Position numbers and translations under genes: made by a program. From Streptomyces fulvoviolaceus (lineage in GTDB: Bacteria > Actinomycetota > Actinomycetes > Streptomycetales > Streptomycetaceae), in NCBI RefSeq assembly GCF_000718165.1, contig NZ_JOEY01000007.1:124001-188000 (forward strand): DNA of 64,000 bases. Reading direction: 5' to 3'. The notes beneath the pieces are model-generated. The model ran no database searches and was not told the DNA's origin. It saw nothing but the letters and a program-made list of their open reading frames with translations. How positions within the stretch are numbered: the first letter of the stretch is position 1; every line of letters starts with the position of its first letter. Positions 1-64,000 of the stretch are shown one piece after another.

Positions 1-2
1 GC

Positions 3-1907
3 GCTCTCTGGGATATTCCCGTAGGCCGCGCACCCGGTCTCGAAGCCCAGTGCCGGCGCGCGTCCGCCGAGAGGAAGCCGATCGGTTTCGATCTCCACGG
101 GCCGACCGATCAGCGCGTCCGCCGTGTCCGGCTGGTCCCCTTGCAGGGCGGCGGGCTGACGATCTACTTCGCCGGCGTCACCGACGAACGACCAGAGGGA
201 GCCGAGCGATCGGCCGGCGAGCGAAGCGAGATGGGGGTCCCCCCGGCCGGAGGCTGGGGGAGGGTCGCGGCTGGGCGAACCGCCCGGATGAGTGAGCTGA
301 CGGCGGCGCTGGCCGAAGCCGTCACATCCAGCGACGTGGTAAAGGCCGTCGCGGAGCGTGTCCTGCCGCCCTTCGGCGCCGACGGGCTGGTGGTCAACGC
401 GCTTGAGGGTGGCCGGCTGCACGTGGTCGGATCCGTCGGATACACAGAGGAATTCCTGCGCCAGATCAGCGGGATCTCGCTCACGAGCCACATGGCGATC
501 GCCGAAACGCTCCGCACCCGCACTCCCGGATTCGTCGAGTCGCCTGCCGAATATGTCCAGCTCTATCCCCAGTTCGAGGGCTTTGTGGCCGCGTCGACCA
601 AGAGCGCATGGGCGTTCCTGCCTCTCATCGCCTCCGGGCACGCGATCGGTTGCTGTGTTGTCTCCTTCTCTCGGCCGCGCTCCTTCAGCGAGGAGGAACG
701 CACCCTGCTGATAGCCCTGAGCGGGCTGATCGCGCAGGCACTGGATCGGGCCCGGCTGTACGACGTGGAGCACACCCGCGCCCAGGAACTCCAGCGCAGT
801 CTGCTCCCCAGGACACTGCCCTCCCTGCCGGCCGTCTGCGCCGCCGCTCGCTACATGCCCGCGGGGAAAGGCGAAGAGGTGGGCGGTGACTGGTACGACC
901 TGATCCCGCTGTCCGGCGATCGGGTCGCCATCGTGATCGGCGACGTCATGGGGCACGGCATCGCCGAAGCAGCCGTCATGGGGCAGCTGCGCACGGCGGT
1001 CCGCGCCCTTGCCGACCTCGAACTGGGTCCGGACGAGCTGCTCAGCCACCTCAACGAACTCGTCTCCGGCCTCGGCGACGACAAGTACGCCACCTGCTCC
1101 TACGCCGTGTTCGACCCCGTCACCCGTATCTGCTCGCTCTCCTTGGCCGGTCATCTCCCGCCTGTCATCGTCCATCCCGATGGGACGGTCCACTGCCCGG
1201 AGCTGGCCAGCGACCCGCCGCTGGGCGCCGCCGAACCCCCCTTCGAGACGCACGAGCTGCATCTCCCGGACGAGAGCCTTCTCGTGTTCTGCACGGACGG
1301 CCTCGTCGAATCCGCCACCCGGGACATCGACAAGGGATTGGCTCAGCTCAGGCAGACGCTGGCGAAGGCTGTGGCCCGGCCCTCGTTCTTCCCGACCGGC
1401 ACCCAGCACGGTGACACCAGGCGCCTCGATGAGCTTTGCGACGTCATCGTCTCGGCTTTGCTGCCCGACCGTGAGCAGACCAACGACGACGCGGTCCTCC
1501 TCGTGGCCCACACCCGAGGCACACCTGTCGACAGCGTCGCCTCGTGCAGCCTTCCGGACGACCCGCGGGCAGCCGGCCAGGCCCGGGAATACGTCCGCAG
1601 CCAGCTGGCCGTCTGGGGTCTGGACGATCTAGCCATGACCACCGAGCTCCTGGTGAGCGAACTGGTCGGCAACGTGATCCGGCATGCCAGCGGCCCCATG
1701 CGCGTGCGCCTGCTGCGCAGCCGGTCGCTGATCTGTGAGGTCTATGACGGCAGCCTCACCAGCCCGCGCATCCGGCGCGCCGCCTACACCGACGAAGGCG
1801 GCCGGGGCCTGCACCTGGTGGCCGCTCTCTCTCAGCGGTGGGGCACTCGCCATCTCGACGAGGGCAAATGCATCTGGACCGAGCAGGACCTTCCGCTCGC
1901 CCATTGA
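3..1907 (+). CDS. PAS-GAF-SpoIIE phosphatase with C-terminal HATPase (5' end outside window)
   Basis: A signalling phosphatase of the kind that acts on anti-anti-sigma factors. The frame is open from the left edge, so the gene starts upstream; counting from the first complete codon at base 3, residues 1-60 read like the end of a PAS domain (GRAPGLEAQCRR..., LTIYFAGVTDERPEG). A GAF domain follows the Met at base 288 (residues about 96-250). The PP2C/SpoIIE core (about 260-495) has VGGDWYDLI, IGDVMGHGIAEA and a final NDDAVLLVA, which hold the metal-binding aspartates. The last 120 residues are an RsbW-like HATPase (ELLVSELVGNVIRHA, GGRGLHLV). An intergenic-type repeat is inserted in frame between PAS and GAF (see 217-262). 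The ATG at 288 could be an internal start, but the PAS-like sequence upstream argues for one long protein. Confidence 0.88.
   Translation, partial: ALWDIPVGRAPGLEAQCRRASAERKPIGFDLHGPTDQRVRRVRLVPLQGGGLTIYFAGVTDERPEGAERSAGERSEMGVPPAGGWGRVAAGRTARMSELTAALAEAVTSSDVVKAVAERVLPPFGADGLVVNALEGGRLHVVGSVGYTEEFLRQISGISLTSHMAIAETLRTRTPGFVESPAEYVQLYPQFEGFVAASTKSAWAFLPLIASGHAIGCCVVSFSRPRSFSEEERTLLIALSGLIAQALDRARLYDVEHTRAQELQRSLLPRTLPSLPAVCAAARYMPAGKGEEVGGDWYDLIPLSGDRVAIVIGDVMGHGIAEAAVMGQLRTAVRALADLELGPDELLSHLNELVSGLGDDKYATCSYAVFDPVTRICSLSLAGHLPPVIVHPDGTVHCPELASDPPLGAAEPPFETHELHLPDESLLVFCTDGLVESATRDIDKGLAQLRQTLAKAVARPSFFPTGTQHGDTRRLDELCDVIVSALLPDREQTNDDAVLLVAHTRGTPVDSVASCSLPDDPRAAGQAREYVRSQLAVWGLDDLAMTTELLVSELVGNVIRHASGPMRVRLLRSRSLICEVYDGSLTSPRIRRAAYTDEGGRGLHLVAALSQRWGTRHLDEGKCIWTEQDLPLAH
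217..262 (+). repeat. Streptomyces intergenic-type palindromic repeat inside a coding frame
   Basis: The bases contain GCGAGCGAAGCGAGATGGGG, then a run of C, and end in GGCTGGGGGAG. G-rich and C-rich arms can pair as a hairpin. From general knowledge, elements of this look are abundant between Streptomyces genes; here one lies inside an open frame and encodes a stretch containing SEMGVPPAGGWGR in the linker between the PAS and GAF domains of the phosphatase. The frame stays open through it, so it looks like an in-frame insertion into a tolerant linker. Confidence 0.6.
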
Positions 1908-1934
1908 TCTGCCGACCGGCGCCGGTGGCGGACA

Positions 1935-4373
1935 TCAGCCCGCCTCCGCCCGGCCGGCGCCGGCCTGTACCGCTGCCACGATGTCCGAGGGCTTGACCGG
2001 CAGCTGCCGAACCCGCATCCCGTACTCCCGCAGAGCGTCGTCGATGGCCGCCGACACGGCCGCCGGGGCCACCATGCGGCCGCCCTCGCCGCCGCCCTTG
2101 ATGCCGTACTCGGTGAACGGCGAAGGCGTCTCGACGTGCCCGATGCGGAACGCCGGGACCTCGCCCGCGGTGGGGATCAGGTAGTCCCTGAAGGTCGAGG
2201 ACAAGAACTGCCCGTCCTCGTCGTAGGCCAGCTCCTCGTAGAGCGTGGTCCCGATGCCCTGCGTGGCGCCGCCGGTGACGTGGCCGCCCAGGCTCCTGGG
2301 GTTCACGATCGTCCCGGCGTCGTGCACGGCCACGTAGTCGAGGAAGGAGGGGATCCCGGTGTCGGGGTCGACTTCCAGGACCGCGATGTGGCAGGCATGG
2401 CCCATGATCGGGTAGAAGACGCCGAAGTCCGAGCCGTCCGGGGCCGGCAGCGTCGTGTACGGATGATCGTAGGTGTAGGACTCCTCCAGTCCGCTTGTCG
2501 TGCCCTCGGGCAGGCTGAGCGCGAAGAAGTAGGCGGTGCCCGCGAGCTCCGCGAGGGTCAGCCCGGTCTCCGGGGCGTCTGTGACCTGCACGCGCGCGTC
2601 GACGAGTTCGAGGTCCTCCGCGGCCACTTCGAGGGTGTGCGCGGCGATCTGGATGAGTTTCCTCCGCAGCTTGCGCGACGCGCCCCGGATCGCACCGGCC
2701 ACCATGACGGTGTAGCGGCTGCCCCCCGGGCCCGTGCTGGGAAGCGCGTGGGCGGAGTCGGCGTACCGGACGTTGACGCTCTCCGGCGGGATCCCGAACT
2801 CCTCGGCGAGGACGGTGGCGCCCACCGTCTCGGGGCTGTTGCCCCACATCGACTGGCAGTGCAGCAGGAGTTGGAACTGCCCGGTGGGGTCGATCGTCAC
2901 CGTCGCGCTCTCGGGACTGGAGGTGACGGGCAGGACGGGCTTTTCCACCAGGGACCAGAACTCGGTGGAGCTGAAGACGCTGCGCTCCTGGGTGGTGGCC
3001 AGGCCGATGCCGATACAGCGGCCCTCCTCCGCCCACAGCCGCTTCTGTTCTGCGCGCCACCTGTCCAGGTCGATCATCGACAGTGCCTTGTCCAGTACGG
3101 CTGGGTAGTCACCGCTGTCGTAGACGTTGCCGCCGGGGATCGTGTAGGGGAACTGGTCGGGCTGGATGAAGTTGCGGCGGCGGATCTCCTCCGGAGCGAG
3201 CCCGAGCCGGGCCGCCCCGGAGTCGACCAGCCGCTCCAGCACCCAGTTGTGCACCTCGGAGCCGAAGCCGCGGTAGGCGCCCTGCTGGCACTTGTCGGTG
3301 AGCACGGCCCGCAGGCGGTACCTCACGTCCCGGAACCGGTACGGGCCGACGACCTGCGAGAAAGCGTTGCCGTGGTGGCCGACGCCGAACTGCATGTAGG
3401 CGCCGTAGTCGTCGACGACGTCGATGTCGAGACCGACGATCGTGCCGTCGGCACGAAAGCCCATGCGGGCTTCGTAGTAGCGGTCGCACCCGTGGTGGTC
3501 CGAGTTCACGATGTGGTCGATCCGGTCCTCGACGTACGACACCGGGCGACCCACCCGCAGGGCCAGGAAGCCGGCGAGGGTGGGCACCTTGTGCGCGGCG
3601 AGCTTGCTGCCGAAGCTGCCACCCGCCGGGACCGGCTTCATGGTCAGCTTGTTCGACGGGAGCCTCAGCGCGCCCGCGATCAGGAAGGCGAAGTAGCTGA
3701 AGTTGAGCGAGTTGCAGTAGATCTCCAGTACGCCGTTGAAGCCGGGCTGGGCCACCGCGCCCGTTGTCTCCATCGGCATTCCGGCGGAGCGGCCCCAGTG
3801 CAGGGTGTCCTCGACGACGAGGTCGGCCCCGGCGAACGCGGCGTTCACATCGCCGAACTCGAAGGTCCGCTCGCAGCCGATGTTGCTGCCGTGCTCCTCG
3901 TGCAGCACGGCGGACTCGGGCTCCATGGCCGCCATGGGATCGGTGACCGGCGGGAGGTCCTCGTAGTCGACCTCCAGCAGGTCCACGCCGTCCTCGGCGA
4001 GGTACCTGCTCTCCGCGACGACGGCCGCCACGGCCTCGCCGACGTAGCGGACCTTGTCCACGGCCAGCGGGTACTGCGCGACGGTGGCCGGGCCGAAGTT
4101 CATGCAGGGGTTCATCTTCGCCTTGCAGTCCTCGCCGGTGAGCACGGCGACGACTCCCGGCAGCCTCAGTGCCTCGGTGGCGTCGACGGACCTGATCCAC
4201 GCGTGCGGTACGGGGCTGCGCAGGATCGCGGCGTGCAGCATGCCCGGCAGTCTGAGGTCGGCGATGTACCCGCCGCGGCCGACCAGCAGCCGAGGGTCCT
4301 CGACCCGCTTGCGGTCCTTGCCGATGTACTTGTAACCGGGCTTCTGGGCGGTGTCCGTGTGCTCGGTGGTCAT
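1935..4373 (-). CDS. Molybdenum hydroxylase large subunit (xanthine dehydrogenase/CoxL family)
   Basis: The 812-residue molybdopterin-binding catalytic subunit of a xanthine dehydrogenase/CO dehydrogenase-type enzyme. Visible motifs are an N-terminal hammerhead domain (KYIGKDRKRVEDPRLLVGRG), the cofactor loop GGSFGSK, the active-site loop AYRGFGS and, near the end, GIKGGGEGG with the catalytic glutamate. The loop lacks the AYXCSFR signature of true form I CO dehydrogenase, so the substrate is more likely an N-heterocycle or aldehyde. The ATG at 4373 overlaps the TGA of the iron-sulfur gene by one base (TGATG), which fixes the start and indicates translational coupling. The genes are in the order FAD, FeS, Mo subunit on the minus strand. 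The actual substrate cannot be read from sequence. Confidence 0.92.
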   Translation of the reverse strand: MTTEHTDTAQKPGYKYIGKDRKRVEDPRLLVGRGGYIADLRLPGMLHAAILRSPVPHAWIRSVDATEALRLPGVVAVLTGEDCKAKMNPCMNFGPATVAQYPLAVDKVRYVGEAVAAVVAESRYLAEDGVDLLEVDYEDLPPVTDPMAAMEPESAVLHEEHGSNIGCERTFEFGDVNAAFAGADLVVEDTLHWGRSAGMPMETTGAVAQPGFNGVLEIYCNSLNFSYFAFLIAGALRLPSNKLTMKPVPAGGSFGSKLAAHKVPTLAGFLALRVGRPVSYVEDRIDHIVNSDHHGCDRYYEARMGFRADGTIVGLDIDVVDDYGAYMQFGVGHHGNAFSQVVGPYRFRDVRYRLRAVLTDKCQQGAYRGFGSEVHNWVLERLVDSGAARLGLAPEEIRRRNFIQPDQFPYTIPGGNVYDSGDYPAVLDKALSMIDLDRWRAEQKRLWAEEGRCIGIGLATTQERSVFSSTEFWSLVEKPVLPVTSSPESATVTIDPTGQFQLLLHCQSMWGNSPETVGATVLAEEFGIPPESVNVRYADSAHALPSTGPGGSRYTVMVAGAIRGASRKLRRKLIQIAAHTLEVAAEDLELVDARVQVTDAPETGLTLAELAGTAYFFALSLPEGTTSGLEESYTYDHPYTTLPAPDGSDFGVFYPIMGHACHIAVLEVDPDTGIPSFLDYVAVHDAGTIVNPRSLGGHVTGGATQGIGTTLYEELAYDEDGQFLSSTFRDYLIPTAGEVPAFRIGHVETPSPFTEYGIKGGGEGGRMVAPAAVSAAIDDALREYGMRVRQLPVKPSDIVAAVQAGAGRAEAG

Positions 4374-4915
4374 CAGGAACGACCTCCCGCGGCGCCGTCG
4401 GCCGTCGCTTCGCCGCGAAGCTTGGCGCCGGCGGACTGGACCGCGTTGACGATGTTCTGGTAGCCGGTGCAGCGGCACAGGATCCCGGAGATCTCGTGAC
4501 GCACCTCGGCATCGGTCATCTCACGACCGGTCTCGATGATCTCCTTGGTACGCAGCACCATCGCGGGCGTGCAGAAGCCGCACTGCAGCCCCTGCTCCTC
4601 GGCGAAGGACTCCTGGATGGGGTGCAGCTCCGTCGGGTCGACGGACAGGCTTTCGACGGTCTCGACCGTGTGCCCGTCCCCCTGGACGGCCAGCATCAGG
4701 CAGGAGCGCACCGAGTGGCCGTCGAAGAGGACGTTGCAGCATCCGCACACGCCGTGCTCGCATCCGAGATGCACGCTGACCAGGTCGAGTTCGTCGCGCA
4801 GGAAGTCGGCGAGCGTGGTGCGCGTCGACACCTCGCGGGTCACGTCCCGCCCGTTGACGCGCATGGTCACGGTCCGACGGGCGATGCCGTACTTGGCGGC
4901 GGTCGAGGTCGTCAC
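4373..4915 (-). CDS. Molybdenum hydroxylase [2Fe-2S] small subunit
   Basis: The electron-transfer subunit, 180 residues, the usual length for CoxS/CutS-type proteins. The N-terminal plant-ferredoxin cluster has CEHGVCGCCNVLFDG followed by a fourth cysteine (VRSC). The C-terminal helical domain carries the second cluster in CGFCTPAM and CRCTGY. It passes electrons from the molybdenum centre in the large subunit to the FAD subunit. It overlaps the FAD gene by 4 bases and the large-subunit gene by 1 base, so all three are in one operon and probably form an (LMS)2 complex in the cytoplasm. Confidence 0.94.
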   Translation of the reverse strand: MTTSTAAKYGIARRTVTMRVNGRDVTREVSTRTTLADFLRDELDLVSVHLGCEHGVCGCCNVLFDGHSVRSCLMLAVQGDGHTVETVESLSVDPTELHPIQESFAEEQGLQCGFCTPAMVLRTKEIIETGREMTDAEVRHEISGILCRCTGYQNIVNAVQSAGAKLRGEATADGAAGGRS

Positions 4916-5796
4916 TTCCCGTTGCTCCTCTCGCGGGCGCGTGCCACGGCCGCGGTGATCGCGCGCGACACCACGACGGAGGCGAGGTGCCGGCGGTAGG
5001 CGCGCGTGGCGTGCAGGTCGTCCTCCGAGGTCACCGAGGGAACGATCTCCTTGGCGGCCCTGGCGATGTTCTCCTCGGTCGGGGCCTCACCGATCAGTGC
5101 GCTCTCCACCGCGGAGGCGCGGACCGTCGTGTCGGAGATACCCAGGACGCCGACGGAGACGGAGGTGAAGCGGCCGTCCTCGTCGAGGTTCACCACCGCG
5201 GCGGCGCCGGCGAGCGCAAGGTCGCCCACGCGCCGGGCCACCTCCACGAAGCCATGGCCCGCGGTCCACGGCGTCACCGGGTAGCGGATGGCGACGAGGA
5301 CCTCCTCGGGCTCCAGGGCCGTGGTCATCCAGCCCTGGAAGAAGTCCTGGGCCGCGATGGTGCGCGTGCCCGACGGCCCTTGCACGACCACCGTCGCGTC
5401 GAGTGCCACCGCCGTGCACGGCAGTTCGGCAGCGGAGTCGGCGTGCGCCAGGCTGCCGCCGACCGTGCCGCGGTGCCGGTTCTCGATGTGGCCGATGTAG
5501 CCGGTGGCCTCCGGTAGCAGCGGGACCAGTTCGCCGACCAGCGGGTGGTCCTCCAGCTCGTACTGGCGAACCCCGGCGCCGACCTCCAGGATGCCGACCC
5601 GGCGCTCGATCTTCTGCAGGTCACCGATCTTGTTGATGTCGATCAGTGCCTCCGGCCTGGCAAGCCGCATGTTGAGCAGGGGGAGAAGGCTCTGTCCTCC
5701 CGCGAGGACGAGGGAGTCGTTGCCGTACTCGCTCTTGAGCGCGACGGCCTCATCGACGGATTCGGGATCGCAGTACGTGAATGGAGGCGGCTTCAT
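4912..5796 (-). CDS. Molybdenum hydroxylase FAD-binding medium subunit
   Basis: A 294-residue FAD subunit of the CoxM/CutM type. The FAD-binding motifs AGGQSLLPLLNMRL (about residues 33-46) and TVGGSLAHADSAAELP are intact, and the C-terminal CO_deh_flav_C-like part follows (SVSVGVLGISDTTVRA). It is the first gene of the three-gene operon, so the promoter should lie just upstream of 5796 in the decayed region. No adjacent regulator or XdhC-type maturation gene is visible, so cofactor insertion must rely on genes elsewhere. Confidence 0.93.
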   Translation of the reverse strand: MKPPPFTYCDPESVDEAVALKSEYGNDSLVLAGGQSLLPLLNMRLARPEALIDINKIGDLQKIERRVGILEVGAGVRQYELEDHPLVGELVPLLPEATGYIGHIENRHRGTVGGSLAHADSAAELPCTAVALDATVVVQGPSGTRTIAAQDFFQGWMTTALEPEEVLVAIRYPVTPWTAGHGFVEVARRVGDLALAGAAAVVNLDEDGRFTSVSVGVLGISDTTVRASAVESALIGEAPTEENIARAAKEIVPSVTSEDDLHATRAYRRHLASVVVSRAITAAVARARERSNGK

Positions 5797-5996
5797 CGCC
5801 TGTCCTTGGTTGCGGCTCCTGGGGAAGGAGCAGGTGACCAGGCCCGGAGCCGAGGTCGGCTGCGGACGGTTACCCCGAGATTGCGTCGCGCGGTTCGTCA
5901 GGTGATTGTGGGTGCTCCACAGGCTCCGAGACGGTTCATACGCGGATGCCCATGGGCCCTCCGGCCCTGGGCGGGGTCCGAGCCATGCGCGGGTGT

Positions 5997-6280
5997 TCAG
6001 GGGCAGTCATCAAGGTTCACGACGATGGCCTCCTGTGTGCTGTGTACGACGCACATCCACACCGGCCCGGTGTCACTGCCGTTCTCCTTCTAGTGCACCA
6101 CACCTGGCGCAACGACGACGAAGTGTCCCGGAACGCTCGCGGACCTGGTCCCAGCCGGTCGCCGACCCACCGACGGCCGACGCCGCCGAGCACGTACAGG
6201 GCCGTTTCGGGCTCGCCGTGATGGTGACGCCTGTCTTCACACCCACCGAGAGCACGACGGACAGTCCCCGGATCCCCGTC
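5997..6280 (-). pseudogene. Degraded cupin-domain protein
   Basis: Cupin motifs occur in three different minus-strand frames. HHHGEPETALYVLGG (metal-binding motif 1) and GRRWVGDRL are in one frame, PGHFVVVAPGVVH (motif 2) lies in a second frame and runs straight into a TAG, and WMCVVHSTQEAIVVNLDD, a typical cupin C-terminus, is followed by the natural stop at 5997-5999. The order and spacing match a small single-domain cupin, so this is one gene broken by at least two frameshifts and a stop. It is divergent from the plus-strand remnants to its right. Confidence 0.68.
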
Positions 6281-6370
6281 TTCTGCCTGCTCACAGCGCC
6301 AGAAGTCGAGTGTGGCCTTGGCGCGGGAACAGCGACGCGCGATGGCCGCCGTGGCTGCCGCTTTGGCCAC

Positions 6371-6433
6371 AAAACCCCATGCCACAGACCTTGGCCATCG
6401 ATCCTGAATGCGCTCCCCCTGCGCTCCCCGCCC
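6371..6433. repeat. Degenerate copy of a terminator/GCGCTCCCC motif shared with 36478-36540
   Basis: This stretch aligns by eye with the sequence beside the tRNA-Thr fragment at about 36.5 kb: both have AAAA, CACAGACCT, GG, and then two tandem GCGCTCCCC boxes separated by 1-2 bases. At 36.5 kb the CCAGGTC/GACCTGG arms form a perfect hairpin; here the arms are decayed. It is probably a scar of a former integration or of a repeated element. The rest of 6281-6639 holds nothing else I recognise. Confidence 0.4.
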
Positions 6434-6639
6434 TCTGGCGAAGCAATACACCTGCCTGAACGACCCCTGCAGACACCACGCTGGCACAGCTTGTCGAGAT
6501 CGCACAGGCGCGGCAACGCGCCCAACGCTCGCAGATCCTCTCTCACACCCCGCACGCAGACGAGCGCGGCGGCACACACAGCAACAGCAGAAGCAGCACG
6601 AGCGGCCCGTCTCCGCCTCGGACGTCGGCCGGGTCTTCA

Positions 6640-6930
6640 GTGCCTGTGCTCTCCGGTACGTCGATGTGCAGCAACTTGGGCAAGTCGGCGGTGACGACCA
6701 CGCTCCGCGGCGGCTCCACCGACATGGGTAACGTCTCCCACGTCGTCCCGTCGATCCATCCCGCGATCGGCTCTGACTGCGGTGACACGATCATGCACAA
6801 CCCCGAGTTCGCCAGGTCCGGTGTCACCACCCAGGCGTACCGCGCGGTCCTCGACGGCGGCCGGCCTGGGCATGGCCTGGACAGCCATCGAACTGGCCAC
6901 CGATCCTTCGCAGCGGGCCGCTCCGCGGCG
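6640..6930 (+). pseudogene. C-terminal remnant of an M20-family amidohydrolase (AbgB-like)
   Basis: The frame starting at 6640 reads GGSTDMGNVSHVVPSIHPAIG, then IMHNPEFARSGVTTQAYRAVLDGG, the conserved tail of M20 peptidases/amidohydrolases including the metal-ligand histidine of NPEFA-type motifs. At about 6865 the homology moves one frame over to GLGMAWTAIELATDPSQR, the last helix of the family. The N-terminal two-thirds, including the metal-binding HxDTV region, is absent. It is therefore truncated and frameshifted. Confidence 0.7.
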
Positions 6931-7131
6931 ACGGCCGGCGGAATGCGGGCCTGCTGGCGCGGCGCCAACGAGGTGCTCGGGCTCGACGCCTGCGCAGACG
7001 GTGTGGTGCCGGGGATCAGGGCCGACCTCGTGCTGCAGCGTTTCGACCGGGACTACGCGTGCCTTCCGGTACGCGACAGGCGCAGTGCCCGCCTTCCCGC
7101 GGCGTTCCTCGTGGACGTGCTGTCGCAGTAA
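6931..7131 (+). pseudogene. C-terminal remnant of an amidohydrolase
   Basis: After the M20 remnant the frame continues as GANEVLGLDACADGVVPGIRADLVL and ends at a stop at 7131. This resembles the end of cytosine-deaminase/dihydroorotase-type amidohydrolases (NxARVLGLxxxGVVPGxxADLVLxD). Nothing of the catalytic barrel is present. It appears fused to the M20 remnant by deletion, which points to decay of a former nitrogen-compound catabolic cluster. The assignment rests on a short match. Confidence 0.42.
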
Positions 7132-7335
7132 CAGAACTGGTTCTCGGACGAAACATGATGCCGCCAGGCTGACTTCATCGCGCATGGCCCCTGTCGACGG
7201 GGCATATGCCAGCCCGCGGCGCCGGACCCAAGGACGGGTCCGAGGTCGACCGTGCCCGCGGACCTCTGTGTGTCCGCGGTGGGGGTGCAGGGGCGGTGAC
7301 TGCACCTCGTAGGACTCGGAGAACACCACTCCGAC

Positions 7336-7349
7336 GTACTCAGGAGTAC
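7336..7349. promoter_or_regulatory. Palindrome GTACTC-AG-GAGTAC before the dioxygenase gene
   Basis: A perfect 6-bp inverted repeat with a 2-bp centre, lying 8 bases before the ATG at 7358 and containing the likely ribosome binding site (AGGAG). It could be an operator or an RNA hairpin that sequesters the binding site. No neighbouring regulator is clearly tied to it. Confidence 0.35.
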
Positions 7350-7357
7350 TTGCCGCG

Positions 7358-8380
7358 ATGACTGACATCACGACGCGTGCTGTGCCGCACACGACGCCTC
7401 GATCGACGTACGACCTCGCCGAACTCGACAGGGAAACCCGCATGGGCGGGGCCGGCACCGAGACCACGGCGCGGGAGATCCGCCGCATCGACCTCTCCGA
7501 CTTCGAGGCCCGCAAGGCCGAGATCACCGAGGAGCTGTGGGCGGCGGCCACCGACATCGGGTTCTTCCAGCTGGTCAACCACGGCATCGAACAGGCCCTG
7601 GTGGACGAGGCGTTCACGAACGCCGAGGGATTCTTCGCGCTGCCCGAGGCCCAAAAGGCCAGGCATGGGCTGAAGAGGGGCCTCAACTCAGGGTGGGAGT
7701 CCATGACCCAGGTCAGGCCGTCCGTCAGGACACCGGACCAGAAGGAGTCGTACCAGGTCACCCGCCCTCACATGGAGGGGCTCTGGCCCGACGACGTGCT
7801 GCCCGAATTCCGGCTGCGCGCCCTCGACTTCGAGACGCGCTGCCGCGAGGTGGCCATGCGGGTCCTGTCCTGCTTCGCCGACAAGCTGGGCTTCGACAGC
7901 GACTTCTTCGCCCGCGCCCACGACCCGCGGAGCGAGCACTACCAGTCCACCCTGCGGATGCTGCACTACTTCGCGCTCCCCGAGGACGCCGAGCCCGACC
8001 CGAACGTGTGGCGGGCCGGTGCGCACACCGACTTCGACTGTCTGACACTGCTCTTCCAGCGGGACGGACAGGGCGGGTTGCAGGTGTGCCCGGGGAAGGA
8101 GGCCGAGGCACAGGAGTGGACTCCCGTGGCGCCGTCGGCCGACGTCATCACCTGCAACATCGGCGACATGCTGATGCGGTGGAGCGACGACCGGCTTCCG
8201 TCCAACTTCCACCGGGTCAAGTCCCCGGGCCCCGGCGAGGACCGGGGCGCCCGCTACAGCATCGCCTTCTTCGCCCAGGCCGACCGTGACGTGGTGGTCG
8301 AGGGGCCGGATGGCCGGTATCCGCCGATCACGGCGGAGCAGTACATCCAGCAGCGCATCGCCGCCAACTTCGCACGGTAG
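7358..8380 (+). CDS. 2-oxoglutarate/Fe(II)-dependent dioxygenase, isopenicillin N synthase family
   Basis: A 340-residue non-heme iron oxygenase. The N-terminal DIOX_N domain has GFFQLVNHGI (about residues 68-77). The jelly-roll has the iron ligands in AHTDFD (His and Asp, about 222 and 224) and NFHRV (His, about 284), and the 2-oxoglutarate-binding RYS (about 298). All needed residues are present. It is followed after 12 bases by a nucleobase-type permease, so the substrate may be a purine, pyrimidine or similar ring; fungal thymine-7-hydroxylase belongs to this broad family. That substrate idea is inference from context. Confidence 0.88.
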   Translation: MTDITTRAVPHTTPRSTYDLAELDRETRMGGAGTETTAREIRRIDLSDFEARKAEITEELWAAATDIGFFQLVNHGIEQALVDEAFTNAEGFFALPEAQKARHGLKRGLNSGWESMTQVRPSVRTPDQKESYQVTRPHMEGLWPDDVLPEFRLRALDFETRCREVAMRVLSCFADKLGFDSDFFARAHDPRSEHYQSTLRMLHYFALPEDAEPDPNVWRAGAHTDFDCLTLLFQRDGQGGLQVCPGKEAEAQEWTPVAPSADVITCNIGDMLMRWSDDRLPSNFHRVKSPGPGEDRGARYSIAFFAQADRDVVVEGPDGRYPPITAEQYIQQRIAANFAR

Positions 8381-8392
8381 AGGGGATTTGTT

Positions 8393-9760
8393 GTGATGAT
8401 GTCCGCGAAGCGGCGGGCGCCGTTCGGGCGGCTCGCGGTGCTGGGCCTCCAGCACGTTCTGGTGATGTACACGGGCTGTGTCACGGTGCCGCTCGTCTTC
8501 GGCGCGGCCGCCGGGCTGGATGCCTCGACCATCGCTCTGCTCATCAACGCCGACCTGCTGGTCGCGGGCGTCGTCACCATGATCCAGGGCGCGGGCGTCG
8601 GGCGGGTGCTCGGCGTCCGCATGCCCGTGATGGCCGGCGCGGCCTTCACCGCCGTGACGCCGATGATCCTGATCGCCGGTGAGTACGGGCTCCAGGCCGT
8701 ATACGGTTCGATGCTCGCCGCCGGGATCTTCGGCCTGCTCGTCGCCTGGCCGTTCGCCAAGGCGGCGCGCTTCTTCCCGCCGCTGGTGAGCGGTGTGGTG
8801 ATCACCGTGGTCGGCCTGGCGCTGATCGGGGTCGGCGTCAACCTCGTCGTCGGCAGCGACCCCAAGGCGGCGGACTACGCGGCGCCGTCGCGCCTTGCCC
8901 TCGCCGCCCTCGTCGTCATCGTGATCCTGCTGGTGGCGAGGTTCGGCCGGGGCTTTCTGGCTCAGACCGGCGTCCTGCTCGGGCTGCTGGCCGGTACCGC
9001 GGTCGCGGTACCGCTGGGAATGCTGGACCTGTCCGCCGCCCGTGGCGCCGACTGGATCGGGGTGAGCGCTCCGTTCCACTTCGGCGCGCCCGAGTTCCCT
9101 CCCGTCGCGGTCATCTCCATGTGTGTCGTGATGCTGGTCCTGTTCGCCGAGTCGACCGCGGACCTGATCGCGGTCGCCGAACTCACCGGCAAGGAGCTGA
9201 CGACCGCGGACATGGCGCGCGGGCTGGCCGCCGACGGACTGTCCGGGGTGCTCGGCGGAGTGATGAACGCCTTCATCGACACCGTCTTCGCCCAGAACGT
9301 GGGCCTGGTGTCGATGACCCGGGTACGAAGCCGTCACGTGGCCACCGTCGCGGGCGCCATCCTGGTTGCCCTGGGCCTGGTTCCCAAGCTGGGGGCGGTG
9401 GTGGCCGGGCTGCCCGGACCGGTCGTGGGCGCGGCGGGACTGGTCATGTTCGCCACGGTCGCCGCCGTCGGTATCAGCACACTGCGGAAGGTCGAGTTCG
9501 AGGGAACGCACAACCTGCTGATCGTCGCCGTGTCGATCGGCGTGGGCATGGCGCCCGACGTGGCACCGGACCTCTACTCCCGTTTCCCGGACGGTGTGCG
9601 CATCGTGCTGGGCTCACCGGTGACGAGCGCGACCCTGATCGCCTTCGGGCTGAACCTGGCCTTCAACCGGACCCGCCCGGCGCGCACCGCGGACGACGAG
9701 GCAGAGGCAGACAAGCAGACTCGGCCGACGTCCACCACCCCTGCTGAATACGTCCCATAG
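8393..9760 (+). CDS. NCS2-family nucleobase:cation symporter (uracil/xanthine/urate permease)
   Basis: A 455-residue integral membrane protein with about 14 hydrophobic segments, the usual size of UraA/XanQ/UacT transporters. The family signature QNVGLVSMTRV is at about residue 302, and the TM8 region AESTADLIAVAE carries a membrane glutamate expected to contact the base. A GAGGGG ribosome binding site lies just after the dioxygenase stop, so the two genes are co-transcribed. Three in-frame ATGs follow one another at the start, leaving the exact first residue uncertain. It probably imports the substrate of the dioxygenase and/or the molybdenum hydroxylase. Confidence 0.92.
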   Translation: MMMSAKRRAPFGRLAVLGLQHVLVMYTGCVTVPLVFGAAAGLDASTIALLINADLLVAGVVTMIQGAGVGRVLGVRMPVMAGAAFTAVTPMILIAGEYGLQAVYGSMLAAGIFGLLVAWPFAKAARFFPPLVSGVVITVVGLALIGVGVNLVVGSDPKAADYAAPSRLALAALVVIVILLVARFGRGFLAQTGVLLGLLAGTAVAVPLGMLDLSAARGADWIGVSAPFHFGAPEFPPVAVISMCVVMLVLFAESTADLIAVAELTGKELTTADMARGLAADGLSGVLGGVMNAFIDTVFAQNVGLVSMTRVRSRHVATVAGAILVALGLVPKLGAVVAGLPGPVVGAAGLVMFATVAAVGISTLRKVEFEGTHNLLIVAVSIGVGMAPDVAPDLYSRFPDGVRIVLGSPVTSATLIAFGLNLAFNRTRPARTADDEAEADKQTRPTSTTPAEYVP

Positions 9761-9786
9761 CGCGGGCCCCAGGGCGACCGCGCAGG

Positions 9787-10152
9787 GCCGCCGGACGGAG
9801 TGTGCACCTCGAATTCTGTCTCGCCTCCACCACGTAGACGAACTCGTCACCGGGGTGCTCGAAACAGCCCGGAAGTCAGCGTCGAATCCTCGTATTCCAC
9901 CGGGTGGAGGTGGAGCGGGGCGGTGCCTGCTGGATGGTGCCGAGGGCACGGGCGATGCGGTGCAGCGAAAGCATGCTTGGGGCGGGTCAGACCGCGTTCG
10001 AGCCGGCTCAGGAAGGGGTGCGACAGCCCCGCGAGCTGGACGAGGGTCAGGCCCCGCTCCATGCGCAGGCGCCGGATGGCGGCGCCGAGTTCGGTACGCA
10101 GGTCGGCGTCGCCGGGAGCGTCGGCGCACCCTGTCGCTCTTTGCTCGGCGTT
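9787..10152 (-). pseudogene. Broken tandem copy of the XRE-cupin regulator
   Basis: The minus strand repeats the adjacent regulator. ELGAAIRRLRMERGLTLVQL, then LSHPFLSRLERGLTRP, nearly matches the intact helix-turn-helix but lacks three codons (SAG) between LAG and LSHPFL. The next piece, LSLHRIARALGTIQQ, is in another frame, most of the central linker and the early cupin are deleted, and the end FEHPGDEFVYVVEA is in a further frame. It is a tandem duplicate that has suffered deletions and frameshifts and is not functional. Confidence 0.75.
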
Positions 10153-10746
10153 CTAGTGAGGGGCGTTCTGTACCGTGAGGATGCGCACCCCGGAGAGGTC
10201 CTGATCTTCCGTCAGAACCCGCCACCGGTGTGAGGTTCCGCCTGGGTAGAGCAGGCTGTCGCCGGCGTGGAGGCGGTGCAGTTCGCGGCCGCCGGGGCCC
10301 AGTAGGTCGACCTCGATCGCGCCGTGCACCACATAGAGGAACTCATCGCCCGGGTGGTCGTAGTACTCCTCGAAGGCGGTGGGTCCTCCCGTGTATTCCA
10401 CCGGATGGACGGCGAATTGGGGTGCCCCGAGCATCCGGGCCGAGCCGCCGCTGTTGGCGACGGGGGTGCCGGTCCCTTCCCGTACGACATGGATGTCGGC
10501 GGGGGAGGTTGCCGAGTGTGCCAGCAGGGCCTGTTGGGTGGTGCCGAGCGCCTGGGCGATCCGGTGCAGCGAGGGCATGCTCGGGCGGGTCAGACCGCGC
10601 TCCAGCTGACTGAGGAAGGGGTGCGAAAGGCCTGCGCTGCCCGCGAGTTGGACAAGGGTGAGGCCGCGGTTCTTGCGTAGCCGTCGGATCGCGTTGCCGA
10701 GCTGCTGGTCCGGATCGGCGGGGGTTTCGGTGGGGCGGTCTGCCAT
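10153..10746 (-). CDS. XRE-family transcriptional regulator with C-terminal cupin sensor
   Basis: A 197-residue repressor/activator. The helix-turn-helix is at residues about 14-70 (LGNAIRRLRKNRGLTLVQLA, LSHPFLSQLERGLTRPSM) and the cupin sensor at about 110-190 (HPGDEFLYVVHGAIEV, HAGDSLLYPGGTSHRW). Proteins of this architecture commonly control nearby catabolic genes and bind a small ligand in the cupin. It is divergent from the flavin reductase gene, and a strong palindrome lies between them (10814-10834), with a second match before the ABC genes. A damaged duplicate lies immediately downstream. Confidence 0.9.
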   Translation of the reverse strand: MADRPTETPADPDQQLGNAIRRLRKNRGLTLVQLAGSAGLSHPFLSQLERGLTRPSMPSLHRIAQALGTTQQALLAHSATSPADIHVVREGTGTPVANSGGSARMLGAPQFAVHPVEYTGGPTAFEEYYDHPGDEFLYVVHGAIEVDLLGPGGRELHRLHAGDSLLYPGGTSHRWRVLTEDQDLSGVRILTVQNAPH

Positions 10747-10813
10747 GACGGAGATCCTAAGCGGTCACTTCGGGGTGGGATTTACTCCCGCGAAACACAT
10801 ATCTCTTACGCTC

Positions 10814-10834
10814 AATGTTGATGTGATGAACATT
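10814..10834. promoter_or_regulatory. Candidate operator 1 of the XRE-cupin regulator
   Basis: AATGTT, nine bases (GATGTGATG), then AACATT: perfect 6-bp arms with conserved spacing. It sits in the divergent region, 17 bases before the flavin reductase ATG. A second site at 13483-13503 has AATGTT, nine bases starting GATG, then AACATC. Two matching rare palindromes in front of two transcription starts of one cluster make a shared operator likely. No binding data are available. Confidence 0.6.
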
Positions 10835-10851
10835 CTAGGCGAGGAGCCCGA

Positions 10852-11355
10852 ATGACCGCGACCACCGCCGACCGACCCGCCACGGCCGGATTCCTCGATG
10901 CCATGGCCGCTCTCGCGGGCGGCGTCTGCGTCGTGACCGCCGCAGCAGCCGATGGCGCACCTGCCGGATTCACCAGCACCGCCGTGATGAGCCTCAGCCG
11001 CACTCCGGAGCTGATAGCGATCGGTGTCCAGCGCGGCAGCCGCACCCTGCCGCTGCTCCAGGACGGCGGCAGGCTCGCCCTCAACATCCTTGCCGCGAAC
11101 GGCGAATCCGTCTCACGGCGGTTCGCCGATCCGGCCGCCGACCGGTTCGCCGGGCTTGAGTGGACGACGGGAGAGGGAGGTGTGCCGCTGCTGCTCACGC
11201 AGAGCACGTACGCCGTTGTGTGCCGCGTACGGGAAGAGGTGGCGGCCGGGGACCACCTGCTGCTGATCGCCGACATCGAGGAGATCATCCCCGGCCGAGG
11301 CCGGATCAGCGCTCTCGTCCACCACGCCCGCCGCTATCACGGCATCGGCGCATGA
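10852..11355 (+). CDS. Flavin reductase family protein
   Basis: A 167-residue split-barrel FMN-binding protein of the flavin reductase (HpaC/RutF-like) family. Visible family signatures are LAGGVCVVTA, GFTSTAVMSLSRTPELI, LALNILAANGESVSRRFA and a C-terminal HHARRYHGI. Such enzymes supply reduced flavin to a monooxygenase using NAD(P)H. No classical two-component monooxygenase is in the cluster, so its partner may be encoded elsewhere or it may act differently. It is the first gene of the long plus-strand cluster and overlaps the next gene by ATGA. Confidence 0.86.
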   Translation: MTATTADRPATAGFLDAMAALAGGVCVVTAAAADGAPAGFTSTAVMSLSRTPELIAIGVQRGSRTLPLLQDGGRLALNILAANGESVSRRFADPAADRFAGLEWTTGEGGVPLLLTQSTYAVVCRVREEVAAGDHLLLIADIEEIIPGRGRISALVHHARRYHGIGA

Positions 11356-12239
11356 GCGGGCGCGACTGGTTCTCCGTACAGGAGACCGGGCCCGGGACCT
11401 TCCTCATCGCCGAGCCCGGGCACGTCAACAGCTATCTCGTCGTGGGCGACGACCTCGCCCTGCTGTACGACACCGGGATGGGCATCGGGGACATCGGGCG
11501 CGAGGTGCGCGCACTGACCTCGCTGCCGCTGCTCGTCGTCAACTCCCACCACCACTACGACCACCGGGGCGGCAACGCCTCACTCGTGGGCGAGGCCAAG
11601 GACTTCGCCGTCCACGAGGCGGGCGCAGACCTGCACGGCGAGCCCGCACCGCGCGAGTGGCTCGAGACGTACGAGCACATCGCCCAGGACATGCGACAGC
11701 GCTACACCGAGCTGAGCGCACTCTCCGCCGAGGGCTTCTTCCTCACCGACTCGCGGATCGAGGTGCGGCCCGTCCCCGAACTGACCCAGTGGCGTATCGA
11801 CGCGGTGCGACCGACCCGGCTGCTCAGGGAAGGGGAGCAGCTCGACCTGGGCGGGCGGAGGCTGCACGTTCTGCACACCCCCGGCCACTCCCCCGACGGC
11901 ATCTGCCTCTGGGAGCCGGACAGCGGCCAGCTCCTCGCCGGCGACACCCTGATCAGCGGTGCTTTCTTCGCCCATGTGCCGGGCGCCGATGTACCCGCCT
12001 TCGCCGCATCGACTCGACGACTGGCTGAACTCCCGGTCAGGACAGCCCTGTTGGGGCACAACCTCCGCCACCGTGAGGGCCATTACTTCGTGGGGCGGGT
12101 CGCCGAAGCCTTCGACCAGGTGGTACGCGGACGGACCCGCCCGGTCCGCCGCCAGGACATGTTCGGCGAGCCTGCGATGTGGCACGCCTTCGACGGCTTC
12201 GCGGTACTCACGGCACCGGAGAACGGGGACGCACGATGA
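11352..12239 (+). CDS. MBL-fold metallo-hydrolase
   Basis: A 295-residue metallo-beta-lactamase-fold hydrolase. The zinc motif is SHHHYDHRGGN (about residues 59-69), followed by TPGHSPDG and AGDTLISG, giving the full HxHxDH...H...D...H set. It is preceded by the ligand-loop pattern NSYLVVGDDLALLYDTG. The substrate is unknown; possibilities include a lactone, thioester or cyclic amide made by the neighbouring enzymes. The start ATG overlaps the flavin reductase stop by 4 bases and its own TGA overlaps the next ATG. Confidence 0.86.
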   Translation: MSGRDWFSVQETGPGTFLIAEPGHVNSYLVVGDDLALLYDTGMGIGDIGREVRALTSLPLLVVNSHHHYDHRGGNASLVGEAKDFAVHEAGADLHGEPAPREWLETYEHIAQDMRQRYTELSALSAEGFFLTDSRIEVRPVPELTQWRIDAVRPTRLLREGEQLDLGGRRLHVLHTPGHSPDGICLWEPDSGQLLAGDTLISGAFFAHVPGADVPAFAASTRRLAELPVRTALLGHNLRHREGHYFVGRVAEAFDQVVRGRTRPVRRQDMFGEPAMWHAFDGFAVLTAPENGDAR

Positions 12240-13438
12240 CGGCGACGGCACTGCTGCTGCGCGGGGCGCGGCTGCCCGAAGGGCAGGTCCGGGACGTACT
12301 GATCGAGGACGAGCGGGTGTCGGCCGTTGCGCCGACCGGTCAACTCCCCTCCGCAGGTGAGGAGATGGACCTCTCCGGCTTCATGCTGCTGCCCGCCCCC
12401 GCCGAACCCCACGCCCACCTCGACAAGGCCCTCACCTGGGACCTGGCCGGTGCACCGCCCTGCGACCTGCCGGGGGCGGTCGCCGCCTGGCGCGGGTATG
12501 CCGAGCAGGTGACGGAGGAGGACGTGCTGGTCAGGGCCCGCCGCGCTCTGGACGAGCTGGTCGCCAATGGTGCGACCGCCGTCCGCACCCACGCCGACAT
12601 CCTGCCCGGCCCCGATCCGCTCCGGGGGCTGCGGGCGCTGTTGCGGCTGCGCGAGGAGCTGAGCGAGCGGGTTGCACTGCAGATCGCCGTACTCCACATC
12701 GAGGCGCCCGACGAAGTCCTCGACCAGGCACTGGAGTTGGGGGCCGACCTGCTCGGTGGCTGCCCGCACCTCTCCGAAGACCCGCAGGCCGCTGTCGCCC
12801 GCGCCCTGACCATCGCCGAGCGGCACGGCGTCGGCGTCGATCTGCATGCGGACGAGCATCTCCGTCCGGACCCGAAGGATCTGCTGCTGCTCGCCCAGGC
12901 GGTACGGGAGCGGGGCTTCGCCCACGGTGCGACCGCCAGCCACTGCGTGGGACTGGGCGGCCTGGACCCGGCCGAGGCCGCCCGGATCGCCAAGGAGGCG
13001 GCGGCATCCCGGATCGGGGTCGTCGCACTGCCGCTCACCAACCTCTACCTCCAGGGCCGCGACACCCCTGCCCGCACCCCGCGCGGTCTGACCGCCGTAC
13101 GCGCCCTCCTGGACGCGGGCGTGCCCCTGGCCGGGGGCGGCGACAACATCCGCGACCCCTTCAACCCGGTGGGCAGGGCCGACCCCCTGGAGACCGCCGG
13201 ACTCCTCGTCGCGGCAGGTCATTTGACGCTGCCCGAGGCCGTTCACGCGGTGACCACCGGCGCCCGCACGGTCCTCGGGCTGCCCGCCGCAGGGCCGTAC
13301 GAGGGTGCGATCGCCGACCTCCTCGCCGTACGGGCCGACTCGCTCTCCGGGGCTGTCGGCGCCTCGTACCCGGACCGGATCGTCTTCAAGGGCGGGCGAG
13401 CGGTGAGCCGCACCACGGTGGTCCGCGAAGCGCTCTGA
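12236..13438 (+). CDS. Amidohydrolase, cytosine deaminase-like
   Basis: A 400-residue TIM-barrel amidohydrolase. The metal ligands appear as HAHLDKAL (about residues 59-66), VDLHADEH (about 200), SHCVGLG (about 240) and GGDNIRDPFNP (about 302). This spacing and the HxHLDK and DNIRDPF motifs are typical of cytosine/creatinine deaminase-type enzymes. It probably hydrolyses a C-N bond in a ring or deaminates an amino-heterocycle. It starts by ATGA overlap with the MBL gene. A small hairpin (GGGCG TAAA CGCCC at 13447-13460) follows its stop. Confidence 0.84.
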   Translation: MTATALLLRGARLPEGQVRDVLIEDERVSAVAPTGQLPSAGEEMDLSGFMLLPAPAEPHAHLDKALTWDLAGAPPCDLPGAVAAWRGYAEQVTEEDVLVRARRALDELVANGATAVRTHADILPGPDPLRGLRALLRLREELSERVALQIAVLHIEAPDEVLDQALELGADLLGGCPHLSEDPQAAVARALTIAERHGVGVDLHADEHLRPDPKDLLLLAQAVRERGFAHGATASHCVGLGGLDPAEAARIAKEAAASRIGVVALPLTNLYLQGRDTPARTPRGLTAVRALLDAGVPLAGGGDNIRDPFNPVGRADPLETAGLLVAAGHLTLPEAVHAVTTGARTVLGLPAAGPYEGAIADLLAVRADSLSGAVGASYPDRIVFKGGRAVSRTTVVREAL

Positions 13439-13482
13439 CTGGTCCAGGGCGTAAACGCCCGGGACATCCCTCCGAAACAATA

Positions 13483-13503
13483 AATGTTGATGCTACGAAC
13501 ATC
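13483..13503. promoter_or_regulatory. Candidate operator 2 of the XRE-cupin regulator
   Basis: AATGTT, nine bases (GATGCTACG), then AACATC. It matches operator 1 in both arms (one mismatch), in spacing and in the first four spacer bases. Both sites also have a CGAAACA element shortly upstream. It lies 36 bases before the GTG of the ABC ATPase, in the only sizeable gap between the amidohydrolase and transporter genes, so it probably marks a second promoter in the cluster. Confidence 0.58.
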
Positions 13504-13539
13504 AGTGAATGCATCACAGCCCTCAAGGAAGGAGCCGAC

Positions 13540-14286
13540 GTGGCGACAGCAGTGCAGACGGCGCTGAGCTTCGTAGCCGTCGACAAGCGTTTCGACAGCG
13601 GAACCACCGCGCTCTCGAGTGTGGATCTCCGCGTCGGGGCAGGGGAGTTCGTGGCGGTCGTGGGCCCCTCCGGATGCGGCAAGTCCACCCTGCTGCGGCT
13701 CGCCGCCGGCCTCGATGCCCCCAGCGCGGGCGAGATCAGCACCCCGGGCGGCGACGTCGGGTACGTCTTCCAGGACGCCACCCTGCTGCCCTGGCGCAGC
13801 GTCCTCGCCAATGTGGCGCTGCCGGCCGAACTGGCCGGCCGTCCCAAGGCCGAACGGCACGAGCGCGCCATGGACGCCATCCGTCTCGTCGGCCTCGACG
13901 GCTTCGAGAAGCAGTTGCCCAGGCAGCTCTCGGGCGGGATGCGGATGCGGGTGTCGCTGGCCCGCGCGCTGATGATGAGCCCCGCGCTCTTCCTCTTCGA
14001 CGAACCCTTCGGCGCGCTGGACGAGATGACCCGGCTTCGTATGCAGGAGGAACTCCAGCGGATCTTCGCCGAGACGGGATTCGCGGGTCTCTTCATCACG
14101 CACTCGGTGACCGAGGCGGTCTTCCTGGCCAACCGGGTCGTGGTGATGTCGGCCCGGCCCGGACGCATCACCGCCGAGTTCGAGGTCCCGTTCGCCCACC
14201 CCAGGCCCGCTTCGCTGCGCTACGCACCGGAGTTCGCCGCGATCGCGGGCGCGGTCTCCGAGGCCCTGCGAGGAGACGCCCAGTGA
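13540..14286 (+). CDS. ABC transporter ATP-binding protein (SsuB/TauB type)
   Basis: A 248-residue ATPase with Walker A GPSGCGKST, Q-loop FQDATLLPW, signature LSGGMRMRVSLARAL, Walker B ALFLFDEP and switch His in FITHSVTEA. It belongs to the nitrate/sulfonate/taurine importer group that takes up small organic anions and heterocycles. The GTG start at 13540 is supported by the AAGGAAGGAG ribosome binding site ending 7 bases upstream. It energises the permease and lipoprotein encoded next. Confidence 0.93.
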   Translation: MATAVQTALSFVAVDKRFDSGTTALSSVDLRVGAGEFVAVVGPSGCGKSTLLRLAAGLDAPSAGEISTPGGDVGYVFQDATLLPWRSVLANVALPAELAGRPKAERHERAMDAIRLVGLDGFEKQLPRQLSGGMRMRVSLARALMMSPALFLFDEPFGALDEMTRLRMQEELQRIFAETGFAGLFITHSVTEAVFLANRVVVMSARPGRITAEFEVPFAHPRPASLRYAPEFAAIAGAVSEALRGDAQ

Positions 14287-15293
14287 CCACGAACACCCCG
14301 GCTGCCACGCCCGCCGACGCGCCGACTGCCCACGCGACCACTGCCGCCCCGGTCGCGGTCGGCCCGAGCGGCGAACCGTCTGCCGCTTCCGAACCGGCCG
14401 TCACCGGTCCTGGCGCTGCCGCTCCGGCCCACGAGGCGAAGACCCCCGTGCACCGGTCCGATGCCGCCACCGTCGAGACTTTCCCGACCGCCGAATCATC
14501 CGTCCGCACACGCCGGGGCCCCGTCGCCCTGTTCGCCCCCATCGGCTCGCTCGCCGTCGCCTTCGGCCTCTGGTACGCGGTGAGTTACCTGCTTCTCGCC
14601 CCCGCCCGCCGCTTCCTCGTGCCGCCCCCGCATCAGGTCCTCCAGGTCGCCGTCCTCGACTGGACCCACCTGCAACCCATGCTCCAGGCCCTCGCCCTCA
14701 CCGCGCAGGTCGCTCTCGCCGGGCTCGCCATCGCCGCCGCCCTCGGCATCACCGGGGCCGTGGTGATGAGCCGGGCCCGCTGGCTGGAGCGCTCCCTCTA
14801 TCCCTACGCCGTCATCCTGCAGACCGTCCCGATCCTCGCCATCGTCCCCCTCATCGGCCTCTGGTTCGGCTTCGGCTTCACCAGCCGGGTCGTGGTCTGC
14901 GTCCTCATCGCCCTCTTCCCGATGATCGCCAACACCCTCTTCGGGCTGCAGTCCGTGGACCGCGCACACCACGACCTCTTCACCCTCCAGAAGGCGAGCC
15001 GCTGGGACCGCCTGCGCAAGCTGGAACTGCCCGCGGCGCTCCCCGCCGTCTTCACCGGGCTGCGTACCTCCTCCGGGCTCTCCGTCATCGGCGCGATCGT
15101 CGGCGACATGTTCTTCAAGCAGGGCGCGGCCGGCATCGGCACCCTCCTCGACGTCTACCGCTCACGGCTCCAGTCCGAGGACCTCTTCGCCGCGATCATC
15201 CTCGCCTCCCTCTTCGGGGTCGCCGTCTTCGCGCTCTTCACGTTCCTGTCCCGACTCGCCATCGGCTCCTGGCACGCGTCCGGCCGCAGTTGA
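14283..15293 (+). CDS. ABC transporter permease (SsuC/TauC type)
   Basis: A 336-residue permease with about six membrane segments (first at residues about 80-105) and the binding-protein-dependent transport signature around KLELPAALPAVFTGLRTSSG. The GTG start overlaps the ATPase stop (GTGA). The first 75 or so residues form an unusual Ala/Pro/Thr-rich, probably disordered cytoplasmic tail; other SsuC proteins start much closer to the first membrane helix. No good internal start with a ribosome binding site is seen, so the tail may be real. Confidence 0.88.
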   Translation: MTTNTPAATPADAPTAHATTAAPVAVGPSGEPSAASEPAVTGPGAAAPAHEAKTPVHRSDAATVETFPTAESSVRTRRGPVALFAPIGSLAVAFGLWYAVSYLLLAPARRFLVPPPHQVLQVAVLDWTHLQPMLQALALTAQVALAGLAIAAALGITGAVVMSRARWLERSLYPYAVILQTVPILAIVPLIGLWFGFGFTSRVVVCVLIALFPMIANTLFGLQSVDRAHHDLFTLQKASRWDRLRKLELPAALPAVFTGLRTSSGLSVIGAIVGDMFFKQGAAGIGTLLDVYRSRLQSEDLFAAIILASLFGVAVFALFTFLSRLAIGSWHASGRS

Positions 15294-15348
15294 GCCGGCC
15301 CCACCCCCCTCTCCGCTTCCTCGTCAGAGCCCCTTCCGGGAGACAGTC

Positions 15349-16518
15349 ATGCCAATTTCCGCCAGAAGAAGCCTTGTTGCGGGACTGAGCGCCTCGCTCC
15401 TTCTCGCCGCCACCGGCTGCGGAGCCGGCGCCACCACCGCCGCCGGTTCGTCCGCCGACCTCAAGCCCGCTCCCGCCGCCCAGCGCCTCGACAAGGTCTG
15501 TCCCGCCACCGTCGTCGTCCAGGCCGACTGGGAGCCCGAGGCCGAACACGGTCCGATCTACAACCTCGTCGGCCCCGGCTACACCGTCGACACCGACAAG
15601 AAGCGGGTCACCGGCCCCCTCGTCCTCGGCGGCAAGGACACCGGCGTCAAGATCCAGGTACGGGCGGGCGGTTCGGCCGTCGGGTACCAGACCCCCGCCT
15701 CGCAGATGTACATCGACCAGTCCATCACCCTCGGCATGGTCACCACCGACAGTGCCATCCAGTCGGCGGGCAAGCAGCCCGTCACCGCGGTCGCCGCGCT
15801 GATGAAGAAGAGTCCGCAGGTCCTGATGTGGGATCCCGAGACCCACCCGGACTGGAAGACCGTCGCCGACATCGGCAAGAGCGGCGCCAAGGTCGTGTAC
15901 CGCGACGGCGAGGTCTTCGCCCCGATGTTGGTGGCGAAGGGGCTCATCAAGAAGAGCCAGCTGGACGGGAGTTACGACAGCGCCCCGTCCCGTTTCGTCG
16001 CCGACCCCTCCATCGCGCAGCAGGGCTTCGCCACCGCGGAGCCGTACCTCTACGAGCACGAGGTCGCCGCCTGGAAGAAGCCGGTCAAGTTCCAGCTGCT
16101 TTCCGATGTCGGCTACACCGTCTACCCGGAGGCACTCTCCGTCCGCACCGGTGCGCTGAAGAAGCTCAGCCCCTGCCTGAAGAAGCTGGTTCCCGTCATC
16201 CAGCAGTCGGCCGCCGACTTCGCCGCCGCGCCGGACACCGCGGTCACGCTCATCGACGACATCGTCAAGCAGTACGGCACGAGCTGGGTCTACTCCAAGG
16301 GCACCGGCCAGTACGCCGCCAAGGAGATGGTCGAGCTCGGCATCCTCGGCAACGAGGCCGACGGATCGATCGCGAGCTTCGACAAGACGCGGGTGACCGA
16401 CTCCCTGAAGACCTTCGGGCCGATCCTCACCGAGAGCGGCGTCAAGATCCCGGCCGGGCTGAGCGCCGATGACCTGGTGACCAACGAATTCATCGACACC
16501 GAGATCGGAATGAAGTAA
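15349..16518 (+). CDS. ABC transporter substrate-binding lipoprotein
   Basis: A 389-residue extracellular lipoprotein. The N-terminus is basic, then hydrophobic, with the lipobox LAATGC, so Cys24 should be lipidated. The body is of the nitrate/sulfonate/NMT1-like solute-binding type (PATVVVQADWEPEAEHG, ADIGKSGAKVVYRDGEVFAP). It would capture the substrate of this importer outside the membrane. A GGGAGA ribosome binding site precedes the ATG, and the TAA overlaps the next ATG (TAATG). Confidence 0.87.
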   Translation: MPISARRSLVAGLSASLLLAATGCGAGATTAAGSSADLKPAPAAQRLDKVCPATVVVQADWEPEAEHGPIYNLVGPGYTVDTDKKRVTGPLVLGGKDTGVKIQVRAGGSAVGYQTPASQMYIDQSITLGMVTTDSAIQSAGKQPVTAVAALMKKSPQVLMWDPETHPDWKTVADIGKSGAKVVYRDGEVFAPMLVAKGLIKKSQLDGSYDSAPSRFVADPSIAQQGFATAEPYLYEHEVAAWKKPVKFQLLSDVGYTVYPEALSVRTGALKKLSPCLKKLVPVIQQSAADFAAAPDTAVTLIDDIVKQYGTSWVYSKGTGQYAAKEMVELGILGNEADGSIASFDKTRVTDSLKTFGPILTESGVKIPAGLSADDLVTNEFIDTEIGMK

Positions 16519-17915
16519 TGGCCATCGACCCCAAGGGCACGACCCTCTCCGCCGCCGAACTGCGCCGGATGACCGAACTGGTCGCGGACGAGGCGGTATG
16601 GGACGCCGGAACAGGTACTGCGCACCACACCCCCGGCATCGAGGAATTCTGCACGGAGGCTGCCGCACTGCTGGGTGAGGATGCCGTCGTACGCGAGGAC
16701 TCCGCTCTCGAAAAGGCGTCCCGCGACTGGGCGCACATGTCGCCGATCCTCGCCGCCAAGCTCCCTGCCGGTCGCGCCGAGGTGGTGCTGCGCCCGTCGT
16801 CGTACGAGCAGATCCAGCCCCTCGTCGCCCTCGCCCACCGCCTGCGCATCCCGCTCACCCCGCGCGGCAAGGGCACCGGCAACTACGGCCAGGCGATCCC
16901 GCTCCACGGCGGCGCCGTCCTCGACCTCACCGGATGCGGACGCATCCTGGGCGCGGGCGACGGGTGGATCAGGGCCGAGGCAGGCGCAAAGATGTCCGAC
17001 CTGGAGGCGCACGCGCGCACGCTGGGCCAGGAGCTGTGGATGTTCCCCTCCACCTTCGGGACGTCGCTCGGCGGTTTCCTCTGCGGTGGGAACGGCGGCA
17101 CGGGATCGCTGGCCAACGGCACCAACGGGGACGGCTTTGTACGGGAGTTGACCGTCGTCCCGTGCACGGAAGAGGCCGAGCCTTTCACCGTACGCGGCGA
17201 GGAGGCCCTCCCGTACATCCACGCCTACGGCACCACCGGCATCACCACAACCGCGACCGTCGCACTTCAGCCGGCCCGTGTCTGGACCGGCCTTTTCGCC
17301 TCCTTCGACACGTGGACCTCCGCCACCGCCGCGCTCAGCGACCTCGTACGCCTGGAGCCCGCCCCGCGCCTGGTCTCCCTCGACGAGCCCGGCCTCGTCG
17401 AGACCTTCGAGACCGACCCGGCCCTGGACCCGGCCGCGCTCAGCGTCCGCGCGATCATCGAGGAGCAGGCCGGGGACGACGCCCGGGCGATCATCGAGAA
17501 ACACGGCGGCCGGGTGACCGAGGTACGTCCCGCACCGCGCGGCCCGGCTCTCATCTCCTCGCTCTCCTTCAACCACCCCACGTACCACCTGATGAAGGCC
17601 CAGGACGGCTACTTCCACCTGGAGATCGGCGGCGACGTACTGCTCGGCGACCCGGCAGCGGTCAAGGCCGTCTTCCCCGGGACGGTGCTGCACCTGGAGG
17701 GGATGCGCTCGGGGACCGTCGGCATGCTGATGGCGCACTACCAGGACGAAGCCACCGTGTACGAGGGGATCGCCGCCCTTGAGGCACTGGGCGTCGGCGT
17801 CCATGACGTCCACAACTGGTACGTCGACCGGCGCCTCGACCTCGCCCGCGCCGCCGCCCGCACGGCCGACCCGCTGGGGCTGCTCAACCCCGGCCACCTT
17901 CTGGGAGCGCACTGA
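16518..17915 (+). CDS. FAD-linked oxidase (GlcD-like, PCMH-type FAD domain)
   Basis: A 465-residue flavoprotein. The PCMH-type FAD-binding domain spans residues about 75-250, with VVLRPSSYEQIQPLVALAHR, PRGKGTGNYGQAIPLHGG and STFGTSLGGFLCGGNGGTG contacting the FAD. The C-terminal substrate part ends ADPLGLLNPGHLLG, typical of glycolate/lactate oxidase relatives. Within the cluster it may oxidise a hydroxyl or ring C-N bond. It starts by one-base overlap with the lipoprotein stop. Confidence 0.86.
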   Translation: MAIDPKGTTLSAAELRRMTELVADEAVWDAGTGTAHHTPGIEEFCTEAAALLGEDAVVREDSALEKASRDWAHMSPILAAKLPAGRAEVVLRPSSYEQIQPLVALAHRLRIPLTPRGKGTGNYGQAIPLHGGAVLDLTGCGRILGAGDGWIRAEAGAKMSDLEAHARTLGQELWMFPSTFGTSLGGFLCGGNGGTGSLANGTNGDGFVRELTVVPCTEEAEPFTVRGEEALPYIHAYGTTGITTTATVALQPARVWTGLFASFDTWTSATAALSDLVRLEPAPRLVSLDEPGLVETFETDPALDPAALSVRAIIEEQAGDDARAIIEKHGGRVTEVRPAPRGPALISSLSFNHPTYHLMKAQDGYFHLEIGGDVLLGDPAAVKAVFPGTVLHLEGMRSGTVGMLMAHYQDEATVYEGIAALEALGVGVHDVHNWYVDRRLDLARAAARTADPLGLLNPGHLLGAH

Positions 17916-17917
17916 CC

Positions 17918-18691
17918 ATGACCTTCACCCGCTTCACCGACCTCAGCGGGCCGTCGGTCACCGACCTGTCCGCCGACACCGTCGCCGTCCTTCCCGTCGG
18001 CGCGATCGAGCAGCACGGGCCCCATCTGCCCGTCGCCACGGACTACTTCATGGCGGAGGCGATAGCGCGGGGCGCGGCTCTGGCCGCCTCCGACAGCTGC
18101 GACATCACACTGCTGCCGGGCCTCGCGTACACCAAGTCCGACGAACACGCCTGGTCGCCCGGGACACTGTGGCTCAGCGCCTCGACGCTCTTCGCGGTAC
18201 TGGACGACCTCGGACGATCCCTCGCCAAGGGACCCGTCCGGCGGCTCGCGTTCCTCAACGCACACGGCGGCAACAGTGCGCTGCTGGGAGTCGCTCTACG
18301 TGAACTCCGCACCAAATACGGTCTGTTCACCTTTCTTCTGCACGCCGCGCTCCCCGCGGACCAGGGCGGCGCGTCCCCGTCCGGCGAGCTGGGTCTGGGG
18401 GTGCACGGCGGGCTGAACGAGACCGCGGCGATGCTCCACCTCCACCCGGAGACGGTGGACATGTCGCTGGCCGAGCGGAGTGTCCCCGAGCACCTGACCG
18501 CCTACGAGCACATCGGCTTCGGCAAGTCCGTCTCCTTCGGCTGGACGAGCGACGACTTCGGTACGGGCAACGGCGTCATCGGCGACCCCACCGGAGCCAC
18601 CCCCGAACTCGGCCGCAAGCTCGTCGACACCGCCATCGCCAACAACGCGGCCGCACTGCGCGAATGCGCCCGCTTCCTGCCTTCCGCCTGA
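17918..18691 (+). CDS. Creatininase family amidohydrolase
   Basis: A 257-residue metal-dependent amidohydrolase of the creatininase/MftE fold. The metal ligands are visible: VGAIEQHGPHLPVATD (Glu, His, Asp), FLNAHGGNSALL (His) and HGGLNETAAML (Glu). Creatininase hydrolyses a cyclic amide; relatives open lactam or hydantoin-like rings. It starts 2 bases after the FAD oxidase stop. It is followed by a 47-base gap with imperfect duplications of CCTTCCGCCTGAC. Confidence 0.88.
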   Translation: MTFTRFTDLSGPSVTDLSADTVAVLPVGAIEQHGPHLPVATDYFMAEAIARGAALAASDSCDITLLPGLAYTKSDEHAWSPGTLWLSASTLFAVLDDLGRSLAKGPVRRLAFLNAHGGNSALLGVALRELRTKYGLFTFLLHAALPADQGGASPSGELGLGVHGGLNETAAMLHLHPETVDMSLAERSVPEHLTAYEHIGFGKSVSFGWTSDDFGTGNGVIGDPTGATPELGRKLVDTAIANNAAALRECARFLPSA

Positions 18692-18738
18692 CCGCCTGCT
18701 GCCTGACCGCCTTCCGCCTGACGTCGAGGACACCCGCC

Positions 18739-19167
18739 ATGGCCATCCCTCCGCTCCACAAGCCGCTCAGCACGATCGCCGCCCACCACATCACCGCGGG
18801 CGACACGGTCAAGCTCGCCGTCCTCACCGGACCGGCCGACGGCTCACCGACCACCGTCGTCTTCGAGGTGTGGGAGCCGGGCGGCGCCCAGCCGCTCAAC
18901 TGGCACCCCGAGTCCGTGGAGACCTTCGTGGTACTCGCGGGCGAGGGCCGCGCGGTCAGCGACGAGCACGAACGCGACCTCGCACCGGGTGATGTCCTCG
19001 TCCTGCCCCTCGGCTCCAAGCACCGGATCACCAACACCTCGGCCACCGAGCGGCTCTACACCCTCACGGTCATGTCCCCCGACGAGGGCTTCGCCGACCT
19101 GATCCAGCGCGGCCCCTTCGCGGTGCTCGACGACGCGGACCTGGCCGTCCTCGGAGCCGCCCGATGA
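18739..19167 (+). CDS. Cupin-domain protein
   Basis: A 142-residue single cupin. Motif 1 is around NWHPESVETFVVLAGEGRAV and motif 2 around LAPGDVLVLPLGSKHRITN, so the histidine/glutamate metal set is plausible though not canonical. Role unknown: it could be a small metal-dependent isomerase, dioxygenase or ligand-binding accessory protein. The ATG at 18739 follows a short duplicated CCTTCCGCCTGAC stretch (18679 and 18709). Its stop overlaps the amidase start (ATGA). Confidence 0.82.
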   Translation: MAIPPLHKPLSTIAAHHITAGDTVKLAVLTGPADGSPTTVVFEVWEPGGAQPLNWHPESVETFVVLAGEGRAVSDEHERDLAPGDVLVLPLGSKHRITNTSATERLYTLTVMSPDEGFADLIQRGPFAVLDDADLAVLGAAR

Positions 19168-20687
19168 GCGAACTCCTCGACGCCTTCTGGTCGTACGAAC
19201 AGGCCCTCGGCGCCAATGACGTGGCGGGCCTCGACCACTGGTTCCTGGACGCCCCGGACACGGTGCGCGCCGAGGGTTCCATGGTGCTGAGCGGGCACGC
19301 GGCCATCTCGGACTTCCGTCGCGGCCGCGGCGGGGGAGCCCCGGCCCGTACGGTCGAGCGCGTCCATGAGGTGCGGATCGCCGAGGACGTCGCCGTACTG
19401 ACCGCCGAAACGCTGCGCGCCGACGGGTCGCGCGGGATGCAGACACAGGTGTGGCGGCTGACGGGCGAGGGCTGGCGGATCGCGGCCGCGCACGTCAGCG
19501 CGGTGCCGGATCCGGTGGCGGACGAGACTCCGGACCCCGCGGTGTGGCAGGTCGTGGGAGAGCCGCTGGCCACCGGGGCGGAGGCGGGGCCGCTCGCCGG
19601 TGTACGTACTGCCGTCAAGGACCTCTTCGCCGTTGCCGGACAGCGGATCGGCGGGGGCAACCCGCAGTGGCTGGCCGAAGCGCCAGTGGAGCCCCAACAC
19701 GCCGACGCCGTACGGGAATTGCTCAGCGCCGGCGCCCAGCTCGCCGGGATCGCCCAGACCGACGAACTCGCCTTCAGTCTCGCCGGAACCAACATCCACT
19801 ACGGCACCCCCGTCAACCCCGCCGCCCCCGGCCGCATCACCGGCGGCTCCAGCAGCGGCCCGGCGGCGGCGGTCGCCCGCGGTTGGGCGGATCTGGGGCT
19901 GGCCACGGACACCGCGGGCTCGATCCGGGTCCCCGCCTCCTACTGCGGCCTCTACGGCTGGCGCCCCACCCACGGAGCCGTCCCCACCGGCGGCCTGCTC
20001 CCGCTGGCCCCGTCCTTCGACACGGCGGGACTGCTTGCCCGGGACCCGGACCTGCTGCGTACAGCGGCAAAGGTGCTCCTGCCCCGGGACGGCGAAGCCC
20101 CGATGACCACGCTTCTGGTCGACGACGCCCTCACCGCGCTCGCCGAACCCGAGGTCCAGGCATCCTTCGAGGCGGCATGCCGGGCGCTCTCCCTCCGCAC
20201 CGGCCTGGAGCTCGTACGGACCGACACCGGCATGGCCCCACACCTGGAGGAGTGGCTGCCCGCCTTCCGTACGGTCCAGGCGGCCGAGGCGTGGGCCGCG
20301 CACGGGGAGTGGATCGAGAAGCACCCAGGCGCGCTGGAGGCCGACATCGAGACCCGGTTCGCCGGGGGGAGTCAGGTCACGGAGGGTGAAATGCGTGACG
20401 CCACCTTCGAGCTCCTGTCCGCCCGTTCGGTCGTCGTCGAAGTCCTCCCGCCCGGCACGGCGCTCCTTCTCCCCACCACGAGCAGCCCGGCCCCCCGCGC
20501 CGATGCGACACCGGCCGAGGTCGAGACCGTACGAGCCGCGACCCTCCGCCTCACCTGCCTTGCCTCGCTCGCCGGGCTGCCCGCCGTCACCATGCCCCGC
20601 CTGCGGGTCCGCGACCTCCCGGTCGGCCTCTGCGCGATCGGCGCACCGGGTGCGGACCACGCCCTCCTGGAGCTGGCCCATGCATGA
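19164..20687 (+). CDS. AtzH-like domain fused to an amidase-signature enzyme
   Basis: A 507-residue two-domain protein. Residues about 1-115 form an NTF2-fold AtzH-like domain (SYEQALGANDVAGLDHWF, SGHAAISDFRRGR, WRLTGEGWRIAAAHVS). Residues about 140-507 are an amidase with the Ser-cisSer-Lys triad in VKDLFA, GGSSSGPA and DTAGSIRVPAS. AtzH and AtzE/AtzF-type amidases are known from cyanuric acid/biuret breakdown, where they process carboxylated ureas. The fusion here, next to an isochorismatase-like hydrolase, suggests breakdown of a urea- or biuret-like intermediate, but the substrate is inferred only. Confidence 0.85.
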   Translation: MSELLDAFWSYEQALGANDVAGLDHWFLDAPDTVRAEGSMVLSGHAAISDFRRGRGGGAPARTVERVHEVRIAEDVAVLTAETLRADGSRGMQTQVWRLTGEGWRIAAAHVSAVPDPVADETPDPAVWQVVGEPLATGAEAGPLAGVRTAVKDLFAVAGQRIGGGNPQWLAEAPVEPQHADAVRELLSAGAQLAGIAQTDELAFSLAGTNIHYGTPVNPAAPGRITGGSSSGPAAAVARGWADLGLATDTAGSIRVPASYCGLYGWRPTHGAVPTGGLLPLAPSFDTAGLLARDPDLLRTAAKVLLPRDGEAPMTTLLVDDALTALAEPEVQASFEAACRALSLRTGLELVRTDTGMAPHLEEWLPAFRTVQAAEAWAAHGEWIEKHPGALEADIETRFAGGSQVTEGEMRDATFELLSARSVVVEVLPPGTALLLPTTSSPAPRADATPAEVETVRAATLRLTCLASLAGLPAVTMPRLRVRDLPVGLCAIGAPGADHALLELAHA

Positions 20688-21432
20688 AATCGGCCCCAAC
20701 TCCCGCAATTCCTGGCGCGCGGACGCCACACACGTCGACCTCCGCCGCGCGCAACGCCCGGCCCGCCCGGTCACCGTGGAGGCTCAGCCTCAAATCCTGA
20801 CGTTCGACCTGGCCAGGGCTGCGATCGTCGTCATCGACATGCAGAACGACTTCTGCTCGCCCGACGGCTGGCTGGCCTCGATCGGCGTGGACGTGTCCCC
20901 GGCCCGCACCCCCATCCCCGTACTCCAGCGGCTCCTCCCCGCGCTCCGGGCGGCCGACGTCCCCGTCGTCTGGCTCAACTGGGGCAACCGCCCCGACCGC
21001 GCGAACCTCCCGCCCGGCGTCCTCCACGTCTACGACCAGGATGGAACCGGAGGCGGCCTCGGCTCCCAACTGCCCACCGGGGCAAGGGTTCTGGAACGCG
21101 ACAGCGCGTCCGCCGACATCACCGCACCCCTCTTCGCGGCACCCGGCGACCTGCACATCGCCAAGTACCGCATGAGCGGCTTCCAGGACACCGAACTCGA
21201 CAGCGTCCTGCGCAATCTCCGCGCCGACACACTCCTGTTCGCCGGAGTCAACGCCGACCAGTGCGTCCTCGCCACCCTCATGGACGCGGCGAGCCTCGGC
21301 TACGACGTGCTGATGCTGGAGGACGCGGTGGCCACCACCTCACCCGCGTACTGCATGGACGCCGCCGTCTACAACGTCCGCCAGTGCTTCGGCTTCACCC
21401 TCACCGCCGCCGACCTCCAGGAAGCCCTGTGA
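20680..21432 (+). CDS. Isochorismatase-family cysteine hydrolase
   Basis: A 250-residue cysteine hydrolase with the Asp-Lys-Cys triad visible in VVIDMQNDFCSP (Asp), IAKYRMSGF (Lys) and GVNADQCVLATLMDA (Cys). The family includes biuret hydrolase, ureidoacrylate amidohydrolase (RutB) and N-carbamoylsarcosine amidase, so an N-carbamoyl or amide substrate is likely. Its ATG overlaps the amidase stop by 8 bases, and its TGA overlaps the acetamidase GTG. It is one of the two strongest clues that the cluster degrades a nitrogen-rich compound. Confidence 0.88.
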   Translation: MHEIGPNSRNSWRADATHVDLRRAQRPARPVTVEAQPQILTFDLARAAIVVIDMQNDFCSPDGWLASIGVDVSPARTPIPVLQRLLPALRAADVPVVWLNWGNRPDRANLPPGVLHVYDQDGTGGGLGSQLPTGARVLERDSASADITAPLFAAPGDLHIAKYRMSGFQDTELDSVLRNLRADTLLFAGVNADQCVLATLMDAASLGYDVLMLEDAVATTSPAYCMDAAVYNVRQCFGFTLTAADLQEAL

Positions 21433-22490
21433 CCCTCCTCCAACCCCACCGGGGCCCCGTCGACGGCGACCACTACCTCCCCGCAGACCCAGCCGCAGTG
21501 CACTGGGGTCTGCTCCCCAACGCCCGCTCCAAGCCGGCCCTTTCGGTCCCTTCCGGCACGAGCGTCACCCTCGACACCATCAGCCACGAGGGCATCCTCG
21601 CCGACCAGGGCCGAGACCCGGCCGCCTTCTTCGCCGCGGCCGGTATCCACGGCATCCTCCACGACACGGCCGAACTCGCCGCTTCCACCCGCCTTCACGA
21701 CCCCGCCGCCCACGGCCCGCACGTTGTCACAGGACCCGTCCACATCCAGGGGGCCGAGCCCGGCGACGTACTCGAAGTGGAGGTCCTCCGCCTGCGCCGC
21801 CGCGCCCCCTACGGAGTGATCAGCAACCGCCACGGCAAGGGCGCGCTCCCCGGCGAATACCCTCAGGGCCCCGACCCCCACCCGGTCAGCCTGGTCGCCA
21901 CCGTCGACAACGACGGCCGTGGCCGCCTCCCCGTGGGCGACGGTCGCGACATCCGCTTCCCGCTCCGTCCCTTCCTCGGCATCATGGGCACCTCCCCCGC
22001 CACCGTTGCCCCGGTCCACTCGGTGCCTCCCGGCCCGCACGGAGGCAATCTCGACATACGCCACCTCGGCGTCGGCGCCCGCCTCTTCCTGCCCGTTGCC
22101 GTCGAGGGCGCCCTCTTCTACGCCGGCGACCCGCACTTCTCCCAGGGCGACGGCGAAGTGGCCCTCACCGCCTTCGAAGCCCCTTTGCGCGCGACCCTCC
22201 GCCTCACCGTCCACCGCGACCCCGCTCTGCGCCGACTCGCATCCCGCCTGCGCGCCCCCTTCGCAGAGACCGACACCGAGCACATCGTCATGGGCCTCGA
22301 CATCGACCTCGACGAGGCCATGCGCCATGCCGTACGCGACGCCCTCACCCTCCTCTACGAGCGCTTCTCCGTTCCCGGACCGGTTGCCCTCGCCTATCTC
22401 AGCGCGGCCGCCGACTTCCAGGTCTCCCAGGTGGTCGACATCGTCAAGGGCGTCCACTGCCGCATTTCCAAGGCGGACCTGACCTTCTGA
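21429..22490 (+). CDS. Acetamidase/formamidase family protein
   Basis: A 353-residue protein of the FmdA/AmdA fold. Typical stretches are SGTSVTLDTISHEG, GAEPGDVLEVEVL, FLGIMGTSPA, HGGNLDIRHLGVGARLFLPV and GDPHFSQGDGEV, which carries the conserved histidine/glutamate site. It hydrolyses short amides to ammonia and acid, a plausible last step for the cluster. The GTG start overlaps the previous stop (GTGA). It is the last gene, and a perfect 14-bp palindrome follows before the convergent ThuA gene. Confidence 0.88.
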   Translation: MTLLQPHRGPVDGDHYLPADPAAVHWGLLPNARSKPALSVPSGTSVTLDTISHEGILADQGRDPAAFFAAAGIHGILHDTAELAASTRLHDPAAHGPHVVTGPVHIQGAEPGDVLEVEVLRLRRRAPYGVISNRHGKGALPGEYPQGPDPHPVSLVATVDNDGRGRLPVGDGRDIRFPLRPFLGIMGTSPATVAPVHSVPPGPHGGNLDIRHLGVGARLFLPVAVEGALFYAGDPHFSQGDGEVALTAFEAPLRATLRLTVHRDPALRRLASRLRAPFAETDTEHIVMGLDIDLDEAMRHAVRDALTLLYERFSVPGPVALAYLSAAADFQVSQVVDIVKGVHCRISKADLTF

Positions 22491-22504
22491 CGCCGAGTGG
22501 GCAG

Positions 22505-22518
22505 CCGAGCCGGCTCGG
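22505..22518. terminator. Palindrome between convergent genes, possible terminator
   Basis: CCGAGCCGGCTCGG is a perfect 14-bp palindrome in the 70-base gap between the acetamidase stop and the ThuA stop. It can form a GC-rich stem on either strand, but has almost no loop and no T-run, so it is only a possible bidirectional terminator. Confidence 0.3.
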
Positions 22519-22560
22519 TGCCGGCGGTGGCGCGGTGACGATGGGCACGCCGACACGAGG

Positions 22561-23235
22561 TCAGGGCCTCTCGTCAACTCCCGGAGCATCGCCCTCCGGC
22601 CAGGCGGCCGCCCATTGCAGGGCGCCGAGGAGATGCGCCCTGAAGGCTGGATCGGCGTAGGCCTCGGGCGCATGGCCGAGTGCGGTGTAGAAGCTGCGCC
22701 CACGGCCGTGGTGCCGGTACCAGACGAGGGGGTGATCGGCCCCCATGCCGCCGCCGGTGTAGGTCGTCTCGTCCACGGTGGCCAGCACCGTGACGTCGCG
22801 GGGCGCCCGGAAGTCGTACCACTCGTCGGTCCAGTGCCACTGCCGCGGAAGGTGTGCGGTGGCCGGGTGCGAGCGGTCGACCGTGAGGACGGCAGGCTGC
22901 ACCGGCGGATGCCCGGCGAACCGGGCGCCGAGGAGTTCACCGTAGGCGGGCCACTCGTACTCGGTGCAGGCGGCGGAGTGGACCCCCAGGAATCCGCCAC
23001 CGCCCGCGACGTGTTCCAACAGCGCCGACCGGCCCGGTTCGTCGAGAACCTCGCCGCTGGTCGACAGGAACACGACGGCGTCATAGCCGTCCAGGGAGCG
23101 CAGGGGCTCCTCGGTGGCGTGGACCTTGAACCCGTGTTCAGCGCCGAGTTCGCCGAACGCGGCCACGCCGGAGGGTATGGACGCGTGCCGGTACGCGGCG
23201 GTCGCCGTGTACACGAGGATCTTGCTGGCGGACAT
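22561..23235 (-). CDS. ThuA domain-containing protein
   Basis: A 224-residue protein with the glutamine-amidotransferase-like ThuA fold: KILVYTATAAYRHASIPSG, VVFLSTSGEVLD, GGGFLGVHSAACTEYEW, LPRQWHWTDEWYDF, HPLVWYRHHGRGRSFYTALGH. ThuA proteins occur in sugar-utilisation loci and have been linked to keto-disaccharide metabolism. The ATG at 23235 is chosen because GGAG lies 8 bases upstream and the homology starts there. It is downstream of the DUF2264 gene on the same strand. Confidence 0.87.
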   Translation of the reverse strand: MSASKILVYTATAAYRHASIPSGVAAFGELGAEHGFKVHATEEPLRSLDGYDAVVFLSTSGEVLDEPGRSALLEHVAGGGGFLGVHSAACTEYEWPAYGELLGARFAGHPPVQPAVLTVDRSHPATAHLPRQWHWTDEWYDFRAPRDVTVLATVDETTYTGGGMGADHPLVWYRHHGRGRSFYTALGHAPEAYADPAFRAHLLGALQWAAAWPEGDAPGVDERP

Positions 23236-23290
23236 GTTTGCTCCAGTGTGGGGAACGGTCGTCGACGCCACCCTCCGGATGGCGCTGTGG

Positions 23291-25051
23291 TCAGCGGCGG
23301 GTGAGGGACACCCGGCAGCGCAGGACGTGCTCGCCGGGATCGAGTACGCCGCGCAGTGTCGGCAGGGCTGTGCGCGGGTGCAGGAGATGCGAGCCCGGCA
23401 GCGGCAGTACGACGACGCCTTCGCGGGGTGATGGGTCGTCGGCGAGGCAGACGATCTCGCTTACGGCGGTGTCGGCCGTCGCCCTGGCCAAGCCGGGGTG
23501 CTCCGTGAAGTTGTGGGGTGTCGCTCCGAGGCCGGTCTTCGGGACGCAGAAGGCGCCTTCGGCCGTGTACAGCCGGCGACCGGTGATGATGCGGTGCTCG
23601 CGCAGGTGCCCGCCGTCCGTGTGCCGCAGCCGGGTCTCGACGGTCACGTCCGGCCATGGCTGCCAGCGCACGACGAGCGTCTCGCCGTCGATCCGGGACT
23701 CTCCGGCGGAACGCGTGCGCCAGCCTTCGCCGTCGTCGGACAGGGCCAGCGCGCTGTCGAAACCCCCTTGTTCCAGGGTCGGTTCGCCCGTGGGCACACT
23801 GAAGGCGGCGAGCGTGGAGTAGGCGAACTTCGCGTACTTGGCGGTCCCGCCGCGGGGGTTCCAGGCGGGCGCGTTCTGCCCGGCGAGCGCGACGACGTCC
23901 CCCGCCGTGTCCCGCGCGAGAATCATCGCGGCGGCGGGCTGTCTGCTGATTCCGGGAGGCGGTACCGGCGCGGGCGTCGCCGTCCAGAACGGATGGTCCT
24001 CGGTCGCGGCGAGGCTCGCGAAGACCTTCGTGCCCCAGTACGGGGAGCCGCCGGCCAGGTACTGCTCGACGACGCCGGTGTTCGGGTAGGCGTAGCCGAC
24101 GGTCAGGGAGCCGTCCTCGGCGAGGACCGGCCGCTGCCACCACCAGGCGAGGTTGCGCTGGGCCAGCGTGCGTGCGGTGCTCCAGCCGACGGCGGGCTGG
24201 TCCGCCGCGGCGAGGACCGACCAGAAGGCGCCCTGGGCGAACCGGTAGCCGAGGCTGCGTCCGAAGGGCAGGGCGGCTCCGTCGGTGGCGAACCAGTGCT
24301 GGAACTGCCCGGCGAACTCGGCGGCACGCTGCCGGTAGCGCCGGCTCCGCTCCTCGTCGACCGCTTTCAGCGAGGCCAGCAGCAGTCCGTAGAAGTGGAA
24401 TCCGAACGGGACGTAGTGGTCACGCGAGCCGGGGCGCTCCGGTGTGCCGGGCCCGTCGGCGTACCAGCCGTCGGACAGGGCGAAGTCCTCGATGCGGTCC
24501 AGGTGCGCGGCCAGCCGTGTCTCGTCCACGGGCACGCCCACCGAGCGCAGCCCGACGGCGGCAAGCACCGGGAAGAAGCACCAGTTGTTGTCCCACGGCG
24601 TCGCCGAAGCCGCCGCCGACAGCCAGTCGGCGAGCTGCTGTCGTTGCCGTTCGGTGAGCGGATCCCAGAGCTGGTGCCGTGCGACGGCGAGCGCGTACCC
24701 GACGGCTGCGGATTCGACGAGGCGCTGGTCGGTGTCGGCGGGCCGTCCGACGTACCACGGGTGTTCGGGGTCGACGGCGGAGGTCAGCGCGTGGCGCGCC
24801 TCCTCCCACTGCCGGTCCGCGCCGGACAGGCCGCCGGCGGCGTGCGCAGCGAGTCCCCACAGGGGGCGGGCGACGAGTTCGAACCAGACCGCCCGGTGGT
24901 CGCTCATGCTCGCGTGCACCGCCATCCGTCCGGGACCGGCAGCCGCCGTGCGCGTGGCGGGTGCGGCAAGGGCGAGCAGCGCGTCGGCCCAGCCTTCCCT
25001 GGTGGTGGGGGCTGGGCCGAACAGCTGTGACGGGGTGGGCATGGCCGTCAT
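23291..25051 (-). CDS. DUF2264 domain-containing protein
   Basis: A 586-residue cytoplasmic protein without a signal peptide. The N-terminal two-thirds are an (alpha/alpha)-toroid rich in Trp and aromatic motifs (DNNWCFFPVLAAVGL, GSRDHYVPFGFHFYGLLLAS, GGSPYWGTKVFASLA) and the C-terminus is beta-rich. DUF2264 proteins resemble glycoside hydrolases/uronyl hydrolases. Beside an extracellular PL8 lyase it is well placed to process imported unsaturated oligosaccharides, but that is inference. Two in-frame ATGs (25051, 25042) are possible; neither has a strong ribosome binding site. A LacI-type operator lies at 25074-25087. Confidence 0.85.
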   Translation of the reverse strand: MTAMPTPSQLFGPAPTTREGWADALLALAAPATRTAAAGPGRMAVHASMSDHRAVWFELVARPLWGLAAHAAGGLSGADRQWEEARHALTSAVDPEHPWYVGRPADTDQRLVESAAVGYALAVARHQLWDPLTERQRQQLADWLSAAASATPWDNNWCFFPVLAAVGLRSVGVPVDETRLAAHLDRIEDFALSDGWYADGPGTPERPGSRDHYVPFGFHFYGLLLASLKAVDEERSRRYRQRAAEFAGQFQHWFATDGAALPFGRSLGYRFAQGAFWSVLAAADQPAVGWSTARTLAQRNLAWWWQRPVLAEDGSLTVGYAYPNTGVVEQYLAGGSPYWGTKVFASLAATEDHPFWTATPAPVPPPGISRQPAAAMILARDTAGDVVALAGQNAPAWNPRGGTAKYAKFAYSTLAAFSVPTGEPTLEQGGFDSALALSDDGEGWRTRSAGESRIDGETLVVRWQPWPDVTVETRLRHTDGGHLREHRIITGRRLYTAEGAFCVPKTGLGATPHNFTEHPGLARATADTAVSEIVCLADDPSPREGVVVLPLPGSHLLHPRTALPTLRGVLDPGEHVLRCRVSLTRR

Positions 25052-25073
25052 CGTAGAGATCGACTACGGGGTG

Positions 25074-25087
25074 TGCAATCGGTTTCA
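25074..25087 (-). promoter_or_regulatory. LacI-type operator before the DUF2264 gene
   Basis: On the minus strand this is TGAAACCGATTGCA, matching the sites at 28102-28115 and 28245-28258 in 12 or more positions around a central CG. It lies 23 bases before the DUF2264 start and just beyond the PL8 stop. It is probably bound by the LacI-family protein encoded at 32860-33930. Confidence 0.62.
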
Positions 25088-25107
25088 TGTGTTTCATAAA
25101 AACTTGC

Positions 25108-27987
25108 TCAACCGGTGATGACCTGCAGGAACGGCTGGTTCGCCGAGCTGCTCCGGCCGGCAAGGAGAACGGCGACACCGGCCGCGCTCTCGACGAGGGC
25201 CACGGTCGCCGTTCCGTCGCCCGCGTACTGGGTCTGCACGTGGCCGGTGACCTCGATCGGGATCCAGTCCTTGGCGTTGCCGATCGAACCGGAGGACAGC
25301 GCGTCGCCGAGCGTCGGCTGGTTGTTCCAGGTCAGGCCGGTCTCCGTCCAACTGTCGCTGCTCACCGCGTACCCGGTGAGGGTGGCCTGGGTGCCGGTGG
25401 AGTCGGAGGTGGCCCCGCGCACCCACAGCACCGCGCGCCTGGGTGTGCCCGCCAGGGCGGACAGGTCGAACTTGAGGAAGGACCGGCGGTGGTAGCCGGT
25501 GCCTGCGTTCTTGACGACCAGGTCGGTGGTGCTGCCGTAGTTGGTGTCGGCGTAGGAGCCGTCGCGGACGTAGGCGTCGGCGGTCGGGGCGAGTGCCGTG
25601 TACGTGCCGCCGGTGCCGAACGTGACGGTGTGGGAGGCGCCCTGCGTGCCGCCGACCTCCACGACCAGGGTGAGGGGAGCGAGGCCGACGACGCTGACGC
25701 CGTCGTCCGCGGTGGCCGTGGTGTATCCGCTGCGGGCGATGGTGACGGTGACGGTCGCGGCGGCGCGGGTGGGGTCGGCGACGCTGACGGACAGCGTGCC
25801 GGCGGACTCCCGTACGAGGACGGAGCAGGGGGCCGAGACGGTGATCGGGCCCGCGGTGCCGGCGGCGAAGAAGTTGGCGGCGGTCACGCCGGTGGCGGTG
25901 TCGGTGACCGCCTGGACGGAGGCCGTGTTGGCCAGGACGGTGATCGTCGGGGAGGCCGCGCGCGCGGCGGTGAGGGCCGGCGTGGCGCCGGGCAGGAGGA
26001 TGTAGCTGTAGGAGGCGCCGGCGGGGTCGGTGCCGTGGTCGACCCACAGGGTCAGGTAACGGCGGGTCAGGGATGTCGTGGAGCTCTCGGTGTTGATGTC
26101 GCTCCAAGCTCCCGTACGCGCCTCGCGCAGCGCCTTCAGGGTGGCCCCGCCTGGGAAGACATAGCCGGCGACCCCGGTGATCGACGCCCAGGAGGCAGCG
26201 GAGAAGGTGCCGGACCAGCCCAGTGTGGTCGACTGGGCGGTGCCGTCGACGGTCAGCGCGTTGGAGGCGGTGGAGCCCAGGTTGCGGTTGTCGACGGTGG
26301 TCTCGACCGCGTATCCGTCGCCGGCGGTGATCCCGGCGCCGAGGCAGACGACCTGGTCGTCGAGGCAGAACCAGGACTTCTTGGCAGCCAGGGTGGAGCC
26401 GAGGCCGCGGGTGTCCTGGCCGAGCGCGCTGTACGTTCCGTCGGTGGCGCCGCCGGCCCAGACGGCTCCCGTGGGCGGGGTGGGCCTGGGGGTTCCCTGT
26501 CCGTCCGTCAGCGGGATGCGGGAGACGGTGGTACCGGGCAGGCGGTAGGGGTCGACGGTCGGCCAATAGGCGTCCGAGTACTGGCCGTTGCCGTAGGTGC
26601 CGCCCCACCAGTAGGTCATCCCGGAGCCCGTGTGCCAGCCGCGCAGGTTCTCGCCGTTGATGCACTCGTAGAACGCGGTTCTCGCGGAGCACATGGAGAC
26701 GGCCAGGGCCCAGGAGGCGCGGCGGTGGGTGGCCCGGTCCATGCTGCCGAAGACCCGGGAGGCGACCGGCTCGGCGGTCGCGGTGACGGCGGTGTCGTCG
26801 AGGACGGACTTGCCCAGGGCCAGCACGGGCAGTGTCTGGTAGGAGTCCTCCAGGAACGGGGCCCAGTAGTCGCGCTCCAGCCAGCCCTTGGCCATCGCCT
26901 TCCAGGTGGCGGCCTCGTCGGTGGAGGCCGCGTCCGCCAGCATCAGGATGCTGCCGATGATGAGATGGCCGCGTACGTGGTCGTCCTGCTGGATGCCCAG
27001 CGGATTGTCCACGGTCTTGACGCCGCGACTGATCGCCCGCCCGGACACGCCGTCCATCATCAGCCCGTTGAACAGGAACGGGGCGAACGCGTCGGTGACC
27101 GCGTCGAAGAGCAGCTGCCGGTTGTCGTCGGTCACCTCCCAGGTCGATCCCGCCAGGAGCGAGAGCAGCCCGGCCAGTCCGCTGATCAGGACGGAGCCGT
27201 AGGACCCGGTGTAGGGCACGTTGGTGTGCTGGACGAACGAGCCGTCGGCGTAGAGACCGTCGCCGCTGCGGACCAGCGGGAACACGGCGGAGAGACCGGC
27301 GACGCCGGTGGCGATCTTCGCCGAGCTCTTGGCGAGGATGCCGCGGAGGATGAGCACGCGGCACAGGTCGACACGGTTGGCTCCGGTGCTGACCCCGCTG
27401 TAGGAGGCGACCGCGGTGTCCGGCACGAAGGCGTCTATCGCCGCCAGGTAGTTGGCGAGTTGGGAGCTGCTGAGCTCGGCATACACCAGGCAAGCGGTGT
27501 CGAGCGAGAGCCGCGAGGCGCCGATCTGCCAGTCCCACCAGTTGTCGTAGGTGGTGGTCGTCGGCGTGTACGCGTTGGCGTACATCCAGTCGAGGCCGGT
27601 CAGGACGGCGTCGAGGAGATCGGCGTCGCCCGTCAGCCCTGTGCCGTCGAAGGCCCATGCCTGGGCCATCCACTTCAGACGTACGTAGCTGGAGGTGACG
27701 TTGGCGCTGACGCTGCCGATCGGCAGGTCGTCCCAGAGCGAGGCCGTCGACGGGTTCATGCCGGACAGAAAGCCGGACGCGGTGCTGCCCGTGCGAGTGA
27801 ACAGGGTGGCGAACGGCTCCTGCGTGGCGTCGTAGCCGGTACCCAGCAGGGTCCTGTCGATCCAGCGCAGGCGAAGGGTGTCGTACTCGTCGGCGGCGAA
27901 GGCCGGCGGTGAGCCGATCGCGGCCATGCCCAGGGTGATGCCGGCCGTGGCGGTGGCGAGGTGCAGCAACTGTCGGCGAGTGAGCAT
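25108..27987 (-). CDS. Secreted polysaccharide lyase family 8 (hyaluronate/xanthan lyase-type) with DNRLRE module
   Basis: A 959-residue extracellular lyase. A Tat-type signal (TRRQLL, then a hydrophobic stretch ending AFA) is followed by the alpha-toroid with NWWDWQIGASR (catalytic Asn region), DGSFVQHTNVPYTGSYG (His and Tyr) and GVSGRAISRG (Arg), then the PL8 central beta domain with NGENLRGWHTGSGMTYWWGG. The last 170 residues are a DNRLRE/CBM96-like carbohydrate module (ADAYVRDGSYADTNYGST, RRSFLKFDLSAL). It cleaves uronic-acid polymers by beta-elimination. The ATG at 27987 is preferred over 28005 because GGAGG lies about 9 bases before it and the twin arginines then come at the start. Confidence 0.92.
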   Translation of the reverse strand: MLTRRQLLHLATATAGITLGMAAIGSPPAFAADEYDTLRLRWIDRTLLGTGYDATQEPFATLFTRTGSTASGFLSGMNPSTASLWDDLPIGSVSANVTSSYVRLKWMAQAWAFDGTGLTGDADLLDAVLTGLDWMYANAYTPTTTTYDNWWDWQIGASRLSLDTACLVYAELSSSQLANYLAAIDAFVPDTAVASYSGVSTGANRVDLCRVLILRGILAKSSAKIATGVAGLSAVFPLVRSGDGLYADGSFVQHTNVPYTGSYGSVLISGLAGLLSLLAGSTWEVTDDNRQLLFDAVTDAFAPFLFNGLMMDGVSGRAISRGVKTVDNPLGIQQDDHVRGHLIIGSILMLADAASTDEAATWKAMAKGWLERDYWAPFLEDSYQTLPVLALGKSVLDDTAVTATAEPVASRVFGSMDRATHRRASWALAVSMCSARTAFYECINGENLRGWHTGSGMTYWWGGTYGNGQYSDAYWPTVDPYRLPGTTVSRIPLTDGQGTPRPTPPTGAVWAGGATDGTYSALGQDTRGLGSTLAAKKSWFCLDDQVVCLGAGITAGDGYAVETTVDNRNLGSTASNALTVDGTAQSTTLGWSGTFSAASWASITGVAGYVFPGGATLKALREARTGAWSDINTESSTTSLTRRYLTLWVDHGTDPAGASYSYILLPGATPALTAARAASPTITVLANTASVQAVTDTATGVTAANFFAAGTAGPITVSAPCSVLVRESAGTLSVSVADPTRAAATVTVTIARSGYTTATADDGVSVVGLAPLTLVVEVGGTQGASHTVTFGTGGTYTALAPTADAYVRDGSYADTNYGSTTDLVVKNAGTGYHRRSFLKFDLSALAGTPRRAVLWVRGATSDSTGTQATLTGYAVSSDSWTETGLTWNNQPTLGDALSSGSIGNAKDWIPIEVTGHVQTQYAGDGTATVALVESAAGVAVLLAGRSSSANQPFLQVITG

Positions 27988-28101
27988 CGGGGATCCCCTC
28001 CGCACCCTGTGCGGGGCGCGCGGTCATACGGACGCGGGCGCCCGTCGTCGGGTGGTTGGCCGGCTCCCCCGCCTGTCGGGTGGGGCAGTTGGGCGGGGAC
28101 G

Positions 28102-28115
28102 GTAAACCGGTTTCA
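28102..28115 (-). promoter_or_regulatory. LacI-type operator before the PL8 lyase gene
   Basis: It contains the perfect palindrome AAACCGGTTT (28104-28113); in the lyase direction it reads TGAAACCGGTTTAC. It lies about 115 bases before the lyase start in the 337-base divergent region, which holds this site, the 28245 site and the promoters. LacI-family operators characteristically have a central CG and inverted arms. Confidence 0.65.
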
Positions 28116-28244
28116 TCCATGGGGGCAACCCCTATGGCCTCAACTCGCCCGGACTCACAGCTTTCTGACCACCGGAAGCCCATTTCTGCAGAGAGCCCCT
28201 TGACGGATCACCTCAACGCTCAATAGCTTGACGGCCACCTCATG

Positions 28245-28258
28245 TGAAACCGGTTGCA
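28245..28258 (+). promoter_or_regulatory. LacI-type operator before the 2-hydroxyacid dehydrogenase gene
   Basis: TGAAACCGGTTGCA, 66 bases before the GTG of the dehydrogenase. Together with the two minus-strand sites it gives the consensus TGAAACCGRTTKCA. A TTGACG -35-like hexamer occurs at 28228 just upstream, so a bound repressor would block the promoter. Confidence 0.65.
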
Positions 28259-28324
28259 CGCCATGAAGCAACCCCACGCCGTGAAACAACCCACCATCCC
28301 GAACCCCCAAGGAGCAGTGAACCG

Positions 28325-29335
28325 GTGAGCCGTCGCACGACCGTCGCCATCGCGATGCAGCCAGAGGTAGCCGCGCTCGCCCTCACCGAAGAGCTCACCG
28401 CTCGGCTGGACAAGAGCGTGGACGTCCAGCCCGGCATCATCGTCGACTTCGCGACCCCGGTCTCCCGCAGCCAGCTGGCGGACGTGGACGTGCTGCTCAC
28501 CGGCTGGGGCTGCCCTCTCATCGACCAGGCCGTCCTCGACGCGGCTCCCCGGCTGCGCGCGATCGTGCACGCTGCCGGATCGGTCAAGCACCACCTCACA
28601 CCCGAGGTCTGGCGGCGCGGAATCCTCGTGTCCTCGGCGGCCTCTGCCAACGCCTTTCCCGTCGCGCAGTACACCGTCGGCGCGATCCTGCTCGCGGGGA
28701 AGCGTGCCTTCCGGCTGGCCCACGACTACGCACAGGGCCGGTACAAGAACAAGCTCGCCGACGACACCGGCAATCATGAGCGCGTCGTCGGGATCGTCGG
28801 CGCGTCCCGCACCGGACGTCTCGTGCTGGAGCTGCTCGCCCCGCACGGCTTCCGGCTACTGGTCAGTGACCCGACCCTGGACGCGCGAGCGGCGGCCGGA
28901 CTGCATCCGGCCGGACAGGTGGAGCTGGTCGACCTGGACGACCTGCTGGGCGACAGCGACATCGTCAGCCTGCACGCCCCGGCCCTGCCCGAGACCCATC
29001 ACCTGCTCGACGACCGCCGGCTCGCCCTGCTGCGCGACGGTGCCGTCCTGATCAACACCGCACGTGGACAACTGATCGACACCGAGGCGCTGTTCCGCCA
29101 CTGCGTGGACGGCCGGATCGACGCTGTCCTGGACGTGACCGACCCCGAGCCGCTGCCCGCCGGCCACCCGCTGCTGTCCCTGCCCAACGTCATGGTCACG
29201 CCCCATGTGGCCGGGGCGATGGGCACCGAGATACGCCGGCTCGGTGAGTTCGCCGTCACCGAGATCGAACGCCTCAACGCCGACGAGCCCCTGCACGGGG
29301 GCATCCACGCCGACCAGTTGGCGCTTCTCGCCTGA
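28325..29335 (+). CDS. D-2-hydroxyacid dehydrogenase family protein
   Basis: A 336-residue NAD(P)-dependent dehydrogenase. The Rossmann motif is GIVGASRTGRLVLELL, and the catalytic Arg, Glu and His are in NTARGQLIDTEAL, DVTDPEPLPAGHP and TPHVAGAMG. It likely reduces a 2-keto acid from uronic acid breakdown. GTG 28325 is the start: AAGGAG lies 10 bases upstream, and the other upstream GTG runs into a stop. It is the first gene of the plus-strand unit that continues into the ABC importer and LacI genes. Confidence 0.87.
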   Translation: MSRRTTVAIAMQPEVAALALTEELTARLDKSVDVQPGIIVDFATPVSRSQLADVDVLLTGWGCPLIDQAVLDAAPRLRAIVHAAGSVKHHLTPEVWRRGILVSSAASANAFPVAQYTVGAILLAGKRAFRLAHDYAQGRYKNKLADDTGNHERVVGIVGASRTGRLVLELLAPHGFRLLVSDPTLDARAAAGLHPAGQVELVDLDDLLGDSDIVSLHAPALPETHHLLDDRRLALLRDGAVLINTARGQLIDTEALFRHCVDGRIDAVLDVTDPEPLPAGHPLLSLPNVMVTPHVAGAMGTEIRRLGEFAVTEIERLNADEPLHGGIHADQLALLA

Positions 29336-29425
29336 GCCGAAACGGCCTTCCCCGTATCGCCCCGTCCACAACGAAGCCCGTACCAACCCATCGCACAGCG
29401 AACCCCGCCGCACAAAGGAGCACCA

Positions 29426-30850
29426 GTGAACACCCAGCCCCCGACGTTCTCCAGACGATCCCTGCTGAGAGCGACAGCCGTCGCCGCTTTCGCCGTTTCC
29501 GGCTCCGGCCTGCTGGCCGCCTGTGCCTCCGCCGATGGCGACGCCGAATCCGGCTCGGCCAAGGGCAAGGCCACCGCCACCAACCCGTTCGGCATCGACG
29601 AGAGCGCCGCGCTGGACGTCGTCGTCTTCAAGGGCGGTTACAGCGACGAATACGCCAAGTTCGACGAAGAGCTGTACTCCGAGAAGTACCCCAAGGCGAA
29701 GATCAGCCACTCCGGCATCACCGAGATCCAGACCGAGTTGCAGCCGCGGTTCGTCGCCGGCAACCCGCCGGACGTCATCGACAACAGCGGCGCCAAGAAG
29801 ATCGCGATGGGCACGCTGGTCGCCGACGACCAACTGGCCGAGCTGGCCGACCTGCTGAAGGCCCCCTCGGCCGACGACCCGGACACCACGGTCGAGGACA
29901 CGCTGCTGCCGAGCACGCTGGACGTGACCACGTTCGACGGCAAGGTGATGGGCCTTCCGTACGTCTTCACCGTCAACGGCTTCTGGTACTCCCAGACGCT
30001 GTTCGACAAACACGGCTGGACCTGGCCGACCACCTGGGACGGCCTGACCGAGCTGGCCGCCAAGATCAAGAAAGCGGGCATCGCCCCCTTCGCGTACGGC
30101 GGCACGACGGCGCCCGACTACTTCTTCAGCCCGCTCATGGCCCTCGCGGCCAAGCAGGGCGGCGTCGACGTGATCAAGGCGATCGACAACCTGGAAGCCA
30201 AGGCGTGGCAGGCCGAACCGGTCAAGGCCGCCGCCGAGGCGATCGCGGGGCTGGCCTCGTCCGGGTACTTCCTCAAGGGCAGCGAGGGGCTGGACCACAC
30301 CCAGGCGCAGACCGCTTGGGTGCAGGGCAAGGCCGCGCTGTACCACGCCGGTTCGTACGTCGAGAACGAGATGAAGGCGATCACCCCGGACGGGTTCGAC
30401 ATGGTCTTCGGCCCGGTCCCCCCGCTCACGGCCGACGGTGCCCTGCCCCAGAGCGCGCTGCACGCGGTCGCCGGAGAGATCTTCGTCGTACCGGCCAAGG
30501 CCAAGAACCTCCGCGGCGGCAAGGAGTTCCTGCGCATCATGCTCTCCAAGGAAGCCGCGTCCAACTTCACCGAGACGACCCACGCCCTCACCATCGTCAA
30601 GGGGGCCACGGGCGACAACGACTTCGGTTCCACCGCGCTGGGCTCGGTGCTGAAGGCCGTCACCGCGGCCGGGGACGACCTGTTCAACTACCGGTTCATG
30701 AGCTGGTACGCCGACATGGCCACCACGCTGAAGTCCGAGTTCGCCAACTTGCTCGCCGGGCGCATCGACGCGGCCGAGTTCCTCTCCACGATGCAGGCCA
30801 AGGCCGACGACATCGCCGCCGACCCCTCCATCACGAAGTTCAAGATCTAG
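29426..30850 (+). CDS. Carbohydrate ABC transporter substrate-binding lipoprotein (NgcE-like)
   Basis: A 474-residue family-1 extracellular solute-binding protein. The signal region has RRSLLRAT and lipobox LLAAC (Cys33), mixing Tat-like arginines with a lipoprotein motif as in actinobacterial NgcE proteins. The mature part has the sugar-binding pattern VMGLPYVFTVNGFWYSQTLF and ALYHAGSYVENEM. AAGGAG lies 5 bases before the GTG. It would bind the oligosaccharides released by the PL8 lyase. Confidence 0.9.
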   Translation: MNTQPPTFSRRSLLRATAVAAFAVSGSGLLAACASADGDAESGSAKGKATATNPFGIDESAALDVVVFKGGYSDEYAKFDEELYSEKYPKAKISHSGITEIQTELQPRFVAGNPPDVIDNSGAKKIAMGTLVADDQLAELADLLKAPSADDPDTTVEDTLLPSTLDVTTFDGKVMGLPYVFTVNGFWYSQTLFDKHGWTWPTTWDGLTELAAKIKKAGIAPFAYGGTTAPDYFFSPLMALAAKQGGVDVIKAIDNLEAKAWQAEPVKAAAEAIAGLASSGYFLKGSEGLDHTQAQTAWVQGKAALYHAGSYVENEMKAITPDGFDMVFGPVPPLTADGALPQSALHAVAGEIFVVPAKAKNLRGGKEFLRIMLSKEAASNFTETTHALTIVKGATGDNDFGSTALGSVLKAVTAAGDDLFNYRFMSWYADMATTLKSEFANLLAGRIDAAEFLSTMQAKADDIAADPSITKFKI

Positions 30851-30947
30851 GACCTGTCCGGCGGATCATGCCGCAGACACGGAGGATCCGCCGTTCCTCG
30901 CCCCGCACGAGCGGCGGACCCCGTCTCCCTCATCCCCGGAGTCGTTC

Positions 30948-31856
30948 GTGAACCACGGAAAGACCCGCATCATCCTTCTCTTCCTCGCACTGCCGCTCGC
31001 CTTGTACGGGGCGCTGGTGGTCTCCCCCTACGCGCAGGCGTTCTCGATCTCCCTGACCAGTTGGTCGGGGTTCACCGCCGACAAGCCCTTCGTCGGCTTC
31101 GACAACTTCCAACGCCTCTTCCAGGACCCGGACTTCTGGCAGGCCCTGGGGCACAACGGGCTGCTCCTGCTGGTGGTTCCGCTGGTCACGATCGCGCTCG
31201 GGCTGTTCTTCGCCGCCATGCTCAACGTGGGCGGCTCGGACGGCAAGGTGGCGGGAGTCCGGGGCTCGGCCCTCTACCGCCGGGTCTACTTCCTTCCGCA
31301 CATCCTCCCCGTGGTGATCACGGCGATCCTGTGGCAGTTCATCTACAACCCGCAGATCGGGCTGCTCAACGGCGGACTGGACGCGATCGGTCTGGGCGGG
31401 CTGGCACACACCTGGCTCGGTGACCCGGCCGTCGCTCTGTGGTCGCTGATCGCGGTGATGGTCTGGGCGGGTGTCGGTTTCTACGTCGTGCTGTTCAGCG
31501 CCGCGATGCAGTCCATCCCGAGGGACATCTTCGAGGCCGCCGAACTGGACGGCGCCGGACGCTTCCAGACGCTGACCCGCATCACCCTGCCGCTGCTGCG
31601 GGAGTCCGTCCAGGTCGCCTGGATCTATCTGGGCATCCACGCGCTCGACGCGTTCGCCCTGTTCATGGTCCTCACTCCGACCGGCGGCCCGGACAACTCC
31701 ACCATGGTGCTCTCCCAGTACCTGTACCTGTCCGCGTTCGGGAACGGCAAGTTCGGCTACGCCACGGCAATCGGCGTGATGCTGAGCCTGCTCAGCCTGC
31801 TGCTGACGGCGCTCACCTTCCGCGGCTCCCGCGACAAGAACACGATCGAGTTCTGA
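30948..31856 (+). CDS. Carbohydrate ABC transporter permease (NgcF-like, MalF type)
   Basis: A 302-residue inner-membrane permease with six predicted helices and the EAA loop IFEAAELDGAGRFQTLTRITLPL. Such proteins pair with the next permease and a shared MsiK-type ATPase encoded elsewhere, which explains the missing ATPase gene here. The GTG at 30948 follows a GGAG-like site. It ends in RDKNTIEF; the DNA around its stop is partly repeated inside the next gene. Confidence 0.9.
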   Translation: MNHGKTRIILLFLALPLALYGALVVSPYAQAFSISLTSWSGFTADKPFVGFDNFQRLFQDPDFWQALGHNGLLLLVVPLVTIALGLFFAAMLNVGGSDGKVAGVRGSALYRRVYFLPHILPVVITAILWQFIYNPQIGLLNGGLDAIGLGGLAHTWLGDPAVALWSLIAVMVWAGVGFYVVLFSAAMQSIPRDIFEAAELDGAGRFQTLTRITLPLLRESVQVAWIYLGIHALDAFALFMVLTPTGGPDNSTMVLSQYLYLSAFGNGKFGYATAIGVMLSLLSLLLTALTFRGSRDKNTIEF

Positions 31857-31867
31857 GGCCCACCACG

Positions 31868-32812
31868 ATGAAGACTTCGACTCATCCCACGCAGGCCGAC
31901 GCGAGCCTGCCGAGCCCCACGCGCCAAGAGCACGATCGGGCCCCGAAGCCCACCACGCCGCCAACTCCCCCGCTTATCAAGCGCGTTGGCGCTCCCGCGG
32001 CCACGGGGGCGACCCACGCCCTGCTCGTCCTCTGGGCCCTGCTTTCCACCGTGCCCCTGCTCTGGGCCCTGATCAGCGCGTTCAAGGACAACCGGGAACT
32101 GTTCGGCAACCCCTGGCAACTGCCCAGCACTTGGCACGCCGACAACTTCACCCGCGCCTGGTCCAGGGCGAGCATCGGCGACTACTTCGTCAACACCCTC
32201 ATCGTCGTGCTCGGTTCGCTGGTCCTCACGATGGTCCTGGGCTCCATGGTCGCCTATGTGCTGGCCCGGTTCACCTTCCCCGGATGCCGACTGATCTACT
32301 ACGCGTTCGTCGCCGGAATGGCATTCCCCGTCGTACTGGCCCTGGTCCCGCTCTTCTTCGTCGTCAAGAACCTCGGCCTGCTCGGCAGTTACCACGGCAT
32401 GATCCTCGTCTACACGGCGTACGCGCTGCCGTTCACCGTCTTCTTCCTGACCAGCTTCTTCCGGACGCTTCCCACAGCGGTGGCCGAGGCCGCCCTCATC
32501 GACGGCGCCTCGCAGGAGGCCATCTTCTTCCGGGTCATGCTGCCCATGGCCAAGCCGGGCCTGCTGTCGGTCGGCATCTTCAACTTCCTCGGCATGTGGA
32601 ACCAGTACCTGCTGCCGGTCGCGCTCAACACCGACCGCGACAAGTACGTGCTGTCCCAGGGTCTGGCGAACCTTGCCAGCCAGCAGGGTTACGAGGCGGA
32701 CTGGAGCGCTCTGTTCGCCGGACTCGTCATCGCGGCGGTCCCCGTGATCGGCCTCTATCTCGCACTCCAGCGACGCATCCAGGCCGGTCTCACCGTAGGG
32801 ATGCTCAAGTGA
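31868..32812 (+). CDS. Carbohydrate ABC transporter permease (NgcG-like, MalG type)
   Basis: A 314-residue permease with six helices; its EAA loop is VAEAALIDGASQEAIFFRVMLPM. The first 45 or so residues are a Pro/Thr-rich extension before the first helix (THALLVLWALLSTVPLLWAL). Part of this extension (31926-31960) resembles the DNA spanning the previous gene's stop and this start (31838-31870), so a local duplication may have lengthened it. No ATPase gene is linked. Confidence 0.89.
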   Translation: MKTSTHPTQADASLPSPTRQEHDRAPKPTTPPTPPLIKRVGAPAATGATHALLVLWALLSTVPLLWALISAFKDNRELFGNPWQLPSTWHADNFTRAWSRASIGDYFVNTLIVVLGSLVLTMVLGSMVAYVLARFTFPGCRLIYYAFVAGMAFPVVLALVPLFFVVKNLGLLGSYHGMILVYTAYALPFTVFFLTSFFRTLPTAVAEAALIDGASQEAIFFRVMLPMAKPGLLSVGIFNFLGMWNQYLLPVALNTDRDKYVLSQGLANLASQQGYEADWSALFAGLVIAAVPVIGLYLALQRRIQAGLTVGMLK

Positions 32813-32859
32813 GCCCGTTGCCCTCCGAGGAAACACACAGGCAACCGTATACTCCACAC

Positions 32860-33930
32860 ATGCACGACCCTCAGGACGCGCCTCCACGAGCCGCCACCAT
32901 CCGTGACGTCGCTGCAAAAGCCGGAGTCTCCCCGGCGACCGTCTCCCGGGTTCTGACGGGAAGCCGCCCGGTGTCCTCCGCGGCCCAGGCGCGCATCCAG
33001 CGGGCCATCAAAGAGCTGGACTATGTGGTCAACGCCCAGGCGCGCGCCCTGTCGGCCCCGCACTCGCGCACCGTGGCGATCCTGCTTCCCGCGCTGTCCT
33101 GGCAGTTCCACAACCGGGTCGCCAGCGGTATCGAAGAACAGGCCGTCAACGAAGGCCGGCTCTGCACCGTCTGTTCCACCAGAAGCAACCCGGACCGGGA
33201 GATCGCGCTGCTGGAGACGCTGCGCCAGCACAACACCGAGGCCGTCGTACTCATCGGCGGGACGGTCGTCACACCCCACTACGCCGAGCGCATCTCCCGC
33301 TTCGCCCGGGTCCTCGACGCCAGCGGCTCCAGGCTGGTGCTCTGCGGACGGCCCGCCCCGGCGCCCGACCTGCCGATCACGGTCGTGAACTACGACCATG
33401 AAGGCGGCGCCCACGCAGCCGTCAGCCACCTGCTGTCCCTCGGCCACCAGCGCATCGCCCTCCTCGGCGGCACGCCCAACCACACCACGACCGACCTGCG
33501 CCTCGCCGGCTACCGCCGCGCGCACGAGGACCACGGCATCGCTCCGGATCCAGGCCTCCTCCACCTCGGAGGGACCGACCGGACGTTCGGCTACGAGACC
33601 GTGCGGTCCCATCTGGCCGCCGGGCGCCTGCCGTACACCGCGGCCTTCTGTTTCGACGACTACCTCGCGGCCGGCGCCATGACCGCCGCACGTGAGGGCG
33701 GTCTGTCGCTGCCGGACGACCTGTCGCTCATCGGCTACAACGACGAGCCGATCTGCGCCGATCTCCACGCACCGCTGAACTCGGTGCACGTGCCGTTCGA
33801 CGAACTGGGCCGCACCGCGGTGCGGATGGCGCTGCACCGCGACGACCCGATGTACAGCGACCAGAACGTCATGCTGGGCACGCACCTGGTCATGCGCCAG
33901 AGCGTGCGCTCCGCCCGCGCGAGACCGTAG
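32860..33930 (+). CDS. LacI-family transcriptional regulator
   Basis: A 356-residue repressor. The DNA-binding helix-turn-helix with hinge helix is at residues about 12-65 (ATIRDVAAKAGVSPATVSRV, NAQARALS); the periplasmic-binding-protein-like effector domain follows (LLGGTPNHTTTDLRLAGYRR, GLSLPDDLSLIGYND). Three AAACCGRTT palindromes in the locus are its probable operators, so it should hold the lyase, DUF2264 and importer genes off until a sugar ligand appears. The ATG at 32860 follows a weak GAGGAA site. Confidence 0.92.
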   Translation: MHDPQDAPPRAATIRDVAAKAGVSPATVSRVLTGSRPVSSAAQARIQRAIKELDYVVNAQARALSAPHSRTVAILLPALSWQFHNRVASGIEEQAVNEGRLCTVCSTRSNPDREIALLETLRQHNTEAVVLIGGTVVTPHYAERISRFARVLDASGSRLVLCGRPAPAPDLPITVVNYDHEGGAHAAVSHLLSLGHQRIALLGGTPNHTTTDLRLAGYRRAHEDHGIAPDPGLLHLGGTDRTFGYETVRSHLAAGRLPYTAAFCFDDYLAAGAMTAAREGGLSLPDDLSLIGYNDEPICADLHAPLNSVHVPFDELGRTAVRMALHRDDPMYSDQNVMLGTHLVMRQSVRSARARP

Positions 33931-34104
33931 GCAGGCATCTGGACCGGCACCCGCGCCGGAAGATCCGGGGCAGCCTGCGGGACCTCGGCCGAGTGGCGGA
34001 GCAGGGCCGCGGGCGCCGCGGTGCTCCCCCTGGCCGGGTACCGCCAGCTTGAACTCACATCAGGGAGCGAGTGGCCCCGGCACACGTCAGCGGCAGCCGA
34101 TCGG

Positions 34105-34293
34105 CTAGCGGGGCGGCATGTCGTCGAGCGCTACACGCCCAGGAAGTACGGGGGCGCAGGACAAGGCGTCGACGGCGAGGAGGCCGCTGAACGGCAGATT
34201 CAACTGGTTGCCGAGCAGCACGGTCAAGGTGATGAGCGCGGTGAGCCCCATGACCATGGCGACGTGGGTGAAGCTCCGCTTGACGCCGAACAT
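34105..34293 (-). pseudogene. Small membrane-protein fragment (DUF4239-like tail)
   Basis: A 62-codon minus frame, VAMVMGLTALITLTVLLGNQ then LNLPFSGLLAV, gives one hydrophobic segment followed by a PFSG motif reminiscent of the C-terminus of DUF4239 membrane proteins. Nothing of the N-terminal membrane region is nearby. It is probably a leftover, though a tiny free-standing membrane protein cannot be ruled out. The rest of 33931-34317 shows nothing I can support. Confidence 0.3.
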
Positions 34294-34317
34294 GAAGGCG
34301 ACGGCAGACGGTCATTC

Positions 34318-35763
34318 GCCTTGGTAGAGGCGGGGCAGGTCGATCAGTTGGACCGTGGGGTCGTCCTTGGCGAGGTGATGCAGTTCGTCGGTGAATCCGG
34401 TGCCGCTGAAGCAGTGCAGCCGCGTTGCCTCGATGGCCGTGCCGCGTGTGGTCAGGAGGGTGCGGATGTGCCGGAGGCGTTCCAGGTGGCCGACCCCCAT
34501 CGTGTCGTTCCACTGTGCTTCGCCGATGGAAAGCAGCGTTTCGCGGCCGCCGTCGGTCTCGCCGTGGACGGCGACGTCGACTTCGTGGCTGGTCTTGGCG
34601 GCGGGGTCGTTGACGATGCCGCTGGCGACCCGCGTGACCTGGCCGCCGTGGGTGTCGGGCGCGGCGTGCCAGCGGGCCCATTCCCGGCAGACCTGCTCGA
34701 AGTGCGGGCCGACGACCTTGCTGCGGAAGGTGGACTGAGCGCGCCGCCATACATCGGGCGCCCGCCCGGGGCGTTCCAGATCGCCCCAGGACGGACGCAT
34801 GACCGCGTGGTAGAAGGTGACGAGCGGTTCGGCGATGCGGTAGGCGGAACGGTTGCGGCGAAAGGCGTCCGCTTCGTGGGTGATCATGCCAACGTCCTGG
34901 AGAACGCCGAGCGGGTGGGCGAGGTCGGTGGATTTGCGGCCGAGGTAGTCGGCGATGCCGCCGCGTGCGGCGTTGCCCGCGGCAATGGCGGCCAGTACGG
35001 AGTGGTAGAGCGCGGTGTCGTGGAGTTCGGGTTCCTCGGCGAGCAGGTAGCGGGCTTCGCGGAACAGGGGGCGGGCCGGGTTGAGGACGGCGCGGGTGAC
35101 CCAGGCGTCGAAGTCGTCCGGGTCGGCGGGGGTGTCGCCCTGGGTGAACTCACGGCGGTAGGCGGGGGTGCCACCGACGATGGCGTTGGTGAGCAGGGCA
35201 GTGCGCGGGTCGGTGATCTGCCAGAACTCGGCGGCGAGGCGGAAGTCCAAGGTGGGGACGACGAGTTCGAGGCCGGCGCGGCCGCGCAGCGGGGCGTTGC
35301 CGGACAGGAGCTTGCCCATGAATGACAGTGCGGAGCCGCACAACAGCAGGCGTACGGGGGTGTTGGTGTGCTGGGCGGCGGGGTCCAGGGCGCGCTGGAT
35401 GATCGAGGGCAGGGAGGGGGAGGCCTTGGCGAGGAAGGGGAATTCGTCGATGACCGCCACGGTGGGACCGCCCGCGTCGGCGATCCGCATGAGCTCGGTG
35501 ACCGCCTCGTCCCAGTGCGTGAAGCGGAACGGGGTGGGCTGACCGCGATACCGAGCCAGGGCCTCGCCGAACTGGCGCAGGGCGTCCGCCTCGGTGGTCT
35601 CGGTGGCGGTGAACATGAAACCGCCACCGGCACGGGTGACCGCGTCGAGCAGGAAGGTCTTGCCCTGACGGCGACGGCCGGAGACCACTCCGAGCGTGGC
35701 CCGCGGACCGGGCAAGGCGGCGAACCGAGTCAGCTCGGCCCACTCGAAGTCACGGTCGAACAT
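34318..35763 (-). CDS. Archaeal-type ATPase with C-terminal DUF234-like (PD-D/EXK) domain
   Basis: An approximately 481-residue protein. The AAA-type ATPase has Walker A SGRRRQGKTF, Walker B VAVIDEFPFL and sensor LLLCGSALSFMGKLL. A winged-helix-like middle (YLGRKSTDLAHPLGVLQDVG) and a nuclease-fold end follow, with HEVDVAVHGE and LLSIGEAQWN; the usual D...ExK core has Gln instead of Lys, so cleavage activity is doubtful. Family members are often linked to mobile or defence-related DNA. The ATG at 35763 is chosen; a GTG at 35781 is an alternative. Very AT-rich DNA lies upstream (35790-35830), unlike the rest of the window. Confidence 0.8.
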
Positions 35764-35999
35764 CTCAGCAGGCTTGTCCACAGCACCCCTGACATATATA
35801 GGTGCAGTTATTATATCTTGGTTTATTGGTCGCCACAGGTGCCGGTTCCAGTCCTGACTTAGCACACGCTGCCACCTCCCCCGTGACTCGACCCGGGGGC
35901 TGTGAGACGTTCAGCGCGGCGAGTGTCGCACGGTCCGCGTCGGCCTCCGGAAGCTTGCCCCAGGTCTCCGGGCGGAGGTACGTGCCGCACTCCTCGGCG

Positions 36000-36280
36000 G
36001 GTTTGTCCTCCTGGTGTCCCGCGGAGCACTTGGCCGCCCGGCACAGAATCTAGCGCTCCAGTTCCAGCTCGCACGCCTGCCCAGAGCGGCGATCTCGGCG
36101 TCTCTGTCCGCCTCCCCCCTTCATCACCAGCGTCCAGGCCCCTCGACGGCCTGATCTACAGGCGCAGCGTCTCGTGATCCACCCCCAGGCCTTTGGTCGC
36201 GGCCGCCACCGGGCACCCAGGATTGGGGCGGTACAGCGCGACGGCATCAATTCGGAACACAGCCGAGTACTTGTGGGACC
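36000..36280 (-). pseudogene. IS3-family transposase OrfA remnant
   Basis: The minus strand reads KYSAVFRIDAVALYRPNPG, then AAATKGLGVDHETLRL and a TAG, which matches the N-terminal helix-turn-helix of IS3 OrfA proteins (EFRADAVALYR...VAxDLGVxxETLRxW). Further on, in another frame, AEIAALGRRACELELER, a stop, then ILCRAAKCSAG matches the OrfA leucine-zipper end (ELxRERDILRRAAKxFA). OrfB is absent. It is a decayed insertion sequence between the ATPase gene and the tRNA-Thr repeat. I see nothing else in 35764-35999 beyond the AT-rich promoter-like stretch. Confidence 0.65.
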
Positions 36281-36477
36281 CCAACAGGAGCTCCTGGTCG
36301 CTGGATCTTCATGGACTCAGGGTTCAGGGCAGCTGCGGTCGGGGAGAAGCTCCGCACTCATCGTTGCTCGCACACAGGAACCGATGCGCGGCCTGCTTAT
36401 TGGCTGTTTCGACGACGGACCCCAGCCTCCGGCTTGCGGACTCCCGCAGGAATTCAACAGCGGAATCACCACCCACT

Positions 36478-36502
36478 ACAAAAGACCAGGTCACAGACCT
36501 GG
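36478..36502 (-). terminator. Hairpin with T-run next to tRNA-Thr repeat (second copy)
   Basis: CCAGGTC, ACA, GACCTGG (36486-36502), followed on the minus strand by TTTTG. It resembles the terminator at 36585-36621 and is followed to the right by two tandem GCGCTCCCC boxes, the same arrangement as the degenerate copy at 6371-6433. Confidence 0.5.
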
Positions 36503-36584
36503 ATCACCGAATCCCGATGCGCTCCCCTTGCGCTCCCCTCCTCGGACGTCCACCCCGCAAGCTGACCAACCATCAGGGAGCAAC

Positions 36585-36621
36585 ACAAAAGACCAGGTCA
36601 GAGAGCATCTGACCTGGTCTC
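36585..36621 (-). terminator. Terminator of tRNA-Thr fragment A
   Basis: A 13-bp perfect stem (AGACCAGGTCAGA with TCTGACCTGGTCT) and a 5-base loop, followed on the minus strand by TTTTGTG. It directly follows the 3' end of the tRNA-Thr fragment, as a native tRNA terminator would. Confidence 0.75.
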
Positions 36622-36624
36622 AGC

Positions 36625-36669
36625 TGGAGCCGCCTTCGGGATTCGAACCCGAGACCTACGCATTACGAG
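36625..36669 (-). repeat. Left copy of 45-bp direct repeat: 3' end of tRNA-Thr(CGU), att-like
   Basis: On the minus strand it reads CTCGTAATGCGTAGGTC, then the T-arm TCGGGTTCGAATCCCGA, then AGGCGGCTCCA: anticodon loop with CGU, T-arm and acceptor 3' strand of a tRNA-Thr. The 5' half (acceptor 5' strand, D-arm) is absent, so it is not a working tRNA. It is identical over 45 bp to 46213-46257 in the same orientation. Half-tRNA direct repeats are the standard trace of tyrosine-integrase elements. Confidence 0.85.
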
Positions 36670-36945
36670 GCCACGAGTGATCATGCCGACTGGTGGCGGA
36701 TGGTGCTGCGGGATGCTGTTTGGCCTGATCAGACCGCATGCGCCGTAATCGACGCTGGTACCTGGTGCTGCACCGTCCAAAGGCGTCCGGCCACCCCTTG
36801 GCCGCCCCGGGCCACCAACGCTGCACCTCAGCACTTACACATAGCAGTTGTCGGTCTTCGACAGACCATTCAGAGTGACGCCCAGCTCGGGAAGCGCCTC
36901 ATGAGAGCTTGGCTCGGTCCCTTGCCCGGCATGCGAAGCTCTCCA

Positions 36946-37932
36946 TCAGCGGCGCAAGCCCGGGGTGGCCGAGCTGCCCGGCAGCGGAGTGCGCGCCGGC
37001 CCTCCGGTGAGTACGTCCCGGATGTTGTCCACCGCGAGGTCCACCATTGCGGCCCGCGTGGTCTCGGTGGCCGAACCGATGTGCGGAAGCGTGATCACAT
37101 GGGGCTCCCCGGCCAGCGGGGAGAGGTCACGTCCCATGGGTTCGCGTTCGAAGACGTCCAGACCCGCCGAGTGGATGGCCCCGGCGCGCAGTGCCCGTAC
37201 CAGGGCGTCCTCGTCGACGACGCCACCGCGCGAGGTGCTGACGAGGGTGGCGGTGGGCTTCATGGCCGCCAGTTCGGCAGCGCCGATGAGGTGACGCGTC
37301 TGCGGGGTGAGGGGGACGTGCAGCGAAACGACGTCGGCCTCGGCGAGGAGGGCGGGTAGGTCCACGGACCTGGAGAGGGTGTCGTCGGGTGCACTCGGGT
37401 CGTGGTGGAGGAGCCGCATGCCGAAGCCCTGCGCACGGCGCGCCACCGCTCGTCCGATCTGGCCGTAGCCGATCACGCCGAGCGTGGCACCGTGCACGTC
37501 CAGGCCCAGGTAGTCGTCCATCCGGAACAGGTCCCACCGACCGGCGGCCAGTGAGTCGCGTGCCGCGCCGAGCCGTCTGCGCGCCATGAGGATGAGCGCG
37601 AAAGTGAGGTCGGCGGTGGTCTCGGCGAGAACGCCGGGGGTGTGGGTGACCACGACACCGCGTTCGGCCGCCGCGTCCCGGTCGACCACGTCGTAGCCCA
37701 TGCTCGCCAGCGCCATGACGCGCAGCGTGGGCCCGGCCGCGTCCAGCAGTGCGGCGTCCACCCGGTCGTTGCCCAGGGCCAGGATCGCGCTCACGCCCCT
37801 CGCCAGTACGGCCAGATCCGCCGGACCGGGACTGCCCGTGCCCGCCCAACCCACGACCTGGGCCTGGGATTCCAGGCGGGCGAGACCCCCGCCGGGGAGG
37901 TCCGCCCGGGTGGTGAGCACACGCTGCTTCAT
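36946..37932 (-). CDS. D-2-hydroxyacid dehydrogenase (glyoxylate/hydroxypyruvate reductase-like)
   Basis: A 328-residue NAD(P)-dependent dehydrogenase. Visible are TLGVIGYGQIGRAVARRAQ (nucleotide fold), STSRGGVVDEDALVRAL (Arg), DVFEREPM (Glu) and LPHIGSATETTR (His), so the catalytic triad is complete. It would interconvert a 2-oxo and 2-hydroxy acid in the island pathway. The ATG at 37932 is chosen because GGGAG precedes it by 7 bases and the frame upstream lacks homology. It lies downstream of and in the same direction as the LysR gene, so the two may be co-transcribed. Confidence 0.88.
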   Translation of the reverse strand: MKQRVLTTRADLPGGGLARLESQAQVVGWAGTGSPGPADLAVLARGVSAILALGNDRVDAALLDAAGPTLRVMALASMGYDVVDRDAAAERGVVVTHTPGVLAETTADLTFALILMARRRLGAARDSLAAGRWDLFRMDDYLGLDVHGATLGVIGYGQIGRAVARRAQGFGMRLLHHDPSAPDDTLSRSVDLPALLAEADVVSLHVPLTPQTRHLIGAAELAAMKPTATLVSTSRGGVVDEDALVRALRAGAIHSAGLDVFEREPMGRDLSPLAGEPHVITLPHIGSATETTRAAMVDLAVDNIRDVLTGGPARTPLPGSSATPGLRR

Positions 37933-38031
37933 CTGTTTCTCCCGGTGACGTCGATTCGCGAAAAAGCTAGTCAGCACGCATCCGGGGGGCAAATAGGCGT
38001 TTTACATGACGCCATCGAAAACTGGAATGCA

Positions 38032-38949
38032 TTACGTTGAGGTGTCACCTTCACCGAATTCCGTGATCAATTCATGGAACAGGTCGTGCACGGCGAGCGC
38101 GGGCTCCGACAACGGTTGATGGTCGGAGGTACACAGGGACAGTTTGACCTGGATCGCCGGGTCGGCGATCCGCCGTACCACCAGATTCCGCACGTCGAGG
38201 ATCGCGCGCGCCGCGGACCAGGGCAGGACCGTCGCCCCGAGGTCGGCGCCCACCGCGCTGACCAAGGTCAGGACCGACTCGATCTCACCGACCACCTTGG
38301 GTTCGAGCGAGGCGTGCTGGAACGCGGCGTCGACGACCTGCCTGATGGTGTGGATGCGGCTGGGCAGCAACAGGCCGACACCGGCCAGCTCTTCGAGGGG
38401 GACGTCGCCGTCGCCGGGTGGCACGACTCCGCCCGGCGCGGCGATCAGGAACAGGTCCTCGGTGCGCAGCGGCTCGAACTGCACGCCCCGCAGCGGCCCG
38501 GCCCCGTAGATGAACGCCATGTCCATACGGCCGGTCATGATCGCCTCGCTGATCACGCCGCCGAAGTTCTCGTTGATGTGCAGCAGGATGTCGGGGTAGC
38601 GCTCGCGCACGCTCCTGAGCAGCGGCAGCGCGAGCGCCGCGCCCATGCTGTAGGGGGCAAGCCCCACCGAGACGCTGCCCGCGGGTGCCCGTCCGGAGAC
38701 GTCGACCGCAGCGTGCGCGAGGTCGATCTGGCGCAGAATGAGCTGCGCGTGACGGTACAGCGCGCGGCCGGCCTCGGTCGGGGCGATGCCGCGCTTGCTG
38801 CGGATCAACAGCTGCTGCTTGAACTGGGCTTCCAGCGCCGAGAGTTGCTGACTGAGCGCCGGCTGCGCGATGTGCAGGATGTCGGCCGCGCGCGTGATGC
38901 TCCCGGCATCCACGATCTTTACGAACGAGTAGAGACGCCTGGTGTCCAT
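38032..38949 (-). CDS. LysR-family transcriptional regulator
   Basis: A 305-residue regulator. The N-terminal winged HTH is MDTRRLYSFVKIVDAGSITR then ADILHIAQPALSQQLSALE; the effector domain follows (SVSVGLAPYSMGAAL, GRMDMAFIYG). The N-terminus resembles the Nac/Cbl group of nitrogen and sulfur regulators. It is divergent from the pxpABC operon across 273 bases containing a TGCGT-N8-ACGCA palindrome, the usual arrangement for LysR activation of the opposite operon. The ATG at 38949 fits the family start; the longer upstream frame is not conserved-looking. Confidence 0.9.
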   Translation of the reverse strand: MDTRRLYSFVKIVDAGSITRAADILHIAQPALSQQLSALEAQFKQQLLIRSKRGIAPTEAGRALYRHAQLILRQIDLAHAAVDVSGRAPAGSVSVGLAPYSMGAALALPLLRSVRERYPDILLHINENFGGVISEAIMTGRMDMAFIYGAGPLRGVQFEPLRTEDLFLIAAPGGVVPPGDGDVPLEELAGVGLLLPSRIHTIRQVVDAAFQHASLEPKVVGEIESVLTLVSAVGADLGATVLPWSAARAILDVRNLVVRRIADPAIQVKLSLCTSDHQPLSEPALAVHDLFHELITEFGEGDTST

Positions 38950-39042
38950 GTGCGGGCCTTCCACGGGGCGGAGCCTCATGGTAGGCGCGAGGCCGTCCGG
39001 CGGACCTTGGCGTGCGCGCACCGGGTCATAGCCAACGGCGAT

Positions 39043-39060
39043 TGCGTCACACACAACGCA
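39043..39060. promoter_or_regulatory. Candidate LysR binding site before pxpA
   Basis: TGCGT, eight bases CACACACA, then ACGCA: a perfect 5-bp inverted repeat in the divergent region between the LysR gene and pxpA, about 95 bases from the LysR start and 163 from pxpA. Its form and place fit a LysR recognition site. The rest of the 273-base region is comparatively AT-rich with no other clear signal. Confidence 0.45.
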
Positions 39061-39222
39061 TATTTGCCGCCCCCGCGCCTTCCGATTACGTTCACCGAAA
39101 CGCGATTTCCCCGGTCACTCGACCGCACGGACCGCTTGTCCCACGGGAATTGTAACGACGTAGTTAATTCCCCTTTACGGGCGCCGTTTTCTTCTTCATT
39201 CACCCGGTATCCGGAGGACGTC

Positions 39223-40005
39223 ATGACGCACATGGTTGATCTCGTGGCCGACCTCGGCGAGGGGTTCGGCACCTACACCATGGGCGATGACGAGGCCCTC
39301 CTCGACGTGCTGACTTCGGCCAACATCGCGTGCGGCTTCCACGCAGGCGACCCGCGCATCATGGACGCCACCGTCCGCCACTGCGTGGAACGCGGCGTGG
39401 CCGTGGGCGCCCACCCCAGCTTCCCGGATCTCGTCGGGTTCGGCCGCCGCGCGATGGACCTGACACCGGACGAGGTCCGCACCGACGTGCTCTACCAGGT
39501 GGGCGCGCTCCAGGCGTTCGCCGCCGCGCACGGCACCCGCGTACGCCATGTGGCACCGCACGGCCGGCTCGGCAACCTGGTCGCGACCCGGCCCGACTAC
39601 GCGCAGGCCGTGACCGACGCGGTCGCCTCGCTGGACCCGTCGCTGATCGTGCTGGCGCAGGACGGCGAACTCGCCGACGCCGCCCGCGCCCGCGACCTGC
39701 GGGTGGGCATCGTCGGGATCGCCGACCGGGCCTACCGCGACGACGGCACGCTGGTGCCGAGAAGCGAGCCCGGCGCGGTCATCCACGACGAGAAGGAGAT
39801 CGCCGAGCGCACGATCCGCATGGTGACCGAGGGCGTCATCCGCAGCGTCGGCGGCCGTGACCTCCCCGTCGACTGCGACACCGTACTGCTGCACGGCGAC
39901 ACCCCGGGTGCCATCGCCCTCGCCCACCGCGTGCGCGAGGACCTGCTCGCCGCGGGTGTCAAGATCGCCGCCCTGGTCGACGTACTCGACCACAAGGCCG
40001 CCTGA
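39223..40005 (+). CDS. pxpA: 5-oxoprolinase subunit PxpA (LamB/YcsF family)
   Basis: A 260-residue TIM-barrel-like subunit of the ATP-dependent 5-oxoprolinase. Signatures are VADLGEGFGTY, SANIACGFHAGDPRIMD, GVAVGAHPSFPDLVGFGRR and VDCDTVLLHGDTPGA. With PxpB and PxpC it opens 5-oxoproline (pyroglutamate) to glutamate using ATP; paralogues act on other lactams. GGAGGA lies 6 bases before the ATG at 39223. It is the first gene of a plus-strand operon whose next genes follow by 1 base or overlap. Confidence 0.92.
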   Translation: MTHMVDLVADLGEGFGTYTMGDDEALLDVLTSANIACGFHAGDPRIMDATVRHCVERGVAVGAHPSFPDLVGFGRRAMDLTPDEVRTDVLYQVGALQAFAAAHGTRVRHVAPHGRLGNLVATRPDYAQAVTDAVASLDPSLIVLAQDGELADAARARDLRVGIVGIADRAYRDDGTLVPRSEPGAVIHDEKEIAERTIRMVTEGVIRSVGGRDLPVDCDTVLLHGDTPGAIALAHRVREDLLAAGVKIAALVDVLDHKAA

Positions 40006-40006
40006 C

Positions 40007-40747
40007 ATGGACGGCAGCGAGGTCACTCCGGACGGCGGCAGCGTCGTCATCGTGGACTGCGGCGACTCGGCCGTCGTGGCCAAGGCCGTCGGCATGGACG
40101 CCGAGCGCGCCTGGCAGGTCGTGCACGCCCTGGCCGACGCGCTCGACGCCATACGCCTCGACGGAGTGCACGGCATCGTGCCCACGTACGACTCGCTGCT
40201 CGTCGAGTTCGACTGCACCGACACCGACCACGCGACGGTACGACGCGTCCTGCGGCACGAGGCCGACCGGCTCGGCACGGGTCCGGTACGGCCCTCCAGC
40301 ACGCGGCGGTTCGTCGTCCCGGTGGTGTACGGCGGCGAGTTCGGCCCCGATCTGCCCGTCGTCGCCGAGCAGTTGGGGGTGAGCGAGCGGGAGGTCGTGG
40401 AGCTGCACTGCGGTGCGGACCTCACCGTCCGCTGCCTCGGCGCACCGGCCGGCGCTCCCATGATGGACGGCCCGGCGTTCCCCAGGCCGGTGCCGAGGCT
40501 GGCGTCGCCGCGGACACACGTGCTGCCCGGATCGGTCGCGGTGGCCGGGCGGCAGGCCGTGATCTGCCCGATGCCGTCGCCCGGCGGCTGGCCCCTGCTC
40601 GGTCGCACTCCCCTGCGCGTCCTCGAGGACCTCGACGCCGACCCGCTGACGGCGTACCGGCCCGGCGACACCTTCCGCTTCGTACCGATCGCACCCGAGC
40701 AGTGGGACGACCACGCGGGCCGACCCCTGGCGGCGACGCATGGCTGA
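40007..40747 (+). CDS. pxpB: 5-oxoprolinase subunit PxpB (KipI/allophanate hydrolase subunit 1 family)
   Basis: A 246-residue AHS1-domain protein; typical stretches are DGVHGIVPTYDSLLVEFD, VPVVYGGEFGPDLPVVAEQL and the signature SPGGWPLLGRTPLRV. PxpB and PxpC form the ATP-binding and phosphorylating part of the lactamase. The ATG at 40007 is 1 base after the PxpA stop. It overlaps PxpC by 8 bases, so production is coupled. Confidence 0.92.
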   Translation: MDGSEVTPDGGSVVIVDCGDSAVVAKAVGMDAERAWQVVHALADALDAIRLDGVHGIVPTYDSLLVEFDCTDTDHATVRRVLRHEADRLGTGPVRPSSTRRFVVPVVYGGEFGPDLPVVAEQLGVSEREVVELHCGADLTVRCLGAPAGAPMMDGPAFPRPVPRLASPRTHVLPGSVAVAGRQAVICPMPSPGGWPLLGRTPLRVLEDLDADPLTAYRPGDTFRFVPIAPEQWDDHAGRPLAATHG

Positions 40748-41792
40748 CACCCTCACCATCCATCGGGCCGGCATGGCGTCGGTGCAGGACCTGGGCCGCT
40801 TCGGACGCTCCCGCTACGGCCTCCCCGTCAACGGCGCCCTCGACCAGCACTCCGCCCGCGTCGCCAACGTGCTCTGCGGCAACGACGAGGGCGCGCCGCT
40901 GCTGGAGATCACCGCACTGGACTTCAGCTGTACGCCCTCGACCGACGTACTCGTCGCGGTCACCGGCGCGCCCGCCGACCTGACCGTCGACGGCGTCGTA
41001 CGACCGCAATGGGAACCCCTCTCCGTACGGTCCGGCGAGACGATCCGCATCAGCGGCATCCGGCATGGCATCCGCGTCTATCTGGCCGTGCTCGGCTCGG
41101 TGAACGCCCCTTCCCTGCAAGGCAGTTGCGCCCCCGACACGATCCTCGGCTTCGGCCGCTCCCTGCGCGACGGCGACGAGCTCGGCCTCCAGCGGCACTG
41201 CCCGCCCGTCGACCACCCGGAGTTCCGCATCCCGCTGTTCCGGCTGCGCGCACCGGCCCACCACTTCCCCACGCTGTGGACGATCGACGTGACCGACGGC
41301 CCCGACCTCACCGAGTTCGGTGACACGGCCGACAGGCTCTTCCGTTCGGAGTTCACGGTGAGCCCGCAGAGCAACCACATCGGACTGCGGATGGCCGGTT
41401 CTTCCCCCGGTGACGTCCCCAGGCGAGTCGCCACCGGCGAGGTCCTCTCGCGCGGCGTCCCCGTCGGAGCCGTCGAGGTCCCCGCGGGCGATGAACTGCT
41501 CGTCCTGCACCGCGGCCGCGGCGTCACCGCCGGCTATCCCGTGCTCGCGGTCGTGACCGCCACCGGCCTGTCGGCCCTCGGCCAGGTCGGACCGGGCCAG
41601 TCCGTCCGCTTCCGGCGCCGGACCGTCGCCGAGGCGGTGGCCGCCCACCGCGCCCAGCGCGGCGCCGTCCACGCCCTCAAGAACCGGGTGCGCACCGTCT
41701 TCGACGTCCTGCGCATCCCCACAAGCCCCGCACGCACCGTCAGCCCCGTCCCCACTCCTCATCACCTGCCAGCAGACAGGAGAACGTCATGA
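40740..41792 (+). CDS. pxpC: 5-oxoprolinase subunit PxpC (KipA/allophanate hydrolase subunit 2 family)
   Basis: A 350-residue AHS2-domain protein. It starts with the family pattern GMASVQDLGRFGRSRYGLPV then NGALDQHSAR and contains SNHIGLRMAG and GYPVLAVVTATGLSALGQVGPG. It completes the PxpABC complex. The C-terminal 40 residues (VRTVFDVLRIPTSPARTVSP) go beyond the usual end. It overlaps the MFS gene by 4 bases (ATGA), which ties transport of the substrate to the lactamase. Confidence 0.92.
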   Translation: MADTLTIHRAGMASVQDLGRFGRSRYGLPVNGALDQHSARVANVLCGNDEGAPLLEITALDFSCTPSTDVLVAVTGAPADLTVDGVVRPQWEPLSVRSGETIRISGIRHGIRVYLAVLGSVNAPSLQGSCAPDTILGFGRSLRDGDELGLQRHCPPVDHPEFRIPLFRLRAPAHHFPTLWTIDVTDGPDLTEFGDTADRLFRSEFTVSPQSNHIGLRMAGSSPGDVPRRVATGEVLSRGVPVGAVEVPAGDELLVLHRGRGVTAGYPVLAVVTATGLSALGQVGPGQSVRFRRRTVAEAVAAHRAQRGAVHALKNRVRTVFDVLRIPTSPARTVSPVPTPHHLPADRRTS

Positions 41793-43105
41793 GTACCGTG
41801 GCCGCTCAGCCGGTGCCAGGCACCGTCGATCCGAGAACAGCGCGAAAAGTCACCCTCGCCGGATGCGTCGGCATCTTCGCCGAGCTCTACGACAACGGCA
41901 TCTTCGGCTTCATGGCCGGCACCCTCGCCGTCGTCTTCTTCCCGAACACCGACAACGCGACCGCCGTCCAGTTCGTCTTCCTCGGCTACGCCGTCTCGTT
42001 CTTCTTCCGCCCCCTCGGCGGGATCATCTGCGGCCACCTCGGCGACCGCATCGGCCGCCAGCGCATGCTCGTCTTCGTCATCATGCTGATCAGCGTCGCC
42101 ACGGCGGCGATCGGCGTCCTGCCGACCTACGCGAGCATCGGCATCGCGGCCCCCGCCCTGCTCATCCTGCTCCGCGTCGCCCAGGGCTTCTCGGTCGGCG
42201 GCGAGGCCTCCGGCGCGATGAGCTTCCTCGCCGAGCACGCCCCCGAGGGCAAGCGCGGCCTCTACACGAGCTACGCCCAGATCGCCTCGTTCCTCTCCCT
42301 GCTCACCGGCACGCTGATCGCCGCCGCCATGACCAGCGGCCTGGGCGCGGACCGCATGGAGTCGTGGGGCTGGCGTATCCCGTTCCTGCTCGCCGTCCCG
42401 CTCGGCATCACCGGCATCTACATCCGCAAGCGGATCAGCGACACCCCCAACTTCAACCGCCTGAAGGAAGAGGGCGGCCTGTCGAAGAACCCGCTCAAGG
42501 AGGCCTTCTCCTCCGCCGAACACCGCCGCGCGATGCTGCTCGCCCTGTTCATCCCGCTCATGAACGGCTCCGGCTACTACGTCCTGTTCAGCTACATGCC
42601 GACCTTCATGAACACCGAGCTGCACTTCAGCAAGGTGCAGGGCCTGCTCGTGACCGCGACCAGCCTGGTGGCCATCTGTATGGCGATCCCTTACATGGGC
42701 CGCCTCTCCGACCGCGTCGGGCGCAAGAAGGTCCTCTCGGGCGCCGCGATCGCCATGGCCGTCGTGGGCATCCCCTGTTACCTGCTCATCGGCACCGGCA
42801 GCGTCCCGCTCGCCATCCTCGGCGCCTGCATCATGGCGGTCGTCTTCGCCGGCCACACCGGCGTCATCCACATCCTGCTCGTCGAGCTCTTCCCGACCCG
42901 GGTGCGCTACTCCGCCTACGGGCTCGGCTACAACGTCTCCGCCGCCCTCTTCGGCGGCACGGCACCCCTGCTGATGACGTACCTCATCGACAAGACCGGC
43001 AACACCAACATGCCCGCCTTCTACGCGGTCCTCACCGCCCTCGGCACGCTCATCGCGGTGTCCCGGGTGCAGGACAGGGCACACCTGCCGCTGCGCGACG
43101 CATAA
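41789..43105 (+). CDS. MFS transporter, metabolite:H+ symporter type
   Basis: A 438-residue carrier with 12 predicted helices. Motif A occurs twice, as GHLGDRIGRQRML (loop 2-3) and GRLSDRVGRKKVL (loop 8-9). The N-terminus VGIFAELYDNGIFGFMAGTL and the central RVAQGFSVGGEASGAMSFLA are typical of the MHS family (KgtP, ShiA, ProP), which imports carboxylates. It probably brings in the acidic lactam or a related dicarboxylate. It is translationally coupled to pxpC. Confidence 0.9.
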   Translation: MSTVAAQPVPGTVDPRTARKVTLAGCVGIFAELYDNGIFGFMAGTLAVVFFPNTDNATAVQFVFLGYAVSFFFRPLGGIICGHLGDRIGRQRMLVFVIMLISVATAAIGVLPTYASIGIAAPALLILLRVAQGFSVGGEASGAMSFLAEHAPEGKRGLYTSYAQIASFLSLLTGTLIAAAMTSGLGADRMESWGWRIPFLLAVPLGITGIYIRKRISDTPNFNRLKEEGGLSKNPLKEAFSSAEHRRAMLLALFIPLMNGSGYYVLFSYMPTFMNTELHFSKVQGLLVTATSLVAICMAIPYMGRLSDRVGRKKVLSGAAIAMAVVGIPCYLLIGTGSVPLAILGACIMAVVFAGHTGVIHILLVELFPTRVRYSAYGLGYNVSAALFGGTAPLLMTYLIDKTGNTNMPAFYAVLTALGTLIAVSRVQDRAHLPLRDA

Positions 43106-43135
43106 CCCCCCACATCTCTCTAGGAGTACATCCAC

Positions 43136-43879
43136 ATGCCCTTTTCCGACTACAGGACTGCTCTGGTGACCGGTGCCTCCACCGGAATCGGAGCGGTGGT
43201 CGTCGAGCGGCTCGCCAAACAAGGGCTCCAGGTCCACGCCGTCGCCCGTAACGCCGAGCGCCTCGACGACCTCGCCCGGCGTACGGGCTGCACCCCGCAC
43301 GCGATCGACATCACCGACACCGCCGCCCTCACCGAGACCCTGCGGGGCCTGAAGGTCGACGTCCTGGTCAACAACGCCGGGGTCTCCCGCACCGGGAACA
43401 TCCTCACCGCCGACGAGTTCGCCGTCGACGAGCAGATCGCCGTCAACATCCAGGCCGTGCTGCACCTCGTACGCCTGGTCATGCCGGGGATGGTGGAACG
43501 CGACCTCGGGCACATCGTCAACATCAGCTCGATCGCCGGCGTCTACAACTTCGGCGGCAACACGATCTACCACGCCACCAAGGCGGCCGTGCACACGCTC
43601 TCCCGTCAGCTCCGCGTCGACGGATACGGCCGCCGGATCCGCGTCACCGAGATCTGCCCGGGCCGGGTGGAGACGGAGATCTTCGGCCGTCTCCTCGGCG
43701 ACATGGAGGAGGCACAGCGGCAGTTCTACGACGGCTACGAGTCGCTGAAGCCGGAGGACATCGCCGACGCCATCGAGTTCGCCATCGACTCACCGCGCCA
43801 CGTGAACATCGGGCATGTGGAGATCCTGCCGACGTTCCAGGTGCCGGGCGGCCTCAACTTCGAAAGGCGGGCCGACTGA
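43136..43879 (+). CDS. Short-chain dehydrogenase/reductase (YdfG-like)
   Basis: A 247-residue SDR with cofactor motif TGASTGIG, structural NNAGVSRTG, and catalytic Ser-Tyr-Lys in NISSIAGVYNFGGNTIYHATK. The sequence around PGRVETEIFGRLLGD and the C-terminus are similar to NADP-dependent 3-hydroxy acid dehydrogenases. It may oxidise a hydroxyl group on the ring-opened product. A TAGGAG-type site precedes the ATG; the stop overlaps the aminotransferase start by one base (TGATG). Confidence 0.88.
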   Translation: MPFSDYRTALVTGASTGIGAVVVERLAKQGLQVHAVARNAERLDDLARRTGCTPHAIDITDTAALTETLRGLKVDVLVNNAGVSRTGNILTADEFAVDEQIAVNIQAVLHLVRLVMPGMVERDLGHIVNISSIAGVYNFGGNTIYHATKAAVHTLSRQLRVDGYGRRIRVTEICPGRVETEIFGRLLGDMEEAQRQFYDGYESLKPEDIADAIEFAIDSPRHVNIGHVEILPTFQVPGGLNFERRAD

Positions 43880-45084
43880 TGGGGACGACGACCGCCCAGC
43901 GCGTACGGCGCATCAAGCCGTCACCGAGCACCGCGGCCGCCCAGCGCGTACGCGAGCTCAAGGCCCAGGGTCTCGCCATCCTCGATCTCACCGTCGGCGA
44001 ACCGGACTTCGACACCCCCGACCATGTGAAGGCAGCCGCGATCGAGGCGATCCGGCAGGGCGAGACCAAGTACACCCCGGTCAACGGAACACCAGCGTTG
44101 CGCGCCGCCATCACGCACAAGCTGGCGGAGCGCCACGGACTCCCCTGCTCCGACGACCGGATCACCGTCGGCGGCGGAGCGAAGCAGGTCATCTTCCTCG
44201 CGCTGATGGCCACGCTGGACGCGGGCGACGAGGTGATCATCCCCGTTCCCTACTGGGTGTCCTATCCGGACATGGTCCTCGCCAACGACGGCACGCCGGT
44301 CGTCGTCGACTGCCCGGAAGCGGACGGCTTCAAGCTGACCCCGCAGCGCCTGGAGGCGTCGATCACCGACCGGACGCGCTGGGTGATCCTCAACACCCCG
44401 AGCAATCCCACCGGCGCCGCCTACACCATCGGCGAACTCAAAGCCCTGGCCGACGTGTTGCTCGCCCACCCGCACGTCCAGGTCCTGACGGACGAGATCT
44501 ACGACGAGATCTGGTACGAACCGGGCCAGGTCCCCAGCCTCGCCGCCGCCGAACCACGCCTGACCGACCGGGTGTTCCTCACCAACGGCGTCTCCAAGAG
44601 TTACGCCATGACCGGCTGGCGTATCGGCTACGGAGTCGGCTCCGCCTCGCTGGTGGCCGCGATCAACACCCTGCAGTCGCAGATCTCGTCGTGCCCGTCG
44701 TCGGTCAGCCAGGCCGCCGCCGCCGCCGCGCTCACCGGCGACCAGGCTTTCGTACGCGAGTGTGTCGCCGTCTACCGCAGCCGCCGCGACGTGACACTGA
44801 AGCTGATCAACGACATCCGGGGCCTGTCCTGCACCCCACCCAGCGGCGGCTTCTACGCCTTCGTCAACTGCGCGGATGTACTCGGAAAGCAGACCCCCAC
44901 AGGCGAAGTGATCGGCACGGACGAGGAGTTCACCCGCTACCTGCTGGAGTCGCAGCAGGTAGCGGTGATCCACGGCGGCGCGTACGGCGCACCGGGCTAC
45001 TTCCGCATCTCCTTCGCCACCTCGACCGACGTCCTCACCGAGGCCTGCGAGCGCATCGCCCGCGCCTGCGCGGCCCTGTACTGA
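43879..45084 (+). CDS. Class I/II aminotransferase (aspartate aminotransferase-like)
   Basis: A 401-residue PLP enzyme. Key stretches are LDLTVGEPDFDTPDHV, GETKYTPVNGTPALRAAI, NTPSNPTGAAY, the PLP-lysine in TNGVSKSYAMTGWRIGY and a final GYFRISFATS with the substrate-carboxylate arginine. It would convert an amino acid, perhaps a substituted glutamate released by PxpABC, to its 2-oxo acid. It sits between the SDR and the aldolase in one operon. Confidence 0.9.
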   Translation: MGTTTAQRVRRIKPSPSTAAAQRVRELKAQGLAILDLTVGEPDFDTPDHVKAAAIEAIRQGETKYTPVNGTPALRAAITHKLAERHGLPCSDDRITVGGGAKQVIFLALMATLDAGDEVIIPVPYWVSYPDMVLANDGTPVVVDCPEADGFKLTPQRLEASITDRTRWVILNTPSNPTGAAYTIGELKALADVLLAHPHVQVLTDEIYDEIWYEPGQVPSLAAAEPRLTDRVFLTNGVSKSYAMTGWRIGYGVGSASLVAAINTLQSQISSCPSSVSQAAAAAALTGDQAFVRECVAVYRSRRDVTLKLINDIRGLSCTPPSGGFYAFVNCADVLGKQTPTGEVIGTDEEFTRYLLESQQVAVIHGGAYGAPGYFRISFATSTDVLTEACERIARACAALY

Positions 45085-45093
45085 AGGAGCGAC

Positions 45094-45768
45094 ATGATCC
45101 GCGTCAACACCAAGTTCGACCGGCCGGACCCGGCGCTCGTCAAGCAGCTGAGCGCATACTCCGCCGCCACCATCCACGAGGCACAGGGCCGCCTCGGCGC
45201 ACTCGACTCGACGATCAAACCGGTCGACCCCGGCATGTCCCTGTGCGGCCCCGCGTTCACCGTGCGCTGCGCGCCCCGCGACAACATCATGCTGCAGGTG
45301 GCCATCGCCCACGCGCAGCCCGGCGACGTCATCGTGGTCTCGGCCGGCGAGTACGCGGAGGCCGGATCCTTCGGCGACGTCCTCGCAAACGCCTGCGTGG
45401 CCAAGGGACTTGGCGGCCTGGTCACCGACACCGGGGTCCGCGACACGCAGGACCTGCGCGCACTCGGCTTCCCGGTGTTCTCCTACAGCGTCTGCATGAA
45501 GGGCACCGTCAAGGAGACCGTCGGGCCGATGGCCGAGCCGGTGCTGATCGGCGGCGAGATCGTTCACCCCGGAGACGTGGTGCGCGCGGACGCCGACGGC
45601 GTGGTGGTCGTACGGCGCGAGGACGTGGCGGACGTCATCCGCAAGTCGCAGGAGCGGATCGAGGCCGAGGACGCCTACATCGCCGCCTACCGCTCCGGAA
45701 AGAGCACGATCGAGGTGAGCAACCTGGCCGCCGTGCTGGAAGCAAAGGGGCTGGCCATCGACGCGTAG
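45094..45768 (+). CDS. RraA-like class II pyruvate aldolase (HMG/CHA aldolase family)
   Basis: A 224-residue protein of the RraA fold. It keeps the D-x20-R-D pattern described for 4-hydroxy-4-methyl-2-oxoglutarate and 4-carboxy-4-hydroxy-2-oxoadipate aldolases: GDVLANACVA, then KGLGGLVTDTGVRD, with exactly 20 residues between the first Asp and Arg-Asp. Such enzymes split a 4-hydroxy-2-oxo acid to pyruvate and also decarboxylate oxaloacetate. Beside the aminotransferase, an aldolase role is more plausible than RNase E regulation. It is the last gene of the island operon. Confidence 0.83.
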   Translation: MIRVNTKFDRPDPALVKQLSAYSAATIHEAQGRLGALDSTIKPVDPGMSLCGPAFTVRCAPRDNIMLQVAIAHAQPGDVIVVSAGEYAEAGSFGDVLANACVAKGLGGLVTDTGVRDTQDLRALGFPVFSYSVCMKGTVKETVGPMAEPVLIGGEIVHPGDVVRADADGVVVVRREDVADVIRKSQERIEAEDAYIAAYRSGKSTIEVSNLAAVLEAKGLAIDA

Positions 45769-46169
45769 TGCTCCTGGCGACCGGCTGACCGGAACGCGAC
45801 TGAGACAGACATGGGCAGAGGCCGGGCCGCGGAACGGTCTGTTCCTGATCCCCGCCGGGCGCCACGAACCATGCACGCAGACCAGCCGCATTGTTGAGCC
45901 CCCACAACAGCGGTAAGCCCATCGCAACCTCCGCCAACGCAACCCCCGACCCGCTCCGTGCACCGCCGCTGCACGGATGGCCACCCGTTGGCCACCCCTC
46001 CCCCTGCCGATACTGACCAGCGCATCAGTAGCGCTTCAGAAAACCGCACGTCAGCAGCACTATTGGGAGCCAGCACACCCCCACCGAACCCAAGGAGTGA
46101 AACCGCTGGCCTACGCATTCCATGCACAGCCCGGAGAAGCCCTCGGCACGCACATTCCAAGGCCAACCC
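45769..46169. other. Non-coding right flank inside the island
   Basis: No convincing gene. A GTGGCC/TTGGCC-rich stretch (about 45975-46005: GATGGCCACCCGTTGGCCAC) resembles one just inside the left end (about 36780-36825, GGCCACCCCTTGGCCGCC). Paired arm-type sites near both att copies would be expected for an integrase, but this is inference. Confidence 0.35.
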
Positions 46170-46209
46170 AATAAAGAAACCGCAGGTCAGAGGCCTGACC
46201 TGCGGTTTC
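46170..46209 (-). terminator. Terminator of tRNA-Thr fragment B
   Basis: A 14-bp perfect stem, AAACCGCAGGTCAG with CTGACCTGCGGTTT and loop AGGC, followed on the minus strand by TTTATT. It sits just after the tRNA 3' end, as at fragment A, and shares the CAGGTCAG/CTGACCTG core with it. Confidence 0.78.
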
Positions 46210-46212
46210 CCA

Positions 46213-46257
46213 TGGAGCCGCCTTCGGGATTCGAACCCGAGACCTACGCATTACGAG
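46213..46257 (-). repeat. Right copy of 45-bp direct repeat: 3' end of tRNA-Thr(CGU), att-like
   Basis: Identical over 45 bp to 36625-36669. Here the match to the expected tRNA-Thr extends 2-3 bases further into the anticodon stem (GCACTCGTAATGCG). Beyond that, the DNA to the right does not continue as the 5' half of a tRNA, so neither copy is an intact gene and the real tRNA-Thr must lie outside the window. Confidence 0.85.
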
Positions 46258-46479
46258 TGCACCGGCCCCAGACCACGAACACTCCACCGCAGACCACCTC
46301 CTACCTCACGGCAGTTACAAACTGCGGGGTAGAGCGACAGCGTGAACTCCCATCGACCCGAACCAGCTCAGAGGCGTCATCCGCCCCTCCGCTCCAGGGA
46401 CTTTTCAGGGACTTTCAGCTCTGCCTGAGGGACTTCCGAGGAACGTTTCGCCGCCTAACACGACAAGCCCCCGAAAGAC

Positions 46480-46515
46480 CGGAAAGGGCCTCCGTCGCAG
46501 ATCAGAGGCCCTTCC
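46480..46515 (-). terminator. Hairpin downstream of rnpB
   Basis: GGAAAGGGCCT and AGAGGCCCTTCC form a strong stem 26 bases after the rnpB 3' end on the minus strand. It is the probable transcription terminator of the RNase P RNA; the T-run is weak. Confidence 0.6.
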
Positions 46516-46540
46516 CAAGGCAAAGCCGCAGGTAGCGGCA

Positions 46541-46945
46541 GACGAGTCGGGCTGTACGCCGGGTTCTGTCGCCCGGTCGCCTCGCGGCGGCCGGGGAGAC
46601 GGCCATCCATCTAGGGCCGGCGTTGCCGCCGGCCTCGTGCGGTCTACCCACGGACTCGGGCGGGCAGCCCTCGAACGTCCGCGCAGAAACACCGGGGTGT
46701 TTCCTTTTGACCTTGCTCCGGGTGGGGTTTACCTAGCTGCCCAGGTCGCCCTGGGCACTGGTGGTCTCTTACACCACCGTTTCACCCTTACCCAGCGCCG
46801 AAGCGCCGGGCGGTTTGTTTTCTGTGGCACTGTCCCGCGGGTCACCCCGGGTGGCCGTTAGCCATCACCCTGCCCTGTGGAGCCCGGACGTTCCTCGGGG
46901 AGCCCTCCTAGAGGGGACTCCACGCGGCCGTCCGCCCGGCTCGTC
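46541..46945 (-). ncRNA. rnpB: RNase P RNA (class A)
   Basis: The catalytic RNA of RNase P, which trims tRNA 5' ends. The ends pair as helix P1: GACGAGCCGGGC at the 5' end with GCCCGACTCGTC at the 3' end. Conserved blocks in order are GAGGAACGTCCGGGCTCC, AGGGTGATGGC, CCACAGAAAACAAACC, GGTGTAAGAGACCACCA, AGGTAAACCCC, TAGATGGATGGCC and CAGAACCCGGCGTACAG. A length of about 405 nt is normal for Streptomyces. Its first 88 nt overlap, on the same strand, the 3' end of the EamA transporter gene. Confidence 0.95.
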
Positions 46946-47859
46946 TGCCGTGTCGACCATGTTACCGGGCGATCGGGGCAGACTGGTTCCGCCGTTGCGC
47001 GGGCCGGGCCCGCCGTGGCCAGCACCGAGCCCGCCAGGATCAGGGCGAAGGCCGCCCCGATCCCCAGAGTCAGCGGCTCGTCCAGGAACACGGCGCCCGC
47101 TGCCACCGCCACCGCCGGATTGACGTACGTGAACACCGTCGCCCGGGTCGGGCCGACCTCCTTGATCAGCTCCAGGAAGGCGATGAAGGCGAGCGCGGTG
47201 CAGATCACGCCCAGGCCGGCCAGGGAGGCCAACACCTCGGCCGAGGGGACAGTGGAAGGCCAGGTCACCGCCGCCGCGGGGGCGTACACCACCGCCGCCA
47301 GCGCCAAGCACGGCGCCGTTAGCTGGAGCGACGGGACATCCTTCAGGTGGCGGGCGGCTATCAGCGGGGCCGTCGCGTAGCCCAGCACTGTCACGAGTAC
47401 CTCGGCCATCGACTTCACGTCCCCGCCGGTCAGGTGCGGGACCGTGAGGACGCCCACCCCGGCCAGCCCCAGTCCCAAACCGGTCACCCTCCGCACGCCC
47501 AGCTTCTCCGTATCGCCGAAGAAGCGGGCCAGGACCACCCCCACGATCGGTACGCCCGCGATCAGCAGCCCCGCTGTGGAGCTCGACAGGTGCCGTTCGG
47601 CGTCCGTCAGCGTGTACCAGGGGCCCATGATCTCGATGACCGCGAAGGCCAGCATCGCCTTCCAGTGGGTCCGGACCGCCCCCGTCAGACCGCCCTGCCG
47701 TATCGCGAAGGGGAGCAGGAGTACGGCGCCCAGCGCGCAGCGTGTGAACACCACCATCGACGGGGACAGGTCCGCTTCCATCGCCACCTTGATCAGCAGG
47801 TAGGGGATGCCCCAGACCACTCCCATCAGGGAGAACAGGAACCAGCCGCGTGCAGTCAT
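46858..47859 (-). CDS. EamA/DMT-family transporter overlapping rnpB
   Basis: A 333-residue exporter-type protein with about ten helices in two EamA repeats (GVVWGIPYLLIKVA, SSSTAGLLIAGVPIVGVVLA; FTYVNPAVAVAAGAVFLDEP). Such proteins export amino acids or other metabolites. The membrane part ends near residue 290. The final 29 residues (ending RPGSTGQGDG) are encoded inside the 5' part of rnpB, so this tail is dictated by the RNA sequence. It lies 18 bases after the AraC gene and is probably co-transcribed with it. Confidence 0.88.
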   Translation of the reverse strand: MTARGWFLFSLMGVVWGIPYLLIKVAMEADLSPSMVVFTRCALGAVLLLPFAIRQGGLTGAVRTHWKAMLAFAVIEIMGPWYTLTDAERHLSSSTAGLLIAGVPIVGVVLARFFGDTEKLGVRRVTGLGLGLAGVGVLTVPHLTGGDVKSMAEVLVTVLGYATAPLIAARHLKDVPSLQLTAPCLALAAVVYAPAAAVTWPSTVPSAEVLASLAGLGVICTALAFIAFLELIKEVGPTRATVFTYVNPAVAVAAGAVFLDEPLTLGIGAAFALILAGSVLATAGPARATAEPVCPDRPVTWSTRQTSRADGRVESPLGGLPEERPGSTGQGDG

Positions 47860-47877
47860 GCGGCCATGCTCACCACA

Positions 47878-48702
47878 TCAACGGCGCCCGTCTTGAACGC
47901 TGTTGCGGTACGCCGCCGGCGTCACCCCCAGCACCCGCCGGAACCACCGCGTCAGGTGCGCCTGGTCGGCGAAGCCCACCAGGCCCGCGACCTCCGCCGG
48001 CCTCAAGCCGCGTTCCAGCAACCCACGCGCCCGGCCCACCCGGTACTGCGCCAGCCAGGCGTACGGCGGTATCCCCATCGTCGTACGGAAGGCGCGCAGG
48101 AGCTGGTAGCGGGACAGGCCCAGGTCGGCGGCGAGGTCGGCGAGGGAGGGTGGGTCCAGGAGTTCGTCGGCGAGGCGGTCGCGGATCGCCTGGGCGATGC
48201 GGTCGGCGCCGGGGACCAGGTCGCAGGCGGCTCGGGCCGTGGAGTGGCGGCGGGCCAGCGCCGTCAGTAGCCATGGGAGGCGGGACTCGGTCTCCAACGG
48301 GTCGGGGCAGGCGCTGAGTTCGGTGTGGGTGAGGCGGAGGGCGGCGGCCAGTTCGGGGTCGTCGAGGAGGGGTTCGCGGAAGTGTGGGAGGCCGCCGGCG
48401 AGGGTGCCGTCGGTCAGTAGCGGGGGCCCGGCGTACAGGGCGCGGTAGGCGTAGCCGTCGGTGGCGTTGCCGGGGCCGCCGGTGTGCATCTCGCCCGGGC
48501 CGAGGACGACGATGGAGCCCGGGCCCGTACGGATGTGGCCGCCGCGGTAGTCGATGAGCTCGGAGCCGCCGACGCACACGCCGATGGTGAACTCGTCGTG
48601 GGCGTGCGGGGCGTAGACATGCTTGTCGAAGCGGGCGGTGAGCAGGTCGAGCGGCGGCCCGCACCGGCCGAGCCGCGCCCTGGTCCACAATGCCTGTTCC
48701 AC
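47878..48702 (-). CDS. AraC-family transcriptional regulator
   Basis: A 274-residue regulator. The N-terminal AraC-type cupin is at about residues 20-100 (HAHDEFTIGVCVGGSELI, GSIVVLGPGEMHTG). The double helix-turn-helix is at about 170-265 (LADLAADLGLSRYQLLRAF, AEVAGLVGFADQAHLTRWFR, GVTPAAYR). It likely controls the adjacent EamA exporter gene, a common AraC-DMT pairing in actinobacteria. Confidence 0.9.
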   Translation of the reverse strand: MEQALWTRARLGRCGPPLDLLTARFDKHVYAPHAHDEFTIGVCVGGSELIDYRGGHIRTGPGSIVVLGPGEMHTGGPGNATDGYAYRALYAGPPLLTDGTLAGGLPHFREPLLDDPELAAALRLTHTELSACPDPLETESRLPWLLTALARRHSTARAACDLVPGADRIAQAIRDRLADELLDPPSLADLAADLGLSRYQLLRAFRTTMGIPPYAWLAQYRVGRARGLLERGLRPAEVAGLVGFADQAHLTRWFRRVLGVTPAAYRNSVQDGRR

Positions 48703-48747
48703 GCGGCGCCCCCTGTCCGTCGTCCGCAGGGTGCAACGCCGGGGGGC

Positions 48748-49326
48748 TCAGAGAAAGTCCGCGGTCTCCAGCTCGAAGGCGAAGGGTTCCGGGAGGGTGA
48801 GCGGTTTGCCGAGGGGGCGGGTGCACTGCTCGCGGTAGTCGTCCCTCTCCGGGTCGCTGAACAGCGTGATCGAGGAAGCCTCACGGTCGACAAGCAGGTA
48901 GAGGGGGATGCCGCCGCGGGCGTAGCAGCGGCGTTTGGCCTCGCGGTCGGCCTTGGGCTTGGTGGAGGTCACTTCCAACACCACGGCGACGCCCTCGCAG
49001 GGCATCCAGGAGTCGGCGCCCCTGTAGAGCCGCAGTTCCCTAGGGGCGAACGTACCGTCGGGGATTGCGTGATCCTTGGGAAAGCCGCCCCCGCTCTTCA
49101 GCTTCAGGCCTTTGTTCCCGGAGAACTGCATGCGGGTTCGCGACTTCCTGATCACGTCGTCCACGATCAGACTGATGTAGTCCTCGTGATCCCCGTCCGG
49201 CGGCGGCGTCACAACGATCTCCCCCTCGATCAGCTCGGCCCGGAAACCCTCAGGGGTGTCCAGGGCGAGAAAACCCTCCAGCAGAACCTCTGCCTGCGTG
49301 AGCGGCTCGTGGGCCATGGCAGTCAT
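48748..49326 (-). CDS. Uma2-family endonuclease-fold protein (DUF820)
   Basis: A 192-residue protein of the PD-(D/E)XK Uma2 family. The core is visible as AELIEGEIVVTPPP, AIPDGTFAPRELRLY (the PD part), VLEVTSTKPKADREAKRRCY and GIPLYLLVDRE. These proteins are numerous in Streptomyces and of unknown cellular role. The ATG at 49326 is chosen for the GGAGGGG site 6-8 bases upstream. It is a stand-alone minus-strand gene. Confidence 0.85.
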   Translation of the reverse strand: MTAMAHEPLTQAEVLLEGFLALDTPEGFRAELIEGEIVVTPPPDGDHEDYISLIVDDVIRKSRTRMQFSGNKGLKLKSGGGFPKDHAIPDGTFAPRELRLYRGADSWMPCEGVAVVLEVTSTKPKADREAKRRCYARGGIPLYLLVDREASSITLFSDPERDDYREQCTRPLGKPLTLPEPFAFELETADFL

Positions 49327-49420
49327 GTCACGCCCCTCCTTCGGTCGCTCGCCAGACTGAGACATCGGAAGATCACCTGTCCAAGAGATCGGGACCCGTT
49401 CCCTCGATCGTGGCACACCA

Positions 49421-50854
49421 TCACGCAGGCGCGAAGCGCACTTTCGCCGCTCCCGGATCGGCCTGCGTGAGCCGCACCCGCAGCCGCTCCCCCAGCGGCA
49501 GATGCTCCCCCTCGATCCGACCGATGACCGCCGGCGACTCCAACTGCACGGTCCCCACGTCCGGTTGGCGCTCCTCCACCTCCACCACGCACGCGTCGAA
49601 CTCCTCCCCCACCCGGTCCTTCAGCAGCGCGGCCTCGACGATGTCGACGCACTCGCGCTCGACCGTGCCCGCGAGCCGACCGCCCCCGGCCATCTCGTGG
49701 GGCAGCGCGTCGAGGGCGGCGAGCACCCAGTCGGGCGGCGCGACGTCGGCGGCGGCCGCGAGGCAGATCTCCGACGCGTACCGGTCGACCAGGCGACGCA
49801 GCGGGGCCGTGCAGTGGGCGTACGGCGCGGCGACCGCGGCGTGCGTGGTGATGTCCGGCAGGACCCCGTCCCGGAAGACGGTGTAGCCGGCGCCGCGCAG
49901 GAGGGTCGTGCACTCCTGGAGGAAGGCCGCGTGGTGGGGGCGGTGCGGGTCGAGGGAGCGGATGAGGGCCGCGTACGAGACGTGGTGCGGCCAGTCGATG
50001 TGCAGGGCGTGGGCAATACGGCGGAGGCGGCCTACCGCGCCGTCCGGTGCGGCGGGGAGGGTGCGGAGCACACCCGTGCCACTCGCCAGCATCAGATCCG
50101 CCGCCGCCATCCCCGTCAGCAGGGAGATCTGGGCGTTCCAGCCGTCGGCGGGGAGAGGGGCGCGGTAGGTCAGCTCGTACGTACCGTCCCGCTCTACGAT
50201 CTCCTGCTCGGGGACGTTGAGGGAGATTCCGCCTCGCTCGACCTCCAGCGCCTCGCGCAACTGCCCGACCTCTGCGAGCAGCGCGAGCGGCTCCTCAGCC
50301 GTCTTGCCGTCGATTTCCTTCTGCGCGCCCTCGTAGTCGAGCTTGGCCCGGCTGCGGACGAGGGCGCGGCGGACGTCGACGTCGCGCGTACGGCCGTCCG
50401 CGTCGAGGTCGATCGTCCAGAGGGCCGCCGGGCGCACCTGGTCCGGGAGCAGGCTCGCGGCGCCCTCGCTGAGGAGGGTGGGGTGCAGCGGGGTCTTCTC
50501 GTCCGGGAAGTAGAGGGTCATCACCCGGCGGTGCGTCTCCTCGTCCAGCGCTCCGCCGGGTACGACGAAGGCGGCGACGTCCGCGATCGCGTACCGCACG
50601 CGGTAGCCGGCGCCCTGCCGGGACAGGTGCATCGCCTGGTCCAGGTCGGTGGAGGTGGGCGGGTCGATGGTGAAGAAGGGGATGTCGGTGGCGTCATACA
50701 CCGTCCCGAAAGACATCCGTGCCGCTCGCTCCCCCTCGGCCATCGCCTCGGCCGGGAAGCTCTCGGGCACACCTAGTTCGGTACGCAGCGCGGTGAGGGC
50801 CGCCCGGAGAAGGGCTTCGGGGGCGCCGGTCACGCGGATGTGGCGGCGGGGCAT
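49421..50854 (-). CDS. RNB-domain ribonuclease (RNase II/R family)
   Basis: A 477-residue exoribonuclease. The RNB catalytic block is IPFFTIDPPTSTDLDQAMHL, with the conserved aspartates, followed by LYFPDEKTPLHPTLLSEGAA and PYAHCTAPLRRLVDRYA. Compared with RNase R it lacks long N-terminal cold-shock domains; a short C-terminal S1/OB-like part ends it. It would degrade RNA 3' to 5'. It is divergent from the YaaA gene with a 75-base gap. Confidence 0.9.
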   Translation of the reverse strand: MPRRHIRVTGAPEALLRAALTALRTELGVPESFPAEAMAEGERAARMSFGTVYDATDIPFFTIDPPTSTDLDQAMHLSRQGAGYRVRYAIADVAAFVVPGGALDEETHRRVMTLYFPDEKTPLHPTLLSEGAASLLPDQVRPAALWTIDLDADGRTRDVDVRRALVRSRAKLDYEGAQKEIDGKTAEEPLALLAEVGQLREALEVERGGISLNVPEQEIVERDGTYELTYRAPLPADGWNAQISLLTGMAAADLMLASGTGVLRTLPAAPDGAVGRLRRIAHALHIDWPHHVSYAALIRSLDPHRPHHAAFLQECTTLLRGAGYTVFRDGVLPDITTHAAVAAPYAHCTAPLRRLVDRYASEICLAAAADVAPPDWVLAALDALPHEMAGGGRLAGTVERECVDIVEAALLKDRVGEEFDACVVEVEERQPDVGTVQLESPAVIGRIEGEHLPLGERLRVRLTQADPGAAKVRFAPA

Positions 50855-50929
50855 ACAGCGAGCGTAGGGCGGGGGCGGGCGGGTGGCACGCCGTACGCTG
50901 TCGCAGAGCTCTACCGAAGGAGATCATCC

Positions 50930-51712
50930 GTGCTTGTCCTGCTGCCGCCTTCCGAAGGCAAGGCATCCTCCGGCCGTGGCGCCCCGCTGAAGCTGGAGTC
51001 GCTGTCGCTGCCGGAACTCAGCGCCGCCCGTGAGGCGATCCTCGGCGAACTCGTCGAGCTGTGTGTCGGCGACGAGGACAAGGCGCGCGAGGTGCTCGGG
51101 TTGAGCGAGGGCCTGCGGGGCGAGGTCGCGAAGAACACGGAGCTGCGGACGGCCGGGGCGCGGCCCGCCGGGGAGATCTACACGGGTGTGCTGTACGACG
51201 CCCTCGACCTGGCGTCCCTGGACGCCGCCGCGAAGAAGCGCGCCGCCCGCTCGCTACTCGTCTTCTCCGGGTTGTGGGGAGCGGTCCGGGTGACCGACAA
51301 GATCCCCTCCTATCGCTGCTCGATGGGCGTGAAGCTGCCCGGGCTCGGGGCGCTGGGCGCGTTCTGGCGTACGGCGATGGCGGCGGCGCTTCCCGAGGCG
51401 GCCGGGGCCGGGCTCGTGCTGGACCTGCGGTCCTCCGCGTACGCGTCCGCCTGGAAGCCGAAGGGCGAGGTGGCCGGGCGGACGGCGAGCGTGCGGGTGC
51501 TGCACGCGCCCACCCGCAAGGTGGTCAGCCACTTCAACAAGGCGACCAAGGGGCGGATCGTGCGGAGCCTGCTGACATCCGGAATCGCACCGAAGGGCCC
51601 GGCCGAGCTGGTCGAGGCGCTGCGGGACCTCGGGTACGTGGTGGAGGTCGAGCCTCCGAAGGGGGCCGGGAAGGCGTGGTCGCTGGACGTGCTGGTGGAT
51701 GAGATCCACTAG
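50930..51712 (+). CDS. yaaA: YaaA-family protein (peroxide stress/DUF328)
   Basis: A 260-residue protein of the YaaA family, which in E. coli lowers free intracellular iron under peroxide stress. Recognisable parts are VLLPPSEGKA at the start, YTGVLYDALDLASL, LLVFSGLWGAVRVTDKIPSY and VVSHFNKATKGRIVRSLL. The GTG at 50930 has GAAGGAGA 7 bases upstream. It stands alone before the KDPG aldolase gene. Confidence 0.88.
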   Translation: MLVLLPPSEGKASSGRGAPLKLESLSLPELSAAREAILGELVELCVGDEDKAREVLGLSEGLRGEVAKNTELRTAGARPAGEIYTGVLYDALDLASLDAAAKKRAARSLLVFSGLWGAVRVTDKIPSYRCSMGVKLPGLGALGAFWRTAMAAALPEAAGAGLVLDLRSSAYASAWKPKGEVAGRTASVRVLHAPTRKVVSHFNKATKGRIVRSLLTSGIAPKGPAELVEALRDLGYVVEVEPPKGAGKAWSLDVLVDEIH

Positions 51713-51725
51713 AGGCGTCACGCCC

Positions 51726-51742
51726 GTTGCATAGGATGCAAC
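51726..51742. promoter_or_regulatory. Palindrome GTTGCATAGGATGCAAC before the KDPG aldolase gene
   Basis: Perfect 7-bp arms (GTTGCAT, ATGCAAC) with a 3-bp centre, 41 bases before the ATG at 51783. It sits where an operator overlapping the promoter would be. Its shape fits GntR-type regulators of sugar-acid metabolism, but no regulator gene adjoins it. Confidence 0.5.
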
Positions 51743-51782
51743 GCTCTTTGCGCACAGTGCACCGCTTGGGCAGGATGAGGTC

Positions 51783-52427
51783 ATGGACGCCATGGCCTCA
51801 TCTCTGCTTGACCTCGCGCCCGTCGTCCCCGTCGTCGTCCTCGACGACGCGGCCGACGCCGTACCGCTCGCCCGGGCGCTGGTCGCCGGCGGGCTGCCCG
51901 CGATCGAGGTGACGCTGCGGACGCCCGTCGCGCTGGAGGCGATCCGGGCGATCGCCGACGGGGTGCCGGGCGCGGTGGTCGGGGCGGGCACGGTCATCAC
52001 GCCGGAGCAGGTGACGGAGTGCGTGGCGGCCGGGGCGCGTTTTCTCGTGAGCCCCGGCTGGACGGACGTACTGCTGGAGGCGATGCGGGCGTCGGGGTTG
52101 CCGTTCCTGCCGGGGGTGTCGACGACGTCGGAGGTCGTGGCGCTGCTGGAGCGTGGGGTGCGGGAGATGAAGTTCTTCCCGGCGCAGGCCGCGGGCGGTA
52201 CGGCGTATCTGAAGTCGTTGGCCGGTCCGTTGCCGCAGGCCCGGTTCTGTCCGACCGGGGGGATCGGTCCCGGCAACGCGCCCGAGTATCTGGCCCTCCC
52301 CAACGTCGGCTGCGTGGGCGGGACTTGGATGCTCCCGGCGGACGCGATCGCCGCGCGCGACTGGGGCCGGATCGAGGCGCTGGCCCGTGCGGCCGCGGGG
52401 CTCAGCGCAGGTGCGACGTGTCGTTGA
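51783..52427 (+). CDS. eda: KDPG/KHG aldolase
   Basis: A 214-residue class I aldolase that cleaves 2-keto-3-deoxy-6-phosphogluconate to pyruvate and glyceraldehyde-3-phosphate. The key residues are in IEVTLRTPVALEAI (Glu), GAGTVITPEQ and MKFFPAQAAGG (Schiff-base Lys). It serves sugar-acid catabolism and could take products of uronic acid breakdown from the 22-34 kb locus. Its 3' end overlaps the convergent RNase H gene by 26 bases. A second ATG three codons in is an alternative start. Confidence 0.92.
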   Translation: MDAMASSLLDLAPVVPVVVLDDAADAVPLARALVAGGLPAIEVTLRTPVALEAIRAIADGVPGAVVGAGTVITPEQVTECVAAGARFLVSPGWTDVLLEAMRASGLPFLPGVSTTSEVVALLERGVREMKFFPAQAAGGTAYLKSLAGPLPQARFCPTGGIGPGNAPEYLALPNVGCVGGTWMLPADAIAARDWGRIEALARAAAGLSAGATCR

Positions 52428-53652
52428 GCAGCCGTACGCTCGCGTTGCCGTCCGCGTAGTACGCCACCGCCGACAGCGAGGCCGCCGACAGTTCCATGCG
52501 GAACAGGGACTCGGGCGGGGCGCCGAGGGCTAGCCGTACGAACGTCTTGATCGGGGTCACGTGCGTGACGAGCAGGACGGTGCGGCCCGCGTACGCGGCG
52601 ACCAGCTTGTCGCGGGTGGCGGCGATACGGGTCCCGGTGGCCGCGAAACTCTCGCCGCCACCGGTCGGTTCGGCCTCCGGGTCGGACAGCCAGGTTTTCA
52701 GGTCGTCGGGGTAACGCTCCCTGACCTCGCCGAAGGTGAGGCCCTCCCACGCGCCGAAGTCGGTCTCGCGCAGGCCCTCTTCGACGGTGACCTCGATGCC
52801 GAGACGGGCGGCTACGGCCGCGGCGGTCTCGCGGGTACGGGCGAGGGGGGAGGCGACGATGTGCTGGATCGTGCCGCGCCTGGCCAGTGCCGCGGCGACC
52901 CGCTCGGCCTGGTCCCGGCCGACGTCGGAGAGGGAGGGGTTGGTGCCGCCGCTGCCCGAGAACCGCTTCTGGGGGGTCAGCGGGGTCTCACCGTGCCGCA
53001 GCAGTACGAAGGTTGCCGGCGCGCCCATGTCGGCGGGGGCCCAGCCGGGGCTCGCGACGACGCTCGCTGCGCGTACGTCGGCCTCGGCCTTCTTGGTTCC
53101 ACCGGACGAAGAAGCCAGCGCCGCGCGTGCCCGCGCCGCGCCTGCGGCCGCGTCGCCCGGTGGGCCGGACGGTTCAGGAGCCGCCGCCCTGGCCGCGCGC
53201 GCGTCCAGCTCCGCCGTCGACTCCGACGCCGACCACTGCTCCCCCCGCTTCCCCGCGTCCATCGCCTCGTTGGCCAACCGGTCCGCGTGCTTGTTCTTCT
53301 CCCGGGGGATCCACTCGTAGGTGACCTGGTCCGGCGGGAAGATACGGGCCGCCTCCGTCGCCAACGGCTTCATGTCCGGGTGCTTGATCTTCCAGCGGCC
53401 CGACATCTGCTCGACGACGAGCTTGGAGTCCATGCGGACATGGACCGACGCGGCGGGGTCCAGCTGATGCGCGGCGCGCAGGCCGGCCACCAACCCCCGG
53501 TACTCGGCCACGTTGTTCGTGGCGACGCCGATGTACTCGGCCGCCTCGGCCAGGGTCTCCCCCGTCGCCGCGTCGATCACCACGGATCCGTAGCCCGCGG
53601 GCCCCGGGTTGCCCCGTGACCCGCCGTCGGCCTCGACGATGAACTCCCGCAC
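52402..53652 (-). CDS. Bifunctional RNase H/acid phosphatase
   Basis: A 416-residue two-domain enzyme conserved in actinobacteria. The RNase HI domain (residues 1-135) has EADGGSRGNPGPAGYG, NNVAEYRGL, HVRMDSKLVV and KHADRLANEA, giving the DEDD set. An Ala-rich linker follows. The histidine phosphatase domain (about 210-410) has LLRHGETPLT, ETDFGAWEGLTF and LLVTHVTPIKT. Related proteins link RNA-DNA hybrid cleavage with CobC-like phosphatase activity. It lies 12 bases downstream of the zinc-ribbon gene. Confidence 0.92.
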   Translation of the reverse strand: MREFIVEADGGSRGNPGPAGYGSVVIDAATGETLAEAAEYIGVATNNVAEYRGLVAGLRAAHQLDPAASVHVRMDSKLVVEQMSGRWKIKHPDMKPLATEAARIFPPDQVTYEWIPREKNKHADRLANEAMDAGKRGEQWSASESTAELDARAARAAAPEPSGPPGDAAAGAARARAALASSSGGTKKAEADVRAASVVASPGWAPADMGAPATFVLLRHGETPLTPQKRFSGSGGTNPSLSDVGRDQAERVAAALARRGTIQHIVASPLARTRETAAAVAARLGIEVTVEEGLRETDFGAWEGLTFGEVRERYPDDLKTWLSDPEAEPTGGGESFAATGTRIAATRDKLVAAYAGRTVLLVTHVTPIKTFVRLALGAPPESLFRMELSAASLSAVAYYADGNASVRLLNDTSHLR

Positions 53653-53664
53653 GGCAGCAGGCTC

Positions 53665-54408
53665 CTAGAGGCCGGACTCGGACGTGCGCACCAGGATGCG
53701 GCGGCACTGCTCGCAGCGGACAACCGTGTCCGGTGCGGCCGCGCGGATCTCGTTGATGTCGGTGATCGCCAGCTCCTGGCGGCAGCCCTGGCAGGTGCGC
53801 TGGTACAGCTTGGCCGCACCGATGCCGCCCTGCTGCTCGCGCAGCTTGTCGTAGAGCTTGAGCAGGTCCGCGGGGATCGTGCCGGCGATGACCTCACGCT
53901 CCTTCGTCACGGTGGCCACCTCGCCGTCGATCTCCTCGACCGCGGCGTCACGGCGCGCGGTCGCGTCGTCGATCTTCGACTGGACGGACGAGACGCGCCC
54001 GGTGAGCTCGACGACCCGCTCCTGCACGGACTCGATGCGCTCCATGACCTCCAGGACGACGTCCTCCAGGTCACCCTGCCGCTTGGCGAGGGAGGTGATC
54101 TCGCGCTGGAGGTTCTCCAGGTCCTTGGGGGAGGTCACGGCACCCGAGTCCAGGCGCTGCTGGTCGCGGGCGGCGCGCTGGCGCACCTGGTCGACGTCCT
54201 GCTCCGCCTTGGTCTGCTCGCGGGTGGTGTCGCTCTCCTCGGTCTGCGCGGCCACCAGGAGGTCGCGCAGCTGGGTCAGGTCCTTGGTCAGCGTCTCGAT
54301 CTCGGCGTGCTCGGGCAGGGACCTCCGCCGGTGCGCGAGCTGCTGCAGGCGTACGTCGAGGGCCTGGACGTCGAGGAGTCGGATCTGGTCGGCGGGCGCG
54401 GCGTTCAG
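53665..54408 (-). CDS. C4-type zinc-ribbon coiled-coil protein, probable CTG start
   Basis: A 247-residue protein: a long antiparallel coiled coil (residues about 10-180) and a C-terminal zinc ribbon, CQGCRQEL and VRCEQCRRIL. Family members are associated with nucleic-acid or secretion functions, without a firm role. The conserved N-terminus NAAPADQIRLLDVQALDVRL begins right after a CTG that overlaps the Nif3 stop as CTGA. No ATG, GTG or TTG lies nearby in frame, so a rare CTG start is proposed. It is in the operon Nif3, zinc ribbon, RNase H. Confidence 0.87.
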   Translation of the reverse strand: MNAAPADQIRLLDVQALDVRLQQLAHRRRSLPEHAEIETLTKDLTQLRDLLVAAQTEESDTTREQTKAEQDVDQVRQRAARDQQRLDSGAVTSPKDLENLQREITSLAKRQGDLEDVVLEVMERIESVQERVVELTGRVSSVQSKIDDATARRDAAVEEIDGEVATVTKEREVIAGTIPADLLKLYDKLREQQGGIGAAKLYQRTCQGCRQELAITDINEIRAAAPDTVVRCEQCRRILVRTSESGL

Positions 54409-55262
54409 TTGGGGGCTCCCAGTGTTTCGGTGGCGATGGTGGACGCCGCGTGGGCGGTCCAGGGGTCGGTGACCGTCTTGGAGACGTGGACCCTCAGGCC
54501 CCATCCCTTGCGGTCGGAGATCTCGTCGAGCTGGGCTGCGGCCAGCTCGCACCAGGGCCACTCGGTGGCCCAGTGCGCCGCGTCGAGCAGCGCGAGGGGG
54601 CTTTGGGCGACGGCCTCGGAGGCCGGGTGGTGACGCAGGTCCGCGGTGAGGAAGGCGTCGACGCCGGACGCGCGAACCTGGTCGAAGAGGCTGTCGCCGG
54701 AGCCGCCGCTGACAGCGACCGTACGGATCGTCGCCCCGGGGTCACCCGCCACCCGGATGCCCTGCGCGGTGGCGGGCAGGCGTGCGGCGGCTTTCCGAGC
54801 GAACTCACCGAGGGACAGCGGATGGTCCAGCTCGCAGATACGGCCGAGGCCCCGGCGACCTTCCCTGTCCAACGGGTCCGGCACCAGCGGTCGTACGACA
54901 CGAAGGTCCAGCGCGCCCGCGAGGGCGTCGGAGACACCCGGGTCGGCGGTGTCCGCGTTCGTGTGGGCGACGTGCAGCGCGATGTCGTTCTTGATGAGGG
55001 TGTGGACGACCCTGCCCTTGAAGTGCGTCGCCGCGACCGTCGTCGTACCACGCAGGTAGAGCGGGTGGTGGGTGACCAGCAGGCCGGCGCCCAGCTTCAC
55101 CGCCTCGTCGACGATCTCCTGGACCGGGTCGACGGCGAAGAGAACCCTGTCGACCTCCTGGTCGGGGTCGCCCACGACAGTGCCGACCGCGTCCCAGGAC
55201 TCGGCCCGCTCGGCGGGCCACAGGTTCTCCAGCGCGGCAATGACTTCAGACAGACGGGGCAC
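54405..55262 (-). CDS. Nif3-like dinuclear metal centre protein
   Basis: A 285-residue protein of the Nif3/DUF34 family, possibly a GTP cyclohydrolase-I-type metal hydrolase. Metal-site motifs are VTHHPLYLRG, HVAHTNADTAD and a C-terminal LTADLRHHPASE, with SWDAVGTVVGDP at the start. It is shorter than forms carrying an inserted PII-like domain. It is the first gene of the minus-strand operon with the zinc-ribbon and RNase H genes, a gene order I recognise from other actinobacteria. Confidence 0.9.
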   Translation of the reverse strand: MPRLSEVIAALENLWPAERAESWDAVGTVVGDPDQEVDRVLFAVDPVQEIVDEAVKLGAGLLVTHHPLYLRGTTTVAATHFKGRVVHTLIKNDIALHVAHTNADTADPGVSDALAGALDLRVVRPLVPDPLDREGRRGLGRICELDHPLSLGEFARKAAARLPATAQGIRVAGDPGATIRTVAVSGGSGDSLFDQVRASGVDAFLTADLRHHPASEAVAQSPLALLDAAHWATEWPWCELAAAQLDEISDRKGWGLRVHVSKTVTDPWTAHAASTIATETLGAPN

Positions 55263-55469
55263 GGCTAAAGGCTACCTGGCTGGCCTGTGCCGATGAACCG
55301 CCACCGCTTCCGGGGCCACCCGGGGCACCACTTGCGGTGCCGCTCAGCACACCCGCCCCCGTTTCCTCAGGCGAATCGATTCTTGGCCACCCTTATGTGT
55401 GAAGAGGATGCGGCCGGTCCCACGCGTGTGCGTGCGAAAACTAGTTTCGTCGCCGGAGGTGACCGAACG

Positions 55470-56681
55470 ATGACGGCCTGTGCGATCGAGCCCACGACGG
55501 CGGACGAAGAGGGGTGGCCCTCGGAGGCAGGATGCGTGATCACCGTCGACGGCTCCTACGCCGCCCGCCTCGCGCCGTCCGGCGACTCCTGGTTCCCGGA
55601 GCGCTGGACGCTGGACGGCCCCGAGCCGTACGCGGTGCCGCTGCCCGGCAACCAGCCCGAGGAGCCCGGTACCGAGGTGCAGCCGATGGGCGACGGGCGG
55701 GTGCTGATCCGCCGGTTCGCGGACGGGCGGCACAACTTCTCCCTGCTCTACCCGACCGGACCCGACACGGGCGAGCTGCCGCTGGGCGCCGTCGAGTGCC
55801 CCGACGAGGGCACGGTCCTACGGCTGCTGCCGCCGGCGCCGGGCGGCGAGACGGCGTACGCCCTCGCCGTGGGCCGGCGTTCCAGTGCCGTGTGGCAGGT
55901 GGCGGGCGGGGCCTTCGGGCCCGAGCACCTGGCGGAGATCCCGGGGCGCTGTTCGGGCGGGGTGTGGCTGGACCGCACGGGACGGATGCTGGCCCTGGAC
56001 CGGGAGGTCGGCGGGTGCACCAAGGCGATCGTGGTGGACCTGGAACGGGCCGGTGAGGTCTCCGCGCTGCTGCAGATCGCGTCCGGCAGCAACGACCGGC
56101 TGCTGCTCGCCGACCCGGACAGCGGGCTGCTGCTGATCCGCTCGGACGCGCCCTCGCCGGGGCACGACCGGCTCGGCTGGGGCGTGCTCGGCAGCACGCT
56201 GCCGGTGCGCTTCCCGGAGTGCCTGCGGGTGCCCGACTGCGCGGTGACGCCGTTCGCGATCCAGCCGGGGCAGGTGCTGATGCCGGAGAGCTGTGCGGTG
56301 GCGCTGCGCGTCGACGGCCCGTTCGGCAGCTGGGTGGGCGTGTGGCGGCCCGCCGAACGACAGGTCCACCATCTCCCGGCGCCCGAAGGGTGGTTGGCGG
56401 GCGCCGGGCTGTGGACGAAGGACGGGGTGCTCCAACTGCCGTACGCCACAGCGGCGGCACCGTGCGGGGTGGCACGGATGGCGGCACCTTCGGGGGAAGC
56501 CGGGGGGCCGGGGGAAACGGGGGATACGGGGGCCACGGGGTCGGGGGACGCAGGCCCGGAGGATCCGGCCGGGGACGGCGGGACGGCCGCCAAGTCGCCG
56601 GAATCGGATCCTCCGGAGCCTGTCGCACCCCGTCCTGTGCCTTTGCAGCAAGCACCTCTGGGCAATCTTGTAACGAAGTAG
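55470..56681 (+). CDS. Conserved hypothetical protein, beta-rich
   Basis: A 403-residue protein I do not recognise. There is no signal peptide or membrane segment. Repeated short beta-like units (GDGRVLIRRFADGRHNFSLL, GGVWLDRTGRMLALD, SGLLLIRSDAPSPGHDRLG) suggest a propeller-type fold. The last 70 residues are a low-complexity Gly/Pro/Ala/Glu tail. GGAGG lies about 10 bases before the ATG at 55470. Codon use is normal for the window, so it is a resident gene. The 207 bases before it hold nothing specific. Confidence 0.72.
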   Translation: MTACAIEPTTADEEGWPSEAGCVITVDGSYAARLAPSGDSWFPERWTLDGPEPYAVPLPGNQPEEPGTEVQPMGDGRVLIRRFADGRHNFSLLYPTGPDTGELPLGAVECPDEGTVLRLLPPAPGGETAYALAVGRRSSAVWQVAGGAFGPEHLAEIPGRCSGGVWLDRTGRMLALDREVGGCTKAIVVDLERAGEVSALLQIASGSNDRLLLADPDSGLLLIRSDAPSPGHDRLGWGVLGSTLPVRFPECLRVPDCAVTPFAIQPGQVLMPESCAVALRVDGPFGSWVGVWRPAERQVHHLPAPEGWLAGAGLWTKDGVLQLPYATAAAPCGVARMAAPSGEAGGPGETGDTGATGSGDAGPEDPAGDGGTAAKSPESDPPEPVAPRPVPLQQAPLGNLVTK

Positions 56682-56776
56682 TGGCGGTTGGCGTGGCCGT
56701 CTGGATTCACCCCTCCGCAGCCCGGTTAAACTCGCCCGGCTGTTAGAAAGATCATGTTGACGGGGTGAACCTTCCG

Positions 56777-56932
56777 ATGAGCGACGCAACCACCATGCAG
56801 CCGCTGCGCACCGAGACCCAGGAAGACGCCGGCCAAGGCCGGCACCGGGGTCCGGTCTCGGTCCACGACGGTGAGACGGCCCCTCGCGGCCGTCACCGCA
56901 AGCCGGTCGAGGAAGCCGAGACGGCTGCCTGA
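56777..56932 (+). CDS. Small hypothetical protein, 51 residues
   Basis: A short frame MSDATTMQPLRTETQEDAGQ, ending KPVEEAETAA, followed 9 bases later by a strong terminator. It is hydrophilic and rich in Arg, Glu and Gly with no membrane segment. Codon positions show the usual GC bias and a downstream terminator fits a real transcript, but the ribosome binding site is weak. Function unknown. Confidence 0.55.
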   Translation: MSDATTMQPLRTETQEDAGQGRHRGPVSVHDGETAPRGRHRKPVEEAETAA

Positions 56933-56941
56933 CGGTATGTC

Positions 56942-56979
56942 GAAGGGGCCCGCGTGTCAGTGGACGCGCGGGCCCCTTC
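56942..56979. terminator. Bidirectional terminator hairpin
   Basis: GAAGGGGCCCGCG pairs perfectly with CGCGGGCCCCTTC (13 bp, 12-base loop) between the small plus-strand gene and the convergent SDR gene. The stem can end transcription from both sides. Confidence 0.75.
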
Positions 56980-56986
56980 CACGTAC

Positions 56987-57925
56987 CTACCCGCGCTTGA
57001 GTCCCAGGACCTCCGCCGCGCCGAACGTCTCTCCCGACGGCCGCCGCGCGTAGTGCGGGGTCAGGACGGCATCCAGCTCGTCGTACGTGAACGCGTCCTG
57101 CTTGCTGTCGAACTTCGCCTGTACCCGCGGCCGTTCGACGACGGCCACCATCCCTCCGTGTACGACGAGCAGCTGGCCGTTGACGTTTGCGGCGGCGGGT
57201 GAGGCCAAGTAGCCGACGAGCGGGGCGACATGCTCCGGGGCGAGCGGGTCGAGTCCCTCGTCCGGCTGCTCGAATCCCGCGAAGACGTCCTCGGTCATCC
57301 GGGTGCGGGCGCGCGGGCAGATGGCGTTGGCGGTCACGCCGTACTTGGCGAGCGCGAGGGCCGTCGACGTGGTGAGCCCGACGATTCCCCCTTTCGCGGC
57401 CGCGTAGTTGGGCTGTCCGGCGGAGCCCGCGAGGAACGCCTCCGACGAGGTGTTCACGATCCGCCCGAACACCGGCCCGCCGGCCGCCTTCGACCGCTCG
57501 CGCCAGTGCTCGGCCGCGAAACGGGTCGTGTTGAAGTGGCCCTTGAGGTGGACCCGGATCACCGCGTCCCACTCGCCCTCGGTCATGGAGAAGACCATGC
57601 GGTCGCGCAGGATGCCCGCGTTGTTGACCAGGATGTCCAGGCTGCCGAACTCGGCGATCGCCAACTCCACGAGCCTACGGGCCTGTTGGAAATCGGCGAC
57701 GTCCCCGGTGTGGGCGAGCGCCTTCCCGCCCGTGGCCCGGATCTCGTCGGCGACCTGCTCGGCGGGTCCGGCGGAGGCCACGCCGGACCCGTCCCGGCCC
57801 GGCTGGCCGTAGTCGTTGACGACGACGGCCGCGCCCAGCCGGGCGAGTTCGAGCGCCTCCGCCCGGCCGAGTCCGCGGCCGGCGCCGGTGACGATCGCGG
57901 AGAGCCCCTCCAGTGGCAGTGACAT
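56987..57925 (-). CDS. SDR-family 3-hydroxyacyl-CoA/steroid dehydrogenase
   Basis: A 312-residue SDR resembling the dehydrogenase part of peroxisomal multifunctional enzyme type 2. Motifs are VTGAGRGLGRAEALELARLG, NNAGILRDRMVFSMTEGEWD, NTSSEAFLAGSAGQPNYAAAK (Ser, Tyr, Lys) and an extended C-terminus. It probably oxidises a 3-hydroxyacyl-CoA in beta-oxidation of a lipid or sterol side chain. It is the third gene of the MaoC-ADH-SDR operon preceded by a KstR-like site. Confidence 0.9.
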   Translation of the reverse strand: MSLPLEGLSAIVTGAGRGLGRAEALELARLGAAVVVNDYGQPGRDGSGVASAGPAEQVADEIRATGGKALAHTGDVADFQQARRLVELAIAEFGSLDILVNNAGILRDRMVFSMTEGEWDAVIRVHLKGHFNTTRFAAEHWRERSKAAGGPVFGRIVNTSSEAFLAGSAGQPNYAAAKGGIVGLTTSTALALAKYGVTANAICPRARTRMTEDVFAGFEQPDEGLDPLAPEHVAPLVGYLASPAAANVNGQLLVVHGGMVAVVERPRVQAKFDSKQDAFTYDELDAVLTPHYARRPSGETFGAAEVLGLKRG

Positions 57926-57952
57926 ACGACTCCCTCAGATCCCTCAGATCCC

Positions 57953-59029
57953 TCAGATCTCGATGCAGGTGCGCAGCGAGGTCCCGGTGCGCATCTGGTC
58001 GAGCGCCTCGTTGATCTCGCTCAGCGGCACCCGGTGGGTGATCAGGCCCTCCAGGTCGACGCGGCCGGCCCGCCACAGGGCGATGGTCCGCTCGTAGGAG
58101 CGCAGGACGTCCCCGCCGCCGTAGAGGGAGGGCAGGATCCGCTTCTCGTCGAAGAACAGCTCGAACATGTTGAGCTGAAGGAGGTCGTCCATGGCGCCCG
58201 CGCCGACGACGACCAGGGTGCCGCCGCGCCGGGTGTTGTCGTAGGCCGTGCGGGCGGTCGCGGACTTGCCGACGACCTCGAAGACGTAGTCGAAGCCCTC
58301 GCCGGCGGTGACCTGCTGCTTGGCGTCGGGCAGTTCGTCCGGCGCGACCGCGCGGGTGGCGCCGAACTCGAGCGCGGCCTCACGGCGCGAGGCAACCGGG
58401 TCGACGGCGACGATCTCGGCGGCGCCCTTGAGCCGCGCGCCCTGGATCGCGGAGATGCCGACGCCGCCGCAGCCGATGACGGCGACCGACGAACCGGCCT
58501 CCACGTCAGCGGTGTTCAGGGCGGCGCCCAGGCCCGTGGTGACCCCGCAGCCGATGAGGGCGGCTATGTCGAAGGGCACGTCGTCCGGGATCGGCACCGC
58601 GCACCCCGCGTCGGCGACGACCTCCTCGGTGTACGTCCCGGTGCCGGCCATGCCGAAGACGTCGCCGCCGGGGCGCTTGAAGTTGGGCGTCCCCGCGTTC
58701 ATGAACCCGGCCAGACACAGCTCGGTCTGGCCGCGCCTACAGGCAGGACAGGCACCGCAGGCGGGCAGCCAGCACACGACCACCCGGTCGCCGGGCTTCA
58801 GGTTGCTCACTCCCTCCCCGACTTCGAGGATCTCGCCCGCGCCTTCGTGCCCTGGTACGAAGGGCGCCGGCTGCGGCAGGACGCCGGCCATCGCGGACAG
58901 GTCCGAGTGGCACAGCCCGGCGGCCCTCACCCGGACCCTCACCCTGCCTGGGCCGAAGCCCACCGCCTCGACGTCGTCGAGGACCTCCAGCTTGTCCTGG
59001 CCGATCTCGTGCAGTACGGCTGCGCGCAT
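57953..59029 (-). CDS. Zinc-dependent alcohol dehydrogenase (class III-like MDR)
   Basis: A 358-residue medium-chain dehydrogenase. The catalytic zinc ligands are in GLCHSDLSAMAG and PGHEGAGEI, the structural zinc in CGACPACRRGQTELC, and the NAD fold in VIGCGGVGISAIQGARL. It resembles mycobacterial AdhD/AdhE2-type enzymes that act on bulky or hydrophobic alcohols. It lies 29 bases after the MaoC gene. The ATG at 59029 starts the family sequence MRAAVLHEIGQDKLEV; the long upstream frame is not homologous. Confidence 0.9.
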   Translation of the reverse strand: MRAAVLHEIGQDKLEVLDDVEAVGFGPGRVRVRVRAAGLCHSDLSAMAGVLPQPAPFVPGHEGAGEILEVGEGVSNLKPGDRVVVCWLPACGACPACRRGQTELCLAGFMNAGTPNFKRPGGDVFGMAGTGTYTEEVVADAGCAVPIPDDVPFDIAALIGCGVTTGLGAALNTADVEAGSSVAVIGCGGVGISAIQGARLKGAAEIVAVDPVASRREAALEFGATRAVAPDELPDAKQQVTAGEGFDYVFEVVGKSATARTAYDNTRRGGTLVVVGAGAMDDLLQLNMFELFFDEKRILPSLYGGGDVLRSYERTIALWRAGRVDLEGLITHRVPLSEINEALDQMRTGTSLRTCIEI

Positions 59030-59058
59030 GGTGCGGCTCCCCTCGACAACGGGCTGAC

Positions 59059-59934
59059 TCAGGAGTGTTCGACGATGGTGTCGGCGAGCACGGGCGCGTC
59101 GTCCCGCTCGACCGCGCTCACGGCGACCCGGACCGAGCCCCCTCGGTCCCACATGCGGATGCGCAGGGTCTCCCCCGGGTACACGACTCCGGCGAACCGT
59201 GTGTCGTACGACCGCACCCGGGTCACGTCCCCGCCGAGCAGCGTGTCGACGACCGCCTTGAGGGTCATCCCGTAGGTGCACAGTCCGTGCAGGATGGGCC
59301 GCTCGAACCCGGCGACCTTGGCGAACTCCGGGTCGGCGTGCAGCGGGTTCCAGTCGCCGGAGAGGCGGTAGAGCAGGGCCTGGTCCTCGCGGACCGGGCG
59401 CTCGACGGTCCGGTCGGGCTCGCCGGTGGGTGGTTCAAGGCGGGTGGACGGACCCCGGTCGCCGCCCCAGCCGCCCTCTCCCCGTACGAAGATCTGGGCG
59501 TCGTTCGTCCACAACGGGCCCTCGGCGTCCGCGACTTCGGTGCGCATGACGAGGACGGCGGCCTTGCCCTTGTCGTACACGGCGGCGATACGGCCGGTGG
59601 CGGTCGCGGTGCCCTGCACGGGGAGGGGCCGGTGGACGGTCAGCGACTGGCCGCCGTGCAGGACCTTGGCGAGGTCGACCTCCACGCCCGGCATGGACAG
59701 GCCGCTGATCACGCCGGGCGAGCCGTTGCCCGCGACGGTGGCGAAGCTCGGCAGGACGTGCAGCCGGGACTCCAGGGTGTAGCGCAGCTCGTCGGGGTCG
59801 GTGGCGGGGCTGCGTTTGTCAGGATTTGCAGCTGCTCCGATACCGAGGTGGTAGAGCTGGACGTCCTTGGAGTTCCAGGAGATCTCGCCGGACCGGGGCT
59901 CGGCGGCGAGGGCCACGGCTTCGTCGATGGGCAA
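59059..59934 (-). CDS. MaoC-family double hot-dog dehydratase
   Basis: A 291-residue enoyl-CoA hydratase of the MaoC type. The N-terminal hot-dog is degenerate, and the C-terminal one carries the hydratase-2 pattern LSGDWNPLHADPEFAKVAGF then PILHGLCTYG with the catalytic Asp and His. It hydrates trans-2-enoyl-CoA to the 3-hydroxy form used by the SDR. A TTG start at 59934 is preferred because AGGGAG lies 6 bases upstream and PIDEAVALAAEP is the usual N-terminus; an ATG at 59991 would add 19 unlike residues. Confidence 0.88.
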   Translation of the reverse strand: MPIDEAVALAAEPRSGEISWNSKDVQLYHLGIGAAANPDKRSPATDPDELRYTLESRLHVLPSFATVAGNGSPGVISGLSMPGVEVDLAKVLHGGQSLTVHRPLPVQGTATATGRIAAVYDKGKAAVLVMRTEVADAEGPLWTNDAQIFVRGEGGWGGDRGPSTRLEPPTGEPDRTVERPVREDQALLYRLSGDWNPLHADPEFAKVAGFERPILHGLCTYGMTLKAVVDTLLGGDVTRVRSYDTRFAGVVYPGETLRIRMWDRGGSVRVAVSAVERDDAPVLADTIVEHS

Positions 59935-60013
59935 TGCGGCTCCCTGAAGGATCGGAGACCTCGGTACGGCCGTCCGCACCGTCGGCCGCACCGAGGTCGC
60001 TAGCGGGCCGATC

Positions 60014-60027
60014 TAGAACGCGTTCCA
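60014..60027. promoter_or_regulatory. KstR-type operator before the MaoC-ADH-SDR operon
   Basis: TAGAACGCGTTCCA exactly fits the published KstR consensus TNNAACNNGTTNNA, and the palindrome extends to CTAGAACGCGTTCCAG. It lies 80 bases before the TTG start of the MaoC gene, in promoter position. KstR is the TetR-family repressor of sterol catabolism in actinobacteria, which fits the enzymes of the operon. Confidence 0.7.
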
Positions 60028-60423
60028 GTCCGGCGCCCTCTGTATAGCCCAGCAGTCCTTACTTGTGAAGGCTCCTGACGGGGTGTCAGGTCGGTTGGCC
60101 GGTCGAGGGCGAGGCCCGTGACATTTGTCCTGCCGGAGTCCGTACAAGCGGATCTGCCGGGCGGGCAGGCGGGATCCGTAGCGTGGGAGCCATGACACAG
60201 AGGAGCGGGTAAGCGTCCTGATTGCGCAAGGTCTAGTGCCGCTTGGAGGAGCACCCCGGGGGCGGTCCGGGATTCGTGGGATCAACGACGGTGCTACAGG
60301 GAGCACGGGGCCAACAAGGTCCGCCTCAAGGCCGAGTGACGGGCTGCGGAAGGCCGGGACGGTCCCGGGAAACCCCGCCCCATCCCACCGCCTTCACTCT
60401 GTTACTGGAACTAGGCGCCTTCT
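60028..60423. other. Intergenic region between KstR-like site and tnpB 3' flank
   Basis: No gene supported. It contains short GC-rich inverted runs but no terminator with a T-run and no tRNA. The end near 60404-60423 would supply the guide if the omegaRNA proposal at 60424-60560 is right. Confidence 0.4.
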
Positions 60424-60560
60424 TGAAATCTCTTCCAGGGTGACGCCCCCAGGGGCTGCTCACCTTCAACTCCGTCGCTGAAAACTTGAGCGTCTCTCAA
60501 CGTTCCCGGCCTTTCTACCGAGAAGGTCCGTGACGGTGTCACCGCAGCGCGGGTGGCGCT
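60424..60560 (-). ncRNA. Candidate omegaRNA (reRNA) at the 3' end of tnpB
   Basis: IS200/IS605 and IS1341 elements make an RNA from the end of tnpB and the right transposon end that guides TnpB. Here the non-coding DNA just after tnpB has a clear hairpin (60439-60464: GGTGA and GCCCC arms pairing with GGGGC and TCACC) followed by GATTTCAAG, after which flanking DNA would act as guide. The position and structure fit; the exact ends are a guess. Confidence 0.4.
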
Positions 60561-61966
60561 TCGGTGTCCTGACGACGGTCTCCCGTTTCCTTCCGCCGCT
60601 GGTGCGGCAGGCTTGCGCCACCTGCCCGCCCGCCTCGTCCGGTGTTCCGGTCGGGGCGTTGGCGGCGGGTCTTACGGTCGGCTCCGCGGGGTTTCGACAC
60701 GCGTGGCGTGTCCTGGTCTCCGGCCACTCCGGTACCAGTGGTGCAGGCCGCCGCGAGGGCGACCAGGTTGCGGGCTGCGTTCTCGTCGCGGTCGAGGACC
60801 AGGCCGCAGGCGTCGCAGGTGAAGACTCGGACGTGCAGCGGCAGCTTGGCTTTCACCGCGCCGCAGTTCGAGCAGGTCTTGGAGCTGGGGTACCAGCGGT
60901 TGGCCACGATAGTGGGGCAGGCGTTGCGTCGGCCCTTATAGGTGAGCTGGCGCCGGATCTCTCCGAACCCGGCATCGGCCACGCGGCGGGCGAGCCGCTG
61001 GTTGCGGAGCATGCCCGCGACGTTGAGGTCTTCGACCACCACCGTGCCGTACTCGGCGCGTACACGGGTGGTCAGCTTGTGCAGCGCGTCGGTGCGCAGG
61101 TTCGCCACGCGGTGGTGGATCTTGTTCCGCTCGGCGTTGGCCTTCTCCCAGCGTTTCGACGGCTTCTGCCCTGTTCTGCGGTCCGGTCCCTGCCTCCGGG
61201 AGGCTCGGCGGGAGTGGACCCGCAGCAGCTTGAGGGCGCCGTCCAGGTACTTCGGGTTGGGCTCGTAGCGGATCTCTCCGGAACTGTCGGCCAGGACCGC
61301 CAGGTGTTTCACGCCCAGGTCGATCCCGACCGCAGTGTCCGGCCGGTCGACACGGGTGATCTCCCGGGCGGTCTCGACCTGGAGAGAGACGAACCAGTGC
61401 CCGCGCTCATGCCGGACGGTTACGGAGAGGATGCGCGCCGTCCCGGCCTGGATGCGGACCAAAAGCTTGGCTGTGGGTTCATGCGTACGGATCGTGCCCA
61501 GCCGGGGCAGGGTGACGTGCCGACCGTCACGTTCGACGCGGATCGTGCCGGTGGTGAACCGGCAGGCCGGGCGGGCCTTCCGCTTCGGCTTGCGGCGCGG
61601 GACGCCCACCCTGGCACCCTTGCGTTTGCCCTGCTTGGACTTGGCGTAGTTGTCGAACGCGGAAGCCGCGTTCGCCAGCCCGGTGTTGTAGGCCTCCTTG
61701 GAGTTCTCCTGCCACCAGCCGGCGAATCTCGGGTCGGTGGTCTTGACTCGGTTGAACTCCTTGCGCAGCAGGGGCAGTGACCACGGCCGCCACGGCGTCA
61801 ACTCCTCCTCAACGATGCCGTACGAGGCTTCCGCCTTGCGCTGCCACCACGAGGCCGTCACCCACGACACGGCCCAGTTGAAGGCGGCCCGGGCAGCACC
61901 GCAGTGCGAACGCAGCGCCTGCTCCTGCCCGGCGTTCGGATCGAGAGCGAACTTGTAGGCCTGCAT
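60539..61966 (-). CDS. tnpB: IS1341-type TnpB RNA-guided nuclease
   Basis: A 475-residue TnpB. The N-terminal OrfB-type domain is QAYKFALDPNAGQEQALRSH, then a helix-rich part. The RuvC residues are intact: GIDLGVKHLAVLADSS (Asp), VVVEDLNVAGML (Glu) and DRDENAARNLVAL (Asp), with the zinc finger CSNCG and CDACG between the last two. The C-terminus is a long basic tail. No tnpA adjoins it. The ATG at 61966 begins the conserved sequence; a perfect palindrome CAGGTCGCGACCTG lies just upstream (61975-61988). The intact catalytic set suggests recent activity. Confidence 0.92.
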   Translation of the reverse strand: MQAYKFALDPNAGQEQALRSHCGAARAAFNWAVSWVTASWWQRKAEASYGIVEEELTPWRPWSLPLLRKEFNRVKTTDPRFAGWWQENSKEAYNTGLANAASAFDNYAKSKQGKRKGARVGVPRRKPKRKARPACRFTTGTIRVERDGRHVTLPRLGTIRTHEPTAKLLVRIQAGTARILSVTVRHERGHWFVSLQVETAREITRVDRPDTAVGIDLGVKHLAVLADSSGEIRYEPNPKYLDGALKLLRVHSRRASRRQGPDRRTGQKPSKRWEKANAERNKIHHRVANLRTDALHKLTTRVRAEYGTVVVEDLNVAGMLRNQRLARRVADAGFGEIRRQLTYKGRRNACPTIVANRWYPSSKTCSNCGAVKAKLPLHVRVFTCDACGLVLDRDENAARNLVALAAACTTGTGVAGDQDTPRVSKPRGADRKTRRQRPDRNTGRGGRAGGASLPHQRRKETGDRRQDTEAPPALR

Positions 61967-62269
61967 CACGCAACCAGGTCGCGACCTGAACTTCCCACCC
62001 ACTCTGCAGCCCCCCGCTTCGAAGATCCCCTCACCGCACCCAACGAGCACCGCTCATGAAGGTCACGCATTCGATGCACGGACTCCTGTTCTCACCCGTT
62101 GCGTCGGGAATCTCGCAGGACACCGCCTCGGCCGACGGTCCCAGATGACCAAAGGGGCGGAGAGGCACGGCCCCACTGCGACGAACCGGCCTGCCTGACC
62201 GAATGTCTGTCCGCGCCGCCCTACGTCGCACGGAACGCCGACCGAGCCTGTGCGACCTACGCTGGGGCC
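61967..62269. other. Region between tnpB and the response regulator
   Basis: It holds the CAGGTCGCGACCTG palindrome next to tnpB, which could be the left transposon end or an operator, and the promoter of the response regulator. A TACGCT -10-like element lies 7 bases before the GTG at 62270. No other gene is seen. Confidence 0.4.
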
Positions 62270-62911
62270 GTGAACGAGATGCCCCGGGACCACCGGCCCG
62301 CCAAGTCCATCAGGGTTCTGCTCGCCGAGGACCAGGGGATGATGCGCGGGGCACTCGCCCTGCTGCTCGGGATGGAGCCGGACATCCAGGTGGTGGCCCA
62401 GATCGCGGCCGGGGACGTGATCGTGGACACAGCCCTCACCCACCGCCCGGACGTGGCGCTCCTCGACATCGAACTGCCGGGTATGAGCGGCCTCGACGCC
62501 GCCGCCCAGCTGCGCGACGAGGCGCCCGACTGCCGGGTGCTGATCCTGACCACCTTCGGCCGGCCCGGGTATCTGCGCCGGGCCATGGAGGCCGGAGCCG
62601 CCGGATTCCTCGTCAAGGACGGCCCCGTGGAGGAACTCGCCGCCGCGATCCGCCGGGTCCTCACCGGCGAGACCGTGATCGACCCCGCCCTCGCCGCGGC
62701 CGCGCTCAGCGCCGGACCCAACCCCCTCACCGCCCGTGAGAGCGACGTCCTCAACGCCTCCGCGGACGGTGCGACGGTCGCCGACATTGCCGACAAGCTC
62801 CACCTCTCGGAGTCCACCGTCCGCAACTACCTCTCCTCGGCCATCGGCAAGACGGGCACCCGCAACCGCATGGAGGCGATGCGGGAGGCCCGGCAGCAGG
62901 GGTGGCTCTAG
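62270..62911 (+). CDS. NarL/FixJ-family response regulator (DesR-like)
   Basis: A 213-residue two-component regulator. The receiver domain has LLAEDQGMMRGALALLLGME, phospho-acceptor Asp in VALLDIELPGMSG, Thr in LILTTFGRPG and Lys in GFLVKDGP. The LuxR-type HTH is LTARESDVLNASADGATVAD then LHLSESTVRNYLSSAIGKTG. The GTG at 62270 is 10 bases after a -10-like TACGCT, so the transcript may be leaderless; an ATG at 62279 is an alternative. The expected histidine kinase gene is not adjacent: TnpB lies on that side. Confidence 0.9.
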   Translation: MNEMPRDHRPAKSIRVLLAEDQGMMRGALALLLGMEPDIQVVAQIAAGDVIVDTALTHRPDVALLDIELPGMSGLDAAAQLRDEAPDCRVLILTTFGRPGYLRRAMEAGAAGFLVKDGPVEELAAAIRRVLTGETVIDPALAAAALSAGPNPLTARESDVLNASADGATVADIADKLHLSESTVRNYLSSAIGKTGTRNRMEAMREARQQGWL

Positions 62912-63732
62912 GCGCCGGGCAGCGTCACCTCCGCCGACTTGTACGCCGTGCCCTTCGGCGCGACGCACACGAACCAGTCGTAGGGGGATCCGTCGGCCGA
63001 CCGGATCGCCGGCTCGTCAGTGCTGACAGTGGTGTTCGAAGGCTCCCTCTCCACCTGGGTCGCCGTGCCGTCCTTCCAGGTGCAGGTGACGCGCTGGGCG
63101 GTCTTGGCGACGTAGCCGATCAGGAGGCGTTCGGCCTTGTCGCCGCCGGGCTTGAGCGGCAGCGCCCCGGACATGAGGTCAGTGCCGGACAGGGTGTCCG
63201 ACTTGGGGACCGTGTTCTCCATGACCGGCGAGCTCTTCTCGCCGTAGGTGCGGTGCACGAAGTACGTGATCTTGCCGATCAGGTCGGAGGCCTTGTCGGC
63301 GTCCGGCGGGTTCTCGCCGTACAGGGCCATCGCGCTCATCTGGGCCTCGGCCTCCGCCTCGTTGCCAGGCGGCGACCACACGTCGAGGGTGACCTGCCAC
63401 TTCGTGCCCTGGTCGGTTCCGGTCGCGAGCGTGGTCCGCTGAGGTGCGGACACGTCCGCCTTCGGCGTCTGCGACGGCTGGGTCGCCGCCGGTGCCACCC
63501 GCCCCCCGTCCCCGCCCGGCAGCCCCGCCACCGCCAACGTCGCCGACGACCCGGCGAGCACGAGTGCCGTGGCCGCCGCCACCGCCCAGCGCCGTGCCCG
63601 GCGACGGCGTCCGCCGCGGATCACCGCCTGGTAGGGGGCTATGCCGATCTCGACCTCGTCCGCGGCGTCGGCCAGCAGGAGGGAGATGTCGCTGTTCGTC
63701 ATGTCGTGGCTCGTCTCTCGGTCCGCGCTCAT
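62908..63732 (-). CDS. Membrane-anchored protein co-encoded with a SigE-family sigma factor
   Basis: A 274-residue protein with a cytoplasmic N-terminus (about 45 residues), a single membrane helix preceded by GGRRRRARRW (WAVAAATALVLAGSSATLAV) and an extracellular domain with two cysteines (RVTCTWKD, YDWFVCVAPKG). The placement after a sigma gene and the topology suggest an anti-sigma or sensor role, but it lacks the ZAS zinc motif. ATG 63732 overlaps the sigma stop (TGATG); a GTG one codon earlier is possible. Its 3' end overlaps the response regulator stop by 4 bases. Confidence 0.75.
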   Translation of the reverse strand: MSADRETSHDMTNSDISLLLADAADEVEIGIAPYQAVIRGGRRRRARRWAVAAATALVLAGSSATLAVAGLPGGDGGRVAPAATQPSQTPKADVSAPQRTTLATGTDQGTKWQVTLDVWSPPGNEAEAEAQMSAMALYGENPPDADKASDLIGKITYFVHRTYGEKSSPVMENTVPKSDTLSGTDLMSGALPLKPGGDKAERLLIGYVAKTAQRVTCTWKDGTATQVEREPSNTTVSTDEPAIRSADGSPYDWFVCVAPKGTAYKSAEVTLPGA

Positions 63733-64000
63733 CACTTCCGCCCTCCCTGCGTCACCATGTCGGCCAGGCCGGGTATGGCGCGAAGTTTCGCGATCCCCTT
63801 GGCCGCGTTGCTCTTCACCGAGCCCACCGAACAGCCCATCGCCTCGGCCGTCTGGGTCTCGGACAGGTCCTCCCAGTACCGCAGGACCACCGCCTCCCGC
63901 TGCCTCGGCGGCAGGTGGGCGAGCGCCTTCAACAGGGCGCTGCGGTCCTCGGCCTGGGAGATGCGGTCACCGGTGTCGGCGACCTCCCGCACGATTCCCG
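63732..64000 (-). CDS. SigE-family RNA polymerase sigma factor (5' end outside window)
   Basis: The C-terminal 88 or so codons of a sigma-70 family ECF-like factor. Region 4 is clear: LAHLPPRQREAVVLRYWEDL then TAEAMGCSVGSVKSNAAKGI, the -35-binding helix-turn-helix. Regions 1-2 lie beyond the right edge; the frame stays open to base 64000. The sequence ends GLADMVTQGGRK, as in the Streptomyces SigE/Sigma-24 subfamily. It is co-transcribed with the membrane protein downstream. Confidence 0.88.
   Translation of the reverse strand, partial: GIVREVADTGDRISQAEDRSALLKALAHLPPRQREAVVLRYWEDLSETQTAEAMGCSVGSVKSNAAKGIAKLRAIPGLADMVTQGGRK

Follow-up and report, generated by a model that had tools for sequence, protein, structure and literature searches.

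A catabolic segment between two tRNA-Thr(CGT) half-genes near rnpB of Streptomyces fulvoviolaceus is probably a CIME-like cargo unit moved by integrases encoded elsewhere

In the genome of Streptomyces fulvoviolaceus (G000; the other G-numbers denote the Streptomyces genomes compared with it), we analyzed a 64-kb stretch of contig C7, in the following called the window. It contains two att cores of 45 bp on the minus strand (36625..36669 and 46213..46257), each comprising the anticodon loop and the 3′ half of tRNA-Thr(CGT). An earlier note on this DNA had described two identical same-strand copies of the tRNA-Thr 3′ end, both lacking the 5′ half, at a distance of 9,588 bp. The cores are indeed identical in 45 of 45 bp, have the same orientation and are separated by 9,588 bp from start to start, and comparison with the intact gene confirmed that neither has the 5′ half; at the right core, 3 bp more (TGC) match the intact tRNA. 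A search with a 43-bp core and up to three mismatches gave three sites in the assembly, the two copies in the window and a single intact tRNA-Thr(CGT) on contig C9. Beside this gene lies the relic of an integrase, but no further core. The earlier note had suggested searching the flanks for an intact tRNA-Thr and an integrase; the tRNA exists, but on contig C9, and the integrase there is a relic only.

Between the cores lie nine genes. Two are on the minus strand, one for a D-2-hydroxyacid dehydrogenase (36946..37992; PF02826, PF00389) and a 340-aa ORF (38032..39054), kept in the cluster, for a regulator that was classified as LysR-like by eye. The plus strand encodes a LamB/YcsF protein, i.e., a PxpA-type 5-oxoprolinase subunit (39220..40005, with an approximate start and a longer ORF from 38074), a PxpB-like carboxyltransferase C/D domain (39857..40747), a PxpC-like carboxyltransferase A/B domain (40740..41792), an MFS metabolite transporter (41789..43105) and a short-chain dehydrogenase (43136..43879), all assigned by Pfam and NCBIfam. 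They are followed by a class I/II aminotransferase (43879..45084; NF004769) and an RraA-like 4-carboxy-4-hydroxy-2-oxoadipate aldolase/oxaloacetate decarboxylase (45094..45768; NF006731), both above the cut-off. The Pfam and NCBIfam assignments confirmed that the repeats enclose one coherent metabolic set. Its substrates may be lactams or compounds of the hydroxyglutamate type.

That no integrase is encoded between the repeats, as had been claimed, was verified with PF00589, with a tyrosine-integrase profile built for this analysis and by relaxed tblastn, which revealed no convincing integrase relic within the 9.6 kb either. PF00589 had no match on the whole of contig C7. The genome encodes four serine recombinases (PF07508), none of them on contig C7, and blastp with these four proteins found no relative in the rnpB-bounded segments examined. 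Transfer families were absent from eight of the nine segment genes in Pfam and NCBIfam, all eight being metabolic (all but the regulator ORF), and replication families were absent from the segment ORFs scanned. The Pfam scan of these segment genes gave no phage structural or packaging families.

Both ends of the segment carry conserved elements. A P arm of 123 bp (36663..36785, plus strand; TTACGAG..GATCAGA..TCCAAAGGCG) begins inside the left core and is supported by exact sites across genomes and an alignment of 25 units; 48 of 392 genomes contain it, with 64 exact sites in total, and the reversed-pattern control gave none. The arm is followed by an arm-type direct repeat pair GGCCACC-N4-GGCCGCC (36789..36806, plus strand), whose spacing from the left core is constant and which was present at the matching position in 20 of the 25 units (mean of control windows 0.2). 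A second pair, GGCCACC-N4-GGCCACC (45979..45996, plus strand), lies ahead of the right core; 18 of the 25 right ends have such a pair, 16 of them 221-243 bp ahead of the core (control mean 1.1). The statement that each core has its own hairpin also held: there are two different hairpins, each to the left of its core. The one at 46177..46208 (minus strand), read by eye and folded, is located immediately ahead of the right core and is kept among units. The other, at 36589..36621 (minus strand), is the right-end hairpin of the left-neighbour unit and, including the core, matches the G022a unit at its right end with 83.9% identity over 87 bp. Folded as DNA, they reached -19.3 and -14.6 kcal/mol, respectively, and none of 200 shuffles was as good. 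The hairpin at 46177-46208 was absent from the list of a terminator consensus scan. A palindrome-like stretch at 46108-46131 was rejected, as in this window it folded no better than shuffles.

In genome G108, the same nine genes are located between a core and an intact tRNA-Thr, with a truncated tRNA-Thr integrase between cargo and tRNA. The integrase relic at the native tRNA-Thr of G000 belongs to the same family. The cargo of the two genomes is 92.2% identical over 9,039 bp, compared to 79.8% and 81.6% for the flanking chromosome. Since the cargo is more similar than the backbone and the same nine genes reside at an intact tRNA-Thr in G108, the 9.6-kb segment appears to be a discrete mobile unit. 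Core and arm are common to the two copies beyond the genes; the right ends differ. Within the G108 unit, an IS3-like fragment recognized by eye adjoins the left arm.

The cargo had a match at E ≤ 1e-100 in 20 of 392 Streptomyces genomes, G000 included. We read 18 of the 19 other genomes, two of these stretches ending at a contig end. Cores bound the cluster at one of the 18 loci (G108), and the 17 others had no core match by blastn. Fixation of the same content with both half-tRNAs in all close relatives, which the earlier note had named as an argument against a mobile segment, was not seen among the genomes searched. In the best 80 matches listed for named organisms, Amycolatopsis tucumanensis was at the top and has the complete set of nine genes in unchanged order, and no Streptomyces name occurred among these 80, from which the own or very near genomes were perhaps left out. 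The 17 loci lacking a core match, together with the IS3-like fragment, would be in accord with cargo movement by homologous recombination between the 45-bp cores or by insertion sequences, with no integrase involved. We regard this as unlikely, because G000 and G108 have core and arm in common beyond the genes and the arm meets the core at the same anticodon-loop edge in all 25 aligned units.

The segment has neighbours of a similar kind. To the left of the left core lies an AAA-type gene (34311..35865, minus strand; weak AAA_22 match, PADLOC candidate PDC-S27), which is 86.8% identical over 1528 bp to the cargo of a G022 cassette. The proposal of a tandem array at this tRNA next to rnpB can therefore be retained with respect to the array; the part that places this tRNA next to rnpB has to be dropped, as the intact gene is on contig C9 and the core near rnpB is an ectopic copy. 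A third cassette-like cargo block, with a SpoIIE-type phosphatase and a xanthine-dehydrogenase type cluster, covers 1..6347 (plus strand) and extends 1,180 bp beyond the left edge of the window. It is 96.2% identical over 7601 bp to a core-bounded unit of G141, compared to 83.8% for the chromosome beside rnpB, and has no cores at its ends here.

The rnpB gene for RNase P RNA (46539..46943, minus strand; RF00010) lies to the right of the segment. Its 3′ end (46538..46563, plus strand) is repeated at positions 110661, 56231 and 52359 of contig C7, and such repeats occur downstream of rnpB in at least 18 of 150 genomes; the repeat counts are lower bounds that cover tRNA-core pairs on one contig up to 60 kb apart and rnpB-end copies on the same contig up to 132 kb from rnpB. 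In G110, an integrase adjoins the rnpB copy (L093:12045-13307). A search of 392 Streptomyces genomes by exact pattern found the ectopic core downstream of rnpB, at a distance of 282 bp, in two of them (G000 and G110). The equal distance in both genomes and the identity of 93.6% over 485 bp could indicate a fixed decoy or regulatory remnant that has nothing to do with insertion. This is very improbable, given that the core occurs in only these two genomes and that the DNA to its left is different in them. The draft assembly consists of 263 contigs, in which a repeat might have been collapsed or misjoined at the tRNA half. We consider such an artefact next to negligible, since one 336-kb contig holds both cores, the rnpB-core junction recurs in the single-contig genome G110 and the unit recurs in G108. 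An unfilled rnpB-side site was not found in the genomes compared, the sole hint being a lectin-like end in G091 seen by eye. The literature searched, available in part, contained no report of Streptomyces elements that integrate at rnpB.

To place the segment in a wider context, we assembled complete units across Streptomyces. As the search for them covered about 20 kb, the sample is biased toward small units (1.4-18.4 kb), and many arms had no second core in the stretch read, e.g., at 8 of 20 loci of one set. Among 25 complete units with the P arm, none had an intact integrase and one had a relic; the Pfam cross-check refers to the matches listed, down to about E 5e-11. In a non-random sample, units with other arms contained an intact integrase in four of eight cases versus none of the 25 with the P arm (Fisher p 0.0017). 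The cargo of the P-arm units comprises catabolic operons, giant LamG-domain proteins, defence-like genes and biosynthetic-type genes, and only 17 of 300 unit pairs had proteins in common, while both ends were conserved. The absence of an intact integrase from the 25 P-arm units and the small number of pairs with a common protein argue for a non-autonomous, att-bounded unit.

Ordinary decay would account for the same units differently: each would be a former autonomous AICE or IME that lost its integrase independently, as in a classic CIME, and no dedicated cassette system would exist. This is a serious possibility, which we rate at somewhat less than even. It agrees with the truncated integrase still beside the G108 cargo, with the decayed AICEs with flanking repeats known in Streptomyces according to the accessible parts of PMC9513070, and with two unclosed P-arm elements containing an integrase ORF, located 1 kb from the arm in G138 and 8 kb in in G064. 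The latter two suggest that autonomous relatives may exist. Independent decay should, however, leave common backbone remnants and varied ends, whereas the 25 units have conserved ends around mostly unrelated cargo; furthermore, the custom profile detected an integrase in none of the 20 units gathered after the arm motif was noticed. In G097, G314 and G333, an integrase ORF lies immediately outside a cassette core. An intact tRNA-Thr(CGT) integrase is encoded in G115 (L081:15333-16721).

Arms were also found away from tRNA genes. In G088, G170 and G244, the arm is joined to sequence whose resemblance to a tRNA does not exceed that of shuffles; about 15 bp are retained, as CCTACGCATTACGAG or with a single change from it. 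Two other odd junctions were set aside, that of G252 because it is a degenerate tRNA half and that of G138 because it is uncertain (21 of 1000 shuffles were as good), so that three of five were kept as ectopic. The left end had no match in 50,697 phage records and matched 12 plasmid records, six of them beyond the core region; the P arm occurred in one IMG/VR contig.

Of the known elements, the segment most calls for comparison with cis-mobilizable elements (CIMEs; PMC5704250), for which TR1 is a Streptomyces example (PMC8369830). Like these, it has attL/attR direct repeats (the perfect 45-bp cores), no integration genes and, in the eight of its nine genes that were scanned, no transfer genes, and CIMEs likewise stand in tandem with elements of the same site. 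Mobilization by a co-resident or neighbouring element, a further CIME trait, would have circumstantial support from the core and arm common to G000 and G108 and from the cargo being more similar than the backbone. In the portions of both papers at hand, CIMEs are portrayed as decayed ICEs or IMEs; here, in contrast, the arm and conserved partner ends recur (48 of 392 genomes, 25 units read) with mostly unrelated cargo and an integrase almost always absent. An integrase of its own plus a replication or transfer module, as in an AICE or ICE, is absent from the segment. AICEs and defective AICEs at Streptomyces tRNA-Thr and tRNA-Arg genes resemble it in their tRNA direct repeats, accretion, different integrases at one tRNA-Thr site and remnants between repeats (PMC9513070), but the segment has no integrase, its scanned ORFs include no replication or transfer family, and it is not located at the tRNA; a common arm is unmentioned in the available portion of that paper. 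An intact tRNA that is rebuilt or abutted, as expected for a tRNA-linked genomic island, is found at the G108 unit and nowhere in the 64-kb window. Judged by the genes scanned and the phage records searched, the segment has the traits of neither a prophage nor a phage satellite. Dehalococcoides ssrA islands also carry metabolic cargo and are arranged in tandem, likewise involving an RNA gene; 15 of them lacked an integration module and were termed possible cis-mobilizable elements in the part of PMC3146451 consulted; they use a serine integrase and ssrA, unlike the tRNA-Thr core and tyrosine-type integrases here. CALINs, i.e., integron cassette arrays without integrase, work alike as far as the available text of PMC11389934 describes them, with cargo between recombination ends, an integrase elsewhere and arrays; here, a tRNA half plus arms forms the ends, and most units read are multi-gene. 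In the partly available literature searched, we found no comparable Streptomyces units that lack an integrase.

In summary, the 9.6-kb segment is likely a non-autonomous, att-bounded cargo cassette moved via tRNA-Thr(CGT) cores by a tyrosine integrase from elsewhere. It behaves as one unit, in support of the site-specific trace of the tyrosine-integrase type seen by the earlier note. We infer its movement from the directly visible occurrence of the same cargo at different sites in G000 and G108. The tyrosine integrase would belong to an element specific for tRNA-Thr(CGT), either a tandem neighbour or one acting in trans, and the two cores might recombine in the 7-bp anticodon loop CTCGTAA. The unit would leave as a circle and insert at a site with a matching core, usually the tRNA and here presumably the ectopic core downstream of rnpB, which may have arisen through secondary-site integration. 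As no helper or intact cognate integrase was identified in the G000 assembly, the unit may be immobile now.

Beyond this locus, the data suggest that Streptomyces relatives trade genes as site-specific cassettes. Tentatively, and with slightly more doubt than confidence, we propose a tRNA-Thr(CGT) cassette system of integrase-less cargo units of the sampled sizes, shuffled in trans among arrays at tRNA-Thr, large linear plasmids and ectopic positions like that downstream of rnpB. Their standard ends would be, on the left, the tRNA-half core with the 123-bp P arm and repeat pair and, on the right, a repeat pair, palindrome and hairpin. If true, a tRNA site would here underlie a system that functions in parallel to integron cassettes and CALINs, and the standard ends would offer a search key for metabolic, defence and natural-product cargo overlooked by integrase-based island finders. 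The rnpB 3′ end as a second site would put an essential ribozyme gene among integration targets. The finding bears on how large Streptomyces genomes acquire whole operons.

The anticodon loop and 3' half of tRNA-Thr(CGT), which form the att core, occur in the window as two identical 45-bp copies (36625–36669 and 46213–46257) in the same orientation and at a spacing of 9,588 bp, each with a hairpin of its own on the left. A search of the whole assembly with a 43-bp core and up to three mismatches found three copies, the window pair and one on another contig (C9), which is the only intact tRNA gene among them. Nine genes lie between the window cores. Family searches assigned a 2-hydroxyacid dehydrogenase, PxpA/B/C-like 5-oxoprolinase subunits, an MFS transporter, a short-chain dehydrogenase, an aminotransferase and an RraA-like aldolase; the regulator was judged LysR-like by eye rather than by a family scan. 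With lactam opening of the PxpABC type, an aminotransferase and an aldolase of the 4-carboxy-4-hydroxy-2-oxoadipate type among the family assignments, this cargo may degrade a 4-substituted 4-hydroxy-pyroglutamate step by step to 2-oxo acids. No integrase was found within the 9.6-kb segment (36625–46257) or elsewhere on the contig bearing it (C7).

A close relative of the aminotransferase was present in 20 of 392 Streptomyces genomes, including that of the window, and the loci of 18 of the 19 others were read. In one of these 18 (G108), all nine genes are located between a perfect core and an intact tRNA-Thr(CGT). Over 9,039 bp the cargo of the two genomes shares 92.2% identity, whereas the flanking chromosome shows only 79.8% identity beside rnpB (9,983 bp) and 81.6% beside tRNA-Thr (11,815 bp). 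The alignment also covers the left core and the adjoining arm (36578–36815, 75%). A truncated and frame-shifted tyrosine integrase sits between cargo and tRNA in G108; the native tRNA-Thr of the window genome retains no more than a relic from this integrase family, and no second core was found there. Because the cargo is bounded by core and tRNA-Thr in G108, exceeds the flanks in identity and occupies different sites, the sequences indicate that it moved horizontally as a unit. A blastn search with window positions 36000–47000 gave no core match in the 17 other loci, two of which are cut by a contig end. Amycolatopsis tucumanensis also has the nine-gene cluster, with no core in 21 kb.

The arm beside the left core (TTACGAG..GATCAGA..TCCAAAGGCG) was 123 bp long in most of 25 loci read. 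Its exact pattern occurred at 64 sites in 48 of the 392 genomes (summed over the per-genome table), and a reversed-pattern control gave none. We read 25 complete arm-bearing units of 1.4–18.4 kb from 24 genomes, in sets of 13 and 12; this sample takes in G068, with 7–8 mismatches in its cores, and G244, with a non-tRNA left flank. Alignments showed conserved left ends in the 25 units and conserved right ends in the 20 of them aligned at that end, and the right core is preceded by a hairpin. In 20 of the 25 left ends a GGCCACC-N4-GGCCACC-type repeat pair occupies a fixed position (control mean 0.2); 18 of the 25 right ends also have a pair (control mean 1.1), in 16 of them 221–243 bp before the core. 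A further feature of many right ends, ~95 bp ahead of the right core, is GACCTACGCATT-n-ATGCGTAGACC, which repeats the anticodon stem of the core in inverted form; its counterpart in the window (46104–46135) is degenerate.

The cargo is mostly unrelated, as only 17 of 300 unit pairs had any protein in common (E ≤ 1e-10), and five units with giant proteins account for ten of these pairs. Scans of some genes in some units revealed a LamG-domain giant protein, an SNF2 helicase, parts of Wadjet JetC/JetD, a molybdopterin dehydrogenase, radical SAM and ATP-grasp enzymes and a sulfate permease. The giant proteins form pairs (~2,100–2,300 and ~1,060–1,450 aa) in five cassettes (stretches L268, L287, L290, L291 and L297) with ~30–90% identity among one another; the LamG domain was found in the one second giant protein scanned with Pfam. 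Core-plus-arm-like sequence (72–84% identity, without the exact arm pattern) was observed on large linear plasmids of Streptomyces sp. NBC_01369 (L302), S. cellulosae (L303) and Streptomyces sp. NBC_01320 (L304), in the last followed by VapB, a PIN nuclease and a Wadjet set. Tandem cores were common: two on one strand of one contig within 60 kb were found in at least 31 of 150 genomes, including that of the window.

A search with a profile built from integrases gathered in this analysis detected an intact integrase in none of the 25 arm-bearing units and a relic in one, that of G108. The units of the window genome, G108 and G056 and two of G022 had already been collected when the arm motif was noticed; the remaining 20, which provide the fairer test, contained no integrase. 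A PF00589 (tyrosine integrase) search of 14 of the unit-bearing genomes showed none inside units among the matches listed, which lends weak support since these end near E 5e-11 and lack an integrase ORF that the built profile found next to the G314 unit. Among eight units with other arms, four contained an integrase of at least 460 aa and one a fragment, a difference from this-arm units with Fisher p values of 0.0017 and 0.0013 in a sample that is not random. An integrase ORF adjoins a cassette core on its outer side in G097, G333 and G314. Two points count against reading the units as integrase-less: complete units were sought within ~20 kb only, and unclosed elements with the cassette arm in G138 and G064 hold an integrase ORF. 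That of G138 (L276:8623–10764) lies 1 kb inside an element with an arm and a doubtful core, and shares 44.6% identity over 294 aa with the integrase beside an rnpB copy in G110. The G138 element is a candidate autonomous relative of the cassettes.

In G088, G170 and G244 the sequence joined to the arm resembles the tRNA half no better than shuffled versions of itself do (as good in 374, 521 and 732 of 1000, respectively), and ~15 bp, CCTACGCATTACGAG or one change away from it, are kept at these junctions. The G252 junction was ruled out as ectopic, being a degenerate tRNA half, and that of G138 is uncertain. The G088 junction (L264:1900–2230) lies ~180 bp downstream of rnpB with the arm directed away from it, a second case of a cassette near this gene; no tRNA core was among the matches listed for G088. 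An exact-pattern search placed a core 282 bp downstream of rnpB in two of 392 genomes, that of the window and G110. Their right flanks are 93.6% identical over 485 bp and their left sides differ, as repeated site-specific insertion at one secondary core beside rnpB would yield, and we infer such insertion.

The stretch next to rnpB (46539–46943, minus strand) holds an array within a larger island. The gene to the left of the left core shares 86.8% identity with cargo of a G022 unit, and the left hairpin and core of the window match the right end of that unit (83.9% over 87 bp); the chromosome beside rnpB is 80.8% identical. The first 6.3 kb of the window and the 1.2 kb before it share 96.2% identity over 7,601 bp with the cargo of a G141 unit bounded by cores, compared with 83.8% for the chromosome; no core was found at the ends of this block in the window genome. 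With both cargos above chromosome identity, and with the 9.6-kb unit, this stretch holds three cassette cargos, as judged by sequence comparison.

The 3' end of rnpB itself (46538–46563) has three further copies of its last 23–26 bp on the same contig (C7:110661, 56231 and 52359), all four in one orientation. G128 lacks the last ~60 kb: ~200 bp past rnpB its sequence is collinear with C7:106204 leftwards. Further copies within 132 kb were found in at least 18 of 150 genomes, including that of the window, and among the matches listed they lie downstream of rnpB in the same orientation. In G110 a 420-aa tyrosine integrase ends ~90 bp from such a copy 102 kb away; among the other rnpB loci scanned, only G069 gave an integrase match. 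In Streptomyces, rnpB appears to serve as an integration site. The genus is known for tandem integration at tRNA genes (PMC9513070), and rnpB as a target was not found in the literature searched. A Wadjet type II set (JetABCD) lies to the left of the window, just inside the copy at C7:110661; a Replic_Relax gene and an Mrr-type gene come after it (L018:7520–15865, corresponding to C7:111520–119865).

By the features tested, the 9.6-kb segment is CIME-like (cis-mobilizable element), with putative mobilisation, and works like an integrase-less cassette moved by the integrase of another element. The new features are a recurring set of units whose ends are standard and whose cargo is mostly unrelated, and an array of such cassettes at an ectopic position beside rnpB.
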